This document shows positions 1 to 64,000 of a DNA stretch of 64,000 nucleotides, in pieces; positions within the stretch are counted from its first letter, which is position 1; each line of letters opens with the position of its first letter. The position numbers were made by a program, and so were the translations under genes. The stretch is from Panopea generosa (taxonomy: Eukaryota > Mollusca > Bivalvia > Adapedonta > Hiatellidae). The stretch spans positions 15,924,482-15,988,481 of the forward strand of contig CM055897.1 of the NCBI GenBank assembly GCA_029582155.1, in the 5' to 3' direction. The notes beneath the pieces were generated by a model that did no database searches, had not been told where the DNA came from, and saw nothing but the letters and a program-made list of their open reading frames with translations.

Positions 1-3000
1 ACTGTTATCGCCCATGAATACAGATGATGGCGGTAGATGTAGGTATATTGTTGTCTTTATATCTCTTCATGGCGTTATATTGCTGCACAGTATCGCCTAT
101 GAATACAAATAATGACGGTAGATGTAGATATATAGTTATCTTTATATTCCTTCATGGCGTTATATTGCTGCACAGTATCGCCCATGAATACAGATGACGG
201 CAGACGTAGATATATAGTTATCTTCATATTTTTTCATGGCGTTATATTGCTGCACTATTATCGCCCATGAATACAGATAATGACGGTAGATGTAGATATA
301 TAGTTATCTTTATATTCCTTCATGGCGTTATAATGCTGCACAGTATCGCCCATGAATACAGATGATGGCGGTAGATGTAGATATATGGTTATCTTTATAT
401 TCCTTCATGGCGTTATATTGCTGCACTATTATAGCCCTTGAATACAGAAGATCGATGTAGATGTAGATATATAGTTATCTTTATATTCCTTCATGGCGTT
501 ATATTGCTGCACTATTATCGCCCTTGAATACAAATGATTGAGGTAGATGTGGATATATAGTTATCTTTATATTCCTTCATGGTTTAATATTGCTGCACTA
601 GTATCGCCCATGAAAACAGATAATGGAGGTATATTTAGATATATAGTAACTGTTATCTTTATAGTCCTTCGTGGTTCTATATTGCTGAACTGGTATCACC
701 CAAAAATACAGATGATGGAGGTATGTGTTGATATATAGACTAAGTTATCTTTATATTCCTTCATGGCGTTATATTGCTGCACTATTATCGCCCTTGAATG
801 CATAAGATGGAAGAAGATGTAGATATATAGTGATCTTTATATTCATTCATGGCGTTATATTGCTGCACTTTTATCGCCCTTGAATACAGATAATGACGGT
901 AGATGTAGATATATAGCTATCTTTATATTCCTTTATGGCATTATATTGCTGCACTATTATCGCCCTTGAATACAGATAATGACGGTAGATGTAGATATAT
1001 AGCTATCTTTATATTCCTTTATGGCATTATATTGCTGCAGTATTATCGCCCTTGAATACAGATGATGGCGGTAGATGTAAATATATAGTTATCTTTATAT
1101 TCCTTCGTGGTTTTATATTGCTGCACTGTTATCGCCCATGAATACAGATGATGGCGGTAGATGTAGGTATATTGTTGTCTTTATATCTCTTCATGGCGTT
1201 ATATTGCTGCATAGTATCGCCTATGAATACAAATAATGACGGTAGATGTAGATATATAGTTATTTTTATATTCCTTCATGGCGTTATATTGCTGCACAGT
1301 ATCGCCCATGAATACAGATAATGACGGCAGACGTAGATATATAGTTATCTTCATATTTTTTCATGGCGTTATATTGCTGCACTATTATCGCCCATGAATA
1401 CAGATAATGACGGTAGATGTAGATATATAGTTATCTTTATATTCCTTCATGGCGTTATATTGCTGCACAGTATCGCCCATGAATACAGATAATGACGGCA
1501 GACGTAGATATATAGTTATCTTTATATTCCTTCATGACGTTATAATGCTGCACTATTATCGCCCTTGAATACAGATAATGACTGTAGATGTAGATATATA
1601 GTTATCTTTATATTCCTTCATGGCGTTATATTGCTGCACTTTTATCGCCCTTGAATACAGAAAATGACGGTAGATGTAGATATATAGCTATCTTTATATT
1701 CCTTTATGGCATTATATTGCTGCACTATTATCGCCCTTGAATACAGATAATGACGGTAGATGTAGATATATAGCTATCTTTATATTCCTTTATAGCATTA
1801 TATTGCTGCACTATTATCGCCCTTGAATACAGATAATGACGGTAGATGTAGATATATAGCTATCTTTATATTCCTTTATGGCATTATATTGCTGCACTAT
1901 TATCGCCCTTGAATACAGATGATGGCGGTAGATGTAAATATATAGTTCTTTATATTCCTTCGTGGTTTTATATTGCTGCACTCTTTCACCCATGAATACA
2001 GATGATGGCGGTAGATGTAGGTATATTGTTGTCTTTATATCTCTTCATGGCGTTATATTGCTGCACAGTATCGCCTATGAATATAAATAATGACGGTAGA
2101 TGTAGATATATAGTTATCTTTATATTCCTTCATGGCGTTATATTGCTGCACAGTATCGCCTATGAATACAAAAAATGACGGTAGATGTAGATATATAGCT
2201 ATCTTTATATTCCTTCATGGCGTTATATTGCTGCACAGTATCGCCCATGAATACAAATAATGACGGCAGACGTAGATATATAGTTATTTTCATATTCCTT
2301 CATGGCGTTATATTGCTGCACTATTATCGCCCATGAATACAGATAATGACGGTAGATGTAGATATATAGTTATCTTTATATTCCTTCATGGCGTTATATT
2401 GCTGCACAGTATCGCCCATGAATACAGATGATGGCGGTAGATGTAGATATATAGCTATCTTTATATTTCTTCATGGCGTTATAATGCTGCACAGTATCGT
2501 CCATGAATACAGCTGATGGCGGTAGATGTAGATATATAGCTATCTTTATATTCCTTCATGGCGTTATATTGCTGCACAGTATCGCCCATGAATACAGATG
2601 ATGGCGGTAGATGTAGATATATAGTTATCTTTATATTCCTTCATGGCGTTATATTGCTGCACTATTATCGCCCTTGAATACAGATGATGGAGGTAAATGT
2701 AGATATATAGTTATCTTTATACTCCTTCATGGCGTTATATTGCTGCACTATTATTGCCCATGAATACAGATGATGGCGGTAGGTGAAGGTATAGAGTTAT
2801 CTTTATATTGCTTCGTGGTTTTATATTGCTGCACTGTTATCGCCCATGAATACAGATGATGGCGGTAGATGTAGGTATATTGTTGTCTTTATATCTCTTC
2901 ATGGCGTTATATTGCTGCACAGTATCGCCTATGAATACAAATAATGACGGTAGATGTAGATATATAGTTATCTTTATATTCCTTCATGGCGTTATAATGC

Positions 3001-3345
3001 TACACAGTATCGCCCATGAATACAGATGACGGCAGACGTAGATATATAGTTATCTTCATATTTTTTCATGGCGTTATATTGCTGCACTATTATCGCCCAT
3101 GAATACAGATAATGACGGTAGATGTAGATATATAGTTATCTTTATATTCCTTCATGGCGTTATAATGCTGCACAGTATCGCCCATGAATACAGATGATGG
3201 CGGTAGATGTAGATATATGGTTATCTTTATATTCCTTCATGGCGTTATATTGCTGCAGTATTATTGCCCTTGAATGCAGATGATGGCGGTAGATGTAAAT
3301 ATATAGTTATACTTTATAAATATATACTTTATATTCGATTATGGA
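1..3345. repeat. Array A: ~86 bp satellite with higher-order structure
   Basis: About 39 tandem copies of an 85-90 bp AT-rich monomer that includes ATCGCCCATGAATACAGAT and CATGGCGTTATATTGCTGCA. The array is already under way at base 1, so it continues to the left. A distinctive variant monomer (TTCGTGG before it, ATGTAGGTATATTGTTG inside it) recurs with its CATGAATA at 13, 1137, 1991 and 2845, spacings of 1124, 854 and 854 bp. The 1-500 block matches 2833-3330 closely at a constant offset of 2832. This is higher-order repeat organisation like that of centromeric satellites. Right edge: the monomer decays into unique sequence at about 3310-3345. A short open frame at 547-738 is a by-product of the repeat. 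Confidence 0.95.
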
Positions 3346-3548
3346 TCTATATTAGTGTTATTTATTTACTCCGTCCTTATGCGGAATATCCAGTAATACA
3401 GAACTTGACATTATCATTGGAAATGAGATTATCTTAACCATTTCCGTCTTAATTTTTAATTGGTGAATCGCATCGTTTTTAGACTGTTTACGTATCTGAA
3501 CACACAGAACCATGGACTTTAAATAAAACTGGTCAACGCATGCTTAAA
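3346..3548. other. Unique AT-rich spacer
   Basis: Single-copy-looking sequence between satellite array A and the first MITE-1. I see no gene or RNA in it. Confidence 0.5.
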
Positions 3549-4007
3549 GTCTCACTTCACAGTTGAAGTGTGTTCCTTGTTATTTATAAATTAAGGTCTA
3601 GAATTCCCATGGTAAAAAAAGAATTCCACATATAATTTTTTTTTATGTATTTTTTTTCATAGCAGAAATGAATATCCACATAAAAATGCACACTAACTGG
3701 TAGGTTGACCAGGTTTTTTTTTTTTAAAGAGGGTGCAGTGACACCCTGAGATTTTTTAAAAAAAGAAGTCCTCAAAGCTCATAAATTCATGCATATGTTG
3801 AAATCCTATAAAAGTCCCTTTTTAACACCAGTGATGTCTTATTGCAGTATATGCTATGTCAACGTTTGGTCTTATCATTTGCAGCAAAATATCACAACCA
3901 CTATGAACCATTTTGAAAATATTTTAAAACCAAATTACAAAGGTCTTCTTTAAAGCGTTAAGAATCGTGTTACCATAAGGAAAAGAGGCGTAACTGTGTA
4001 GTGAGAC
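3549..4007 (-). mobile_element. MITE-1 copy 1 (459 bp, inverted relative to copy 2)
   Basis: A non-autonomous DNA-transposon-like element. The left end GTCTCACTTCACAGTT (3549-3564) and the right end AACTGTGTAGTGAGAC (3992-4007) are inverted repeats matching at 15 of 16 bases. Its reverse complement aligns along its length with 5900-6325, for example TTCATAGTGGTTGTGAT, CATAGCATATACTGCAATAAG, GGGTGTCACTGCAC and GGTCAACCTACCAGTTA. No transposase frame is present; the minus-strand open frame at 3584-3775 is fortuitous. Target-site duplication is unclear (TTAA on the left, TTTA on the right). Superfamily cannot be assigned from this copy. Confidence 0.8.
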
Positions 4008-4236
4008 GTTTATCTGTTTTGAAAATTGTAGATATTGCAACAACGAACTTTTTGAGCCCAGAAACATGCTGTAGATCAAGATTTTTCACTTTCTTTGGAT
4101 ATTAAAATTAAAATGGAGACCTATTGGAAATGCAATAGTGGCGTGAGACGATAGGTTATTAAACAGAATCACTATTAAATACCATTGCCTTATTTATATG
4201 CAGTTATATTAATTATACATTAATTGGTGTCTTTGC
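4008..4236. other. Unique spacer
   Basis: AT-rich sequence between MITE-1 and a SINE; nothing recognisable. Confidence 0.4.
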
Positions 4237-4498
4237 TTTTCTCAGTTCTGGGGTCGTGGGTTCGAATCCTCGCCTGACCACAGTCTCCGTGATGTTTAAT
4301 ATACGACATTGCGCCACATTATCATTCGTCTCTCACTGCTGATTCAAGTGGGAAAGTTATCAGTTACTTGCGGAGATGGGGTGTAATCGAGTACTGATTA
4401 ACCTTCCAGGATCCGAGTAAACAGTGGTTAGGTTAACTGATCGATCGTATGTTAGCCCTTGATGGCATAAAAATGATGCTAAATATCCAATCAATAAA
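4237..4498 (+). mobile_element. SINE-A copy, degraded tRNA head
   Basis: The tRNA B box is readable (GGGTTCGAATCC at about 4257), but the A box is lost. The body follows the family order: CAGTCTCCGTGATG, ACGACATTG, CATTCGTCTCTCACTGCTGA, GGGAAAGTTATCAGTTACTTG, GAGTACTGATTAACC, GGTTAGGTTAACTGATCG and the 3' end GCATAAAAATGATGCTAAAT followed by ATCCAATCAATAAA. tRNA-derived SINEs are transcribed by RNA polymerase III and mobilised by a partner LINE; this copy looks dead. Confidence 0.85.
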
Positions 4499-4742
4499 CT
4501 ATTTAACTGAATTAAAACAACATTTTAATAGCTAAACTCAATTATTGTGCGTGTGTGTGTCTGTTTTAAATAAGATGTATAGACAGCAAGACGTTTTCGT
4601 AATATGGCTAAAACAGTGGCAGGAAGTTTAGTTTGATATGTATTTTGCGTCTTTCAATATTTAAATGTATAATGTTTCACTACTGGAGCCTGAGAATGTT
4701 AGAGTCAGGATAGGTTGAATAGCGAAAGACAAAACACCAGTC

Positions 4743-4975
4743 TGGACCGGTTAGCTCAGTCGGTAAAGGGTCTGAAAATTAATCCAGCGGTCGTGAGTTC
4801 GAATCACCGCCGTGTCACAGACTCCGTGATGACTTGCGGAGATGGATGTGCTCTCGATTACTGGTTAACCTTTCAGGACCCCAGATAAGAGTGGTTAGGT
4901 TAACTGACTGTATGTTAGCCCTCGGTGACATAAAAATGACGCTAAACATTCAAACAAACAGACAAACAAATACTT
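4743..4975 (+). mobile_element. SINE-A copy with internal deletion
   Basis: Complete tRNA-like head with A box (GGTTAGCTCAGTCGGTAAA) and B box (GTCGTGAGTTCGAATC). Immediately after CTCCGTGATGA it jumps to CTTGCGGAGATGG, losing about 80 bp that other copies carry (the segment from ATTGATATACGAC to CAGTTA). The 3' part and the tail (ACAAACAGACAAACAAAT) are present. Same strand as the copy at 4.2 kb, from which it is separated by about 245 bp. Confidence 0.88.
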
Positions 4976-5539
4976 ATATCAAATTGACTCAAGTCTGCTG
5001 ATTCAACCGTCGATACATAGTAAAACGGCTAAATACTACTCCGACAATCGATCCAAATATTATCAATCATTCTCATATGAGAAGATATACTATGATTCTC
5101 ATTTGACAGATATCATATGAGAATCATGGGATAATTACTTAATATGATTGACACAAAAATGCAAAAACGATATAAATTAACTCGAAAATGTTTATTTTTA
5201 TTTGCATTTGCACTGTAACAATGATGATAACAAAAAGAAGGAGTATATAGATAACAAACATCTCACAAGCCTTAACAATGCTTACAGGAGACCGTCTTGT
5301 TAAGAAACATACTTGATAAAAATACCGAACGAGTGATTTGTAATATACTGGTAGTTAACGATAAATAGTTACAAATTGTTTAAAACAAGTAAAGTGCTTA
5401 TGCACAATTAAAGCGTCATAAAAAAACGTATTTTATTCCAAAGTAACTCAGGAATCAATCATACAAAATTGAAAATAGTGTCAATATGTCAATATGTAGC
5501 GATAATTGTTCCGCTTAATGTTAAAACTAAACGCCAGCA
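4976..5539. other. AT-rich spacer with a small dyad
   Basis: No gene seen. Contains an 11 bp perfect inverted repeat, ATGATTCTCAT at 5092-5102 and ATGAGAATCAT at 5117-5127, separated by 14 bp. A related TCTCATATGAGA palindrome lies just upstream at 5071-5082. No function is evident. Confidence 0.5.
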
Positions 5540-5561
5540 CCCCCCCCCCCCCCCCCCCCCC
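5540..5561. repeat. Poly-C tract (22 bp)
   Basis: Uninterrupted run of C followed 70 bp later by a second C-rich stretch (CCCCACCCCCGACCCCC). Tract length is likely to be polymorphic or to be mis-sequenced. Confidence 0.95.
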
Positions 5562-5899
5562 AATGTACAGGTTGTGTGAGGGCAGCATATACTTTCTCAT
5601 ACATCCACATACACTCTCTCCTCAGGTTGACCCCACCCCCGACCCCCAACTCAATAATTGAAACGCTCCTACGCCCATGTAACGTCACGATAAATGTTAA
5701 AACTATGTTGTAATCTTTGTATATGTTGTCATGTCAATGTTTTTCCGTCACTATTATCTGTTCAAATGCATTTCATTTAGTCTATGCAATTCGTAATATC
5801 TTAGAGGAAAGAGGAACTCAAGAGTATACATAAGCGTTAATAGATATTAAACGTCAAATGTCGAAACGGAAACATTTGTAGTGGATGATTAAAACGTAA
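5562..5899. other. Spacer
   Basis: C-rich at the left end, otherwise AT-rich; no gene or repeat recognised. Confidence 0.4.
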
Positions 5900-6325
5900 C
5901 CTCTCGTTACACAGTTGTGCCTCTTTTTTACCATGATTCTTGCTCTTAAAAAAAGTCCTATGTAATTTTGTTTGAAATATTATCAAAATGATTCATAGTG
6001 GTTGTGATTTCTTGCTGCAGATGGGAAGAGCAAAAGCTGGCATAGCATATACTGCAATAAGACATCATGGTGTTACAAAAGAGACTTTTATAGGATATTA
6101 ATAGATGTATGTATTCGTGAGCATGTGAGAACATTTTTTTAAAAAAAAAGTTTAGGGTGTCACTGCACTGCCTTAAAAAAACAGGTCAACCTACCAGTTA
6201 TTGCGCATTTTTATGTGGGGATACATCCCAGCTTTAAATTTCTATGTGGAATAGTTCTATGCCGTGGAAATCATATACCGTATTTTATACAGAACAAAGA
6301 ACGAAAGTCAACTGTGCAGTGAGAT
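5900..6325 (+). mobile_element. MITE-1 copy 2 (~426 bp)
   Basis: Inverted partner of 3549-4007. The left end is degenerate (ACCTCTCGTTACACAGTT, about 5900-5915) and the right end is AACTGTGCAGTGAGAT (6310-6325). Alignment to the reverse complement of copy 1 covers almost the whole element, with substitutions and small indels, so the two copies are old. The pair brackets about 1.9 kb holding two SINE-A copies. A long hairpin could form if this stretch were transcribed through. Confidence 0.8.
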
Positions 6326-7583
6326 CTTAGTTTTTTATTAAGTAATTGGTCATATTATTGGTTGTATGTCATGTGTTACACATCACGGATAAGGTTTTAA
6401 CATGTGCTGGAAACATCGTTTTAACATTAAACGGACGTATGGCTTTAATATTAAATTCAATATTTAGTGGAATTCTAACGTTTATCGTTGATACATCCAT
6501 CTATAACTTCCTCCCTAGTATCCAACATAGCACCAACTTGCCGAATATGGCCTTTCCTCTTCTTCTTACACACCATCATGACGCTTGGATATTGAATGGG
6601 TATATTTTGTAAATGATAATCACCCAGACAACTTTAGACCATGCTAAAAAAAGTTGTTTGCCTTGCTCCTACCTATCCCATCAAAATGTAGCTACAAAAA
6701 CGTATTATTTGCTTTCAAACGGTTGAGTTTATCTTGTATATGTACATGTAGTTCAGGGCCTAAATATCAGACTCAAATATGGATTTAGGTCCTGTTCAGT
6801 TTTGTAAATCATCAAAGTAAAAAATTATAAGTAATATACCTAAACGAATATTGAATGGAGCATCGCAAACAAACTTCCTTTTAAGGATAACCATACGAAT
6901 AAATATAAATAATACACCACAGGAAATGCTATATTATCAATAACACAAGTATTTATATAAAAATTACATCGTCCTTCTCTTTTTTTATTGTATAAATAAA
7001 AGTCCAATATATCACTCTCTCGTTGCTTTATCACACAGTATGAGTCTATTGCAATCATTGTTTTCTGTCACGAGCACGAATCAACATTCATGTCCTTTCA
7101 TTTTCTTAGAATTCAACATAAAACGTTTACACATGTCATCTAATATGTATTTTCTTGAACGATTTATATCTAGTCTACATAAACCCAAAGTAAGGGAACT
7201 AATTGCACAGTTTTTAATTTATGAACTCTTTTGTTATAGCCTCGTTTCAGATAAATACTGTTCGTGATACAATCTAAATCAGTAGTCAATCAAAATTAAT
7301 TTCCAGTCAAAATACCATTTGAACTTTGGACAATGAAACTTTTTACTTACAACGTTGACATAAAATAATTAATATAGGACAACTGTCCAAGGCAATGATT
7401 TTGTTGTCATTTAAACTTAAACCATAATTTTTTTATCTAATAGAAATGAACTTACACTTAAATAAGCGTTTATACTATTTTGCAACTTTGTATTTTCTTT
7501 GTTTCGACTGGCATGGCTCATGAAAAATGTCCATTAAAATGTATGTTTCATTTGCATTAGTAAACTACTTAAATACCACGTGA
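6326..7583. other. AT-rich sequence downstream of the minus-strand gene
   Basis: Contains open frames of 72-88 codons (6346-6612 plus, 6840-7058 minus, 7040-7267 plus) with no recognisable domain and AT-rich codon content, so I do not call genes. If the exon at 7584-8597 is spliced at its internal donor, further exons could lie here or to the left. I could not identify any with confidence. Confidence 0.35.
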
Positions 7584-8597
7584 TCAGGCTTTTATTTCAC
7601 CTTCATTCTGTGATGCACGAGTACCGTTCATCCATTGTTTCACTTTTCTAGAGTTTATCTCAATTGCCCTTGGGGTAGGTGTGTCCATATCATCGCCATG
7701 GTTAATGTCATTTTCACGTGCAATTACTTCTAACGCTGCATCGTTATCTTTAGCGAAACGATGCTGCCTATCGCTACCGGCGAAGTTATTTCGCGGCGTG
7801 ATTTCATGGCTATCGTTTTCATTGTCAGAATCAGAGTTAACGCGAGATCTTCGTTTATTTTTCTTTTTACGTTTGTTCACTTGTGCCTCGCTTCTTATTG
7901 GCAGCAACAACGCTGTAGATTGGCCTTGACCTTGCCGTTGACCTGCATCGCGACTTGTTAAAGATCCAACAACAGGATGGTGCGTTGGAGCAGACGAAAA
8001 CGTGTTTACTAAAGATTCGCTCCTCCGCAAACTCAGCGTATTTGATTTATCCCGCGCTTTTTCGCGTCGGGTATGCTTAGATTTGTCTATATGCGCATTA
8101 TAATCTTTAGAAAAAATGTTTGGGAGTTTAGAACTTTCCTCTTTTACGTGTGAATCATTTCTAGGAGATTCTGATTGGCTTAAATCTGAATCCATACGTG
8201 TGTCTCTTTTCAAAACAGCAAAGTCTACTCGGCTAAAGTCTCGACTGATATCTAAATGGGATGGACAGCTTGGAGATCGGCAGTATGATGCACGTAGGTC
8301 CCGACCTTTGGATCTATGTCGCGTTGCGCGGGAACCAGGCAAACTGGCGACACTGGTTGAGTTCGCGCGGTCTATTGTTGGGAATTTGACTGGGCTACTC
8401 GAGAGTGAAGCCGGCATGCTTCCACGAGTATGAGTTTTTCGATCATGCGAACTACAGTAATCGCTAGAATCAGTTTCACTTCCAAGCGAAATGGCACTCT
8501 TTCTTGATATCGGCGGGAAGAATTTTTCCTCCATTGTCGGCTGCATGTAATGAGGTGGAGTCGCCGCCAATTCGGTACCTAGCAATCCAGGAGCCAT
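7584..8597 (-). CDS. Uncharacterised disordered, basic Ser-rich protein (337 aa open exon)
   Basis: This is the only long open frame not explained by tandem repeats. From ATG at 8597 (context GTCATTATGG) it runs 337 codons to TGA at 7584-7586. The product is hydrophilic: Ser, Arg, Asp and Asn rich, with no signal peptide and no membrane segment. Residues 241-252 (NKRKKKNKRRSR) form a strong nuclear-localisation-like basic cluster followed by an acidic SDSDNENDS stretch. Several RRSES, SRKS and SPSC type sites look like kinase targets. The region is richer in CpG than its surroundings, as expected of coding sequence. The last codons contain AATGAAG|GTGAAA (GT at 7600-7599), a possible splice donor, so the true protein could continue into exons to the left; alternatively it ends at TGA. 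The plus-strand frames across 7681-8433 are shadows. I do not recognise the family and assign no function; nuclear location is inferred only. Confidence 0.65.
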   Translation of the reverse strand: MAPGLLGTELAATPPHYMQPTMEEKFFPPISRKSAISLGSETDSSDYCSSHDRKTHTRGSMPASLSSSPVKFPTIDRANSTSVASLPGSRATRHRSKGRDLRASYCRSPSCPSHLDISRDFSRVDFAVLKRDTRMDSDLSQSESPRNDSHVKEESSKLPNIFSKDYNAHIDKSKHTRREKARDKSNTLSLRRSESLVNTFSSAPTHHPVVGSLTSRDAGQRQGQGQSTALLLPIRSEAQVNKRKKKNKRRSRVNSDSDNENDSHEITPRNNFAGSDRQHRFAKDNDAALEVIARENDINHGDDMDTPTPRAIEINSRKVKQWMNGTRASQNEGEIKA

Positions 8598-8899
8598 AAT
8601 GACGCCTGCTCGATTTTTAACATGTCCACAAAAACAGAATATAAATGCCCCTTTGCACTGTAAATATGACGAGTTTTTTTTATTTAAAAAAAAAAGAGCA
8701 AAATTGTTGAATTAAATTCTTGGTTTATTTAAAACCTTCTCGTTCGTGTTCATTTGTCATACATATTTTGCCGGAAATATAGCCAGTGCTACTGCAGACG
8801 AAAAGAGTGTTTTTGTTTTGGCTTCGGTTTAGGAGAGATAACCCTTGCAGTCAGACGCTTGCCCACAGAGTCATTTAGTTACCAGCCATCAGTGATGAT
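8598..8899 (-). promoter_or_regulatory. Probable 5' UTR exon region with splice acceptors and an overlapping uORF
   Basis: On the minus strand TTATTTTTTCAG ends at 8900, a good polypyrimidine-AG acceptor, giving an exon start at 8899. A second candidate, CATATTTACAG, ends near 8662 behind a T-rich stretch. The leader between them and the ATG is not open in frame. An upstream ATG 26 nt before the start (GACATGTTAAAA) opens a 14-codon uORF that overlaps the main start in another frame and would be expected to reduce initiation at it. A 5' non-coding exon further right is implied, but I cannot place it. Confidence 0.45.
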
Positions 8900-9110
8900 C
8901 TGAAAAAATAACAGAAAATAATTATTATGGATCGACATGAAATTACAAACACACGTGTACAATGTAAGCGTTTCATTCATTTCGATTTAGTTATACAAAA
9001 TAAGTTTAACAGTTGCATCCGTGCAGTCCGTCTGTTAGTACACTGGCTTATTGGCGTCAGTTTTAATGAGATATAACACCATTTTCAACATGTTATTCTT
9101 TTTTTTTTTT

Positions 9111-9248
9111 TTTTGTTGGAAGAAGATCACATAATCTGTTTGAGCAGGACTAATCCTCCACAAGTAACTGGCAAACTATCTTACATAAAGTATTTTGGAC
9201 CGAGGTTTGCTCGAACCCATGACCTAAGTTGTGCCTTACCGCCTCGAA
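9111..9248 (-). mobile_element. SINE-C fragment
   Basis: Reverse complement shows a B-box-like GGGTTCGAGC, then CTTTATGTAAGATAGTTTGCCAGTTACTTGTGGA. This matches the order of CTTTATGTGAGAAAGTTTGCC and ATTTGCGGAAG in the better-preserved copy ending at 57150. The tRNA head upstream of the B box is decayed. It starts next to a T16 run (9099-9114). Confidence 0.6.
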
Positions 9249-9380
9249 ATCACAAAGTTTACAATGTAACAACAAAATGATATGTGAAGAAAATGAAAAT
9301 TTAATATTCAATAAAAGAAAACCAAAATCAGGGATGAATAAAATATATATTATATATATATATAAATAAAGGGATAAATA

Positions 9381-9524
9381 ATGAATGAATGAATGAATGA
9401 ATGAATGAATGAATGAATGAAAGAATGCATGAATGAATGAATGAATGAATGAATGAATGAATGAATGAATGAATGAATGAATGAATAAATTAATGAATGA
9501 ATGAATGAATGAATTAATTAATTA
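9381..9524. repeat. (GAAT)n microsatellite
   Basis: About 35 copies of a 4 bp motif with a few interruptions (AAAG, GCAT, TAAAT). Followed to 9660 by a purine-rich AAAG/AGAC stretch. The minus-strand open frame at 9526-9717 is low-complexity and not a gene. Confidence 0.95.
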
Positions 9525-9659
9525 ACTAAATGATATATGAGTGAATAAAAGAGTGGAATAAAGAAAGGCAGAAAGGCAGAAAGAAAGTAACACAGAAAGA
9601 AACACAGAAAGAGAGAGAGAAAGAAAGAAAGATAAAACAATAAATTAAATAGACAGAAA

Positions 9660-10003
9660 GAAATATAAACAAATAAATAAATGAACACCTCAGCATATTA
9701 ATACGCAGAAAATACATAGAATTAAATACTTGCTATGTTGGCAATAAACTCCTACCAGATTAATATGTTCAAATTATCAATATTAAACCGTTTATAAAAC
9801 ACACTTTTTCATTGTTATTCCAAATACCGCTATAACTGTATAAACGACGCATTATACATAATACAGCACAAGAATTATAAATACGGTATTTTAATCCAGT
9901 CCATGTTTATTTGCCATCGACTACAACTTGACAGATGAATTTACAAAATATATAGCAAAAGGAATTAATCTTTGATCTAAAAAAATAAGCGTGTGTTATA
10001 GTT
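9660..10003. other. AT-rich spacer
   Basis: No gene, RNA or repeat recognised. Confidence 0.4.
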
Positions 10004-10283
10004 CTTCTTATTAGCACAGTCGGTAGCGAGTCTGGCTATCTACCCAGGGGTCGTGAGTTCGAATTTCTGTCCGGTCACATTTTCTGTGATGATTGTTATA
10101 CCCATTGTCATTCGTCTCTCTCCGCGTTGGATTCAAGTCGGAAAGCTATCAGTTATCTACGGAGATCGGTGCTCGAATACTTTGTAACCTTTCAGGATCC
10201 CAGATAAAAGTCGGTTAGGTTAACTGATCAATGCTAGCCGTCAATGGCATAAAAATGGTGTTAAATATCAAAATAAAAAAAAA
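10004..10283 (+). mobile_element. SINE-A copy
   Basis: Head partly eroded (TTAGCACAGTCGGTAGCGAG as A box), B box GTCGTGAGTTCGAAT. Body and 3' end (GGCATAAAAATGGTGTTAAAT) are present, ending in an A-rich run. Full-length architecture but diverged from the best copies. Confidence 0.85.
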
Positions 10284-10836
10284 AGTTGTTTTTTTGGTCA
10301 TTAAATGATCACTACCACCATCTCTGAGCCAAAACTTGACCAAGAATAATTTCAAAGGGTAACTGTAAAATTGAATTTAAAAAAAACAACAGATATATAT
10401 CCCGTTCAGGTTTTAGGTACATGTATACTCATTCAAATATTTCAGCCCGATTAAGAAAGGAACTCAGCGCTTCAGTGAATCAATATCGAGTCAGGTTTTC
10501 TGGGTGTAACAAGTTTAGAGTGCTGTTAATGAGAGACTTTCTGCAAGAGCGTTGGGTTGAACCCGCGACCTCTATGGTGTGTACGACACTCAGTGTTATC
10601 GATGGATATATGTTATCTATATTGTTTATTACTGTGACAACTGATTTAAATAAAGTGAACTTCTTTTTGTAAATAACTGGCGATTTCTCAGTTGTGTTTC
10701 AGACCATTTGCTCACGCATATGACCCAAAATTGTATAGAAAATTTAAGATATGTTTAATTTTATATGTACACATCACAGAATATAACAAAGAAAATCGAT
10801 CATGAATTACGAAATGTAAATATATGTTTATATATA
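10284..10836. other. Spacer with a possible SINE relic
   Basis: Around 10545-10600 the reverse complement reads GTCGCGGGTTCAACCC, a B-box-like motif without a recognisable A box. This may be an old tRNA-derived fragment. The open frame at 10421-10672 has no recognisable domain. Confidence 0.3.
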
Positions 10837-11018
10837 TACAGCCAAACTTGTATTAAGACGCCAGTCAAGGGAACGAGCAAATGTGGTCTTTTAAGACAGG
10901 GTGTTGCTTAATACAGGTTAATATACCTTAATAGCATATAAATGGGAAAAAGAAAACATGGTTGCTTAAGTCAGGTGGCTGCTTAATAGAGGTGACCGCT
11001 TACACAGGTTGTACTGTA
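10837..11018. mobile_element. MITE-2 copy 1 (182 bp)
   Basis: Ends are TACAGCCAAACTTGTATTAAG and, as reverse complement of the right side, TACAGTACAACCTGTGTAAG. The interior is built from near-palindromic blocks of the type TTAAGACAGG, GGTGGCTGCTTAATA and ACAGGT. Flanking TA dinucleotides fit a TA target duplication, as used by Tc1/mariner elements, but the superfamily is inferred from that alone. Two more copies occur at 14410 and 21744. Confidence 0.8.
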
Positions 11019-11364
11019 TATATTTCATATTTGATTTAATCTTCGCTTTTATTTAGATATATTCAATATGATTTATATTATAACATGACACATATATTGT
11101 AACTGTTAAATACCATTACTAAACCGCGGTCTGTCTTGTGTTTTTTGTATATATCATGTACCTGAGAGGATTGCCTGTCTGTCTTGTGTTTTTGTATATA
11201 GGCCTATCATGTACCTGATGGGCCTGCGTGCCTATTGGTTAATGGAAATAAAACTATATCACCATACGTTTCTGACACGGTTTCCAAAACAAACAAAAGA
11301 CAGATAGAAGCAATTTCATTATTCGTTTTTGGTTTCGTCTTTCCGTATTAAAATAATGTAACAC
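11019..11364. other. Spacer with a short direct duplication
   Basis: TCTGTCTTGTGTTTT followed by TGTATATA and ATCATGTACCTGA occurs twice within 11130-11215. It is followed by GGAAATAAAACTATATC at about 11245. This could be the 3' tail of an old non-LTR element; evidence is weak. Confidence 0.3.
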
Positions 11365-12760
11365 TTTATTATTTGAAATGCTACGTAAGGGTTAGTTTCA
11401 ACTGTTATTTGAAATGTTACGGTAATGGTTAGTTTTATCTTTTATTTGAAATGCTACGGTAATGGTTAGTTTTAACTTTTAACTTTTATTTGAAATGCCA
11501 CAGTAATGTTTAGTTTTAACTTTTATTTGAAATACTACGGAAATGGTTACTTTTAACTTTTAACTTTTATTTAAAATGCTACAGTAATGGTTAGTTTTAA
11601 CTTTTAACTTTTATTTGAAATGCTACGGTAATTGTTAGTTTTAACTTTTAACTTTTATTTGAAATGCTACGGTAATTGTTAGTTTTAACTTTTAACTTTT
11701 ATTTGAAATGCTACGGTAATGGTAAGTTTTAACTTTTAACTTTTATTTGAAACAATACAGTAATGGTTATTTTTAACTTTTAACTTTTATTTGAAATAAT
11801 ACAGTAACGGTTAGTTTTAACTTTTAACTTTTATTTGAAATGCTACAGTAATGGTTAGTTTTAACTTTTATTTGAAATACTACAGTAATGGTTAGTTTTA
11901 ACTTTTATTTGAAATACTACAGCAATGGTTAGTTTTAACTTTTAACTTTTGTTTGAAATGCTACAGTAATGTTTAGTTTTAACTTTTATTTGAAATGCTT
12001 CAGTAATGTTTAGTTTTAACTTTTATTTGAAATACTACGGAAATGGTTACTTTTAACTTTTAACTTTTATTTAAAATGCTACAGTAATGGTTAGTTTTAA
12101 CTTTAACTTTTATTTGAAATGCTACAGTAATGTTTTGTTTTAACTTTTATTTGGAATACTACGGTAATGGTTAGTTTAAACTTTTAACTTTTATTTGAAA
12201 TGCTACGGTGATGGTTAGTTTTAACTTTTAACTTTTATTTGAAATGCTACGGTAATTGTTAGTTTTAACTTTTAACTTTTATTTGAAATGCTACGGTAAT
12301 GGTAAGTTTTAACTTTTTAACTTTTATTTGAAATAATACAGTAATGGTTAGTTTTAACTTTTAACTTTTATTTGAAATGCTACAGTAATGGTTAGTTTTA
12401 ACTTTTATTTGAAATACTACAGTAATGGTTAGTTTTAACTTTTAACTTTTATTTGAAATGCTACAGTAATGTTTAGTTTTAACTTTTATTTGAAATACTA
12501 CGGTAATGGTTAGTTTTAACTTTTAACTTTTATTTGAAATGCTACGGTAATGGTTAGTTTTAACTTTAAACTTTTATTTGAAATACTACGGTAATAGTTA
12601 GTTTTAACTTTTATTTAAAATACTACGGTAATGTTTAGTTTTAACTTTTATTTGAAATACTACGGTAATGATTAGTTTTTACTTTTATTTGAAATACTAC
12701 GGTAATGATTAGTTTTTACTTTTATTTGAAATGCTACAGTAATGGTTAGATTTTACTTCA
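11365..12760. repeat. Array B: 37/46 bp minisatellite
   Basis: Roughly 33 tandem units of the type GAAATGCTACGGTAATGG plus TTAGTTTTAACTTTTATTT. Units come in two lengths, because many carry one extra 9 bp TTAACTTTT block. CAG/CGG variants of GCTACRGTAATG are interspersed. Non-coding. Confidence 0.95.
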
Positions 12761-12896
12761 ATATTGTGCCAAGCCGGAAAGACGATTGCTGTTCTGTCTT
12801 TATTCTGTAAACGTGTTTATTTTCGACTATATAAACTAATAAATGTATCAATGTCAATATACATCATTTGATAAGACGGGGAGGTAGTAGAGGAAA
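12761..12896. other. Spacer
   Basis: Short AT-rich sequence between array B and a SINE; nothing recognised. Confidence 0.4.
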
Positions 12897-13187
12897 GATT
12901 GATTGATTGATTGAATATTTAGCGTCATTTTATGCCATCGAGGGTTAACAGACTGATCGATCAAATAACCTAACCACTGAACAGTTAACCAGTACTCGAG
13001 CACATCCCATCTCCGCAAGTAACTGATAACTTCCCCACTTGAATCAGCGGTGAGAGACGAATGATAATGAAACACAATGTCGTATATATATCAATCTTCA
13101 GGGAGACTGTTGCCGGGCGGGGATTCGAACAAATGACCCCTGGATTGATAGTCAGACGCGTAAACGACTGAGCTTATCGGGCCCGGC
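12897..13187 (-). mobile_element. SINE-A copy, near full length
   Basis: On the minus strand: tRNA-like head (GCCGGGCCCGATAAGCTCAG, then the anticodon-arm region TGACTATCAATCCAGG), B box with a mutated TTGTTCGAATCC, then the full body and a (CAAT)n tail at 12897-12913. Possible target duplication GAGGAAAGA (about 12892) and GAAGAAAGA (about 13189), one mismatch. This is the best length standard (291 bp) for the family here. Several minus-strand open frames at 12854-13367 are shadows. Confidence 0.9.
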
Positions 13188-14032
13188 TGAAGAAAGAGAG
13201 ATACAAAAGAATATATAAGAGAAATTGGAGAGAAAATTGAAGTCGATGACAAGCTTAACATATAATTCGAATATAAAGTGAAGAAAAGGAAAAGAATGAA
13301 GAGCAAGACAAAACAGAAAAGAACACCAATTACTGTAAGTCTTCATATCATTTATAATACAAATCAAATATAATCCATTCCTCTAATAACCGGTTTGTTG
13401 TAATGAAATTTAAAGAGAAAAATCATATGATAAATTGCCATCGTTTTTTTTTCAGAACATTATTCTAACGTTTTTTGAAACTTCTTAATGGATAGTCACT
13501 ATTACCATAATTGTCAATTATAGAACATATGTTTTGGTGTGTCTTAATAGAACATAATACTACCCTTGATCGACGGGTATCTCTTTAGAGCAATAGATTA
13601 CATAAATTGATCGCTAACTTTTTTTAGTAAATACTTAGCTATTCAACTGCAATTTTACACAAACAGAGTATAGCATGTCATAGCTCCTGACCCAGACAGT
13701 GTCTCAATATTGACCAAAAGATGGTCAGTATTGAAAAACGGACAAAACGTGAATAATTAAATACCAAATCGCGCCAACCATTCAAGCACTGAAATAGCTA
13801 TGTTCTATATAGTGACGGGTAATTGCATTAGACAAACTTCACGAATGTTTTTACGACTTTGTTTTGTAAGCTATGAATATGTGTATATATTTGTTAAATG
13901 TACAGCCTTAAAAGAATTATATGTTTAATATATAAGTAGAAAATCCGGCTATAAAACATATAAAATGGCAGTTTAGTCATAATTCAAGAGTAGGTCAACA
14001 ATACTTCATTTTAACGTATGTGCAGGGAAGTT
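13188..14032. other. AT-rich spacer
   Basis: About 0.85 kb without a recognisable gene, RNA or repeat. Confidence 0.4.
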
Positions 14033-14326
14033 GTACATTTGTTGTATCGGGATACGGTCCAGTACATTTGTTGTATCGGGATACGGTCCAGTACATTTGT
14101 TGTATCGGGATACGGTCCAGTACATTTGTTGTATCGGGATACGGTCCAGTACATTTGTTGAATCGGGATACGGTCCAGTACATTTGTTGAATCGGGATAC
14201 GGTCCAGTACATTTGTTGAATCGGGATACGGTCCAGTACATTTGTTGAATCGGGATACGGTCCAGTACATTTGTTGAATCGGGATACGGTCCAGTACATT
14301 TGTTGTATCGGGATACGGTCCAGTAC
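14033..14326. repeat. Array C: 29 bp minisatellite
   Basis: Ten nearly identical copies of GTACATTTGTTGTATCGGGA plus TACGGTCCA. A TGTATC variant forms the first four units and the last, and a TGAATC variant forms the five between, so copies expanded in blocks. The period is not a multiple of three, which explains the overlapping open frames in several frames. Confidence 0.97.
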
Positions 14327-14409
14327 GAGTATGTTTGTCATCTAACTGAATCCAAGTTCAAAGCTAACAATCTAGATGTGTGGTGTCACCATTCCATTAT
14401 TCAGGTAGA

Positions 14410-14549
14410 TACAGTCAAACCTGTGTAAGCGGTCACCTCTATTAAGCAGCCATATCATAGCAAATTAACCTGTATTTAGCAACAACTTGTCTCAAAAGGT
14501 AACTTTTGCTCCTTCCATCGACTGTCTGCTTAAGACAGGTTTGACTGTA
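14410..14549. mobile_element. MITE-2 copy 2 (140 bp)
   Basis: The best-preserved terminal repeats of the family: TACAGTCAAACCTGTGTAAG on the left and, reverse complemented, TACAGTCAAACCTGTCTTAAG on the right. Shorter interior than the other copies. Flanked by TA-rich sequence. Confidence 0.82.
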
Positions 14550-15664
14550 TTTGTAAAATCGAATGAGACTTCAAAATACGTCATTTTTTTATAAAATGCA
14601 TACACTACACAAAATATTCACTCGGTCGGAGAAGACCATGTTCCCCTTCATGAATAAACCAATTGATCAACATGTATCTGCTTTACATGTTTTATGTATG
14701 TATATATGTATGCGTGATATTTTTTTTTCTTCACATATTTTTCTGTAATATAAGATGCAGTTTGTGTAACGTCATGTATGTAAATATATTCCCGTGTGTA
14801 TATGTGCATATGGGCCTATGGCCTATGGCCTACTGAATTACAAATAAAAAAAAAAGGAAAAATGTGCTCTGTTTATCACTTCATGCACTCAATGTTTCAC
14901 ATGCTGTGCATGTCATGATTGTTGAGTATTCGATACATTATTCAAGATAGTTTAATCAAAATCGAAATCGTACCTAACACATTAAATATAGAACAGTTTC
15001 GATAAGCGCCAATCCTGAATCGGCAGAAATTTAATTTTCTCTAGACATCAAACATTACATGACGTAGGTGATCAATGGTTCTATTGTACGTTGGTACTCA
15101 GAAATGAAAAAAGAAGGGCCAAACTGACTGTTACTCATATGATATTAACGATATAGTCTATATGGGCCCATTTGTATTTGCTATTCACATACAGTTTATT
15201 GTACATATACATGGCGTTATTATCAATATAGTGATCGTCACTGCATTGTTTGTAATACATGTATGTGTATGCCATATACATTTGCTGATAGCGTAGTTAT
15301 ATCTATTTGATTAGAAGGAAAATATATTTGAAATATTAAGATTTGATATGACAAGCTATTATTGGCGGTTTCTCAACGTGTATCGAACATGCATTAAATA
15401 TTCTCATGCACAGATAACATTCAGTTTTACTTTCTTTTCTTTTTTTCTTTACAAACTGTTATAATTTATGTATTCACTACTTTCTTTATAGAAAAGAATG
15501 CTAAATATGTTTTTATTAAACAACCTAATTCCATTCATTAAAAGAATTTACTATGCGTTCCTTTTATTTTCAGATTTTATATTGTTAATAATTCACTTAT
15601 TTGTTTAACTGCACGTTCAAGTTGCTAGATGGTCGCCATCGTATATTCTGGCAAAATATCTACA
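14550..15664. other. AT-rich spacer
   Basis: About 1.1 kb. Contains a small GGCCTAT triplication at about 14813-14832. No gene recognised; the 61-codon frame at 14563-14748 has no features. Confidence 0.4.
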
Positions 15665-17153
15665 TACATGTACATGCATATTGCATACACTCAGCGTTAT
15701 GAATACATGTATATTGTATACTCCCAGCGTTGTGAATACATGCATATTTCATACACCCAGCGTTGTGAATATATGCATATTTCATACACTCAGCGTTATT
15801 AATACATGCATATTTCATACACTCAGCGTTATGAATATATGCATATTTCATACACCCAGCGTTGTGAATATATGCATATTTCATACACCCAGCGTTGTGA
15901 ATACATGCATATTTCATACACTCAGCGTTATGAATACATGTACATTTTATACTCCCAGCGTTGTTAATACATGCATATTTCATACACCCAGCGTTGTGAA
16001 TATATGCATATTTTATACTCCCAGCGTTATACTCCCAGCGTTATGAATACATGCATATTTTATACTCCCAGCGTTATACTCCCAGCTATATGAATACATG
16101 CATATTTTATACTCCCAGCGTTATGAATACATGCATATTTTATACTCCCAGCGTTATGAATACATGCATATTTTATACTCCCAGCGATATGAATACATGC
16201 ATATTTTATACTCCCAGCGTCATGAATACATACATATTTTATACTCCCAGCGTTATAAATACATGTATATTTTATACTCCCAGCGCTGCAAATACATGCA
16301 TATTTCATATACCCAGCGTTGTGAATATATGTATATGTTATACTCCCATCGTTATACTCCCAGCGTTATGAATACATGCATATTTTATACTCCCAGCGTT
16401 ATACTCCCAGCGTTATGAATACATGCATATTTTATACTCCCAGCGTTATACTCCCAGCGTTATGAATGCATGCATATTTTATACTCCCAGCGTTATGAAT
16501 ACATGCATATTTTATACTCCCAGCGTTATGAATACATGCATATTTTATACTCCCAGCGTTATACTCCCAGCGTTATGAATACATGCATATTTTATACTCC
16601 CAGCGTTATACTCCCAGCGTTATGAATGCATGCATATTTTATACTCCCAGCGTTATGAATACATGCATATTTTATACTCCCAGCGTTATACTCCCAGCGT
16701 TATGAATACATGTATATTTTATACTCCCAGCGTTATGAATACATGCATATTTTATACTCCCAGCGTTATGAATACATGCATATTTTATACTCCCAGCGTT
16801 ATACTCCCAGCGTTATGAATACATGCATATTTTATACTCCCAGCGTTATACTCCCAGCGTTATGAATGCATGCATATTTTATACTCCCAGCGTTATGAAT
16901 ACATGCATATTTTATACTCCCAGCGTTATACTCCCAGCGTTATGAATACATGCATATTTTATACTCCCAGCGTTATACTCCCAGCGTTATGAATACATGC
17001 ATATTTTATACTCCCAGCGTTATACTCCCAGCGTTATGAATACATGCATATTTTATACTCCCAGCGTTATGAATACATGCATATTTTATATTCCCAGCGT
17101 TATACTCCCAGCGTTATGAATGCATGCATATTTTATATTCCCAGCGTTATGAA
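15665..17153. repeat. Array D: 33/47 bp minisatellite
   Basis: About 40 units of a 33 bp monomer (GTTATGAATACATGCATATT plus TTATACTCCCAGC). From 16021 onward many units carry an extra 14 bp GTTATACTCCCAGC, which is a duplication of the monomer's own end, giving a 33/47 mosaic. The left third is an older subfamily with TTCATACACCCAGCGTTGTG. Because 33 is a multiple of three, long frames run through both strands; they are artefacts. Confidence 0.97.
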
Positions 17154-17809
17154 TTTGTCCATGAATCTCCCTATAAGATAGAGTATAATAAAAACCGATG
17201 CTCCATATTGGAATCAAATAGCAGGTGGTTTAAACATATTTTATTTCCAATGCATGTGTATGTATACATTTTATACAGCAAATGGATTGGACCACAAGTT
17301 CTCTAAGCTTAAATTTTGCCCTTCTCATTATTCAATTAACAATGACTATGTTTATGATATTATTTGACAAATAATCGATATGCATTGCTACACGTTCTGA
17401 GGTTTCATGTATTTACTTAGCTATGCCAGTGACAGTGAAATTCGAAACCTGACATCATAATCCTTAATTATCTTCAATTATAAAAATCGATAATTTTCAT
17501 ATCTCTGCCTGCCTCCTGGCTAAATTCGTTCTCATCCCGTGTTAGAAAGTGTGTAGCCCATTAATCATTCCATTAGTGGTGCAAGCAAAATCGGCCTTAG
17601 ATAAAGGGAGATAATAAATTATTCACAGTTTTCAGATAAGTTTAAATCAGTTTCTGTTTATGTAGATGGACATTAAACACAGATGCGTGTGAACAGGGCG
17701 TGACATGGCGTTGATGCCTACTATCTAAGCGGTTATCGGGTGTTTAAATATTCTATTTTATTGTTCAGTTTCGTACTAGGTCACTAGGATTGTTTTAATT
17801 ATTTAGAGA
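17154..17809. other. AT-rich spacer
   Basis: No gene or repeat recognised. Confidence 0.4.
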
Positions 17810-18105
17810 GTCGGACCTGTTTAACCCAGTCGCTAGCACGTTAGACTATTAATTCAGGGATCGTGAGTTCGAATCCCCGTATTGACACAGTGATGACTGA
17901 TATAGAAAATTGCGCATCATCGTCATTTGTCTCTGATCGCCGATTAAAGTGGACAAGTTATCAGTTACTTGCGGAGATTGGCGTGCTCGAGTACAGGTTA
18001 ATCTTTCAGGATCCAAGGACAAAGTGGATAGGTTAACTTGTAGTTTGTTAGCCATCGATGACATAAATAACGCTTGATATGCAAACAAACAAACAAACAA
18101 ATAAA
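17810..18105 (+). mobile_element. SINE-A copy, near full length
   Basis: Head with a modified A box (TTTAACCCAGTCGCTAGCAC), good B box (GTCGTGAGTTCGAATCCCC with an ATC variant), body with all family blocks, and the tail (CAAA)n at 18083-18105. The body is moderately diverged (for example GATCGCCGATTAAAGTGG). Confidence 0.88.
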
Positions 18106-18649
18106 ATCTTTAGAGGTAGGGCCTGTCATCTTTAACTTAGACAAAGTATGATTTGTAGATAGGTTCTTTCTTTCTCTTTCTTCCTAAACTGTAACCGATA
18201 ATTTCTGATCGTCATGGAGTAGTGGAGGCATATAACAGTAAAAAACTGTATATATGTTTAAAGTTAAGCACATTGACTATACGTGATGGGACTTTAAATC
18301 GGGAATCCGTATGACGGTACTATACATCGAACACGTTAAAGAATTAAAATAAACTTACGATGGGTTTCTTTCTGTACGTTGGGTTTATTTCACTATCCCT
18401 ATCAAACGTAAAAATAATAACACATTTCTTGGGGCACCGTTCATATGGGAAACTGATGGCGATGTAAAATAGGCTTGTATACAACAAATGATAAACATGT
18501 TTTCGAACATGTTGTGTCAATGGAATGACAGAATAAAGAAGGCTGTAAATTGGCAATTGCATTAAAATAAAGGTGCTACATATTGGCACGTTTATCTATA
18601 AGCTTATGGTATACTTATCATTATTACAAAGATAAAATATATCAAGGAA

Positions 18650-18681
<32 letters not shown>

Positions 18682-19209
18682 CGAAATAGTCATAATCACA
18701 TGTTAGCTGTCCCGACATGTAATTTTTACAAGTTGAACATAAGGAATAAAAAAGAATTTAATGAACAATTAAGAAAAAAATATTACACTAAATATTAAAT
18801 GACCAAAAGATTTAATCCTGTAATATATACACTTAACGTGGTTTTCAGATTTTTTTGCTGATTATATCATATTTTAACTGGGTTTAACTTGAAGGCTAGC
18901 TTCTTTTTCTCGGCTCAGTGAAGGTATAAATGAGCACATTTTAATTGGGGGTTTACGGCTTATCAACAAAATAAATAATTTACAAATACGGCGATAACAG
19001 GAATCAAACTACGTGAAAGTACTGATTCTGGGTTTTAATGAATACTCATTTTAAGTTTGTGCTATAAAAATAAAGTATAACTTTAAAAACTTAAATCTTT
19101 TGTATATGACGTCACCTTAATTATAGTTTTGAATAGAGTATGGCTTTACTTTTCAAGCTAAATAAGATCATTACGAACGACTTAACATTGAATTTAAACT
19201 GTTACATTG
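18106..19209. other. AT-rich spacer with a T run
   Basis: Contains a 26 bp T run at 18649-18674. No gene recognised; short frames at 18344-18798 lack features. Confidence 0.4.
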
Positions 19210-19375
19210 TCTAACTGTCATCAAGGGTTTGATAGTTCGAATCCCGATCCGGTCATAGAGTCCGCTTTGATGATTTCTCATGGACATTGTGCTATGAATC
19301 TCCCGCCACTGACTATTTGGGGAAGTAGTCAGTGGCATGCAGGTATGGGGTGTGTATAGTACTGGTTAACGGCGT
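19210..19375 (+). mobile_element. SINE-A variant subfamily, single-unit copy
   Basis: B-box region ATAGTTCGAATCCC, then CATAGAGTCCGCTTTGATGA, TGGACATTGTGCTATGAATC, ATTTGGGGAAGTAGTCAGTG, GCATGCAGGTATGGGGTGTG and AGTACTGGTTAACGGCG. It shares these specific differences from canonical SINE-A with the copy at 22976, including an end at GGTTAACGGCG instead of the usual 3' region. It carries exactly one copy of the block that became array E, so it represents the pre-expansion state. Confidence 0.75.
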
Positions 19376-20215
19376 ATAGATATGCTGATAACTGTCAAAG
19401 AATTGTACTACTGTTATACATAAAAGCGTACAACATTATACAACAAAAACAAAAATATTTACTTATAATTTCATCAGGTTCGTCGCATCTAAATAAGTAT
19501 AATTATGTAATGTAAATAAAGCCTGAGTTACTATTGACAATAAATACCATATGCCAACATTACTGATAACCATCTACTAACTAAACATATGTAAAATACG
19601 GCAATAATTAACTGACTTAGTAAGTACACCTTTGCCAGGAACAACTTGAACTGCTATAAGAAAGTATCATACACAAAGTTCTGCACAAGTATTAAACACA
19701 ACGTATTATAAACATACTTCTCTTGAATATCATCAAATCAATCCTTTCGCTTTACTAATATTCCGTTTTTTCACATACATTTAAAAAGTAATAGGTGATA
19801 CAAGCGATCAGTTAACCTTATTTTCCAGCTGAATTATTTATCGTTTGTTGTGCATACACCTATCATACTAAATGGTTCCATATACCGTTGGAATAATCAA
19901 TCCTTTGTAACCGTGACCGCGTGTACATAAGGACAAAAAATTCAATCTTATTCGATTATTCAAAAGCAAAGAAATAAGATCAGATTAACACAAGCTTTCT
20001 AATTCAGTTAATTTACACCAACATTGGGATATCAGATTTTGATCAAAATCCAAGATTTTCGTTTCTTAATCTGATTACGAGCCAAACATAGTAGGGTCTA
20101 AGGTCAACGATAAATATTATGTCTGGCTGTTTAATGTACTTTTACCGGTACGTAATTGCCTTTATTCAATCAACGACGAGGTTGACTAATTGTATATCTA
20201 TTACGTGTCTGATAT
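19376..20215. other. AT-rich spacer
   Basis: No gene or repeat recognised. Confidence 0.4.
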
Positions 20216-20747
20216 ATAGGGGAGACCATGTTATTGTCTGATATTATCATCTTTATCAGGTGAGGCTTAGAAAAAAAACACTATATTTCTAATTCATCTT
20301 TTTTTTTAATAAAACTGAAAATCAGCATCAAAATTGTGTTACAGTCTGTAAAGATTCTGTTCATGTCAAAATATATAAGTATACATAAAGGCGTCATGTG
20401 CCTGATAAACTTGCGTTGACATGAAAACCTATGTTTATCCGGCAGGCAGTTTATCAACAGAAATGAATGCATTGACATGATAAATAGAGAAGAACATGTT
20501 ATTGTCTGATATTATCAACTTTATAATGTGAGGCTTAGAAAAACACTTTATTTGTTATACGTCTTTTTTAATAAAATTGAAAATCAGCATAAACATTTTG
20601 TTACAATCTGTAGAGATTATGTCAATGTCAAAATGTATAATTATTCATAATGACGTCATGTGCCTGATAAACTTGCATTGACGTTATATATCTATGTTTA
20701 TCCGACAGGCAGTTTATCAACAGAAATGAATGCATTGACATGATAAA
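20216..20747. repeat. 268 bp tandem duplication
   Basis: Copy 1 (20216-20483) and copy 2 (20484-20747) both run from CATGTTATTGTCTGATATTA through GTGAGGCTTAGAAAAA and GTCATGTGCCTGATAAACTT to CAACAGAAATGAATGCATTG. The offset is constant at 268 bp near the start, with small indels later. Each copy contains a small dyad between CCTGATAAAC and GTTTATCCG(G/A)CAGG. The minus-strand frame at 20281-20478 is not conserved in copy 2, so it is not coding. Confidence 0.88.
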
Positions 20748-20914
20748 AATCAATTATGGTGCGTCTGTGCTTCTGCAGCTGGCCTAGCCTAAATACATTC
20801 GATATATTAATGCTATCCAATTAAAAGAAAAACATTTTAAGTATATCTAGTTATAACTATTTAATTATTCAAAAAAGAAAAAAAATGATGTTTACCCATG
20901 TCGATACATTGTAA

Positions 20915-21125
<211 letters not shown>

Positions 21126-21743
21126 AAAGTTATTGTTGTATTTGAAGAGACGTCGCCTACAAATGTATGTTCGCGATATGATCAAAATGTACGTAGTCTT
21201 AAAGAAAATCATGTAACTTGTATCAAACAGTGCCATTTTCTGTAACAACATTTGTTACTTTCTTGAAACGGTTGTTTATAAAGATCCTCTATAATTAGAT
21301 ATATTCGTGATTTTAGTGAAACCGATACCGGAAAATTCCGAATGCACTTCGTTTATTACCGGAATTCAGAAAGTATGTTATTATATCTCTTTACCGGCTC
21401 CAAGCGTCAACTAATATTTACTGCCAATATTTTTCTGTGTATCCAGAAGAGAACAATCGAATGAATTCACTTGTAGACTTCAAAACGAGGCTTGTAGACT
21501 TCAAAACGAGGCGTGATTGATGAAATAAACAACAACAACAACAACAACAACAATAACAACAACAACACATCATCCGGTAACGGCAACATTCATATCACCG
21601 AAGAGGAAAGAACATATTTCATAATGAAGTAACAAACACATTCATAGTTTTATCTATGGGATGCTTTATTCTTAACATTATTCAAGAGTATATCCTTAAA
21701 CATTTGTCTTATAGACGATGCCTACCATAATCATGAATACACA
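21126..21743. other. Spacer with (CAA)n and a small duplication
   Basis: Holds an 18 bp direct duplication (CTTGTAGACTTCAAAACGAGG twice, 21471-21511) and a (CAA)n tract at about 21530-21566. Nothing coding. Confidence 0.5.
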
Positions 21744-21924
21744 TACAGCCAAACCCGTCTTAAGCAGCCACTCGTGGGAAAGAGGAAAATAACCTCTTAA
21801 GACAGGTGGCTGCTTAATACAGGTTGATTTTCACTTAAATTAAAAACATGGTAAATAGAAAATGTGGCTGTTTAAGACAAGTGGTTGCTTAATAGAGCTG
21901 ACCACTAACACAGGTGTAACTGTA
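21744..21924. mobile_element. MITE-2 copy 3 (181 bp)
   Basis: Left end TACAGCCAAACCCGTCTTAAG; right end, reverse complemented, TACAGTTACACCTGTGTTAG. Interior has AAGACAGGTGGCTGCTTAAT and a second, related block. Very similar in length to copy 1. Confidence 0.82.
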
Positions 21925-22545
21925 TTTATAGACGACATTCTAAAAACAAACATTGTAGAAAATAACACAAACTGCAGAAAATCGCACTGATTTCTTTAAA
22001 ATTACATTTTCCTTTTATATATGTACTGTCGGATCATTTCGGGGACATAAGTGTACAGGTGGCCCCCCCTTAAACGGTAAAATTTTACTAATTAATTCAA
22101 TAGCTTAGATTAATTAAAAAAAAAACCGTACCTATCTCACATTTCTGTGTGTGAACCGAAGAGTAGTCTAGGGGCAGGGCAGACCATCAGTCTCGAATGC
22201 AGAATGTATTGTTGGTTCGATCCAAGGCTGAGATATACCAGAAACGTGAACATGGTACTAATTGTAATAGATGCTTTCTTTCTCGAGGTGATCAACATTA
22301 AGAGGATAGTTGCAGGTCTGGTCGACCCGGTCAGTATGATATGACAGTGTATCTATTATATGTGTCTGCGGTATGATCCCACCGTTTGACATTGTCTCGA
22401 GTAAACACCGTCGTGATATATTGTAAGCGACGCTTAAATACCATAACATGTTACATTTTTATGACGTAACATCAAATACTTGAAATACTACTTACACTCC
22501 TCGTATAGGTGATATATACCGCTAATCTTGGTTCTCGTAATGGAT
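21925..22545. other. Spacer with a tRNA-like B box
   Basis: Around 22158-22235 the plus strand reads GTAGTCTAGGGGCAGGGC followed by GTTGGTTCGATCCAAGGC. The spacing resembles a decayed tRNA or SINE head. No tail identified, so I do not name a family. Confidence 0.35.
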
Positions 22546-22975
22546 GGAATGGGGTTTAAAGCCCGTTTTCCATGGCGCGTATTTTTGCTGTGCTATTTTT
22601 CCTTAAGCTACTTTTTGTCGCGCAGTAATAACAGGCTCACATACAATCAATTTCCATGATGCAGATTGTTTGAGCAGAGTTTATAGAGGCACGTGCGTGG
22701 AAATACACATGTATTTATTGTGTAGTGTCCATCCAAAGTGAATTTCCACGCATTGTACATGCAGACAAGCGTATAAAAATCGCCTATACTAGCGACTTTT
22801 GTCCGTGCGGTTATTAGTCAGCGGAGAAACCTGCTCCGATGGAAACGAAGGTATGCTAGATAGCGTAGAGCGATTTTTACAAAAGCAGCCCCTGTTCTGC
22901 GCATACAAATCCCTGCGATTTAGGCGCCGAAACCGTCAGAATATTACGCGCCATGGAAAAAGGCCATCCCATTCC
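22546..22975. mobile_element. Non-autonomous TIR element (~430 bp)
   Basis: Inverted ends: GGAATGGGG...TTTTCCATGGCGCGTA on the left (22546-22581) and, reverse complemented, GGAATGGGATGGCC then TTTTTCCATGGCGCGTA on the right (22945-22975). Sub-terminal sequence also pairs loosely. No transposase. The right end abuts CCGGTTACAGAGTCCG, the start of the SINE-A variant, so the element may have inserted into the SINE head. Superfamily not assigned. Confidence 0.7.
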
Positions 22976-25187
22976 GGTTACAGAGTCCGCTTTGATGATT
23001 CCTCATGGACATTGTTCTATGAGTCTCCCGCCATTGAATATTTGGGGAAGTAGTCAGTGACATGCAGATATGAGGTGTGTCTGAATATGTGGGGAAGTCG
23101 TCACTGACATGCATATATGAGGTGTGTCTGAATATGTGGGGAAGTAGTCAGTGACATGCAGGTAGTCAGTGACATGCAGATATGAGGTGTGTCTGAATAT
23201 GTGGGGAAGTCGTCACTGACATGCATATATGAGGTGTGTCTGAATATATGGGGAAGTAGTCAGTGACATGCATATATGAGGTATGGTATTTGGGGAAGTA
23301 GTCAGTGACATACAAATATGAGGTGTGGTTATTTTGGGAATTAGTCAGTGACATGCAGTTATGAGGTGTGGTATTTTGGGAATTAGTCAATGGCATGCAG
23401 ATATGAGGTGTGGTATTTAGGGAAGTAGTCAGTGACATGCAGATATGAGATGTGGTATTTTGGAATTAGTCAGTGGCATACAAATGTGAGGTGTGGTATT
23501 TGGGGAAGTAGTCAGTGACATGCAAATATGAGGTATGGTATTTGGGGAAATAGTCAGTGACATGCAGATATGAGGTCTGGTATTTGGGAAGTAGTCAGTG
23601 ACATGCAGATATGAGGTGTGGTATTTGGGGAAGTAGTCAGTGACATGCAAATATGTGATGTGGTATTTGGAAAGTAGTCAGTGACATGCAGATATGAGGT
23701 GTGGTATTTTGGGAAGTAGTCAGTGACATGCAGATACGAGGTGGAAAATTTTGGGAATTAGTCAGTGGCATGCAGATATGTGGTGTGGTATTTGGAAAGT
23801 AGTCAGTGACATGCAGATATGAGGTGTGGTATTTTGGGAAGTAGTCAGTGGCATGCAGATACGAGGTGTAAATTTTTGGGAAGAAGTCAGTGGCATGCAT
23901 ATATGAGACGTGGTATTTGGGAAAGTAGTCAGTGACATGCAGATAAAAGGTGTGGTGTTTTGGGAAGTAGTCAGTGACATGCGGATACGAGGTGTGGTAT
24001 TTGTGGAAGTAGTCAGTGGCATGCAGGTATGATTTGTGGTATTTGGGAAAGTAGTCAGTTGCATGTAAATATGAGGTGTGGTATTTGGGGAAGTCATCAG
24101 TGACATGCATATACGAGGTGTGGTATTTAGGAAAGTAGTCAGTGACATGCAGATATGAAGTGTGGTATTTGGGGAGCTAGTCAGTGACATGCAGATACGA
24201 GGTGTGGTATTTGTGGAAGTAGTCAGTGACATGCAAATATAAGCTGTGGTATTTGGGAAGTAGTCAGTGACATGCAGATATGAGGTGTGGTATTTGGGAA
24301 TTAGTCAGTGATATACAAATATAAGGTGTGGTATTAAGGGAAGTAATCAGTGACATGCAGGTAATGAGGTTTGGTATTTGTGGAAGTAGTCAGTGACATG
24401 CAAATATGAGGTGTGGTATTTGGGAAGTAGTCAGTGACATGCAGATATGAGGTGTGGTATTTGGGAATTAGTCAGTGACATACAAATATGAGGTGTGGTA
24501 TTTAGGGAAGTTGTTAGTGACATGCGGATACGAGGTGTGGTATTTGTGGAAGTAGTCAGTGGCATGCAGGTATGATGTGTGGTATTTGGGAAAGTAGTCA
24601 GTGACATGCAGATATGAGGTGTGGTATTTGGGAAAGTAGTCAGTTGCATGTAAATATGAGGTGTGGTATTTGGGGAAGTCATCAGTGACATGCATATACG
24701 AGGTGTGGTATTTAGGAAAGTAGTCAGTGACATGCAGATATGAGGTGTGGTATTTGGGGAGCTAGTCAGTGACATGCAGATACGAGGTGTGGTATTTGTG
24801 GAAGTAGTCAGTGACATGCAAATATAAGCTGTGGTATTTGGGAAGTAGTCAGTGACATGCAAATATGAGGTGTGGTATTTGGGAAGTAGTCAGTGACATA
24901 CAAATATGAGGTGTGGTATTTAGGGAAGTTGTCAGTGACATGCAGATATGAGGTGCGGTATTTGGGGAAGTAGTCAGAGACATGCAGATATGAGGTGTGG
25001 TATTTGGGAAGTAGTCAGTGACATGCAGATATGAGGTGTGGTATTTGGGGAAGTAGTCAGTGACATGCAGATATGAGGTGTGGTATTTGGGAAGTAATCA
25101 GTGACATGCAGATATGAGGTGTTGTATTTGAGGAAGTATTCAGTAACATGCAGATATGAGGTGTGTTTAGTACTGGTTAACAGCGCA
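22976..25187 (+). mobile_element. SINE-A variant with an internal satellite expansion
   Basis: Left flank of the array is the SINE body (ACAGAGTCCGCTTTGATGAT, CATGGACATTGTTCTATGAG, TCTCCCGCCATTGAATATTT) and right flank is its continuation (GTGTGTTTAGTACTGGTTAAC then AGCG at 25164-25187). Between them lie about 52 copies of the SINE's own ~41 bp central block (array E). The 19.2 kb copy shows the same flanks with a single block. The tRNA head is missing on the left, where the TIR element sits. Confidence 0.82.
23038..25172. repeat. Array E: ~41 bp satellite derived from the SINE-A core
   Basis: Monomer GGTATTTGGGAAGTAGTCAG plus TGACATGCAGATATGAGGTGT, with GGGG/GGG, GTG/GTGG and TAC/TAT variants. 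It aligns with canonical SINE-A TGGGAAAGTTATCAGTTACT followed by TGCGGAGATGGGGTGTG. A block of distinctive variants (GGCATGCAGG, TTGCATGTAAAT, GGGAGCTAGTCAG, TATAAGCTGTGG) near 24010-24260 recurs near 24560-24850. The offset is 543 bp, rising to 585 bp after one extra monomer, so there is a segmental duplication of 13-14 monomers. Minus-strand frames of 73-157 codons are artefacts. Confidence 0.95.
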
Positions 25188-25820
25188 TGTGTATGTGGAC
25201 GGACGAAAAGACGAACGATTGTTTTGGTTTTTTCCTGTTTTTAGATACCAGTGATGATAAAAAGTATTTGCATATGTGTAAATAAAATCATTTCTGATTA
25301 TATAACTTTTATCTGTTTTGAATAAAAGATCAATGCTAAATATGATTACAAATTATTAAAACACGAGTTTCAACAAACAATAATAGAGCATTGTAACCAA
25401 AAGTTCGCATCCATACAGGTCGTTCAGAGGTTTATCATCTACCCGTAAAGAGGGTGGGTGGGTTTGATATGTGTCCGAGATATAACCAACTGGTAGCTTC
25501 TTTACTTGTCATTATGCTAGACGTGCTTCGCCTTTAATATTATGCTAGGGTATTAAATGTTCGAGACCTTTTAAAACATATGTGTCAAAGAAAAATAGAG
25601 GACACATTTCCGACTTCTGTGCTTGTAAATCTATGCGACGAAAGTCCTCCCCATTATTGGCAATGATTCGCCATTGTATACCGACCTGTCAGACAAAACA
25701 ACTCCTTGCTGACAATATGTCCTATGATGTAGTTTTCACTGATCACGGCACCCATTACATGTTTGTACATGTAACAATTATTTCAGTTAGAATATTTCGG
25801 CCAAATACGTTTGAGACAAA
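25188..25820. other. Spacer
   Basis: AT-rich. The 101-codon frame at 25582-25887 runs into the MITE-3 terminal repeat and shows no domain, so I do not call it. Confidence 0.4.
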
Positions 25821-26033
25821 GGATGCGTTTCACAAAATAACTTACGATAAAAATCGCCGTAAGTCTATTTGTTTGTTGAAATTTTGACCGACATTTAAAA
25901 TGATTGTATTTCAAAAAAAATATCATTTTTTGCATGGTTTTGGCAATTTTGGATTCATTTCGGTGAATATTAAAACTAATATGAATAAGTGTTGTTTTAC
26001 CTTTACGACGATTTGTTTTTGTGAAACGCATCC
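25821..26033. mobile_element. MITE-3 (213 bp)
   Basis: Perfect terminal inverted repeats of about 16 bp: GGATGCGTTTCACAAAA at 25821 and TTTTGTGAAACGCATCC at 26017-26033. A sub-terminal dyad, CTTACG and CGTAAG (25841-25863), lies just inside the left end, and a similar TTTACGACG motif lies inside the right end. No coding capacity. Target duplication is not evident. Confidence 0.82.
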
Positions 26034-26927
26034 CAGGTACAAGAGAAATCTTCCACTGTGAGAATCGCGTGCACCTGTGTACGTTTCTCTTCGATAACCA
26101 TGTCGTTTTATTTAATGTGATTATATGTACTTGAGTAAACTCTAACTAATGATGAATTCGCAATACCATTTTTTAATCCCACACGTGGCAAGATAAATGT
26201 CACATTAACCTGGCTGTCAGACACATAGCCACTTACGATGGCATGCTTATGACCCAGTGGTCTCGCAACAACCTCTCTCCAAGAAGTTTAAAGCATCAAA
26301 CCGCTGACTGGAAATCGATAACTGATCGACAATATCGATATATCATCAAAGAAACGTAAAATACCGATACACAAAAGATCGTAAAAGTTTAACGATGGAA
26401 GATTGATGTATAAAAAGAAAACTTCTGAAAGTTTCTTCTGTTTTGAAATTGTGTTTGCTAGTTGCAATCAAAACAGATTGCATGTGTCAAACTAGGCATT
26501 ACTCGTAGTAAAAACTTTAATTTCAGACTTGCAAACGACTAATTACACAGATATTCATCTTGGACAATAGAAACAGTAAGTCGTTAATACAACATTTCAG
26601 GAGTTGTTTCTTTTTTATTACGTCTAGTCTTTGACGTGCAGCAAATGAATACATTTATTTCACATCACTTAAGCAATTCATTCTGTTTTCGTCTTTCGAT
26701 ATGTTGGAACGTAACTCTTTCATATTGGAGAAGGGAAGGTTTGGTTTAGGTTTTGTGTTGAATATCAGAGCAAAACAACAGGATTACTAGACTTATTTCA
26801 GACGCCCCATCAATTTAATAAATACCATAACGTCACCTATTAAGCAAAAAAAAAAAACCCTCGCTCTAACCTCGCCCGAAAACAATTATCGAAACAAATC
26901 AGAACAGACATCTTTGGCTACACAGGA
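26034..26927. other. AT-rich spacer
   Basis: About 0.9 kb; no gene or repeat recognised. Confidence 0.4.
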
Positions 26928-28985
26928 AATGTTTCAAGATTAGTTAAAGTGTTTGATCTTTGACCTCACGGAAACGGTTTGTTTGGAGAATAGACGAAAT
27001 GTTTGATATTTGGCCACAAATGAAGTGTTTGTAGAATAGTCAAAGTGTTTGATCTTTGACTTCACAGAAACGGTTTGTTTGGAGAAAAGATAAAATGTTT
27101 GACATTTGGCCACAAATGAAAGGTTTGTAGAATAGTCAAAGTGTTTGATCTTTGACTTCACAGAAACGGTTTGTTTGGAGAAAAGATAAAATGTTTGACA
27201 TTTGGCCACAAATGAAAGGTTTGTAGAACAGTCAAAGTGTTTGATCTTTAACTTCACAGAACCGGTTTGTTTGGAGAAAAGATAAAATGTTTGACATTTG
27301 GCCACAAATGAAGTGTTTGTAGAATAGTCAAAGTGTTTTATATTTGACCTCACAGAAACGGTTTGTTTGGAGAAAAGATAAAATGTTTGACATTTGGCCA
27401 CAATTGAAAGGTTTGTAGAACAGTCAAAGTGTTTGATCTTCGACCTCACAGAAACGGTTTGTTTGGAGAAAAGATAAAATGTTTGACATTTGGCCACAAA
27501 TGAAGTGTTTGTAGAATAGTCAAAGTGTTTTATCTTTGACCTAACAGAAACGGTTTGTTTGGAGAAAAGATAAAATGTTTGACATTTGGCCACAAATGAA
27601 AGGTTTGTAGAACAGTCAAAGTGTTTGATCTTTGACCTCACAGAAACGGTTTGTTTGGAGAAAAGATAAAATGTTTGACATTTGGCCACAAATGAAAGGT
27701 TTGTAGAACAGTCAAAGTGTTTGATCTTTGACCTCACAGAAACGGTTTGTTTGGAGAAAAGATAAAATGTTTGACATTTGGCCACAAATGAAAGGTTTGT
27801 AGAACAGTCAAAGTGTTTGATCTTTGACCTCACAGAAACGGTTTGTTTGGAGAAAAGATAAAATGTTTGACATTTGGCCACAATTGAAAGGTTTGAAGAA
27901 TAGTCAAAGTGTTTGATCTTTAACCTCACAGAAACGGTTTGTTTGGAGAAAAGATAAAATGTTTGACATTTGGCCACAAATGAAGTGTTTGTAGAATGGT
28001 CAAAGTGTTTGATCTTCGACCTAACAGAAACGGTTTGTTTGGAGAAAAGATAAAATGTTTGACATTTGGCCACAAATGAAAGGTTTGTAGAACAGTCAAA
28101 GTGTTTGATCTTTGACCTAACAGAAATGGTTTGTTTGGAGAAAAGATAAAATGTTTGACATTTGGCCACAAATGAAGTGTTTGTAGAATAGTCAAAGTGT
28201 TTTATACTTGACCTAACAGAAACGGTTTGTTTGGAGAAAAGATAAAATGTTTGACATTTGGCCACAAATGAAGTGTTTGTAGAATAGTCAAAGTGTTTTA
28301 TCTTTGACCTAACAGAAACGGTTTGTTTGGAGAAAAGATAAAATGTTTGACATTTGGCCACAAATGAAAGGTTTGTAGAACAGTCAAAGTGTTTGATCTT
28401 TGACCTCACAGAAACGGTTTGTTTGGAGAAAAGATAAAATGTTTGACATTTGGCCACAAATGAAAGGTTTGTAGAACAGTCAAAGTGTTTGATCTTTGAC
28501 CTCACAGAAACGGTTTGTTTGGAGAAAAGATAAAATGTTTGACATTTGGCCACAATTGAAAGGTTTGTAGAATAGTCAAAGTGTTTGATCTTTAACCTCA
28601 CAGAAACGGTTTGTTTGGAGAAAAGATAAAATGTTTGACATTTGGCCACAGATGAAGTGTTTGTAGAATAGTCAAAGTGTTTGATCTTCGACCTAACAGA
28701 AACGGTTTGTTTGGAGAAAAGATAAAATGTTTGACATTTGGCCACAAATGAAAGGTTTGTAGAACAGTCAAAGTGTTTGATCTTTGACCTCACAGAAACG
28801 GTTTGTTTGGAGAAAAGATAAAATGTTTGACATTTGGCCACAAATGAAAGGTTTGTAGAACAGTCAAAGTGTTTGATCTTTGACCTCACAGAAACGGTTT
28901 GTTTGGAGAATATACAAAATGTTTGACATTTGGTAACACATGAAATGTTCGTAGATCTAGTCTGAAGGTTTGAAGTTTGACCACG
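26928..28985. repeat. Array F: 96 bp satellite, open on the minus strand for 649 codons
   Basis: About 20 copies of a 96 bp monomer, itself a dimer of related ~50 and ~46 bp halves that each begin GTTTGAYMTTTGRCC and contain a second GTTTG. Edge units are diverged (26928-26970, 28900-28985). As 96 is 32 codons, the minus strand reads as 20 repeats of a 32-residue unit (28889 to 26940). I regard it as non-coding. Differences between units are mostly amino-acid changing (Cys/Tyr, Leu/Thr, Phe/Ile, Ser/Leu), there is no domain, and no promoter or splice context was found. A real repetitive protein is not excluded. Confidence 0.93.
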
Positions 28986-30296
28986 TTGTAAGATAAAAAC
29001 GTTTGTGGTATTATGTGACCTCTACATACTACATCAAATAAGATTAGCAACATTGTATCACGCAAAAATGATAACAAGATAAATGGTATTTGACCTACAA
29101 CTATCACTAACCAGATAAAATACAGTTACCGAATCAGTTTCAGTAACACTTATGTTGATTGTGATGTCACTGGCAATACAATGCTATAGTCGAACAATTT
29201 CACCTATTCATATTTTAACAATACTGCACCAGTGGTCAACGTAGAACACGACTTAGTAACTATATGACAATGAAACAGCGACGGACACTCATGTCTGCGA
29301 CCTTTCTGAACTAACCGCATGGTAAATTGCAATCAATGGGATAATTAAACTTGTGAATGTCAACTATCAATCCCAATATCTAATTATTCATCAGAGATAT
29401 GCATTATTTATGTATTTGTTTCCCCGTGAAGAAGCTGGTTCATACAGATTTCGTGTAAATCATAACATCTTAATCAGTTGCTTTCCCTTCTCTACAGTTT
29501 TTTTTATTTTAAATATTTTAACTGAAACAATCCATAAATGTTGTCCATGCAGATATGTTAAATTTCATCAACACATGCATGGTATGTTTGTAGCAATGGG
29601 AGATAAAAATGAAATATGCTTCTCATGGGACTTTGAGACTCGGCGTTACAAGGAAGTTAACACTGCACGAATTGATACAAACTGTATGACTGTCTGACCT
29701 CTGATGATACTATTGGCAAAATATAGAACTAGGTAAAGATCGTCGTGGACCACGTTCATAAATAAATCATGTACAGTGTACATACCCGCTGGTGAGCAAA
29801 CAGATGGCCAATATGAAGCCGATTTATCGACGGCCAGGTCCTTTATTCACAAAGCATCGCACGTTGAGTATTCATGCAAACTATACTTTCTATTTCAGTT
29901 AACGTTATCATTTCTGAACAGTTTCAGCACTGTTTTCAGATTTGGCATCGATATGCGTTAAGTCTTTGCTAACCTTTTACTCCATAGATAACAATCACAG
30001 AAGGCCTTTGAAAACAGTGCAGGAAGAGTTCAGATTGCTCGTAACGAACACTTCCTGCAATGTTTTTCCATTCTGTCAGTTAATATAAACATAATTCACC
30101 AAATAATTCAAAAGCATTAATAGAGGTGTCAAAAAGTGTCTATATTAGAGGTCTATTAAAGTGTCTATATTAGAGGTGTGCAAAGGCGTCTATATGAAGT
30201 AAAGGGTTAAGTAGATTTGAACTGTAAGTAGTAGTATTCATAAGTTTTCCAATGAAGTAATTCTAAATGTCTTGGCTTAAGTGTATATTGGTATAG
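28986..30296. other. AT-rich spacer
   Basis: A 114-codon frame at 29353-29697 has no recognisable domain. A short duplication (GTGTCTATATTAGAGGTST, about 30134-30180) is present. Nothing else recognised. Confidence 0.4.
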
Positions 30297-30312
30297 CCCC
30301 CCCCCCCCCCCC
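30297..30312. repeat. Poly-C tract (16 bp)
   Basis: Uninterrupted run of C. Confidence 0.95.
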
Positions 30313-31111
30313 TTGTCATTTATAGAGAGACCCAAATGAAAGAAGTGAAATTTACATCAACCTACGCACTACCAAAATATGATAAGAAAAGTAGGGGTCA
30401 TGGGTCATATAAGAGATGTAAAATGAAAGTAGACTTCCAAAATCATGTATTCATACCCCAATTTCCAAGCATCATTTTTTTTCTAAATTCACAATTCAAA
30501 CATGTCAATGCCTTCAAAATGTTCGAAATATATCAATTATGCCATTCAAATAAAATAAATGAGAATTAAAATAAAAAAAATGCGTTTTTAAAGAAGAAGA
30601 AACGGATTATGTATATTCGCCATTATGCGACCACCCCACGGAAGCACTTCCTTTTTTCCAGTGGTGATACTATGCCTATTCAAAGTTTGTGAATAAGGGG
30701 AATAAGCATCGCCAGCTTCGGTTTTCCTCAACGAGCAATCTTAATTTCTCTAAATGATTACTTGAACTAAATACGCATTAACTCTGGCTGACCAAACAGG
30801 TATGAAGCCGGAACGTATATATGTTCTCATTGGTAAAAGCTGACACGCAATTTGATTATTGTAAAATTAAATTAAAGCATTCAAAAGTTTGTGTTGAGAA
30901 AAAGTTGATATGTTTATTGAATCCGGGGTCAGGGACCGGTATCATTAACTTCCAAAGCAGAAATTCCCTCATCTCAAAAAATTTAATTTCACTAAATGGT
31001 TACCTGAATTCATAATATAATAAATGACCACACAGAAGTGAAGTCAGAACATACGTTTACGCAATGATAATGGATAGCATGCACCTTAATTAACGTAACT
31101 AGTATATAATA

Positions 31112-31240
31112 ATTTATTTTAGCTCGATTGCGATGAAAGCTCAGTGTTGTTTTATAAGAAGCACGGGTCGAGCTGGGGGTCGAACTCGCAACCTCTGGCG
31201 TGAGCGGCCAACACTCTATCCATTACACTACCACCTTGCT
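31112..31240 (-). mobile_element. SINE-B copy 1, internally shortened
   Basis: Minus strand: tRNA-like head AGGTGGTAGTGTAATGGATA, anticodon-arm region GTTGGCCGCTCACGCCAGAG, B box GCGAGTTCGACCCCC, then CCCGTGCTTCTTATAAAACA, and the 3' end GAGCTTTCATCGCAATCGAG with an A/T-rich tail AAAATAAATT. Relative to the copy at 32.5 kb it lacks about 55 bp between two CTGAGTG/GCTCAG-like repeats. Confidence 0.82.
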
Positions 31241-31263
31241 TATTAATGTAACTGATGGGTATA

Positions 31264-31476
31264 CCCCCGCCCGGCAACAGTCTCCGTGATGATTGATATA
31301 CGACATTGTGTCTCATTATCATTCGTCTCTCACAACTGATTCAAGTGGGAAAGTTATCAGTTACTTGCGGAGATGGGGTGTGCTCGAGTACTGGTTAATC
31401 CCAGGAAACAGTGGTTATGTTAACTGATCGTCTGTTAGCCCTCGATGGCATAAAAAAGACGCCAAATATTCAATCA
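31264..31476 (+). mobile_element. SINE-A copy, 5' truncated, with target-site duplication
   Basis: Starts just downstream of the B box (CCCCCGCCCGGCAACAG), has the whole body and ends CAAATATTCAATCA. It is flanked by perfect 11 bp direct repeats TGATGGGTATA (31253-31263 and 31477-31487). This proves insertion by target-primed reverse transcription and shows it landed in sequence flanking SINE-B copy 1, so it is the younger of the two. The low divergence of the body agrees. Confidence 0.93.
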
Positions 31477-31982
31477 TGATGGGTATAGCATTTCAAAAGT
31501 TTGAGTTGAGGAAAATCTCAGAGACGATTACTGAATCCGCGGCCGGATACTAATGATACTTTAATTAAGTGTTGATTGCACCATTACACATTGCAGGTCT
31601 GATATAAAACAAAATGCACTCATGACTAAATGAATAATAAGTAAACGGTGTTGCATAATGATAATAACGTCATATTCGCAAGCAGTCGGACGATTCCGTT
31701 AACGTACGGAACCTGCTGGATTTTGATTTAAAGGCTCACAAAATTTCCGAAACCAACCTTTTCATATTCGATAATTAATATCGAATTGTCTACTTAGGAA
31801 CAATGGTGGCAACATCGGAGAAAAGAATCTAGTGAACGAAGGTATTGTACCGAATATAAACTGTTAACAAACGGACGGGTGGTGAATAGAATCAAACGCT
31901 TATTTGAAATGCATTATTCAGTACTTTTTTGTCGTATTTAAAACAGTCAATTATTAATGGTCAATTAAATGAATTAAGCTAT

Positions 31983-32272
31983 ATTGATTGGTTTGGTGGC
32001 ATATTTAGCGTCATCTAACACCATCGTGTGCTGGCAGACGATCAGATAACGTCACTATTCTTTCCTGGGATCCTGGAAGGTTAATCAGAACTCGAGCACA
32101 CCAATCTTCACAAGTAACTCATAATTCTCGCACTTCAATATGCGGTGAGAGACGAGACACAATCAGACGAAATGTAGTATTTTGATCATTAAGACTGTAT
32201 CCGGTCGAGGAGTTGAACTCACGGCCTCTGAATCGATAGAGGTGTTACCGACTGTGCTAACCCGGCCCGGTA
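31983..32272 (-). mobile_element. SINE-A copy, diverged, near full length
   Basis: Minus strand: ACCGGGCCGGGTTAGCACAG (A box), anticodon-arm region, B box GTGAGTTCAACTCC, body with most family blocks, and the 3' end ATGACGCTAAATATGCC. More substitutions than the 31.3 kb copy. Confidence 0.87.
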
Positions 32273-32477
32273 CAATGTTGTTGTGTTTTTTTGTAACTAT
32301 GAAAACTTATGCCTTTTGAACGTTTCATGACCCTTTAACCTTTAACACACTAAACATAAAATCAGATGAGTAGTAATCTTCACGTGCTATAATGATTAGA
32401 ACTCGCACTCGATGTAAGTATAATGCGATCAACCATACCGGTTTCGCATTTTTACAATTCCAAACCATTCCAAAAAT

Positions 32478-32658
32478 TTATTTAAGCTCGGTTGTGATGA
32501 AAGCTCAGATCTTATATGAACACCTCTAGAGTCCGCGTCCTGTGTAAAACCAGTACTGAGTGTTGTTTTATGAGAGTCACCGGGTCGAACTGGGGATCGA
32601 ACCCGCAACCTCTGGCGTGAGCGGCCAACACTCTATCCATTAGACTACCGCCCCGCTT
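32478..32658 (-). mobile_element. SINE-B copy 2, the most complete
   Basis: Minus strand: GCGGGGCGGTAGTCTAATGG, ATAGAGTGTTGGCCGCTCAC, GTTGCGGGTTCGATCCCC (B box), then ACTCTCATAAAACAACACTC, ACACAGGACGCGGACTCTAG and GAGCTTTCATCACAACCGAG, with tail CTTAAATAAAT. Canonical A and B boxes make it a tRNA-derived SINE distinct from SINE-A. The bases 5' of the head (ATTAATGTAACTGCATTTC, read on the plus strand at 32658-32676) also flank copy 1. They may therefore belong to the element or reflect a duplication. The open frame at 32512-32706 is a shadow. Confidence 0.87.
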
Positions 32659-32992
32659 ATTAATGTAACTGCATTTCAAAATTTCTATCGCTAAACGTAT
32701 CTTCATTTAATTTTCTTTAGCATTACATTTGTTCTATCACATCACGCGTTAGTGCTAGTATATATTGTGAACATAAGCAATTATCAATCACTGTTGATGT
32801 TATGACGAAGGAAAAATCCAATCTAAGTTGTCAAAACTTGTGGTCGTAACCATTTGTGTATTTACTGACAATAAAACATGCTAAAACTAAGTATAATGTG
32901 ATGCCGACTGCGCTGTGTATCCTGCCTTATCTGCAGGGCATGATACTTCAGTGAGAAAAAACTGCAAACTGATCATAAAACGCACACATGTG

Positions 32993-33391
32993 CATATATC
33001 ACAGTGGCAAACCCACGTGACAGAATGTTCTATAGAATGTTGAAAGAAATCGGAGTAAAGTACCCGCTTCAGGTAATATATTTGCAGATGATTTTCTTAA
33101 TATTTCATGAAATCACATGAAGCAAATTCAAACGCCATCTCTGTATAAAGATGAACAATCAGTGCTATCAAATGACCATGCCGTTGCACTTTTTGCAACA
33201 AAAATACGAGTTTTGCATTGTCGCGTGATAGTACCGGTGGTTCAGCTTTATACAGAGACGGTGTCCGCTTTTGTTTTGTGAATTTTCATTAAAATATTAA
33301 GAAACTGATCTGCAAAAATGTTACCTGAAGTTGGCACGTATCTTCTGATTTTTAAGCATTAGGTCACGTGGTATCGCCACCGTGTATATAT
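32993..33391. mobile_element. Foldback (palindromic) element, ~400 bp
   Basis: The left arm (32993-33181) and right arm (33214-33391) are reverse complements along their length. Matches include CATATATCACAGTGGC with CATATATACACGGTGGC, CCACGTGAC, CTTCAGGTAA, TTTGCAGAT, TTTCTTAATATTT, CATCTCTGTATAAAG with CGTCTCTGTATAAAG, and GCTATCAAATGACCATGC with GTACTATCACGCGACAATGC. The central loop is about 32 bp. No open frame. This is consistent with a foldback-type or hairpin-forming MITE. Stem divergence suggests it is old. Confidence 0.8.
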
Positions 33392-34289
33392 GGAAGTACA
33401 AACTACCGTAAGAGACGCCGAACACAGAAGGAAATTATTTGATGAATTCAACTTCAATCGCCGTTACTTTATTAACCCTTGATATGAAACGCACACACGT
33501 GTATTCAATCTTTGTCACCAATTTATCGATCGTAACTAGAGTTTTGCCTATGATAGTGTCGCATGCTAAGATTTTTTTTGATCAGATGATTTGTTTGAAG
33601 TAATGAGACTCTTAAATACAGCATTAAATTGACAGCGGCTTTCTGAGTAAAACCTTTTCGGTTAATTTATATTTGAAATTCATTCAATGCTGTGAATGGT
33701 CATAAATATATATCCCAATCTGAGTATTGAATCTCACAAAACTTTACAAAACGTGAGTGCCAGTTGCACTATATAAAAAAGATTGCTCAATTAAGACTCA
33801 AATTAGACGTAATCGGACATCTAAAGTAATCCGGCGATTCGATTAATCAAAAGTAAATTATAAATAATGATTCCGTGTCAAATTGACTGGAAATTTCTAA
33901 TTCTCTTGGAGGGGGTAATTGTGTGTGATTTACGGTTATTTATATTGATTTACAAATACTATTAAACATTCTAGGGTTATTTTTTAAGATGGCTACTCTC
34001 GAGGGACGATAAGCACAATTGGAGTGACTTCCCTTTAATTAAAAGAACAAATCGATACGTGCATCTGCTAGGAAGGTTTTGTTCTCATATCCTCGTTGAT
34101 GACCTTGCTTTGTTAAATAGCGATGTTAATGTTACTTGTAATTATGTTCAGTAAACCACTATAATTTGGATAGGTGATATTTCTCTCCATCTAGAAATAT
34201 ATCGTACGCCCAACAGGATCGTTTTTATTTCATTTTTATTACTGATCTCTCTCTTCCGGTAACTTTCCCTCTCTTTCTCCCTTTCCTCT
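33392..34289. other. AT-rich spacer
   Basis: No gene or repeat recognised, except ACGCACACACGTGT at about 33489, which resembles ACGCACACATGTGC at about 32980 on the other side of the foldback element. Confidence 0.4.
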
Positions 34290-34313
34290 CCATCTCTCTC
34301 TCTCTCTCCTTCT

Positions 34314-34410
<97 letters not shown>

Positions 34411-34428
34411 ATCTCCATTTTTATCTTT

Positions 34429-34483
<55 letters not shown>
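34290..34483. repeat. Compound (CT)n-(TA)n-(CT)n microsatellite
   Basis: (CT)n with a few interruptions to 34363, (TA)n at 34364-34406, a 25 bp unique bridge, then (CT)n at 34432-34483. The self-complementary (TA)n core could extrude a cruciform. Confidence 0.96.
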
Positions 34484-34487
<4 letters not shown>

Positions 34488-34499
34488 GTATCTCTTTAT

Positions 34500-37400
34500 C
34501 TCTCTCTTTCTCTCCATGTTTTAAATCTTCTTTTCACCAAACACAAACCACTTGTCAAATGTCCCAAAAGAGAAGTTCAAACAAGGATTGACACACATAC
34601 AAAAGCGTGATTCTAATGCGCTTAAAATCCTTTTAAACATTTAAACATATGGTTAACGTGGTCCTTTAACAACAAAACCACAGTCCTTCATATGTATATG
34701 TAAAGAGTAATTGCATTAAGGTAACTGATACCTTTCTCGCAATAATGCAATTTAATTTAAAAGCCAATTAAAACGTTGAAATATGACACGTTTGTCATTA
34801 TATTAATTGATAAGCGGTTTCCGGAGTCCCTACAGGGGAGCAAGTACATATACAATTATATATATAAAAATAAATCTATATATTATACCTTTGCTTACAG
34901 ATAAGATCATACCCCTTGATGTGTTTGTTTGCCAGCTAGGCGCACAATACATGCAATGTGATAGGGGCGAGCTATCCGATGGTCATGTGCTCTATGGGTT
35001 TAATTCTGTGCAGTTATATGGGGTTTAAGTATTTAAATGAAATAACCATTTCATGGGAAGTGAATGCATGGCTATTTGACAACTACTTGAAAGAGTACAA
35101 AAGTCATTTCAAGTGTAAGGTACAGTTGAGAAGTGGTGTACTGTGTCAACTGACGTTGGTGGGGAGTATACATTAATTAAAATGCAATTATTTTGCTAGA
35201 ATGCATAATCCTGAATGAAAAGACCGTATAGGGGTAAACAATTGACGAAGCCACAGGAACAGAACATGACAATTAAATTGAATCTAAATCAACTACGTGA
35301 ACTCAATGTGGTCGCTTAACAATAGTAGGTAATCAAATCATACTGACCCCCTACAGTTCTTGTGAACCCATATATGTATAGATATGTGTTATGTACAAAG
35401 CCCATGTAGTATTAATTCAAATTCATTCTTCAGAGTCAGACAAATTATTTTGCTGAATAACCAATGCAGAACAAGTAATGTTGATAACCTATGATTACAC
35501 AGTTGATAATTTAAAAAAAAAACAACTTTGATTTTAGAGCTCAGATGTCACAAATATCAAGTGCCGCATGTCTGTGATTTTGCAAAAGCTCTATCTCACA
35601 CAATTCTCGTAATCGATGCACGTCTGCTGTTTGCCATTCAGATATAATAGAAGCGATGTTGAAAATTTTGATTTGCAGCAGCCGTATCGGTCCGGGTAAG
35701 ACTAGGATCACAGTCGATCTCTACAGAGATGTTGGGATCTTTTTAAATGAATGTCATTTCAATCTCATCATTCTTGTTATGTCCGTCGTGTATCTGTGCT
35801 GGACGTTCGATTTCACGATTACTAATGTCGAATGTCATGTCTGGGGTGCGTTGTTCCATTTCAATGAACGACTCAAAATTACACCCGCGTGGTTCTAGGT
35901 TGTAAAAATGATGACAAGAAGACTAAATATGTAGTTAATAAATGTTGTAATTGGCGACAAATTGAGTACTGGGCATAATTTGCTGAAACATATATGTACA
36001 GGTAATTCACGTCTTAATTATTATGTAATGTACAAGATATTCGTGTCGTTATTCACATAATTACACGTGATAATAATTAACGTATATAAAGCACTATTTC
36101 GGGTATTCGTAAAGGTTATAACTTAAAAAATAAATATATATATATAATAGTATATGTGCGCCAGGAGATAAGATGTAGTATTCAAAGAGAACAGTCACCA
36201 ACACAATATATTCAAGATCATAGAATGACAGTTAGTACAATGTGTACATACAAAAGAGGTTAAAATAGAGCTCGTAACGTTACAAGTATCAGTATCAAAA
36301 CGGCCACTAGGAAGATAAAAACCTGTGTCACTTATGCATCCAAAATAGCTGTTCTCTTGGCGTAGTCAGGAAGTAGCTCCGTCAGATTATTTTCTTACAA
36401 CCACAGCCAAATATACCATTAACTTGATAGTGACATGAATGTTTAATATATATATATATATATATATATATGATAGTTGGTTAAGTAGCGAGATCATATT
36501 GAGGAGACGTTCGTATAAAACATCACCATTGTGCAGCTTCTAATACAATACTAGCTGCTGACAACGAAATATCGCTTACCAATCGATCCAGCTGTGATAA
36601 CAGATCTGCAATAAACCGTCCCGCGAAAACAGACAAGTAAAACTAAAGAACTAATATAGTTTGAAAAAAAAATCCTAGCGGACAAAATCATGTAGTCCAA
36701 ATATAATTTCCAGACATGATTATGTCTGTATTTGTCCATAATCATGTTGCTAATCGTACACAAACGGAAACCGGAAGTGCAACATTATTTAGTGCTCGTT
36801 TACAAATGCTGATAAAACCGGAGGCATAATGGCTATAAAATAGATCGTTCTTAAGACTAGCGGTCCAGTTAAAATCGTTAACAAGGTTGTATACTTGGAT
36901 TTATACATAAACAAAATAAATGGAAAATAATTAAGTGTGCCACGTTTCTTCAGAGGGGCAAGTCAAAGAGTACGTAGGCCATGACGTTGGCGAACGATGT
37001 AATGATGTATGGGAAAATGACTCAAAGTTATGAAACTTGGTAAAAATAACAAATCCGTGTGAAATAATTGTTCATTTGTAAATGTATATTGAGGTCCAGA
37101 ATAATTTATTATATAAATAGCATTTGCAAAAAATATCCACCGGTCATTTGCCCTTTACCATTCACTGATAATCTGCCAGCAGAAATTAATGCAAAGTTTG
37201 CACTTACCTAATACGTTCGACACGATAATCATTTGGCTCTAATTCTAGTTCTCCGACTATACATTTCCAATTCACCATTTCACAAGATCAAACCCACTGG
37301 GACCAATCGGTGGTTTTAACCAATGTTTTACAAACAAATAAATTTAAATTGATTTAAAGACATACATTCGGAACATATGTATGAGCACTTACATGTTTAC

Positions 37401-37631
37401 ATAAACTACCCACTCAGACACTTTTCTCTATGACGAGAACACTTGACACCGACTTACTTACTTTTTTTAGAACACCTATCAATTTTCAATGACATGATGT
37501 TTAATCTTATAAGATTTTAAAAACGATCTAGAGTAAGGACCATGTACACATGTGGACACTGTCGCATTTATAAGATAATAATTTGACGGGGCATCTTTAT
37601 ATTTATCTTGATCTTGTTTAATAATAATATA
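34500..37631. other. Gene-poor AT-rich stretch
   Basis: About 3.1 kb. Contains a (TA)n run at about 36450-36471. Frames at 34807-35176, 35656-35898 and 36551-36763 are 70-80 codons, with no domain or splice context that I can defend. I see no RNA gene. Confidence 0.4.
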
Positions 37632-37812
37632 TCCTAGAGCCTGATATCTCCCCAACCAGCTCTAACGAAAATGCAGGGAATTCTTTGCCTGTCCCACAAT
37701 TCATAGCAGTTGAACGCATACTAAACTGTGACGTCTGTTGGAATAACTGACCAATCAACGTGCTTAAAAGTGGCTTTCCCACCTTTGCTATTTAACGGAC
37801 CCAATCGGGAGA
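37632..37812 (-). mobile_element. Dispersed TIR repeat (family X), copy 1
   Basis: Its reverse complement matches 62870-63100: GGGTCCGTTAAATAGCAA, GATTGGTCAGTTATTCCAAC, TGACGTCACAG-like CAGACGTCACAGTTTAGT, CTGCTATGAATTGTGGGACA, AATTCCCTGCATTTT and GGGAGATATCAGGCTCTAGGA. No coding capacity. Sequence beyond 37812 is not shared. Confidence 0.78.
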
Positions 37813-39161
37813 CCTTAGGGCCGCACTTCAGGCTATTAATGAAGTGACGATCAGGGTCGGTAAGTAGAGCTACTTCTTTCCTGTTGGGCATATATGTCTT
37901 GCACATCGGATAAGGATATCTGCATTTTTACCAGAGTTAGATATTTCATCTCGGCAGAGCCCCGTTTCCGCCGAAACGGTTATCGCTCAGGACGGAATTT
38001 TCTATCCGAACCTCAAACCCATGTAAGATTCTTAAATCATTTCCTCTAAGTTTTGGTTAAAATTTATAAAAAAAAATAGGACAAACAGATCGAAAGGATT
38101 GGCATCAACTTGTGTAGCTTATTTCATTGTTTAAAAAAATATTCTTTTAACTGGTGTGAGGTATCCCAACCAATGCGTTACTGACATTCTATTTGTCAGA
38201 GCTCGCAGACAATCCCCAGCTATCCTCGTATTTACTGCCATTGATCAACCAGGAAACTGAAGAAATTACTAGACGTATTGTCACTGATACAAATGCGTAT
38301 GTATACAGATTAATCATGACCCTGGGTGAATTTTCCTGCGCAGTTGTCTCATGTTTTGCGCCTATTGGTAAACACAATCGGCAATATTGGCAGAAGAAAG
38401 ACACGTTATCTTGCGTAGTTCACGCAAGCACGTTATTTAAAATATTTACATGAGTGTACAGGTAAAAGCCGTATTTAAAGTAATGTTGAATCTTTAATTG
38501 GAATCTTGTTTGATTTTTATATTTTAAAACCTTTTTGATGAGAGTTGCACTTCATAACATGTTCCTGTTCATAGTAATAGTTGCCACATTAATAATTTAT
38601 GGAAGAAATCGAACAAATTAAAATATGTCAATATATATGAAAAGCCATCATTCCGTTAATAAATGTCGATAAATTAATCTAAACTTCATAAAACAATAAA
38701 GAGTCAATAAGATGCACATCCAGGCGCCAAATATCATTAATAAACTGTTTACAATCGATACATTGAAAAAAACCCATCTTAGTGGTAATCAAGTCGAACC
38801 TATTTTTAAAAAATAAAAAACACAAGGGCAATCAAGTATAACTCTATATTAACATACTTCCTAGACAAATGTCAAACGATAAACTAACATTACAAGTGCC
38901 GGAGTCATTAGCGTGCACGACACTGGAGATGCGATTGAGCGGTATTTGAAGATGTTTTTCATGAGAAGTAAACACTCCGTTATACAAATATGTATGTACC
39001 TCTTACTGATTAGGCGTGTTGTATACGTAATGAGCTAGATAATATATCAGAGAAGGCGAACAGTGCATTATAAAGGAGGATTTCATGATAACAGTCAATG
39101 ACCGTCAATGTCATTAAATAGGGGGATATATTTGATTTGCGCTTGTGTTCAATGTCAATGT
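37813..39161. other. AT-rich spacer
   Basis: The plus-strand frame at 38193-38453 (86 codons) is the most protein-like here, but I recognise no domain. An acceptor-like TTTGTCAG precedes it at about 38199. I do not call a gene. Confidence 0.35.
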
Positions 39162-39341
39162 TTTAAGTCTGTGATCGGAGTCGTGGGGTTGTTGTATTTA
39201 AGTCTTTAACCGGAGTCGTGGGGGTGTTGTATTTAAGTCTGTGATCGGAGTCGTGGGGTTGTTGTATTTAAGTCTTTGATCGGAGTCGTGGGGGTGTTGT
39301 ATTTAAGTCTGTGATCGGAGTCGTGGGGGTGTTGTATTTAA
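39162..39341. repeat. Array G: 35 bp minisatellite
   Basis: Five copies of GTGATCGGAGTCGTGGGGGT plus GTTGTATTTAAGTCT. GGGGT and GGGTT variants partly alternate. G-rich runs on the plus strand recur every 35 bp. Confidence 0.96.
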
Positions 39342-40757
39342 CTTTTTTCCCTCATAAACATACTCATGGGGTTCATTCAATAATGTTAAAAAAATGAATA
39401 CGGCTTAATGTGGTGACAGGGTGCGTGGTGGGTTTTATACATTTCATAATCCTCGTGAACATACTTGATAAAATCAATTCTGCTATTTCCTTTTCATGAA
39501 CTCATTCTGCGCGTGCGATGGATCTTTGCATGGGATATCATTATCAATAAAACCCTAGTTTGCTATTCATTTTTTTACTACCAAACGATCCTTTGCCTGG
39601 CTTTATTACGTATATGTTATATAAAAGGTGTTACAAACATACAAATAACTTAAAACTTGTATAAAATACTTTTTTGTGTAATACATTAACAGAATAAAGT
39701 ATGTGAAATAATGGTTTTGCAAGTGTCTGGCCGCATGAACAACCACCATGCATATACTAGTTTACAGTGTACTGTAGTATACATGTATAGTAAAGAATGC
39801 CTGTAAAACCAATATAAAATCCAAGATATAAAGCAATTAACTCAATACGGTATCATCTCAGCCGTATCTTACAAAATGTTTTTGATTGATTTCAGCATTT
39901 GAGAAACGAGAGATTTATCCGGTTCTTTCAGAAGATAAAAATGAAAGTTTGTATAAATGTTACCAAAATATGACTTTTTTTAAAAAATAGTATTATAGTA
40001 AATAACTGTCTCTCCTTAACGGGACAACATAAATAACAATCATTATGCAAATAGACGTCTTTGTTAGCTAATGCTGGGATATGGCTTATTTTTAAGAACT
40101 ATTATATGCATAAACATACATATGTATAACATAATTCATACTTAAATCTGATTAATAGCTGACATGTTTAGCTGTCTATATCGATTTGTATATCAGAAAA
40201 TCGATGCATAAAATTGAATAACTCTTCCTTCGTCAAAAATACCGCCGCCCAGCCCGCAAAACCATTGTATATGGTTAAAATAGTTGTAGTTTACAAGCAT
40301 GCAGAATTATTCTCTGGAGGCAAAATGGTAAACTGCCATAGTTATTCTTGCAAAACATCAATACAATGTTTGTTAGAGAAACTGAATGTAATAAATTCAT
40401 AATCCACTTATACAACATTTTGATTTTACAACCCATATATACAATATTGAACTTTGTTCAAATTTGTGGACATAAATTTTGGGAAGTGACCAGCACGCTA
40501 AAGCCACTAGAACTGAACTTTTCACACTCTATCTCGCTCTCTCGTTTATTAACGCGCCTCTGGACAGACAACTTTTGATTGGTCAATTTAAACTTGTTAT
40601 GTTTTCCCGCTACGCCTAGCTATTCGTTGAAACGCTCGGAATGTTAATACTTAGATATATGAATATATAATATGTGTGTACATAGACCACAATGACTACA
40701 ACACATCAATATATAGAATCATCATAATACGTAAGAAACAACCATACTTGAGAAATG
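39342..40757. other. AT-rich spacer
   Basis: No gene or repeat recognised; frames at 39465-40578 are 62-76 codons without features. Confidence 0.4.
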
Positions 40758-41020
40758 CATGCCATTGAGGGCTAACAGACGATAAGTTAACCTAGCCACT
40801 GTTTCCTGGGATCCTGAAAAGATAACCAGTACTCGAGCAAACCATATCTCCTCAAGTAACTGATAACTTTCCCACTTGAATAAGCGGTGAGAGACAAATA
40901 ATAATGAGACACAATGTCGTATATCAATCATCACGGAGACTATTGCCGGACGGGGAATCGAACTCACGACCCCTGGATTGATAGTCAGACGTGTTGCCGA
41001 CTGAGCTAATCGGGCACGGC
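40758..41020 (-). mobile_element. SINE-A copy, tail-less
   Basis: Minus strand: GCCGTGCCCGATTAGCTCAG (A box), ACTATCAATCCAGGGGTCGT, GAGTTCGATTCCCCG (B box) and a well-preserved body to CCCTCAATGGCATGCAT, where the usual AAAATGACGCTAAAT 3' end is replaced. One of the least diverged heads in the window. Confidence 0.9.
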
Positions 41021-42891
41021 GATAACGGAGATTAACAGCAGCGGTACATTCGGTAACAAAACTACTATCGAGGAGGATAAACTAGATTTACGGTCGTACC
41101 AAACCTTGTTGTTTCTTCTGTCCTCATGTCATAAAATGAGACAGAAAAACATAATGTAGCCCTATAACATTAATCATTCCTGCAGTTTATCAAAATAACT
41201 TAAAAGTCATTAAAACGGCAAAAGTATAGAACATTTTAAAACAACACTTAAAACACTTGGCAATGGAATAAACGATACTTACAAAATAGTAATCAAAGGA
41301 ACAAACCATTAGCAAGTGAATCATAGACAAACGTGTATTCTCTTCAATTGAATTAAACATCCAGTTGCCGTTACACAACTTGTTTCGATAGCCTTCGTAT
41401 ACTTAACATTTATCTACCTGATAGTGTTCAAGGGCTGACATTATATAGTGTATACGTTTAATACTGATCACTTTGACAGACACTTGATTGACACATGATT
41501 GAGCTGCTGTACATCTACCAGATTATCTTTGTATGATTCAAGCGTCTAACACACTTAAAAAGCAATTATCACATAACGTTAGTCGGTCAGATTTAACTTG
41601 TATAACAAACAATAAAATTTCCTTTTAACGTATCAATTTCATTTGGCAGTAAAATCAACACTGACGCGATAAAACAATCAGCGACGCCGTGGGAGGGATG
41701 TTCTTTATTCTAAAACCGTGTTTTAATCCGTTCTCGAGTATATAAATTTCTAATTACAATCATTTGATGTGTCGCTGATGTTGGCAGTGTATCACCATTG
41801 AGGGAATACGTAAAGTACAAATGATTTTTTAAATCAAAATACAAGCATTCTATATCTTAAAGTTGAAATACATGGACATATCAGAATGTTTTTTTAGTTA
41901 TTCGTTATGTAGAATATTCATCGTCGTGTTACAAATTTTAATAAAAATGCCATAAATTGTAAGACATCGTGTTTCAGGGTTTAATCGAAATTGCCTGAGT
42001 TGTTCTTTTGTATCATATAATTACCATGGTTCAATATCTAACAAGGAGTGATGCAATGCATTGTAAAGTCATCGCTTCACCGAGTTTTATATTCTTTTAT
42101 TTAATTTTTTTTTCTGTATTTAACCTGGTGTTATAACGTTTGTTACGGTATAGTTATCGATTGTATTGCCATCAAATATATATCTTGACTGATCGTCACA
42201 AATTCTTTAGAAAATTACCATCGTCCAGAATGTTTTAAAATAATACTAGTATCGAAAACATTTAGTATTTATATAAACACTTAGTTCATAAGTGGCTGAT
42301 TTACAAGCTGCTTTATTCTGGAAGGAATATGTTATCTGTCACGTTTGAAATATGAATATTCTCACGTAAGCATTTATACTGGTCATACCTAATACCGCGA
42401 GTCTAATTTTTTTTCAACCATGGAAAGAATGGCGTCAATAATAAACAGTAATAAGGTGACTTAAATATGCTGATTAATAAACAGTTGCCGATACGAAATG
42501 CAAACAAATGCCGACGCTAACGAAAGCTTTGCGCATATCATCCCAGATTGTTATTATACGGGCATTCGCGGTAATAGGTATATCGCGGTATTAGGTATAC
42601 AAGGGATATATTTGAATTTCCTTTTACAGTTGTAGGATATAGGTCGAGTCGCTAACCGCTATTTTAGACGTTTGACCATGCCTTGACAGAATCAAGCAAT
42701 AATAAGAAAAACATACTAAAAGGAACAGCTAACCTGCCACTTTTGTATTTCCAATATCTTCGTCAAAATATGGAGTAGCGTTAATGAAATGTGTATACGA
42801 GATTATAACACATGTATTGGTTTTACAGAGCCTAAACGTTCTTTCTTATTTAATTCCTCATTTCAAAGACATTGCTTGGCTACTTTTTGAT
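41021..42891. other. AT-rich spacer
   Basis: About 1.9 kb with no gene, RNA or repeat that I recognise. Confidence 0.4.
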
Positions 42892-43131
42892 AAAATGATA
42901 AAATGTCAGGTTCATAAATGTCAGATACATAAATGTCAGATACATAAAATGTCAGGTTCATAAAATGTCAGATACATAAAATGTCAGGTTCATAAATGTC
43001 AGATTCATAAAATGTCAGGTTCATAAAATGTCAGATACATAAAATGTCAGGTTCATTAATGTCAGATACATAAAATGTCAGATACATAAAATGTCAGGTT
43101 CATAAAATGTCAGGTTCATAAAATGTTAGAT
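42892..43131. repeat. Array H: 15-16 bp minisatellite
   Basis: About 15 units of AAAATGTCAGRTWCAT. Two alleles, GGTTCAT and GATACAT, are mixed without strict alternation, and some units have lost one A. Confidence 0.95.
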
Positions 43132-43342
43132 TGCGGTTTAGGTGTTTCGTTCAGTATATAAGCACGGGTCATGTCGCGTGTTTCATTTTGTTTTCAAACA
43201 GAACCCGACAAATTTTAGACTATCAGTACTACCATGTCATTTATCATGTCATTATTTTAAATTGTATTTATGTCATAAGAACAAAACATGTGTAGGTGTT
43301 TTATGCATATAGTAATTCATGGCATATAGTAGTCGCAGTGAC

Positions 43343-43670
43343 CGTCAGTCCGTCTGTCTGTACGTCCTTCCGTCCGATATTTCGTGTCTAGCATGTAACT
43401 TTTTCATGCATTGATGGATTTTATTAACACTAGCTACAAATGATCAACATAACATGACGACATGTCGCGCGTAAGACCCACACCCGTACCTTAAAGGTCA
43501 AAGTCACAGTTTATATTTGTTTGACGAACTTTTCAGTCTGTTTCCGATTTCGTGTCCGCTCATTAACTTTGTCATGCATAAATGGATTTTATAAATAATT
43601 AACATAACATGACGACGTGTCGCACGTAACACCCAGACTCCCACTTCAGCAGAGGTCATCGCACTGAAAT
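43343..43670. repeat. Two degenerate copies of a dispersed repeat
   Basis: TTTCGTGTCTAGCATGTAAC, TTTTCATGCATTGATGGATT and ATAACATGACGACATGTCGC with GTAAGACCCACACCC recur as TTTCGTGTCCGCTCATTAAC, TTTGTCATGCATAAATGGAT and ATAACATGACGACGTGTCGC with GTAACACCCAGACTCCC about 180 bp on. From memory, sequences with this layout are common in mollusc genomes; I could not check this. Short direct repeats only, no TIR. Confidence 0.6.
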
Positions 43671-44540
43671 GGCCAATAACAACGGTTACCACGGAAAACC
43701 TTAATCCTGTTTAACGGATGCACAAAACCTCGCTCTTCCCCCTTGGTCACATCATAAGACGAGGAAGTGTGAATAGAAGTAGCCCGTCGAATATGTTAAA
43801 CATAAAGAATCAATCGTACATACTCGGCCAATTCCGTCATCCTTCGATATTTAATTAGGATATATGGCGAGGTGGTCCGAATGCATAAAGAATGTGACAT
43901 ACATGATAATGATAAGTTTACTTACCGTGCAGTAGTTGAAGATAAGTTCCTCTTGATCACGATTGCTATTTATCGGACGTCTTGGCGCCTGTTTGTCTTA
44001 TTTATGACAACTAGTATGTTCCTGCAAATATATTCGTGAGTATAAACTACTTATTGTATTCATTATTGAAATTTATAAGTGATATGATATTACGTTTTAT
44101 CTACAATTATATAGTAACAAAAGTTAAATATAAATAGTCAATTCAAGGAAATAGCTATCTGATGTGTAGTATTATTTTACACGTCATTTCGTCTGAGTGG
44201 TAGACGGTCTGTCGCCATACAAATATATGGTATAGTCCTAGTTCCGGTCATTATCAACAGTTTGAAAAGAAAAAATGAGAGTAATGTATTATATTATGCA
44301 CAAAACGAGAGAGCTTCCTGTTTTCTAAACGCTGTGCTGTGCCTCCCAAACGGAACTAGAAATAGTTTCTGTTTTTAATTAGGTTTGAGTCTATTCGATG
44401 GCATCATGTAACAAATGTAATATCACGTAACATCATGTAACAAATGAAATGATATATTGGAATTTCGGTTGAAATGAAAGTTTAAATGCAATCCGAAAAC
44501 GTGCTTATATACCTCAAAACCATGCATTATTTGTTATTTA
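43671..44540. other. Spacer
   Basis: A weak tRNA-like stretch (GTCTGAGTGGTAGACGGTCT to CCTAGTTCCGGTC, about 44192-44250) may be a decayed SINE head. Otherwise nothing recognised. Confidence 0.35.
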
Positions 44541-45259
44541 CGAGGGTCGTGCAAAAGAGTTTTGTTACTAATGGGATTCCGTAGTTATATTCCAGGTATA
44601 TTTTAAAACGCGTCACTGCACTTCAATCCTGTTTTTAATAGCTAACGATATCCGTTTCTTTCGTGCAAATTTCTTTTCAAATGACCGATATACTTAAGTT
44701 TGAAATATATACAGTAATATATGCACTGACCATTTTGAAAGTCAACTTGTAAAATGGACGAAAAGACTGATATTCGTGACTATTTAAAATGCCGCACTAG
44801 ACTTTGTGTAAATGCAAAGCAGAAATTTGATGAACTGTGTGATATATATGGACCTCCGTCAATTTATATGCGGTCAGTATTTAGGTTGGATGATCAGGGG
44901 TCCAGTTGATTTATGTCAATGCCTCTTCTCACAGACGGAGGATGTTACGGCTTTCTTGGCGTCTGAAAACGTGCATGTTATTAACCATCCGCCGCCTTAC
45001 TTACAGGACCTGAGTCCATGCAACTTCTTTTTATTCCCAAGGCTTAAGAAGTTCTCTTGGCAGCGCTATATACCATTGTCTCAAACAGATACCAAAAGAA
45101 GACTATGTAATTGCATTTCACGCCTGGGTAAAAAGGTTACAAAAATGTGTTTCGGTAAAAGGGGAATACTTGAAGTTTTGCAATAAAAATATTTTTGATA
45201 AAACGCTGCACTTTAAAAATCCAACAACCCTAATGACAAAACCTTTTGCAGTACCCTCA
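44541..45259 (+). mobile_element. Mariner-family transposon, internally deleted
   Basis: Both ends are present: left CGAGGGTCGTGCAAAAGAG (44541) and right, reverse complemented, TGAGGGTACTGCAAAAGG (to 45259), extending imperfectly about 30 bp. TA dinucleotides at 44539-44540 and 45260-45261 are the expected target duplication. At ~719 bp it is little more than half a usual 1.3 kb mariner. The transposase relic inside is described separately. Confidence 0.88.
44754..45224 (+). pseudogene. Mariner transposase relic
   Basis: Mariner transposases cut and paste DNA through an N-terminal helix-turn-helix pair and a DDD/E catalytic domain. From ATG at 44754 about 50 codons fit the N-terminal region (QKFDELCDIYGPPSIY resembles the second helix-turn-helix), then a TGA at about 44907. 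The middle of the protein, with the first two catalytic Asp residues, is deleted. In another frame from about 44938 the C-terminal signature PPPYLQDLSPCNFFLFP appears (family form HPPYSPDLAPCDFFLFP), with Asp-to-Asn at the CDFF position. A further frameshift near 45120 leads to the typical WVKRLQKCVSVKGEY end. It is inactive. Plus-strand frame 44812-45186 covers the C-terminal part only. Confidence 0.85.
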
Positions 45260-45365
45260 TATCATTGTGCAAAGGATAAAATAGAAACTAGTTATCCATA
45301 GTTAGAAGCAATAATGAATATATACAGTGAGAATTGCATGGCGTTAATGGAGGAGAATAGGTTCA

Positions 45366-45748
45366 AGGTGCACGTACCAATGCCAGCATTATTTCAGATA
45401 AAAATACGTACGCAGGCACAAGGTGTGCGTTCCACATATCAGCACTATTTCAGATAAAAATACGTACACATGCCCAAGGTGCGCGTACCCCTACCAGCAC
45501 TATTTCAGATAAAAATATGTACACGGACCAAAGGTGCGCGTACCCCTATCAACACTATTTCAAATAAAAATACGTACACATGCCCAATGTGCACGTATCC
45601 CTACCAGCACTATTTCAGATAAAAATACGTACACAGGTCAAAGGTGTGCGTACCCCTATCAGCACTATTTCAGATTAAAGTACGTACACAGGTCAAAGGT
45701 GTGCGTACCCCTATCAACACTATTTCAGATTAAAGTACGTACTCCAGA
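45366..45748. repeat. Array I: 55 bp minisatellite
   Basis: Seven units (first ones 54-56 bp, then constant 55) of GTGTGCGTACCCCTATCAGC, ACTATTTCAGATAAAAATAC and GTACACAGGTCAAAG. The left units are more diverged, the right ones nearly identical. The 85-codon frame across it is a repeat artefact. Confidence 0.95.
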
Positions 45749-46994
45749 TCGTTGTTCATCGACTAATTTTACATTTGTGAAGTGGCGTTAATTTGGGAAA
45801 CAAGTTCAGAGACAGCGGACAGTGGAGAAGTTCAGCTACTTTATTGATATTACGCACTCAGGATTTTTAGTCAATCTCGAAAATTACTAACACAAATGTA
45901 TGGTTAAGTGGAGTGCAGAATGAAATCATGCCAATATGTAATATAATGTAAAATAAATACCTTAACTAATTATCAACAAGATAGGATAGCTTATAATGTG
46001 TGTAGATTGATGATGTATATACGTATATCATGTCCAGAGATGAATAGTACACGTCCTATTTATACAAGAAGTACTGTTCCAAAGAATAAGACAAAATACG
46101 TCCAATAGGAGATATAGAAACAGATTTTAAAGAACAAATCCTTCAAAAGAGCACAAACATAATCAATATATACAATAGTCATACTACGTGAAATACATAC
46201 ATACAAGTGAAGTGGACACTGTGGTCACCTGAACGGCCAATAGCAACACCAACACATCAGAAGAAACCGTGAGCCGATATAACGCAATATTCCGTTCACG
46301 TTTAACTATACTATCCGGATTTTATTTTCCCTTACAACACAGCATACACTATATTAATGTTACGGTTAACCCAATATGCCACTCCACCTCGAGTCAACGG
46401 CTCAAATAAATGGCCATCATTTCACTTAAGGTAACCAAATACATTGTATATGTAAATTTTAAATTGAGCACGTAATCCATTATTTGGAATTACGCCCTGT
46501 TCAAGTCAGCCAGTCAGTCAATAGAAAGTGTTGAAATGTCTATATTAGTATTCACTAATTTCCATACTTAAACATAAAGCCTTAGCTAAACACATGGCCC
46601 AATTACATTATTCAAAGTTCAATCATATTAAAACATGTTGATAAATACAAATGTGTCAGATTTTAATGCATTTCAAAACAAAAGTACAAGCACATATGAT
46701 TGTATTTATTATCAGAACGCTAAACAGACAAAAAAAACAGAGAACGAATTACTGAAAAACGAATAATATGTGCGTTTGATTAAACTAGTTATAGTCACCG
46801 CAAATCAATGTACACAAAAACAAGAAACAATGATATATAAATTAGTTATAAACTTAAACAAATTAATTTAAAATTATTTTATCCAATAACAATTCTCTCA
46901 TAACTGAGTTGTTTTTTTCATTAAATAATAAATAAATAAAAAACATTAAAAATTACATTGCTCTGTATTGTGTGGAGCCAAACAAAATCATATT
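45749..46994. other. AT-rich spacer
   Basis: About 1.2 kb, with no gene or repeat recognised. Confidence 0.4.
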
Positions 46995-46995
46995 G

Positions 46996-47080
<85 letters not shown>

Positions 47081-47260
47081 CAATGACAATGACAATGACA
47101 ATGACAATGATAATAATAATAATGGTGATGGTGATGGTGATGGTGATGGTGATTTTGATAGTGATGATAATGATAATGATAATGATAATGATAATGATAA
47201 TGATAATGATAATGATAATGATAATGATAATGATAATGATAATGATAATGATAATGATGA
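46995..47260. repeat. Compound (ATA)n, (ATGACA)n, (GGTGAT)n, (GATAAT)n microsatellite
   Basis: Four blocks in order: (ATA)n 46995-47078, (ATGACA)n 47077-47110, (GGTGAT)n 47121-47152 and (GATAAT)n 47164-47256. They share an ATGAT-like core, so successive point mutations were captured and expanded. Frames of 110-143 codons across it are artefacts. Confidence 0.97.
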
Positions 47261-47453
47261 AGATGATAATAATAAAAATGATAATATTATTGATAAATAT
47301 AATAATGAAAGTAAAGTCATTCAGGCAACAGTTAATAAGCAATGAAAAAAAGGTAAATAGATAAAAAAGGTAACAAATGTTCATGGTTATTTTGAAAACA
47401 ATTGATATTAATAGACACTGAAAATATTTAAAAATAAAATAAAAAGGTAAGAA

Positions 47454-47538
47454 TCATTATCATTATCATTATCATTATCATTATCATTATCATTATCATT
47501 ATCATTATCATTATCATTATCATTATCATTATCATTAT
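47454..47538. repeat. (ATCATT)n microsatellite
   Basis: About 14 perfect hexamer units. It is the reverse complement of the (GATAAT/AATGAT)n block about 200 bp to the left, so the two can pair as an inverted repeat. Confidence 0.97.
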
Positions 47539-48279
47539 TGTAATGATAATAATAATTAACAAGTTTAAAAAGAAAATATTTTACATTGCGCATATATAAC
47601 CAGCACGCTCTGATACGTTTTTCTACTACTATTTTATAGCCATACATGACCGTTACTTGAACCTAATCAAAGTATTAAAGTTTCAATAACTCCACTTCTC
47701 TACTATAAACATTGCCAAAATATGGCCAGCTACACACACAAACACGTGCACATATCCATATTTGACCAAATCAAACCATGTATTCATTGCTGTTTTTAGT
47801 TTTATAATGTTTGCATTTCCGTGATGTGTTACTGAATAGATTGTGTAAATTGCAACATAAGTGTCGATTATGTTGTTTGTCGCAAAGGTGACGTTTGTTT
47901 GCATTTACAAGCGGTGGTCTTTTTGTGCCTTTTCAATTTTCAGGTCTACCGCCCTGAAGATCAACAGTTGTTCGAAAGGTAGACGAGGGTCACTCAGCGT
48001 TCAATTATTTAAAATGATTTTTAACAACTTGTGTTATACTGTGTACACAATTGTCGTACTTTTATAGAATATCAACAAAAAGCAATGGAGTGGGTTTAAC
48101 GATGTATGTAAACACAGACGGCAAACAAAAGAAAAAAAAGCTATCGCGTATTAGATGAATGACCATTGGTCAGGTGAGGTAACAAGTGAGTGTTGTCTGA
48201 CTGACCTGACAAGCGACAATAAGTACATAGTATTCCATTATTTAGATTACAGTTGGTCTTGTTTATATTTATTTTATCT
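47539..48279. other. AT-rich spacer
   Basis: No gene recognised; 68-79 codon frames lack features. Confidence 0.4.
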
Positions 48280-48445
48280 CTATTGCAAAGTAAGCTCAGA
48301 GCTTACGTGAATAACTCTCGAGTCCGTTTCCAATGGTAAAACCACTACTGAGCGTTGTTTTTAAGAGGACATCGGGTCAAGTTTGGTTCTACGCCTAGAC
48401 CTTTGACGTGAGGGGCCAACACTATATTCACGATCTAACACTTAA
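48280..48445 (-). mobile_element. SINE-B copy 3, diverged
   Basis: Plus-strand view: AAGCTCAGAGCTTACGTGAA, TCTCGAGTCCGTTTCCAATG, GTAAAACCACTACTGAGCGT and the head AGACCTTTGACGTGAGGGGC followed by CAACACTATATTCACGATCT. These match the 32.5 kb copy in order. The B box is mutated, so this copy is likely old. Confidence 0.7.
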
Positions 48446-49053
48446 CTTTTTTTCTTATATTTATAAATTGACTATGTTAATTATTCAATAGTATTATACT
48501 TAGTCACGTGACAACAGTTTTTGAAATGTTTTTCATATAATAGAAATGTAATATATATATATATAAATGTTCTATTATATGTATGTATTATATTGTATGA
48601 TGATGTACTTATGTGCAAATCAATAAAATATATGTTCTGTTCTGTTAATTATTCATTCTTGCTAATACTATACTTGATAATATATAGTTACATTTTTAAT
48701 CTAAAATTGCTCAAACCAAAATGTTTATGTCATATCATAACAGCTAATCAATGTAATGAACAATATAATTAAATGTGTACATTTTATTTTCATTGCAACA
48801 CATCTACCATATGTATCATATTTATATATGATGCATTTCTATATTTATTGATAAAAAGAATAGGAACATAATTATACATATATTCAAGACACACAATGGC
48901 CACAACAGTATTCATTTAATCACAGATAGTCTACACATATATTTAAAAGAAGGAACAACAGTGTTTTCCGCCTTGACATACTTCTAGATTAAGTGTATAC
49001 TCAATGTCCGACAATCAACAACGAGTAATCAATGTTCTATGTTAGCAGAATCT
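48446..49053. other. AT-rich spacer, possible LINE tail
   Basis: CAATAAAATATATG followed by TTCTGTTCTG at about 48622-48646 could be the 3' tail of a decayed non-LTR element; no reverse transcriptase is visible. The 83-codon frame at 48521-48772 is AT-rich and featureless. Confidence 0.3.
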
Positions 49054-49137
49054 GATTTCGCGTTTTCGCATGATTTCGCTTTTTCGCATGATTTCGCGTT
49101 TTCGCATGATTTCGCTTTTTCGCATGATTTCGCGTTC
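49054..49137. repeat. Array J: 18 bp repeat alternating as a 36 bp dimer
   Basis: GATTTCGCGTTTTCGCAT and GATTTCGCTTTTTCGCAT strictly alternate over about 4.6 units, so the expanding unit was the dimer. It is CpG-containing in an otherwise CpG-poor stretch. Confidence 0.95.
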
Positions 49138-51888
49138 CTAGAACCTTCAGAACCATACATATATAAATGTAATACAAATAAAGAGGATCTTACATGAGTG
49201 CGTATTTATTATTAATAAAGATCAATAAATTTAATAATGAATCAGCATGAATATAAGATTCGTTTTATCATATAACTCAGGAAAAACTACATTTACCATT
49301 TTTCACCTCAGTAAGGAACGATAAAAAAATGCAAATTGTTTCCGTGAGTCATTTATATATTCGGGCAAGTCGGAAAACACTTCGCCAATTTACGTATGAG
49401 AGCCGAGTTATACGGAAAACACCGAGCAATTGACTTGAAGTGATATCGCACTATATTATATATTAATATCAAAAATATGTCATGGGTTTATTACACTCCT
49501 GCACCGTAAATTATTTGATAGGTTAATATAATTCATATACCTTTTTATTGTGGCTGTTAATGGATATGCAACACCCCCTTACTACCAATCAGCGGTAGTT
49601 TACGTCAGCGACTGAGGTACATGATAAACCAGAAATAAAAAAAGTGTCTCAAAGGCTTCAATTAGTTTAGGATTTCTAAACAGAATGTTTGTTAAACTGG
49701 TGACTTTCATCATAAGATTTATTACTTTATTTCAAACGACACCATTTCATGTCATTTTATGTCATTCTCTATTATTTTCTTTTAAAAGCTAGAGATTATC
49801 ATTTATTTATATTTAAGGGTCCTGGTGTTTCCATCTAATTAATAAATAGGTAACATTACATCAGCGATACGTCCCAAAAGTGAAAATACATATTATGTGT
49901 AAAATCTCATTTCTATTTAAATAGCTGAGAGACATTTCTTCTTTGACCAAGCGAAAATAAACCATCAATAAGGCAGATAAAATAAAAATGTAAATGAGTG
50001 CATATATTTTATTTATAGTAAGGTATAGTTCGAGCTCGTGCCTATTTTGAATAATTAATCAAATATTTTACTGTTACCATGACCTGAACTTTGTCCATCC
50101 CTAATGGCAACATGGCCTTAATGTGATGCTAGCTTGTCTGCATCTTCAACACTCGAAATAATCGCCCTGGAACATGTGAATATTTCATAGCATTTTATGA
50201 ATAGCTACACATGTAATTGATAATTACTGGAACAGTGTTTATACTAACCAGCTCTTTCAAACGAAACCAATGTCCTTGATACAGAATATTATAGAAAATA
50301 AAAAAGCATACAATACCAAATTGAATATTCAAATGAGATATGCGTTTAAGTAGATGTCATAAACAAGTCATGCTCTTGAAACAATTTTGTTTAAATGATC
50401 TAAATGATAGACATACATTGTTTAACTAATTCTTAAAGGGAGCGTTTAAAGAAGTTTATTCCGATCTATACCGAGATAGGACGAGTAGCTCCGAAATCGT
50501 TACGAAGGATACCGACATCGCACGAAAATTACCGAGCTCATTACGGTCCAACTACCTTAAAAACAACAAATGATGGTAAATATGGTATATTAGTTTTTAT
50601 GTGTTTTAATTGGCAGGCGAAACGTTACGTTTTTTGTTATTCATTTGTGTTGTAAATTGTACATAATTATTTGGTGCTAAATATGTGTATTCGTATTACA
50701 TTATTATTGTTAAACTAAGAACACAAATATAAAAAAAAAACTTACAACAAACATACAAGATTAACAATAAGAACAAAGCAAACAACATCAATCATAAACT
50801 TAAGCATCATATATGTACAATTTAACAACACAAATATTAAATTTGAACAAGTAAAAAGAGTTGTACATTATTGCAACGTTCGGCCTACCATAGTTTTAAT
50901 TCTTGTCCGGCACGTGACAACCAGTCTTATCGGGGGAGGAAGTCTGTATTATATACCGATACATCCATTGTATTTTTCAATAAGAAGTCCATGGCCGTTT
51001 GACACAGCAAAATACTGTTTAAACTTTCTGTTTAAAATCATCAGGACAAAGTGATTTAATTATCTGCAATGATGCGTACTATGAACCTTTATAGGCCAAA
51101 TTGCAATTACTTGAAAAACGATCATTCTGGGAATCAACAAGGTTTTAAAACGAAGTCATAGTTTAATTTAACATTACATTTAACGACAAGAAAATTACTT
51201 TTCTGAAATTGATTTTTTACGCATGCTCACGCATATAACCTGCCTTTACTCATAATTATTTATTAACATATGTCAATGCTCTGAATCTAAAAAACAAAGA
51301 ATATATTGATAAATTACAAAATCTAAAGCCGTCACGCTAGTTTTGAAGATAATTAAAACTACAAATTGATACGTCCTAGAATTATTTTCTGTCATATCTA
51401 CAAAACCCGATGATGATAAAATATGTTTTGCACTAATATACATAGACGAACTTTATTCATAATATAGGCCACTGGCCAAAAAGACAATAAACATAGACAT
51501 TTTGTAAACAAACATTGGAGTGACAATCAAGTAAAATGGAACAAACATATTGAAAACACATATTAACTTTATTGTAAGTATTGTTAGATTACATTTATAG
51601 AGTTTTTTTAATTCCAGTTTTCTTTTATCAAATTTTTAAGCATTTAACAAGTACTTTGCGATATAGATTATATCAAGTTTGTCTGATGACGACATAATTG
51701 TATAAAATTAATTTAAAGATCTAGATCTATATCAGACAGGTGTTCATAAATTTGGCATTCGAAAAAGAAATGCAATATCAAGCGTGTCTACAAATATGCG
51801 AATCATATTACCGTTCAACCATTAACCACACTTATGTACCTTTCCAGACTAGAAACGAAATGAGAGTTTACATACACAAGGATTACTG
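49138..51888. other. Gene-poor AT-rich stretch
   Basis: About 2.75 kb without a recognisable gene, RNA or repeat. Confidence 0.4.
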
Positions 51889-52010
51889 CGGTTCAGTGGT
51901 AGAGCATCGGGTCCAAAATTGTGGTCATGGGTTCGAGATTTTCCGCGTTTTTTAGCAAGACGCTTAATTCGCCTTTGCTTAGATCTGGTTTTATTCAGTA
52001 AGATTTGGAG
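51889..52010 (+). mobile_element. SINE-E: tRNA-like head fragment
   Basis: ACTGCGGTTCAGTGGTAGAG (A box) and GTCATGGGTTCGAGATTTTC (B box) at tRNA-like spacing, followed by AGCAAGACGCTTAATTCGCC. This differs from SINE-A, -B and -C. The acceptor stem does not pair well and the sequence continues past the tRNA end, so it is a tRNA-derived SINE fragment rather than a tRNA gene. Single copy in the window. Confidence 0.6.
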
Positions 52011-53023
52011 CGTTATTTATCTAGGTTGTAAGAACTTGTTTCACAGTCGATGTAAAATAAAAAAAAATCAAACAAAAGGCAACTGTTATATTTGCATCAT
52101 GTATAATGCTATAGATTGTAAGAAACAGCGCTAATTGAACATATACCAAACTTGCTATATGTATATATTTGACGCAGGTAACCAAATCAGTAAGGATTAC
52201 TTGATGAGTAAAGATGAACTATTACGTTGATTTCAGAGACAGAAGTTCGACAATTCAAAACTATATAATATATCGTGTATATTTCAATGGTATGGCGTAA
52301 GTAAATGTTTATTTACAATAATTAAATACATTTACAATAGAACTCTCGGAGGCCAAATAAGGTTTACATTATTCACCATGTGCATTGACTTCAACACCAA
52401 GGAAGTTCGTCCTTCAACCCTGTCAAGTGAAATAACTAGTACTTCTCGAATTCAGTTTCCAATGAACATTTAAACTTTTGATTTGGTATATGTCTTGAGA
52501 TCATTTCTATGGTTTGCACTGTAGCTAGGCGAGCTTGCCGTAGTCTGGTCTGTACATTTATGTCTGGTTATTCTCAAACACTAATCTCCATATGTACTTA
52601 TATGTGTTTAGGTAAATCTTCTCTTCTTGTAGTTGAAAATTGACCATGAGCAGATATCTGCATGTTAACGACAATGTTTGTATTATGAAATTGGCCATAT
52701 GTAACTTGGCATGTGTTTCACTAACGTTATGAAATACTGAGTGTCGTTATTTTTGAGTACATTTAAAGATTATTTCGGATTAAACTTCATTAAGTTAAAT
52801 TTATCATAAATGTCTTAGTTTTTTAAGATCACTGCTGTCACTCACCAGAAGACATGTTGGGTATATAAATTATTTTGTAATTTGTTTAATTAGCGGATTT
52901 TAGCGTATATTTCCTTTGATTTCCTGAAATAAGAATAACGATTATTTCATATTTTAACTGTTTGCAGATGCACCTACGTTCCCTTAATTGGGATATTTAT
53001 GTGTTTTAAGTAACGTTATATAC
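52011..53023. other. AT-rich spacer
   Basis: No gene or repeat recognised. Confidence 0.4.
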
Positions 53024-53353
<330 letters not shown>

Positions 53354-54868
53354 GTAATGAAGCAATAATATGTACTGCATTTTTGTTTGGTTAAAATTGC
53401 TTTATATCTTTTTTTAATTGCTCTCATTAAAATATGCATTTAATGTGTCTAAGAATTATATATTTTTAAACGCCAACAATTTTATGCTAATTTTTTACAA
53501 AGGGAAGCCTAGAGGCCTCTGACACATACAAAGTTATTTACAAATACATAGTAAAAGTATATGAATCAAAATATTAATTGATCATCATAGATGTAGCATA
53601 ATTAAAGTTTTAGTCATTTTGTTGGTTAAGTGTTACTTTGTTCCTAATATTGCATGTTAAAAACCTTAAAACAACGGTTTATTTATTCTGAGCAAAACGT
53701 CAATATATAGATCATGTTTCGTTTTAAGACCTTGGTACATTGTAATCTTCGGTCATTTCTACAAAGATTTCATTTTATGCTAATTTTAAAACATCCCAGT
53801 TGTATCATGGATTTATCCTTAAACATCATTAATAAAGACCTGACACTCTTTCCTTACAGCACTGAGAGGCGTATTTGCAAGCACACAATAAACACAATTA
53901 ACATAGTTGCCGCAAATGTTTAAAAATAAATGTATCGAAAACTACAGGTAAATGGAATTCTGTCGTTTATTCTGTTCGTTTTATATGGTTTATGTGCATG
54001 GGAATGTATGTCATGAAGTAATCGATACGTATGAAGTTCGTAAAAGTAATTAAACGACAGAGAATAAAACAATAGAACGTGAATGACAGGCCCGCGTTAA
54101 TGATCTCGTAATGAGGTTTTATGTCATACCACCAGGTCATTGTTTGTACATGTGGCAATGTGACTTGACCTTTCAAAAGACTTTATAGAACATCATTATA
54201 ATGTCTTTCCACACTCAAATTTATAAACGGTTCTAAATTTCCAAAAACTATCGCTCTTTTTCCATCGCAGTTACACTGCTGTTTGAGTCGTTATATAACA
54301 TGCTGTACATTATGTATATATCGTCTATTGCAGATAATCCTTCAGCAGTTAGTTCACACACTTCTATATCACTTCTTCTATTGCATGGTTTCAAGCTTCC
54401 CTGACTACATGTGTTTGTATACTACAATGGCGCATATCAGTACAGTATATGAAGTATGTCTCTGACGTAAATGGTCTTGTCCCCATGACTCCAGCGGGAA
54501 CTTGCTATAACGTTTGCCTATCATTAAGTATACACTATAGCAATTTCAACGTTATATTTTATAAATATATAAATGGGACAACGTATAACAAAAAAAGTAT
54601 TTTTTGGCACGGATTATATCTAAATGAATGGGCCGCTATTGTGTCAGAATGGTATATGAATTTATAATTTACTGAAGGACCAGATCAAATAATATATTAC
54701 AATATGTTATGTAGATTGCAGTGAAAGATACTTACGTCCTTTTTATAATTGTTTAGTTAAATAGATTGTCTACTTGTGTTATACTGTTATTGTGTTATAA
54801 TTCTGTTACACTGAAGTATCATACAGTCAGCTACTGACAAGGAATCTCAAGCAGTGACTCTATCAAGA
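53354..54868. other. AT-rich spacer
   Basis: About 1.5 kb; no gene or repeat recognised. Confidence 0.4.
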
Positions 54869-54880
54869 CCCCCCCCCCCC

Positions 54881-54915
<35 letters not shown>
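54869..54915. repeat. Poly-C followed by (CA)n
   Basis: Run of 13 C then (AC)n of about 16 units. Confidence 0.96.
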
Positions 54916-54920
<5 letters not shown>

Positions 54921-55826
54921 TTCAATCCTACACATATCATCTTGTTTAACACTGGGAAAGGACATTCTTGTCTTCTTTTCGGAATTTTGATTTGAATAGA
55001 TCGGAAAAAACGAAAAATATATGAACAGAAATGTAGCATTAAGAAAGGACGCAGTCACCACCCAAGCACAAACATGAACAACATATATAAATAGTATGAA
55101 TTGTAAATGTATGCTTGTATTTTCTCAAAACGTGTCTCCTATTTAAAACAGAATGAAATCAATAATTAAAAATCAACAAGGTTTTAAACATTGTATTCAG
55201 ATGCACAGTTACATTTGAACTAGTTTTTCTAACGATTCCCGTTGTTGATTCAATAGTTATCAATAACATGAGTGTGCTACTTCTAGCAATACACCGATGC
55301 AAGTTTGATTGACCATGTGTTCAATAACTCAATTTTCAGTTTCTGGCAAGCTTTTTATCAATGGTACATTACTAGATAAAAATTGTTTTTGCAGATATGT
55401 TTTCACATTTAAACCGGTATTTTATAGCACACTTTGTCCGATCGGAACTTTAAGTCCACACGACGTTGTCTTCATGTACGTAAGAGGCAATTTATCTCAT
55501 CAATTATGTAGAACAAGAAACTATAAATGAAAGGCGTTTGTGTAAAGTTGCTCTGTTTAACTGTATTTGACTTTATTGTATTTTTTGTATTGGTTGCTTA
55601 CTGTGGACGACAGCAATCATATCGCAACAACGTATTTTTAGAGAATGTTATAAGTGCTGCATTCGATAAACAATTAACATGGTATCAAACTTAGTAAAAT
55701 TGATGCTTGTCTATTGGACTGACCATCCAATGACATCACTCCTGCCTTGGACACGGTATACATATCAACCATAAAAGTTTAGATATGTTGTCGATATTCT
55801 TTTATTTTCTTCTTCATTTTGAATGG
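54916..55826. other. AT-rich spacer
   Basis: No gene or repeat recognised. Confidence 0.4.
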
Positions 55827-57150
55827 GGTTTAACGCCAATTTCAACTCCTTTCAGGTTATATATGGCATATCCAGTTTTACTGGTGGAGGAAGACCTCAG
55901 ACTGAGTCAGGTTATATATGGCATATCAATTTTTACTGCCGGAGGAAGACCTCAGACTGAATCAGGTTATATATGTCATATCCAGTTTTACTGGCTGAGG
56001 AAGACCTCAGACTGAGTCAGGTTATATATGGCATATCCAGTTTTACTGGTGGAGGAAGACCCTAGACTGAGTCAGGTTATATATGGCATATCCAGTTTTA
56101 CTGGTGGAGGAAGACCCCAGACTGAGTCAGGTTATATATGGCATATTCAGTTTTACTGGTGGAGGAAGACCCCAGACTGAGTCAGTTTTATATATGGCAT
56201 ATCTAGTTTTATTGGTGGAGGAAGACCTCAGACAGAGTCAGGTTATATATGGCATATCCATTTTTACTGCCGGAGGAAGACCTCAGACTGAATCAGGTTA
56301 TATATGGCATATCCAGTTTTACTGGTGGAGGAAGACCTCAGACTGAGTCAGGTTATATATGGCATATCCATTTTTACTGCCGGAGGAAGACCTCAGACTG
56401 AATCAGGTTATATATGTCATATCCAGTTTTACTGGCTGAGGAAGACCTCAGACTGAGTCAGGTTATATATGGCATATCCAGTTTTACTGGTGGAGGAAGA
56501 CCCTAGACTGAGTCAGGTTATATATGGCATATCCAGTTTTACTGGTGGAAGAAGACCCCAGACTGAGTCAGGTTATATATGGCATATTCAGTTTTACTGG
56601 TGGAGGAAGACCCCAGACTGAGTCAGGTTATATATGGCATATCCAGTTTTACTGATGGAGGACGACCCCAGATTGAGTCAGGTTATATATGGCATATCCA
56701 GTTTTATTGGTGGAGGAAGACTTCAGAATGAGTCAGGTTATATATGGCATATCCAGTTTTACAGGTGGAGGAAGACCCCAGATTGAGTCAGGTTATATAT
56801 GGCATATCCAGTTTTACTGGTGGAGGAAGACCCCAGATTGAATCAGGTTATATATGGCATATCGAGTTTTACTGGTGGAGGAAGACCTCAGACTGAGTCA
56901 GTTTTATATAAGGCATATCGAGTTTTACTGGTGGAGGAAGACCTCAGACCGAGTCAGGTTATAAATGGCATATCCAGTTTTACTGGTGGAGGAAGACCCC
57001 AGATTGAGTCAGACCGAGTGAAACCACCGTTCTTCCGCAAATAATTGGCAAACTTTCTCACATAAAGTTTTGGAGCGAGCGGGACTCGAACCTACGGCCT
57101 AAGCGGTAAGTGATCTTGAGACGGCGCCTTAGACCACTCGGCGACGGAAG
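55827..57150 (-). mobile_element. SINE-C with an internal 55 bp expansion
   Basis: The minus strand starts at about 57150 with a tRNA-Leu-like head: GCCGAGTGGTCTAAGGCGCC (A box), TCTCAAGATC around a CAA anticodon position, and GTAGGTTCGAGTCCCGC (B box). Then come ACTTTATGTGAGAAAGTTTG and CGGAAGAACGGTGGTTTC. Array K follows, and beyond it GAAATTGGCGTTAAACCCC, the 3'-type end, at 55827-55852. From memory, mollusc SINEs with this order carry a single GTGGAGGAAGACCCC block in the middle (plus-strand sense); here it is replaced by 21 copies. A partial relative lies at 9111-9248. Confidence 0.7.
55852..57012. repeat. Array K: 55 bp minisatellite inside SINE-C
   Basis: About 21 copies of GGTTATATATGGCATATCCA, GTTTTACTGGTGGAGGAAGA and CCTCAGACTGAGTCA. 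A multi-unit block with TTTTTACTGCCGG and TATATGTCATATCC variants occurs at about 55910-56010 and again at 56355-56455, so several monomers were duplicated together. The period is constant but not a multiple of three, and the 76-87 codon frames are artefacts. Confidence 0.96.
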
Positions 57151-57629
57151 ACCCACTTGTCAATATTCAGTAACTATTTCTCACCATAACAGAATCATAA
57201 AACCTTGTTGACAAAAGTCCCATCATGTAAGTTAAACTCGGTTATTCGGCTAAACTAAACAACAGCAGCTAAGAAACAGAAGAAAATACGAACGTTATGG
57301 GGTGTTTATGGTACCGCCAATTGATTGTTAACCAGTCAGATATCACTTGTTATTGGCAAATGTCATGCAACTGACAGCATAACATAAAACAGTTTTTTAT
57401 CCCTTTGTTGAGCTGAATGAAAAAAATAATTACATGGACATAACAGAATGAATCGATATTTTTTTTTGTTCTCCGGCAAATATGAAACTTTAACGTATTA
57501 TGACAATATATGAATTATCGTTTAAAAGTTGGAATCCCTGTTTGACTTATGGTCATAACATCTTGTTCAGTTTGACATAACATTACAATATTTATAAACG
57601 ACTAAAACCATGCTTTTTTGTTTGGGAAG
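57151..57629. other. AT-rich spacer
   Basis: No gene or repeat recognised. Confidence 0.4.
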
Positions 57630-57795
57630 TAGAGCCGGGGTCGGTTAGCTCGGTCTGTAGCGTCTGCCGGAGTATCATTCCATGGCTCATGGGTTCGAAT
57701 CCCCACGTGGACACAGTTAATGATTCAAGTGGGAAATTATCAGTTACTTTGGGAGACGGGTTTCTTTAAATACTGGCTTACCTCCTTATAAACAG
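57630..57795 (+). mobile_element. SINE-A remnant with internal deletion, interrupted by SINE-D
   Basis: Head GGGTCGGTTAGCTCGGTCTG (A box) and CATGGGTTCGAATCCCCAC (B box), then a jump from GGACACAGT to AATGATTCAAGTGGGAAATT, losing about 55 bp. The 3' part stops at CTGGCTTACC, right where the SINE-D target duplication begins. Confidence 0.8.
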
Positions 57796-57993
57796 TTGTT
57801 GTTGTAAGGTGTTTAGCGTCGCTTTCAACAATTTTTCAGTCATATCGCGTCGGTGTCTACTTGAGACAGTATTCTAAGCGCTGTCACACTGGAGTATCAT
57901 GCCGCAGACACATGGTATGATACCCCACCCAGTCACATTATACTGACACCGGGCCGACCAGACCTAGAACTCTCCTCTAAATGCTGAGCGTCA
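57796..57993 (-). mobile_element. SINE-D copy 1 (198 bp) with 12 bp target duplication
   Basis: Perfect direct repeats CCTTATAAACAG lie at 57784-57795 and 57994-58005. Read on the minus strand it starts TGACGCTCAGCATTTAGAGG and contains GTGACTGGGTGGGGTATCAT and GCGGCATGATACTCCAGTG. It ends GACGCTAAACACCTTACAAC with a (CAA)n tail. A simple-sequence 3' tail plus long target duplications and no inverted termini indicate a LINE-mobilised retroposon. I see no clear tRNA, 5S or 7SL head. From memory, similar sequence is common in bivalve genomes. Confidence 0.85.
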
Positions 57994-58005
57994 CCTTATA
58001 AACAG

Positions 58006-58906
58006 ACTCAATAAGTGCATCTGACGGATCTGAAAGGACTTTGCTTTCGGGTTAAAATACAAAAGAAGGAAAAGAACATATATATCACACAATACATATG
58101 CATGGGATCTGTGAAGATAAAAAACAACTGCCAAATAAAAGCTGCAAGATGGCTCTGGGGCAGGTTTCCGTACATGATTCAAATCAGAGAATCTTTTTTA
58201 AAATTTCACAGCCATCAATGCATTGTTTTTGTTATAATACTGCATACTACTAGATTATTGTTAGTTAAATACATTTAATTGGCAAAAGAAAGAATTTCCA
58301 AAAAATGTTTGTTATATGCAGTTTGAAAAAGAGTTTAATAAACTCCAATTGCCAAAAAAATTGAAATTCGAGGGAGATGCTCTCTATACTAATGGATCAG
58401 TGTTAAATCACCATCAGCAGACAGCCTAGTGTAGCGTTGTAATTTGATAGCCTCTTCTTACAAATATTAACTACCCTGGTAGTAAAATTGGGGGTTTAAG
58501 ACAGCTGTAACTTTTCTATATATTTTTTCTTTTTATCAGATAGTACTTACAGGCAACCCCGTACATTCAACCGGAATGAGTAGATATGATGATTGGAATT
58601 TAAAAAAGTACGAGTTCAAATACAATCGGTCATGAAAATAAATAATTCTATTTACGTACCTAATTGCTCAAAATTTATAAATATATTTTGTGTCATAATA
58701 CAGGACATTAAATGTCTAACTATTACATTGGTTTGAAAATAATAGCTAGGCATTCAAACGCTGCGTTGTTATTGAATACGTCATGTAATTGCATTTCTTA
58801 AAAGGAAATGACAAATTCAATTCAACATACATATATTTAATTGTATTTTCTAATAAAGTCATACTTTCACCATAAGCTCAAAAGAAAATACTCCGTAGAA
58901 TTATAA
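58006..58906. other. AT-rich spacer
   Basis: The 87-codon frame at 58015-58278 has no recognisable feature. Nothing else seen. Confidence 0.4.
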
Positions 58907-59098
58907 TGTTGTTGTATGGTGTTTATCGTCGCTTTCAACAATTGTTCAGTCATATCGTGACGGTGTCTACTTGAGACAGTATTCTGAGCGCTGTCACACT
59001 GGAGTATCATGCCGCAGGCACATGCCCAGTCACATTTTACTGACACCGAGTCGACCAGACCTAGAACTTTCCTCTCAATGCTGAGCGTCAAGTGAGGA
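58907..59098 (-). mobile_element. SINE-D copy 2 (192 bp) with 10 bp target duplication
   Basis: AGAATTATAA occurs at 58897-58906 and 59099-59108. Sequence aligns with copy 1 throughout, in the same orientation, about 0.9 kb away. It lacks a short GGTATGATACCCCA-type stretch present in copy 1. The minus-strand frame at 58867-59196 is a shadow. Confidence 0.87.
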
Positions 59099-59400
59099 AG
59101 AATTATAACACTGATAGGGGGTTTTGTGCCCGTGTTCTGCTTCGAGATGACTGGCCTGTCACTGCATTGTCCCGTGAATATGACCTGGTGTAACACCTAC
59201 TCTGTATCTACACACTACGTCGACGCAGTCACACTTACAGACTATTACGGGACGGGTGGTGCTAGGTCAAGAAATGATATAATAGTGAAATGTTAGACGG
59301 TAATAAGTTGTTGGGTAAATAAGAACAAAGTGCGCGCAGCTACGTTTTCCCCTCTTCAACAAACTCTTCTCCGGTTACAGTGGCCGCGGTCGGCACAACA

Positions 59401-59586
59401 CTAGGAATCGCTAGAGAGTAGCTGTATATCTGGACCCCTACAGACTAGAATGAGATTGGTGACAGTCCTGATTGACGGATACCAAGTAAGGAGATTCACT
59501 ACTTGCAGAATGACAGTGGTCTTCTCAGAGTCTGCGACGTTAACCCCATTAGAGATAGGGATTTGAACAAAAACAGCCAACACCAT
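59401..59586 (-). pseudogene. Possible Cys-loop (nicotinic-receptor-like) exon relic
   Basis: The 61-codon minus-strand frame contains VNLLTWYPS followed by TVTNLIL and then GPDIQLLSSDS. Cys-loop ligand-gated channel extracellular domains read W-x-D-x-x-L-x-W-x-P-S, then a beta strand, then W-x-PDI-x-L-x-N/S-x-D. Here the first Trp and Asp are replaced, the second Trp is missing and the segment between the motifs is about four residues short, so it cannot be an intact exon. Molluscs carry many such receptor genes, which makes a relic plausible. No flanking splice sites convince me. It could be coincidental similarity. Confidence 0.35.
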
Positions 59587-60271
59587 TAAACCTTATGTTT
59601 TCATTGTGCCTTACACAATCATGACGGGTGGACTATAGCATACATTACCTCAATATACTATTCGACACTTGTTCATCGGAGTACCATATTTCAAATCAAT
59701 ATTAACTGTGCAAGAAAGCTTATTAGAATGAATTTGTCACTAAATGTACAGTGTTGAGATATAACACAATATTTGAATACCTGTCACTCAGATTGTGACA
59801 ACCCGATGATAAGCCAAAGGTATTCGTGACAATTGCATAACTCTGACACAATGACCCTCTGATATCAACATTAAATATCAACACACATAAACATAGATAG
59901 AAAATTTTGGCAAGGCAATGATAATTGTACGAACACATAGGAACTCCTCCAACGACTTGTTGATGTTTTGTATCACATATTTATGGTATATAAAATATTT
60001 ATAGATAAACTCTATAATATTTATAGATAAACTCTAAATCGTTTGTTTACTGTTATAAATAAATCGTTTAATCTATGTTTAATTAGCAGATATTCTGAGT
60101 TAAATCACTGATGGTTTACAAAATTTATAAAACTATTCTATTAGTGCGTAATGAAAAATGCAAGAAAATGCGTGACCATATAAAGCATACCATTCAAAAT
60201 ACACAAACCACAATAACAGCACAGTTACAATAAATGCGTTTAAATGGTAGTACAAACAAAGATGCGGCGTA
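59587..60271. other. AT-rich spacer
   Basis: A short direct repeat (ATATTTATAGATAAACTCTA twice, about 59995-60037). No gene recognised. Confidence 0.45.
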
Positions 60272-61545
60272 ATAACGTCACCACATTACAGTAACGGCGA
60301 TTTAAACTCAACCGACCACTTGAGTGTTTTGGTAAAGTCGTATTTTTAATATCACCACATTACAGTAATGGCGATTTAAAATCAACCGACCACTTGAGTG
60401 TTTTGGTAAAGTCGTATTTTTTATATCACCACATTATAGTAACGAAGATTTAAACTCAACCGACAACTTGAGTGTTTTGGTAAAGCTGTATTTTTCGATA
60501 TCACAACATTACAGTTACAACAATTTAGAATCAACCGACCACTTGAGTGTTTTGGTAAAGCCGTATTTTTAATATCACCACATTACAGTAACGAATATTT
60601 AAACTCAACCGACAACTTGAGTGTTTTGGTAAAGTCGTATTTTTTTTATATCACCACATTACAGTAATGGCGATTTAAACTCAACCGACCACTTGAGTGT
60701 TTGGTAAAGTCGTATTTTTTTATATCACCACATTACAGTTATGGCGATTTAAACTCAACCGACAACTTGAGTGTTTTGGTAAAGTCGTATTTTTTTATAT
60801 CACCACATTACAGTAACGGCGATTTAAACTCAACCGACCACTTGAGTGTTTTGGTAAGGTGATATTTTTTTATATCACCACATTACAGTAATGGCGATTT
60901 AAACTCAACCGACAACTTGAGTGTTTTGGTAAAGTCGTATTTTTTTATATCACCACATTACAGTAATGGCGATTTAAACTCAACCGACCATTTGAGTGTT
61001 TTGGTAAAGTCGTATTTTTTTATATCACCACATTACAGTGACGGCGATTTATACTCAACCGGCAACTTGAGTGTTTTGGTAAAGTCGTATTTTTAATATC
61101 ACCACATTACAGTAATGGCGATTTAAACTCAACCGACCACTTGAATGTTTTGGTAAAGTCGTATTTTTGATATCACCACATTACAGTAATGGCGATTTAA
61201 ACTCAACCGACCACTTGAGTGTTTTGGTAAAGTGATATTTTTTATATCACCACATTACAGTCACGGCGATTTAACCTCAACCGACCACTTGAGTGTTTTG
61301 GTAAAGTCGTACTTTTTTATATCACCACATTACAGTAATGGCGATTTAAACTCAACCGACCACTTGAGTATTTTGGTAAAGTCGTATTTTTTTATATCAC
61401 CACATTACAGTCACGGCGATTTAAACTCAACCGACCACTTGAGTGTTTTGGTAAAGTCGTATTTTTTTATATCACCACATTACAGTAATGGCGATTTAAA
61501 CTCAACCGACCACTTGAGTGTTTTGGTAAAGTCGTATTTTCGCGT
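60272..61545. repeat. Array L: ~76 bp minisatellite
   Basis: Seventeen units of ATATCACCACATTACAGTAA, TGGCGATTTAAACTCAACCG and ACCACTTGAGTGTTTTGGTA with AAGTCGTATTTTTT. Length varies 73-78 bp through the T run. Each unit carries a 6 bp dyad, ACTCAA and TTGAGT, around an 8 bp loop. An ACC/ACA variant sits in the loop and leaves the stem intact. The 108-codon frame at 61232-61558 is an artefact. Confidence 0.96.
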
Positions 61546-62409
61546 ACCTGAGATTTAACCACATTTATTCAATTTAACAGATTTAATGCCATGTATTTAT
61601 TTAAAATGACGTCACACATGATACATAAATCAAGAATAACATAATAACCCAAATAAAGGAATAAGTATTAAATATATGGTTACATACAATTCATATCTAT
61701 TTTGATAATACTTTGCAATGTCCATAGTGGTCTAGTAGTGGTAGAAAGGTTTGAATAAGGCCATATTTCCCTTTATACAATTACAAATACAAATTAGAAG
61801 AAAATTAAGCGAACTTTTTATACATAAATTAAAACAGTTTATAAAATAAAACTTGATAGGAAATATTAAAATAGTGACTTGTTTCTTTAAATCAATTCTA
61901 AAGCATTATTGATTGATTATGATGACGTGTATTTTAAGAGAAATCTTCAATACAAAATGGTGCTTGGATGTTCTAGGAATTAATCGCGTAAAATACAAAA
62001 ACGATCTCACATTTCAATAGAAAAGAAACCCTTGTAATGTTTAAATTAGTTTGATTGGCAATTTCAAACACAGCATTCTTATAACTCTGAAAATAATTGT
62101 CTGTACAAAGAAACGGAGTCCTCCGGTCGCAAATATTGGTGTGACGTCAATGATGATTGATCGAATCGTGTTCCATGTGAGACTTTAAACAAATACCGTT
62201 ATTCAAATTTATTCTTAAATAAATATGAAGTGAATTGCATATTAAGTAATCGTTTTTCAATAAAAGAAAATATAATAAGTTTTCCCATTATTGAAATAGA
62301 TCAGTGACAGTATGAAAAGAAATTATTGTTTTATTATAACCACATATTGATACAGCTTGAACTTCACGTTATGAACATGTATGTAAAATTTACTGGCATT
62401 GAGTTATGC
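61546..62409. other. AT-rich spacer
   Basis: No gene or repeat recognised. Confidence 0.4.
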
Positions 62410-62606
62410 ACCTTTTATTCAACAATATCTCAGCTACGTAACGGAGGTTAGTGCGCTTAGTCAATGTTTCTTGAATCCACTAGCAAGTTCACCGGTACTA
62501 AATGCATCTTATCTCTTCAACAATATTTCAGCTACGTAACGGAGGTTTGCACTTAATCATCGTTTCTGGAATCCGCTAACAGGTTAACCAGTATTAAATA
62601 CACCTT
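62410..62606. repeat. 98 bp tandem duplication
   Basis: TCAACAATATYTCAGCTACG, TAACGGAGGTT and the later CTTATCTCTTCA blocks occur twice, at a 98 bp offset (62419 and 62517). A third partial start (CACCTTATCTCTTCATG) follows. Confidence 0.85.
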
Positions 62607-62659
62607 ATCTCTTCATGTCATGACTCCTTCCTCATATAAACAATGGGGGAGTTATAACT

Positions 62660-62765
62660 TGAGAACAAATCTAATGGCCAATCATCAAAGAGACTTGGGC
62701 CGGACAAGTGACCCTTGAAGTGACAGTCAGACGCTTTACCGACTGAGCTATCACGGCCCGGCCTC
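62660..62765 (-). mobile_element. SINE-A-like head fragment
   Basis: Minus strand: GGCCGGGCCGTGATAGCTCA, GTCGGTAAAGCGTCTGACTG and TCACTTGTCCGGCCC. The A box is intact, the B box (GTTCGAATCC) is absent and the SINE-A body does not follow. Either a truncated SINE or a head with a different body. The frame at 62618-62854 is a shadow. Confidence 0.6.
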
Positions 62766-62869
62766 CTATGAAAATGCAGATTTTGATAATAAATAATGTT
62801 AGTTATCCTATTTTTATTTGTAAAATCTCCATTAATGATGTGATTATTGATCATTAACCAAGTTAAAGC

Positions 62870-63100
62870 TCCCAGAGTCTATAGAATGGACCCAGCTCTA
62901 CCGATTAGGTCCGTTAAATAACAATGTTAGGAAAACCACATTTGAGCACTTCAATTGGTCAGTTGCTACAACTGAAAATTTGAGTGACGTCACAGTTAGT
63001 CTGTGTTCACTTGCTATGAATTGTAGGACAGCCATAAAATTCCCTGCCTTTTTATTAGTGGTTTTATAGACCTGATTCGGGAGATATCAGGTTCTGGGAT
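62870..63100 (+). mobile_element. Dispersed TIR repeat (family X), copy 2
   Basis: Matches the reverse complement of 37632-37812. The ends TCCCAGAGTCT (62870) and, reverse complemented, TCCCAGAACCT (about 63100) form short inverted repeats, suggesting a MITE of about 230 bp. Target duplication not evident. No coding capacity. Confidence 0.75.
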
Positions 63101-63114
63101 AGACTATAGCTCTC

Positions 63115-63366
63115 AAGTGGCTCTCACTATGGAGGCCCTCCCTGAGGTTTTGGAGATCTTGGGAACATGGCCAATTATTTTAAGGGATCTAGGAACATTG
63201 GCCATTACTTCCAGGGATCCAGAGATCAAAGGCCTAATTTTAGAGATTTGGGAGAAATACTTGTGGGGAGCTATGGCAAATACTTTAAAATAACTTGGGA
63301 ACAATGGTCAGTACTTTAAGAGATCCAGGGAACAGGGACCCACTGGGAGGGCCTTACTATGGTCAC
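63115..63366. repeat. TIR-bounded degenerate ~29 bp repeat
   Basis: Ends CACTATGGAGGCCCTCCC (about 63125) and GGGAGGGCCTTACTATGG (about 63346) are imperfect inverted repeats. Between them a degenerate unit, GGGAACATTGGCCATTACTT plus TAAGGGATC, repeats about seven times. The 63-codon minus-strand frame is a by-product. Could be a MITE carrying an internal minisatellite. Confidence 0.65.
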
Positions 63367-64000
63367 CGCCTTATAACGGTCAGAAGCTGTAGATAAAATG
63401 CTGTTTGAAATATCCATGTTTTATCTTACTTTCTAAAAAAAATCAAAATCGAGTAAGTGATTTATTTAAAGCTATTTAAAAACGCTTAAATAACACTGAG
63501 CGTCACAAAAAACTGTACTCTAGTCGTTTATCTAATATTTTATCATTAATCTTTATAACCTAAAGGATCATTATTCAAACCTATCATTTCGTAAAAGGAA
63601 TTCAATATCAACATATAATCGTGTTCATCATTAATAAACAATTACAGTCATGGCCTGAAAAACCCCATTGTCTACAAATCTATAATATCGTGTATCGCAT
63701 TTTTCATTTCCAATTGCAGTCATTTTGCAAAATGAGATTTAATTATTTATAATGTGGAAATAATGTATAGATAAGATTCAACGGTATAATGGGGCCACAT
63801 TTCTTGCATAAATGGTGCTGATCACTGGCGATCAGTCGCTGTTTGTAGATATTTGCAAAGGTCGTACAAACAAGCACGTGATCACTCACGCGTGACCGAA
63901 AAAATATAAAGTTGAAAATGAGAACAAATTTCCCAGAGTAATAATTCAACTCTAGTAGAACCCATATGGTTTCCATAGGTGTAGAGGCCGCGCCAACACC
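63367..64000. other. AT-rich spacer to the window end
   Basis: No gene or repeat recognised; the 77-codon minus-strand frame at 63743-63976 has no features. Confidence 0.4.

Follow-up and report, generated by a model that had tools for sequence, protein, structure and literature searches.

A 42-bp tandem array in Panopea generosa that very probably grew in place from the core block of a SINE copy

The DNA analysed here, a stretch of 64,000 nucleotides from contig CM055897.1 of Panopea generosa (GenBank assembly GCA_029582155.1; hereafter the window, in whose positions all coordinates are given), carries a 2.1 kb tandem array at 23039-25167 on the forward strand, which was delimited by a wraparound parse and by TRF and whose right edge is uncertain by a few bases. 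The parse, run over 23039-25172, yielded 52 segments, namely 50 monomers of 41-47 bp, one partial monomer of 27 bp and a remainder of 5 bp. The modal unit is 42 bp long (31/52 parsed segments) and a length of 41 bp is found in 13/52, most of these shorter monomers missing one G from a GGGG run; an earlier note on this DNA, made by reading the sequence, had given a 41-bp period and about 52 copies, and both figures are corrected by these counts. The periods reported by TRF were 42 and 125, the latter equal to three monomers, with a further one of 47 bp at the left end of the array. Among the 50 monomers mean pairwise identity is 87.9% (12.1% divergence); against the consensus it averages 92.8%, and the first monomer shows no substitutions with respect to the 42-bp consensus in the parse. 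It should be noted that two monomer variants, 22 A>G (9/50) and 29 G>A (13/50), recur in monomers that lie far apart, so that the history of the array is more tangled than the steps proposed below.

On both sides the array is continuous with a SINE. The 5' half of a SINE copy lies outside the array at 22966-23038 and the 3' half past it at 25166-25188, both on the forward strand and both recognised by BLAST and by shuffle tests against a sister copy of the same subfamily at 19241-19377 (+), which contains a single block at 19314-19355. The BLAST-matched SINE starts of the sister and of the array locus are about 3.7 kb apart; the head homology of the sister may start further upstream, where a relaxed box B pattern is matched at 19234. 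The left match joins 22966-23080 to 19241-19355 of the sister with 89.6% identity across 115 bp, and thus extends to the end of the first monomer (23039-23080, +), which is the block in its original context running on from the 5' half. The right match joins 25125-25188 to 19314-19377 with 85.9% identity across 64 bp, and includes the last monomer (25125-25167, +; BLAST to the sister, and parse), which runs into the 3' half. When projected on the sister the two halves overlap, by their BLAST ends, by one 42-bp block, so the array occupies the place of a single 42-bp block. Outside the block 9/73 bases differ between the 5' half and 19241-19313 of the sister, and 3/23 between the 3' half and 19355-19377. 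Local alignment scores were compared with those of 1000 dinucleotide shuffles of the sister: the doubled monomer consensus scored 68, where the best shuffle scored 33; for the flanks stripped of monomer sequence the scores were 104 on the left (22940-23038; best shuffle 26) and 32 on the right (25166-25230), a thin margin over a best shuffle of 29. The identity of the sister block to the monomer consensus is 92.7%. The two central claims of the earlier note, that the array is bracketed by the halves of one SINE copy and that its monomer derives from the central block of the SINE, hold up well.

The sister had been presented as the pre-expansion state of the array. It is indeed a one-block copy that matches the monomer and both halves, but as the direct ancestor it was rejected, as monomer positions 22 and 30 (by eye) are G in the sister and A in the array consensus. 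At these two positions A is also found in the SINE-A copy A1 and in a copy near 62.6 kb, and G is found in 9/50 and 3/50 monomers respectively; position 35 gives the opposite signal, with G in the sister and A1 and A in the array and the 62.6 kb copy. On these bases the sister is best taken as a parallel copy of the subfamily, and not as the state of this locus before its expansion.

Within the 64 kb there are seven SINE-A-like copies, some of them incomplete, plus several partial ones, and these dispersed copies have a common head, core and tail, as a SINE family should. A third, more distant relative of the array locus and the sister is the 62.6 kb copy (62583-62762, -), which has an array-like block and a SINE head with a box A match. 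The parent of the array would be a diverged subfamily and not SINE-A proper, the parent proposed in the earlier note: two SINE-A queries matched array monomers at only 78-81% over 35-37 bp. In the alignment with SINE-A the array locus and the sister have in common a 3-base insertion and an 8-base gap, and a one-base gap in the tail just before AGTAC/AATAC is common to the array locus, the sister and the 62.6 kb copy. Within the wider SINE family the block corresponds by alignment to the core, which may resemble the Nin domain. In a shuffle test of the monomer against eight copies besides the sister (the seven SINE-A-like ones and the 62.6 kb copy), A1, A2, A4 and the 62.6 kb copy scored above all 1000 shuffles, while the score was reached by 11 of 1000 shuffles for A3, 123 for A5, 990 for A6 and 850 for A7.

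A tRNA origin of the SINE head is likely, with weak support from the models. The Rfam tRNA model aligned to 62660-62757 in the 62.6 kb copy with 19.6 bits, under the 29-bit cut-off; no Rfam match in the window attained the gathering score, the tRNA model gave no match at 40900-41060 in the 41 kb copy, and no tRNA was found by ARAGORN. In a search with box A and box B patterns, box A was matched at 4752, 10012, 62750, 41008 and 32259, each time within a SINE copy and with no chance control, and the one exact match to box B, at 57092, lies outside the known SINE copies. Two copies of unusual structure were also seen. The copy at 57633-57760 (+) is short and has no SINE-A linker, its tRNA-like head sitting almost directly on the core block; homology resumes there near the point where the 47-bp unit of the array has its left edge. 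At 4738-4960 (+) a SINE-A copy lacks about 75 bp internally, a deletion that takes away the linker along with the first part of the block. Upstream of the 5' SINE half of the array no recognisable tRNA-like head was found, and two tests for a target-site duplication at the array copy were negative (shuffle p 0.70 and 0.63), so retroposition of this copy is only putative. The sister has a 9-bp direct repeat with a shuffle p of 0.010, yet this repeat lies inside the possible head; the other six of the seven tests for target-site duplications, the two for the array copy included, gave p values of 0.57-1.0.

The left end of the array differs from the rest by a zone of four 47-bp-type junctions at 23072-23247 (+; exact-pattern scan and parse), whose patterns start at 23072, 23119, 23184 and 23231 and occur nowhere else in the array. 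The junction consists of GGTGTGT, which is the end of the block in the SINE, followed by CTGAATAT, which corresponds to the sequence immediately before the block (CTGACTAT in the sister and TTGAATAT at the array locus); point changes aside, SINE sequence explains all of it. The 47-bp form has an extra TCT and AA, which occur in none of the parsed monomers from monomer 6 onward. This form would have been the first to arise, as the SINE directly provides its template. TRF also detected a direct duplication with an offset of 112 at 23050-23272 (+), composed of 23050-23161 and 23162-23272, in which 110/111 positions are identical (0.991); its seam is out of register and an 18-bp repeat is found at 23144-23179. 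The second pair of 47-bp junctions lies 112 bp from the first pair and within this duplication, so two junctions probably existed before it took place.

A second-level duplication, which the earlier note had placed at offsets of 543 and 585 bp, is visible at those same offsets. Its left copy comprises monomers 24-31 (23998-24331, +) and its right copy, longer by one monomer, comprises monomers 37-45 (24541-24916, +), and 329/334 aligned bases are identical (98.5%) when a gap of 42 nt, equal to one monomer, is left out. Seven consecutive monomer pairs contain just 5 differences, a value reached in 0/1000 permuted monomer orders, where the lowest was 13. The seam is occupied by monomer 36 (24499-24540, +), whose left 20 positions are closest to monomer 46 (1 difference; 2 for the runner-up) and whose right 22 positions are identical to monomer 23 (1 difference for the runner-up). 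Judged on these few sites, monomer 36 looks like a chimera of monomers 46 and 23, as is expected of in-register exchange. Less clean copies of three monomers are also present, 16-18 versus 19-21 (differences 0, 2 and 7) and 29-31 versus 33-35 (differences 2, 0 and 2).

Taken together the two SINE halves differ from the sister at 12/96 bases outside the block, and the mean divergence between monomers, 12.1%, is about the same, which suggests an expansion that is old compared with the insertion. If sites change alike in both, the monomers would date from about the time when the two SINE copies split; array sites may change faster. The description of a SINE caught while turning into a satellite was on these two values overstated, and only some of the later duplications look recent (the 329/334 and 110/111 copies, with about 1-1.5% divergence). 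There is little sign of local homogenisation within the array. Neighbouring monomers are no more similar than they are when the order is permuted (lag 1, p 0.63), and across 20 lags similarity was strongest at lag 14 (p 0.005) and then at lag 2 (p 0.043), both values being uncorrected. Neighbour-by-neighbour slippage as the main engine was rejected on the lag 1 result; simple one-unit slippage predicts alike neighbours, so this result also counts against the explanation that we favour below. Hairpin-driven slippage was rejected as well, since DNA folds of the monomer, the dimer, the reverse strand and the sister block were no better than those of shuffles (z of 0.79, -0.51, 0.55 and 0.59, respectively).

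The window is rich in minisatellites, with units of 29-96 bp detected by TRF at 1-3318, 11396-12758, 14033-14326, 15671-17154, 26913-28982, 45364-45742, 55852-57012 and 60278-61540. In the array at 15671-17154 units of 33 and 47 bp are interleaved and combine to 80 and 113 bp, a second higher-order structure in the window, and the strong matches of its 47-mer unit are confined to its own array. For several other arrays it is the flanks, and not the units, that match dispersed repeats. One such repeat is found at 14406-14558, where it adjoins the 29-bp array, and at 10828-11022 and 21738-21928 (BLAST pieces of 79-94% identity); the right flank of the 86-bp array pairs 3550-3718 with 6176-6324 on opposite strands (69% over 169 bp, E 6e-16). 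An open reading frame of 649 aa at 26940-28889 (-) is nothing other than the 96-bp array in frame, its unit being divisible by three, and one of 337 aa at 7584-8597 (-) is a possible exon without Pfam matches at E of 1 or below. From 61 TRF rows 12 arrays were chosen, simple repeats and short arrays being excluded, and of the 13 units that they provided (one array was represented by two units) only the 42-mer had relatives outside its own array with E below 1e-3, these being at 19314 (E 2e-12) and 62638 (E 2.5e-5); a further match of the 42-mer, at 13037, had E 0.001. Exact searches with a 29-mer from the monomer and a 24-mer from the SINE-A core gave 0 matches each in viral_contigs and there was no match in phage records, results of little weight given that host DNA is not expected in either.

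The homology between the repeat unit and the SINE block, the register of the array with both flanks, the two separated classes of junction and the duplications can be read directly in the DNA. We are confident that they reflect an array that grew in place inside a SINE copy of the diverged subfamily, starting from its central block and passing from a 47-bp to a 42-bp unit. The order of the first steps and the mechanism of exchange we infer as follows. A SINE copy of the diverged subfamily would have been present at the locus, and its central block would have been tandemly duplicated in place as a 47-bp unit reaching from the YTGA before the block to the GTGTGT at its end. One 47-bp unit would then have lost about 5 bp at the junction to give the 42-bp unit, which could have multiplied through unequal exchange, slippage or both until tens of copies were present. 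Some 10-13 consecutive monomers would afterwards have been duplicated together, for which in-register unequal exchange is the most likely mechanism; a 112-bp piece at the left edge would also have been duplicated later, out of register.

It is quite unlikely that the first duplications occurred instead during retroposition, by template switching on the SINE RNA, and that the element thus had several blocks on arrival. SINEs of this window do rearrange internally, as the copies at 57633-57760 and 4738-4960 lack segments near the block, and the ends of the initial junction have at most one base in common (by eye). The later rounds, that is the copies with 98.5% identity and the offset-112 duplication, are nevertheless most simply explained at the DNA level and in place, and a SINE RNA of more than 2 kb is to our knowledge not to be expected. 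Mobile elements that capture satellite sequence are a published model (PMC11121367), under which the 42-bp repeat would be an older dispersed satellite or tandem-bearing element whose monomer a SINE subfamily captured as its core; 4/7 SINE-A-like copies, without a clear match to the unit on their own, would fit such a history. We consider it highly improbable, as SINE halves lie in register on both sides of the array, the block can be aligned to the core in the wider SINE family and A1, A2 and A4 score above all 1000 shuffles, and in the window the 42-mer is found nowhere beyond the array and SINE copies. The slimmest chance falls to an assembly artefact, with a wrong copy number or the array wrongly joined to the SINE halves: tandem arrays are frequently misassembled, yet the mean difference of 12% between monomers aids the placement of reads and the same SINE subfamily is found in register on both flanks. 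Two other candidates were rejected, namely an older array invaded by a SINE, as the SINE is outside and the array inside and in register, and tandem insertion of whole elements (the double-insertion model), as the units contain the block only.

The array is also close to minisatellites and VNTRs, which are local arrays that change by duplication of runs of units. It resembles them in being a local 2.1 kb array of units of about 42 bp in which runs of units have been duplicated, and differs from them in general in that the seed sequence, the flanks and an early type of junction are identifiable. Where a classical satellite would form long, homogenised arrays in many or in heterochromatic places, the window offers one 2.1 kb array at one locus within 64 kb, with monomers 87.9% identical on average. 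The array most likely has no function and would be a local minisatellite or a nascent satellite with drifting copy number.

The closest known systems are the SINE-derived satellites (sSats) of squamate reptiles, surveyed in 56 genomes and noted for their terminal SINE continuations (Vassetzky et al., 2023; PMC10702118). As in those sSats, a head-to-tail array is made from a portion of a SINE and the SINE continues past the terminal monomer: the unit is homologous to part of the SINE and shorter than it, the 50 monomers and one partial exceed the minimum of at least four head-to-tail units, and the terminal unit continues into the remaining SINE at both ends, the stretch on the right being short and narrowly significant. 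The 50 units fall within the few to hundreds per locus of squamate sSats, in which alternating subvariants also occur. The 42-bp unit is shorter than the roughly 70-290 nt of squamate sSats, a range that was observed and is not a requirement, and the same work also cites SINEs that contain internal duplications of about 30 nt. Both SINE ends are kept here, which in squamates is among the minor variants, and there is one locus in one 64-kb window where squamate sSats have many loci and a subtelomeric placing. Indian cobra sSats above 10 units have 91% homogeneity against a mean pairwise identity of 87.9% here, and in reptiles homogeneity rises with array length where here there is little local homogenisation (PMC10702118).

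Among molluscs PcH-sat of the limpet Patella caerulea has a 179-bp unit that contains a 118-bp stretch resembling Nin-SINE, mainly its 3' part, and makes up about 10% of the genome with a mainly pericentromeric location (PMC11121367). The Panopea array is like PcH-sat in having a tandem unit with a SINE-like stretch, and unlike it in that the unit is a 42-bp core block at one locus of 2.1 kb. SINEs are named among satellite sources in a 2025 review (PMC12692304) and bivalve SINEs are treated in PMC10294476. The principle that satellites are born from SINEs is already published, for reptiles (PMC10702118) and for the limpet (PMC11121367). No 42-bp array from a SINE core is named in the titles or abstract openings among the matches listed, which cover the literature incompletely.

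The core block may also be a recurrent seed, such that 2-10 blocks linked by the same 47-bp junction would be found in other copies of the subfamily, and the 42-mer would occur in free arrays as well; we regard this as unlikely, and if true it would mean that one genome holds the entire series from SINE to dispersed satellite. The array itself is a clear example of a known route by which satellite-like DNA is born. Satellite DNA is often without a visible source. At this locus the seed, a one-block relative, an early form of the junction and the later duplications are readable within 6 kb, and a stepwise model of satellite birth thereby becomes testable at one locus across individuals or related species.
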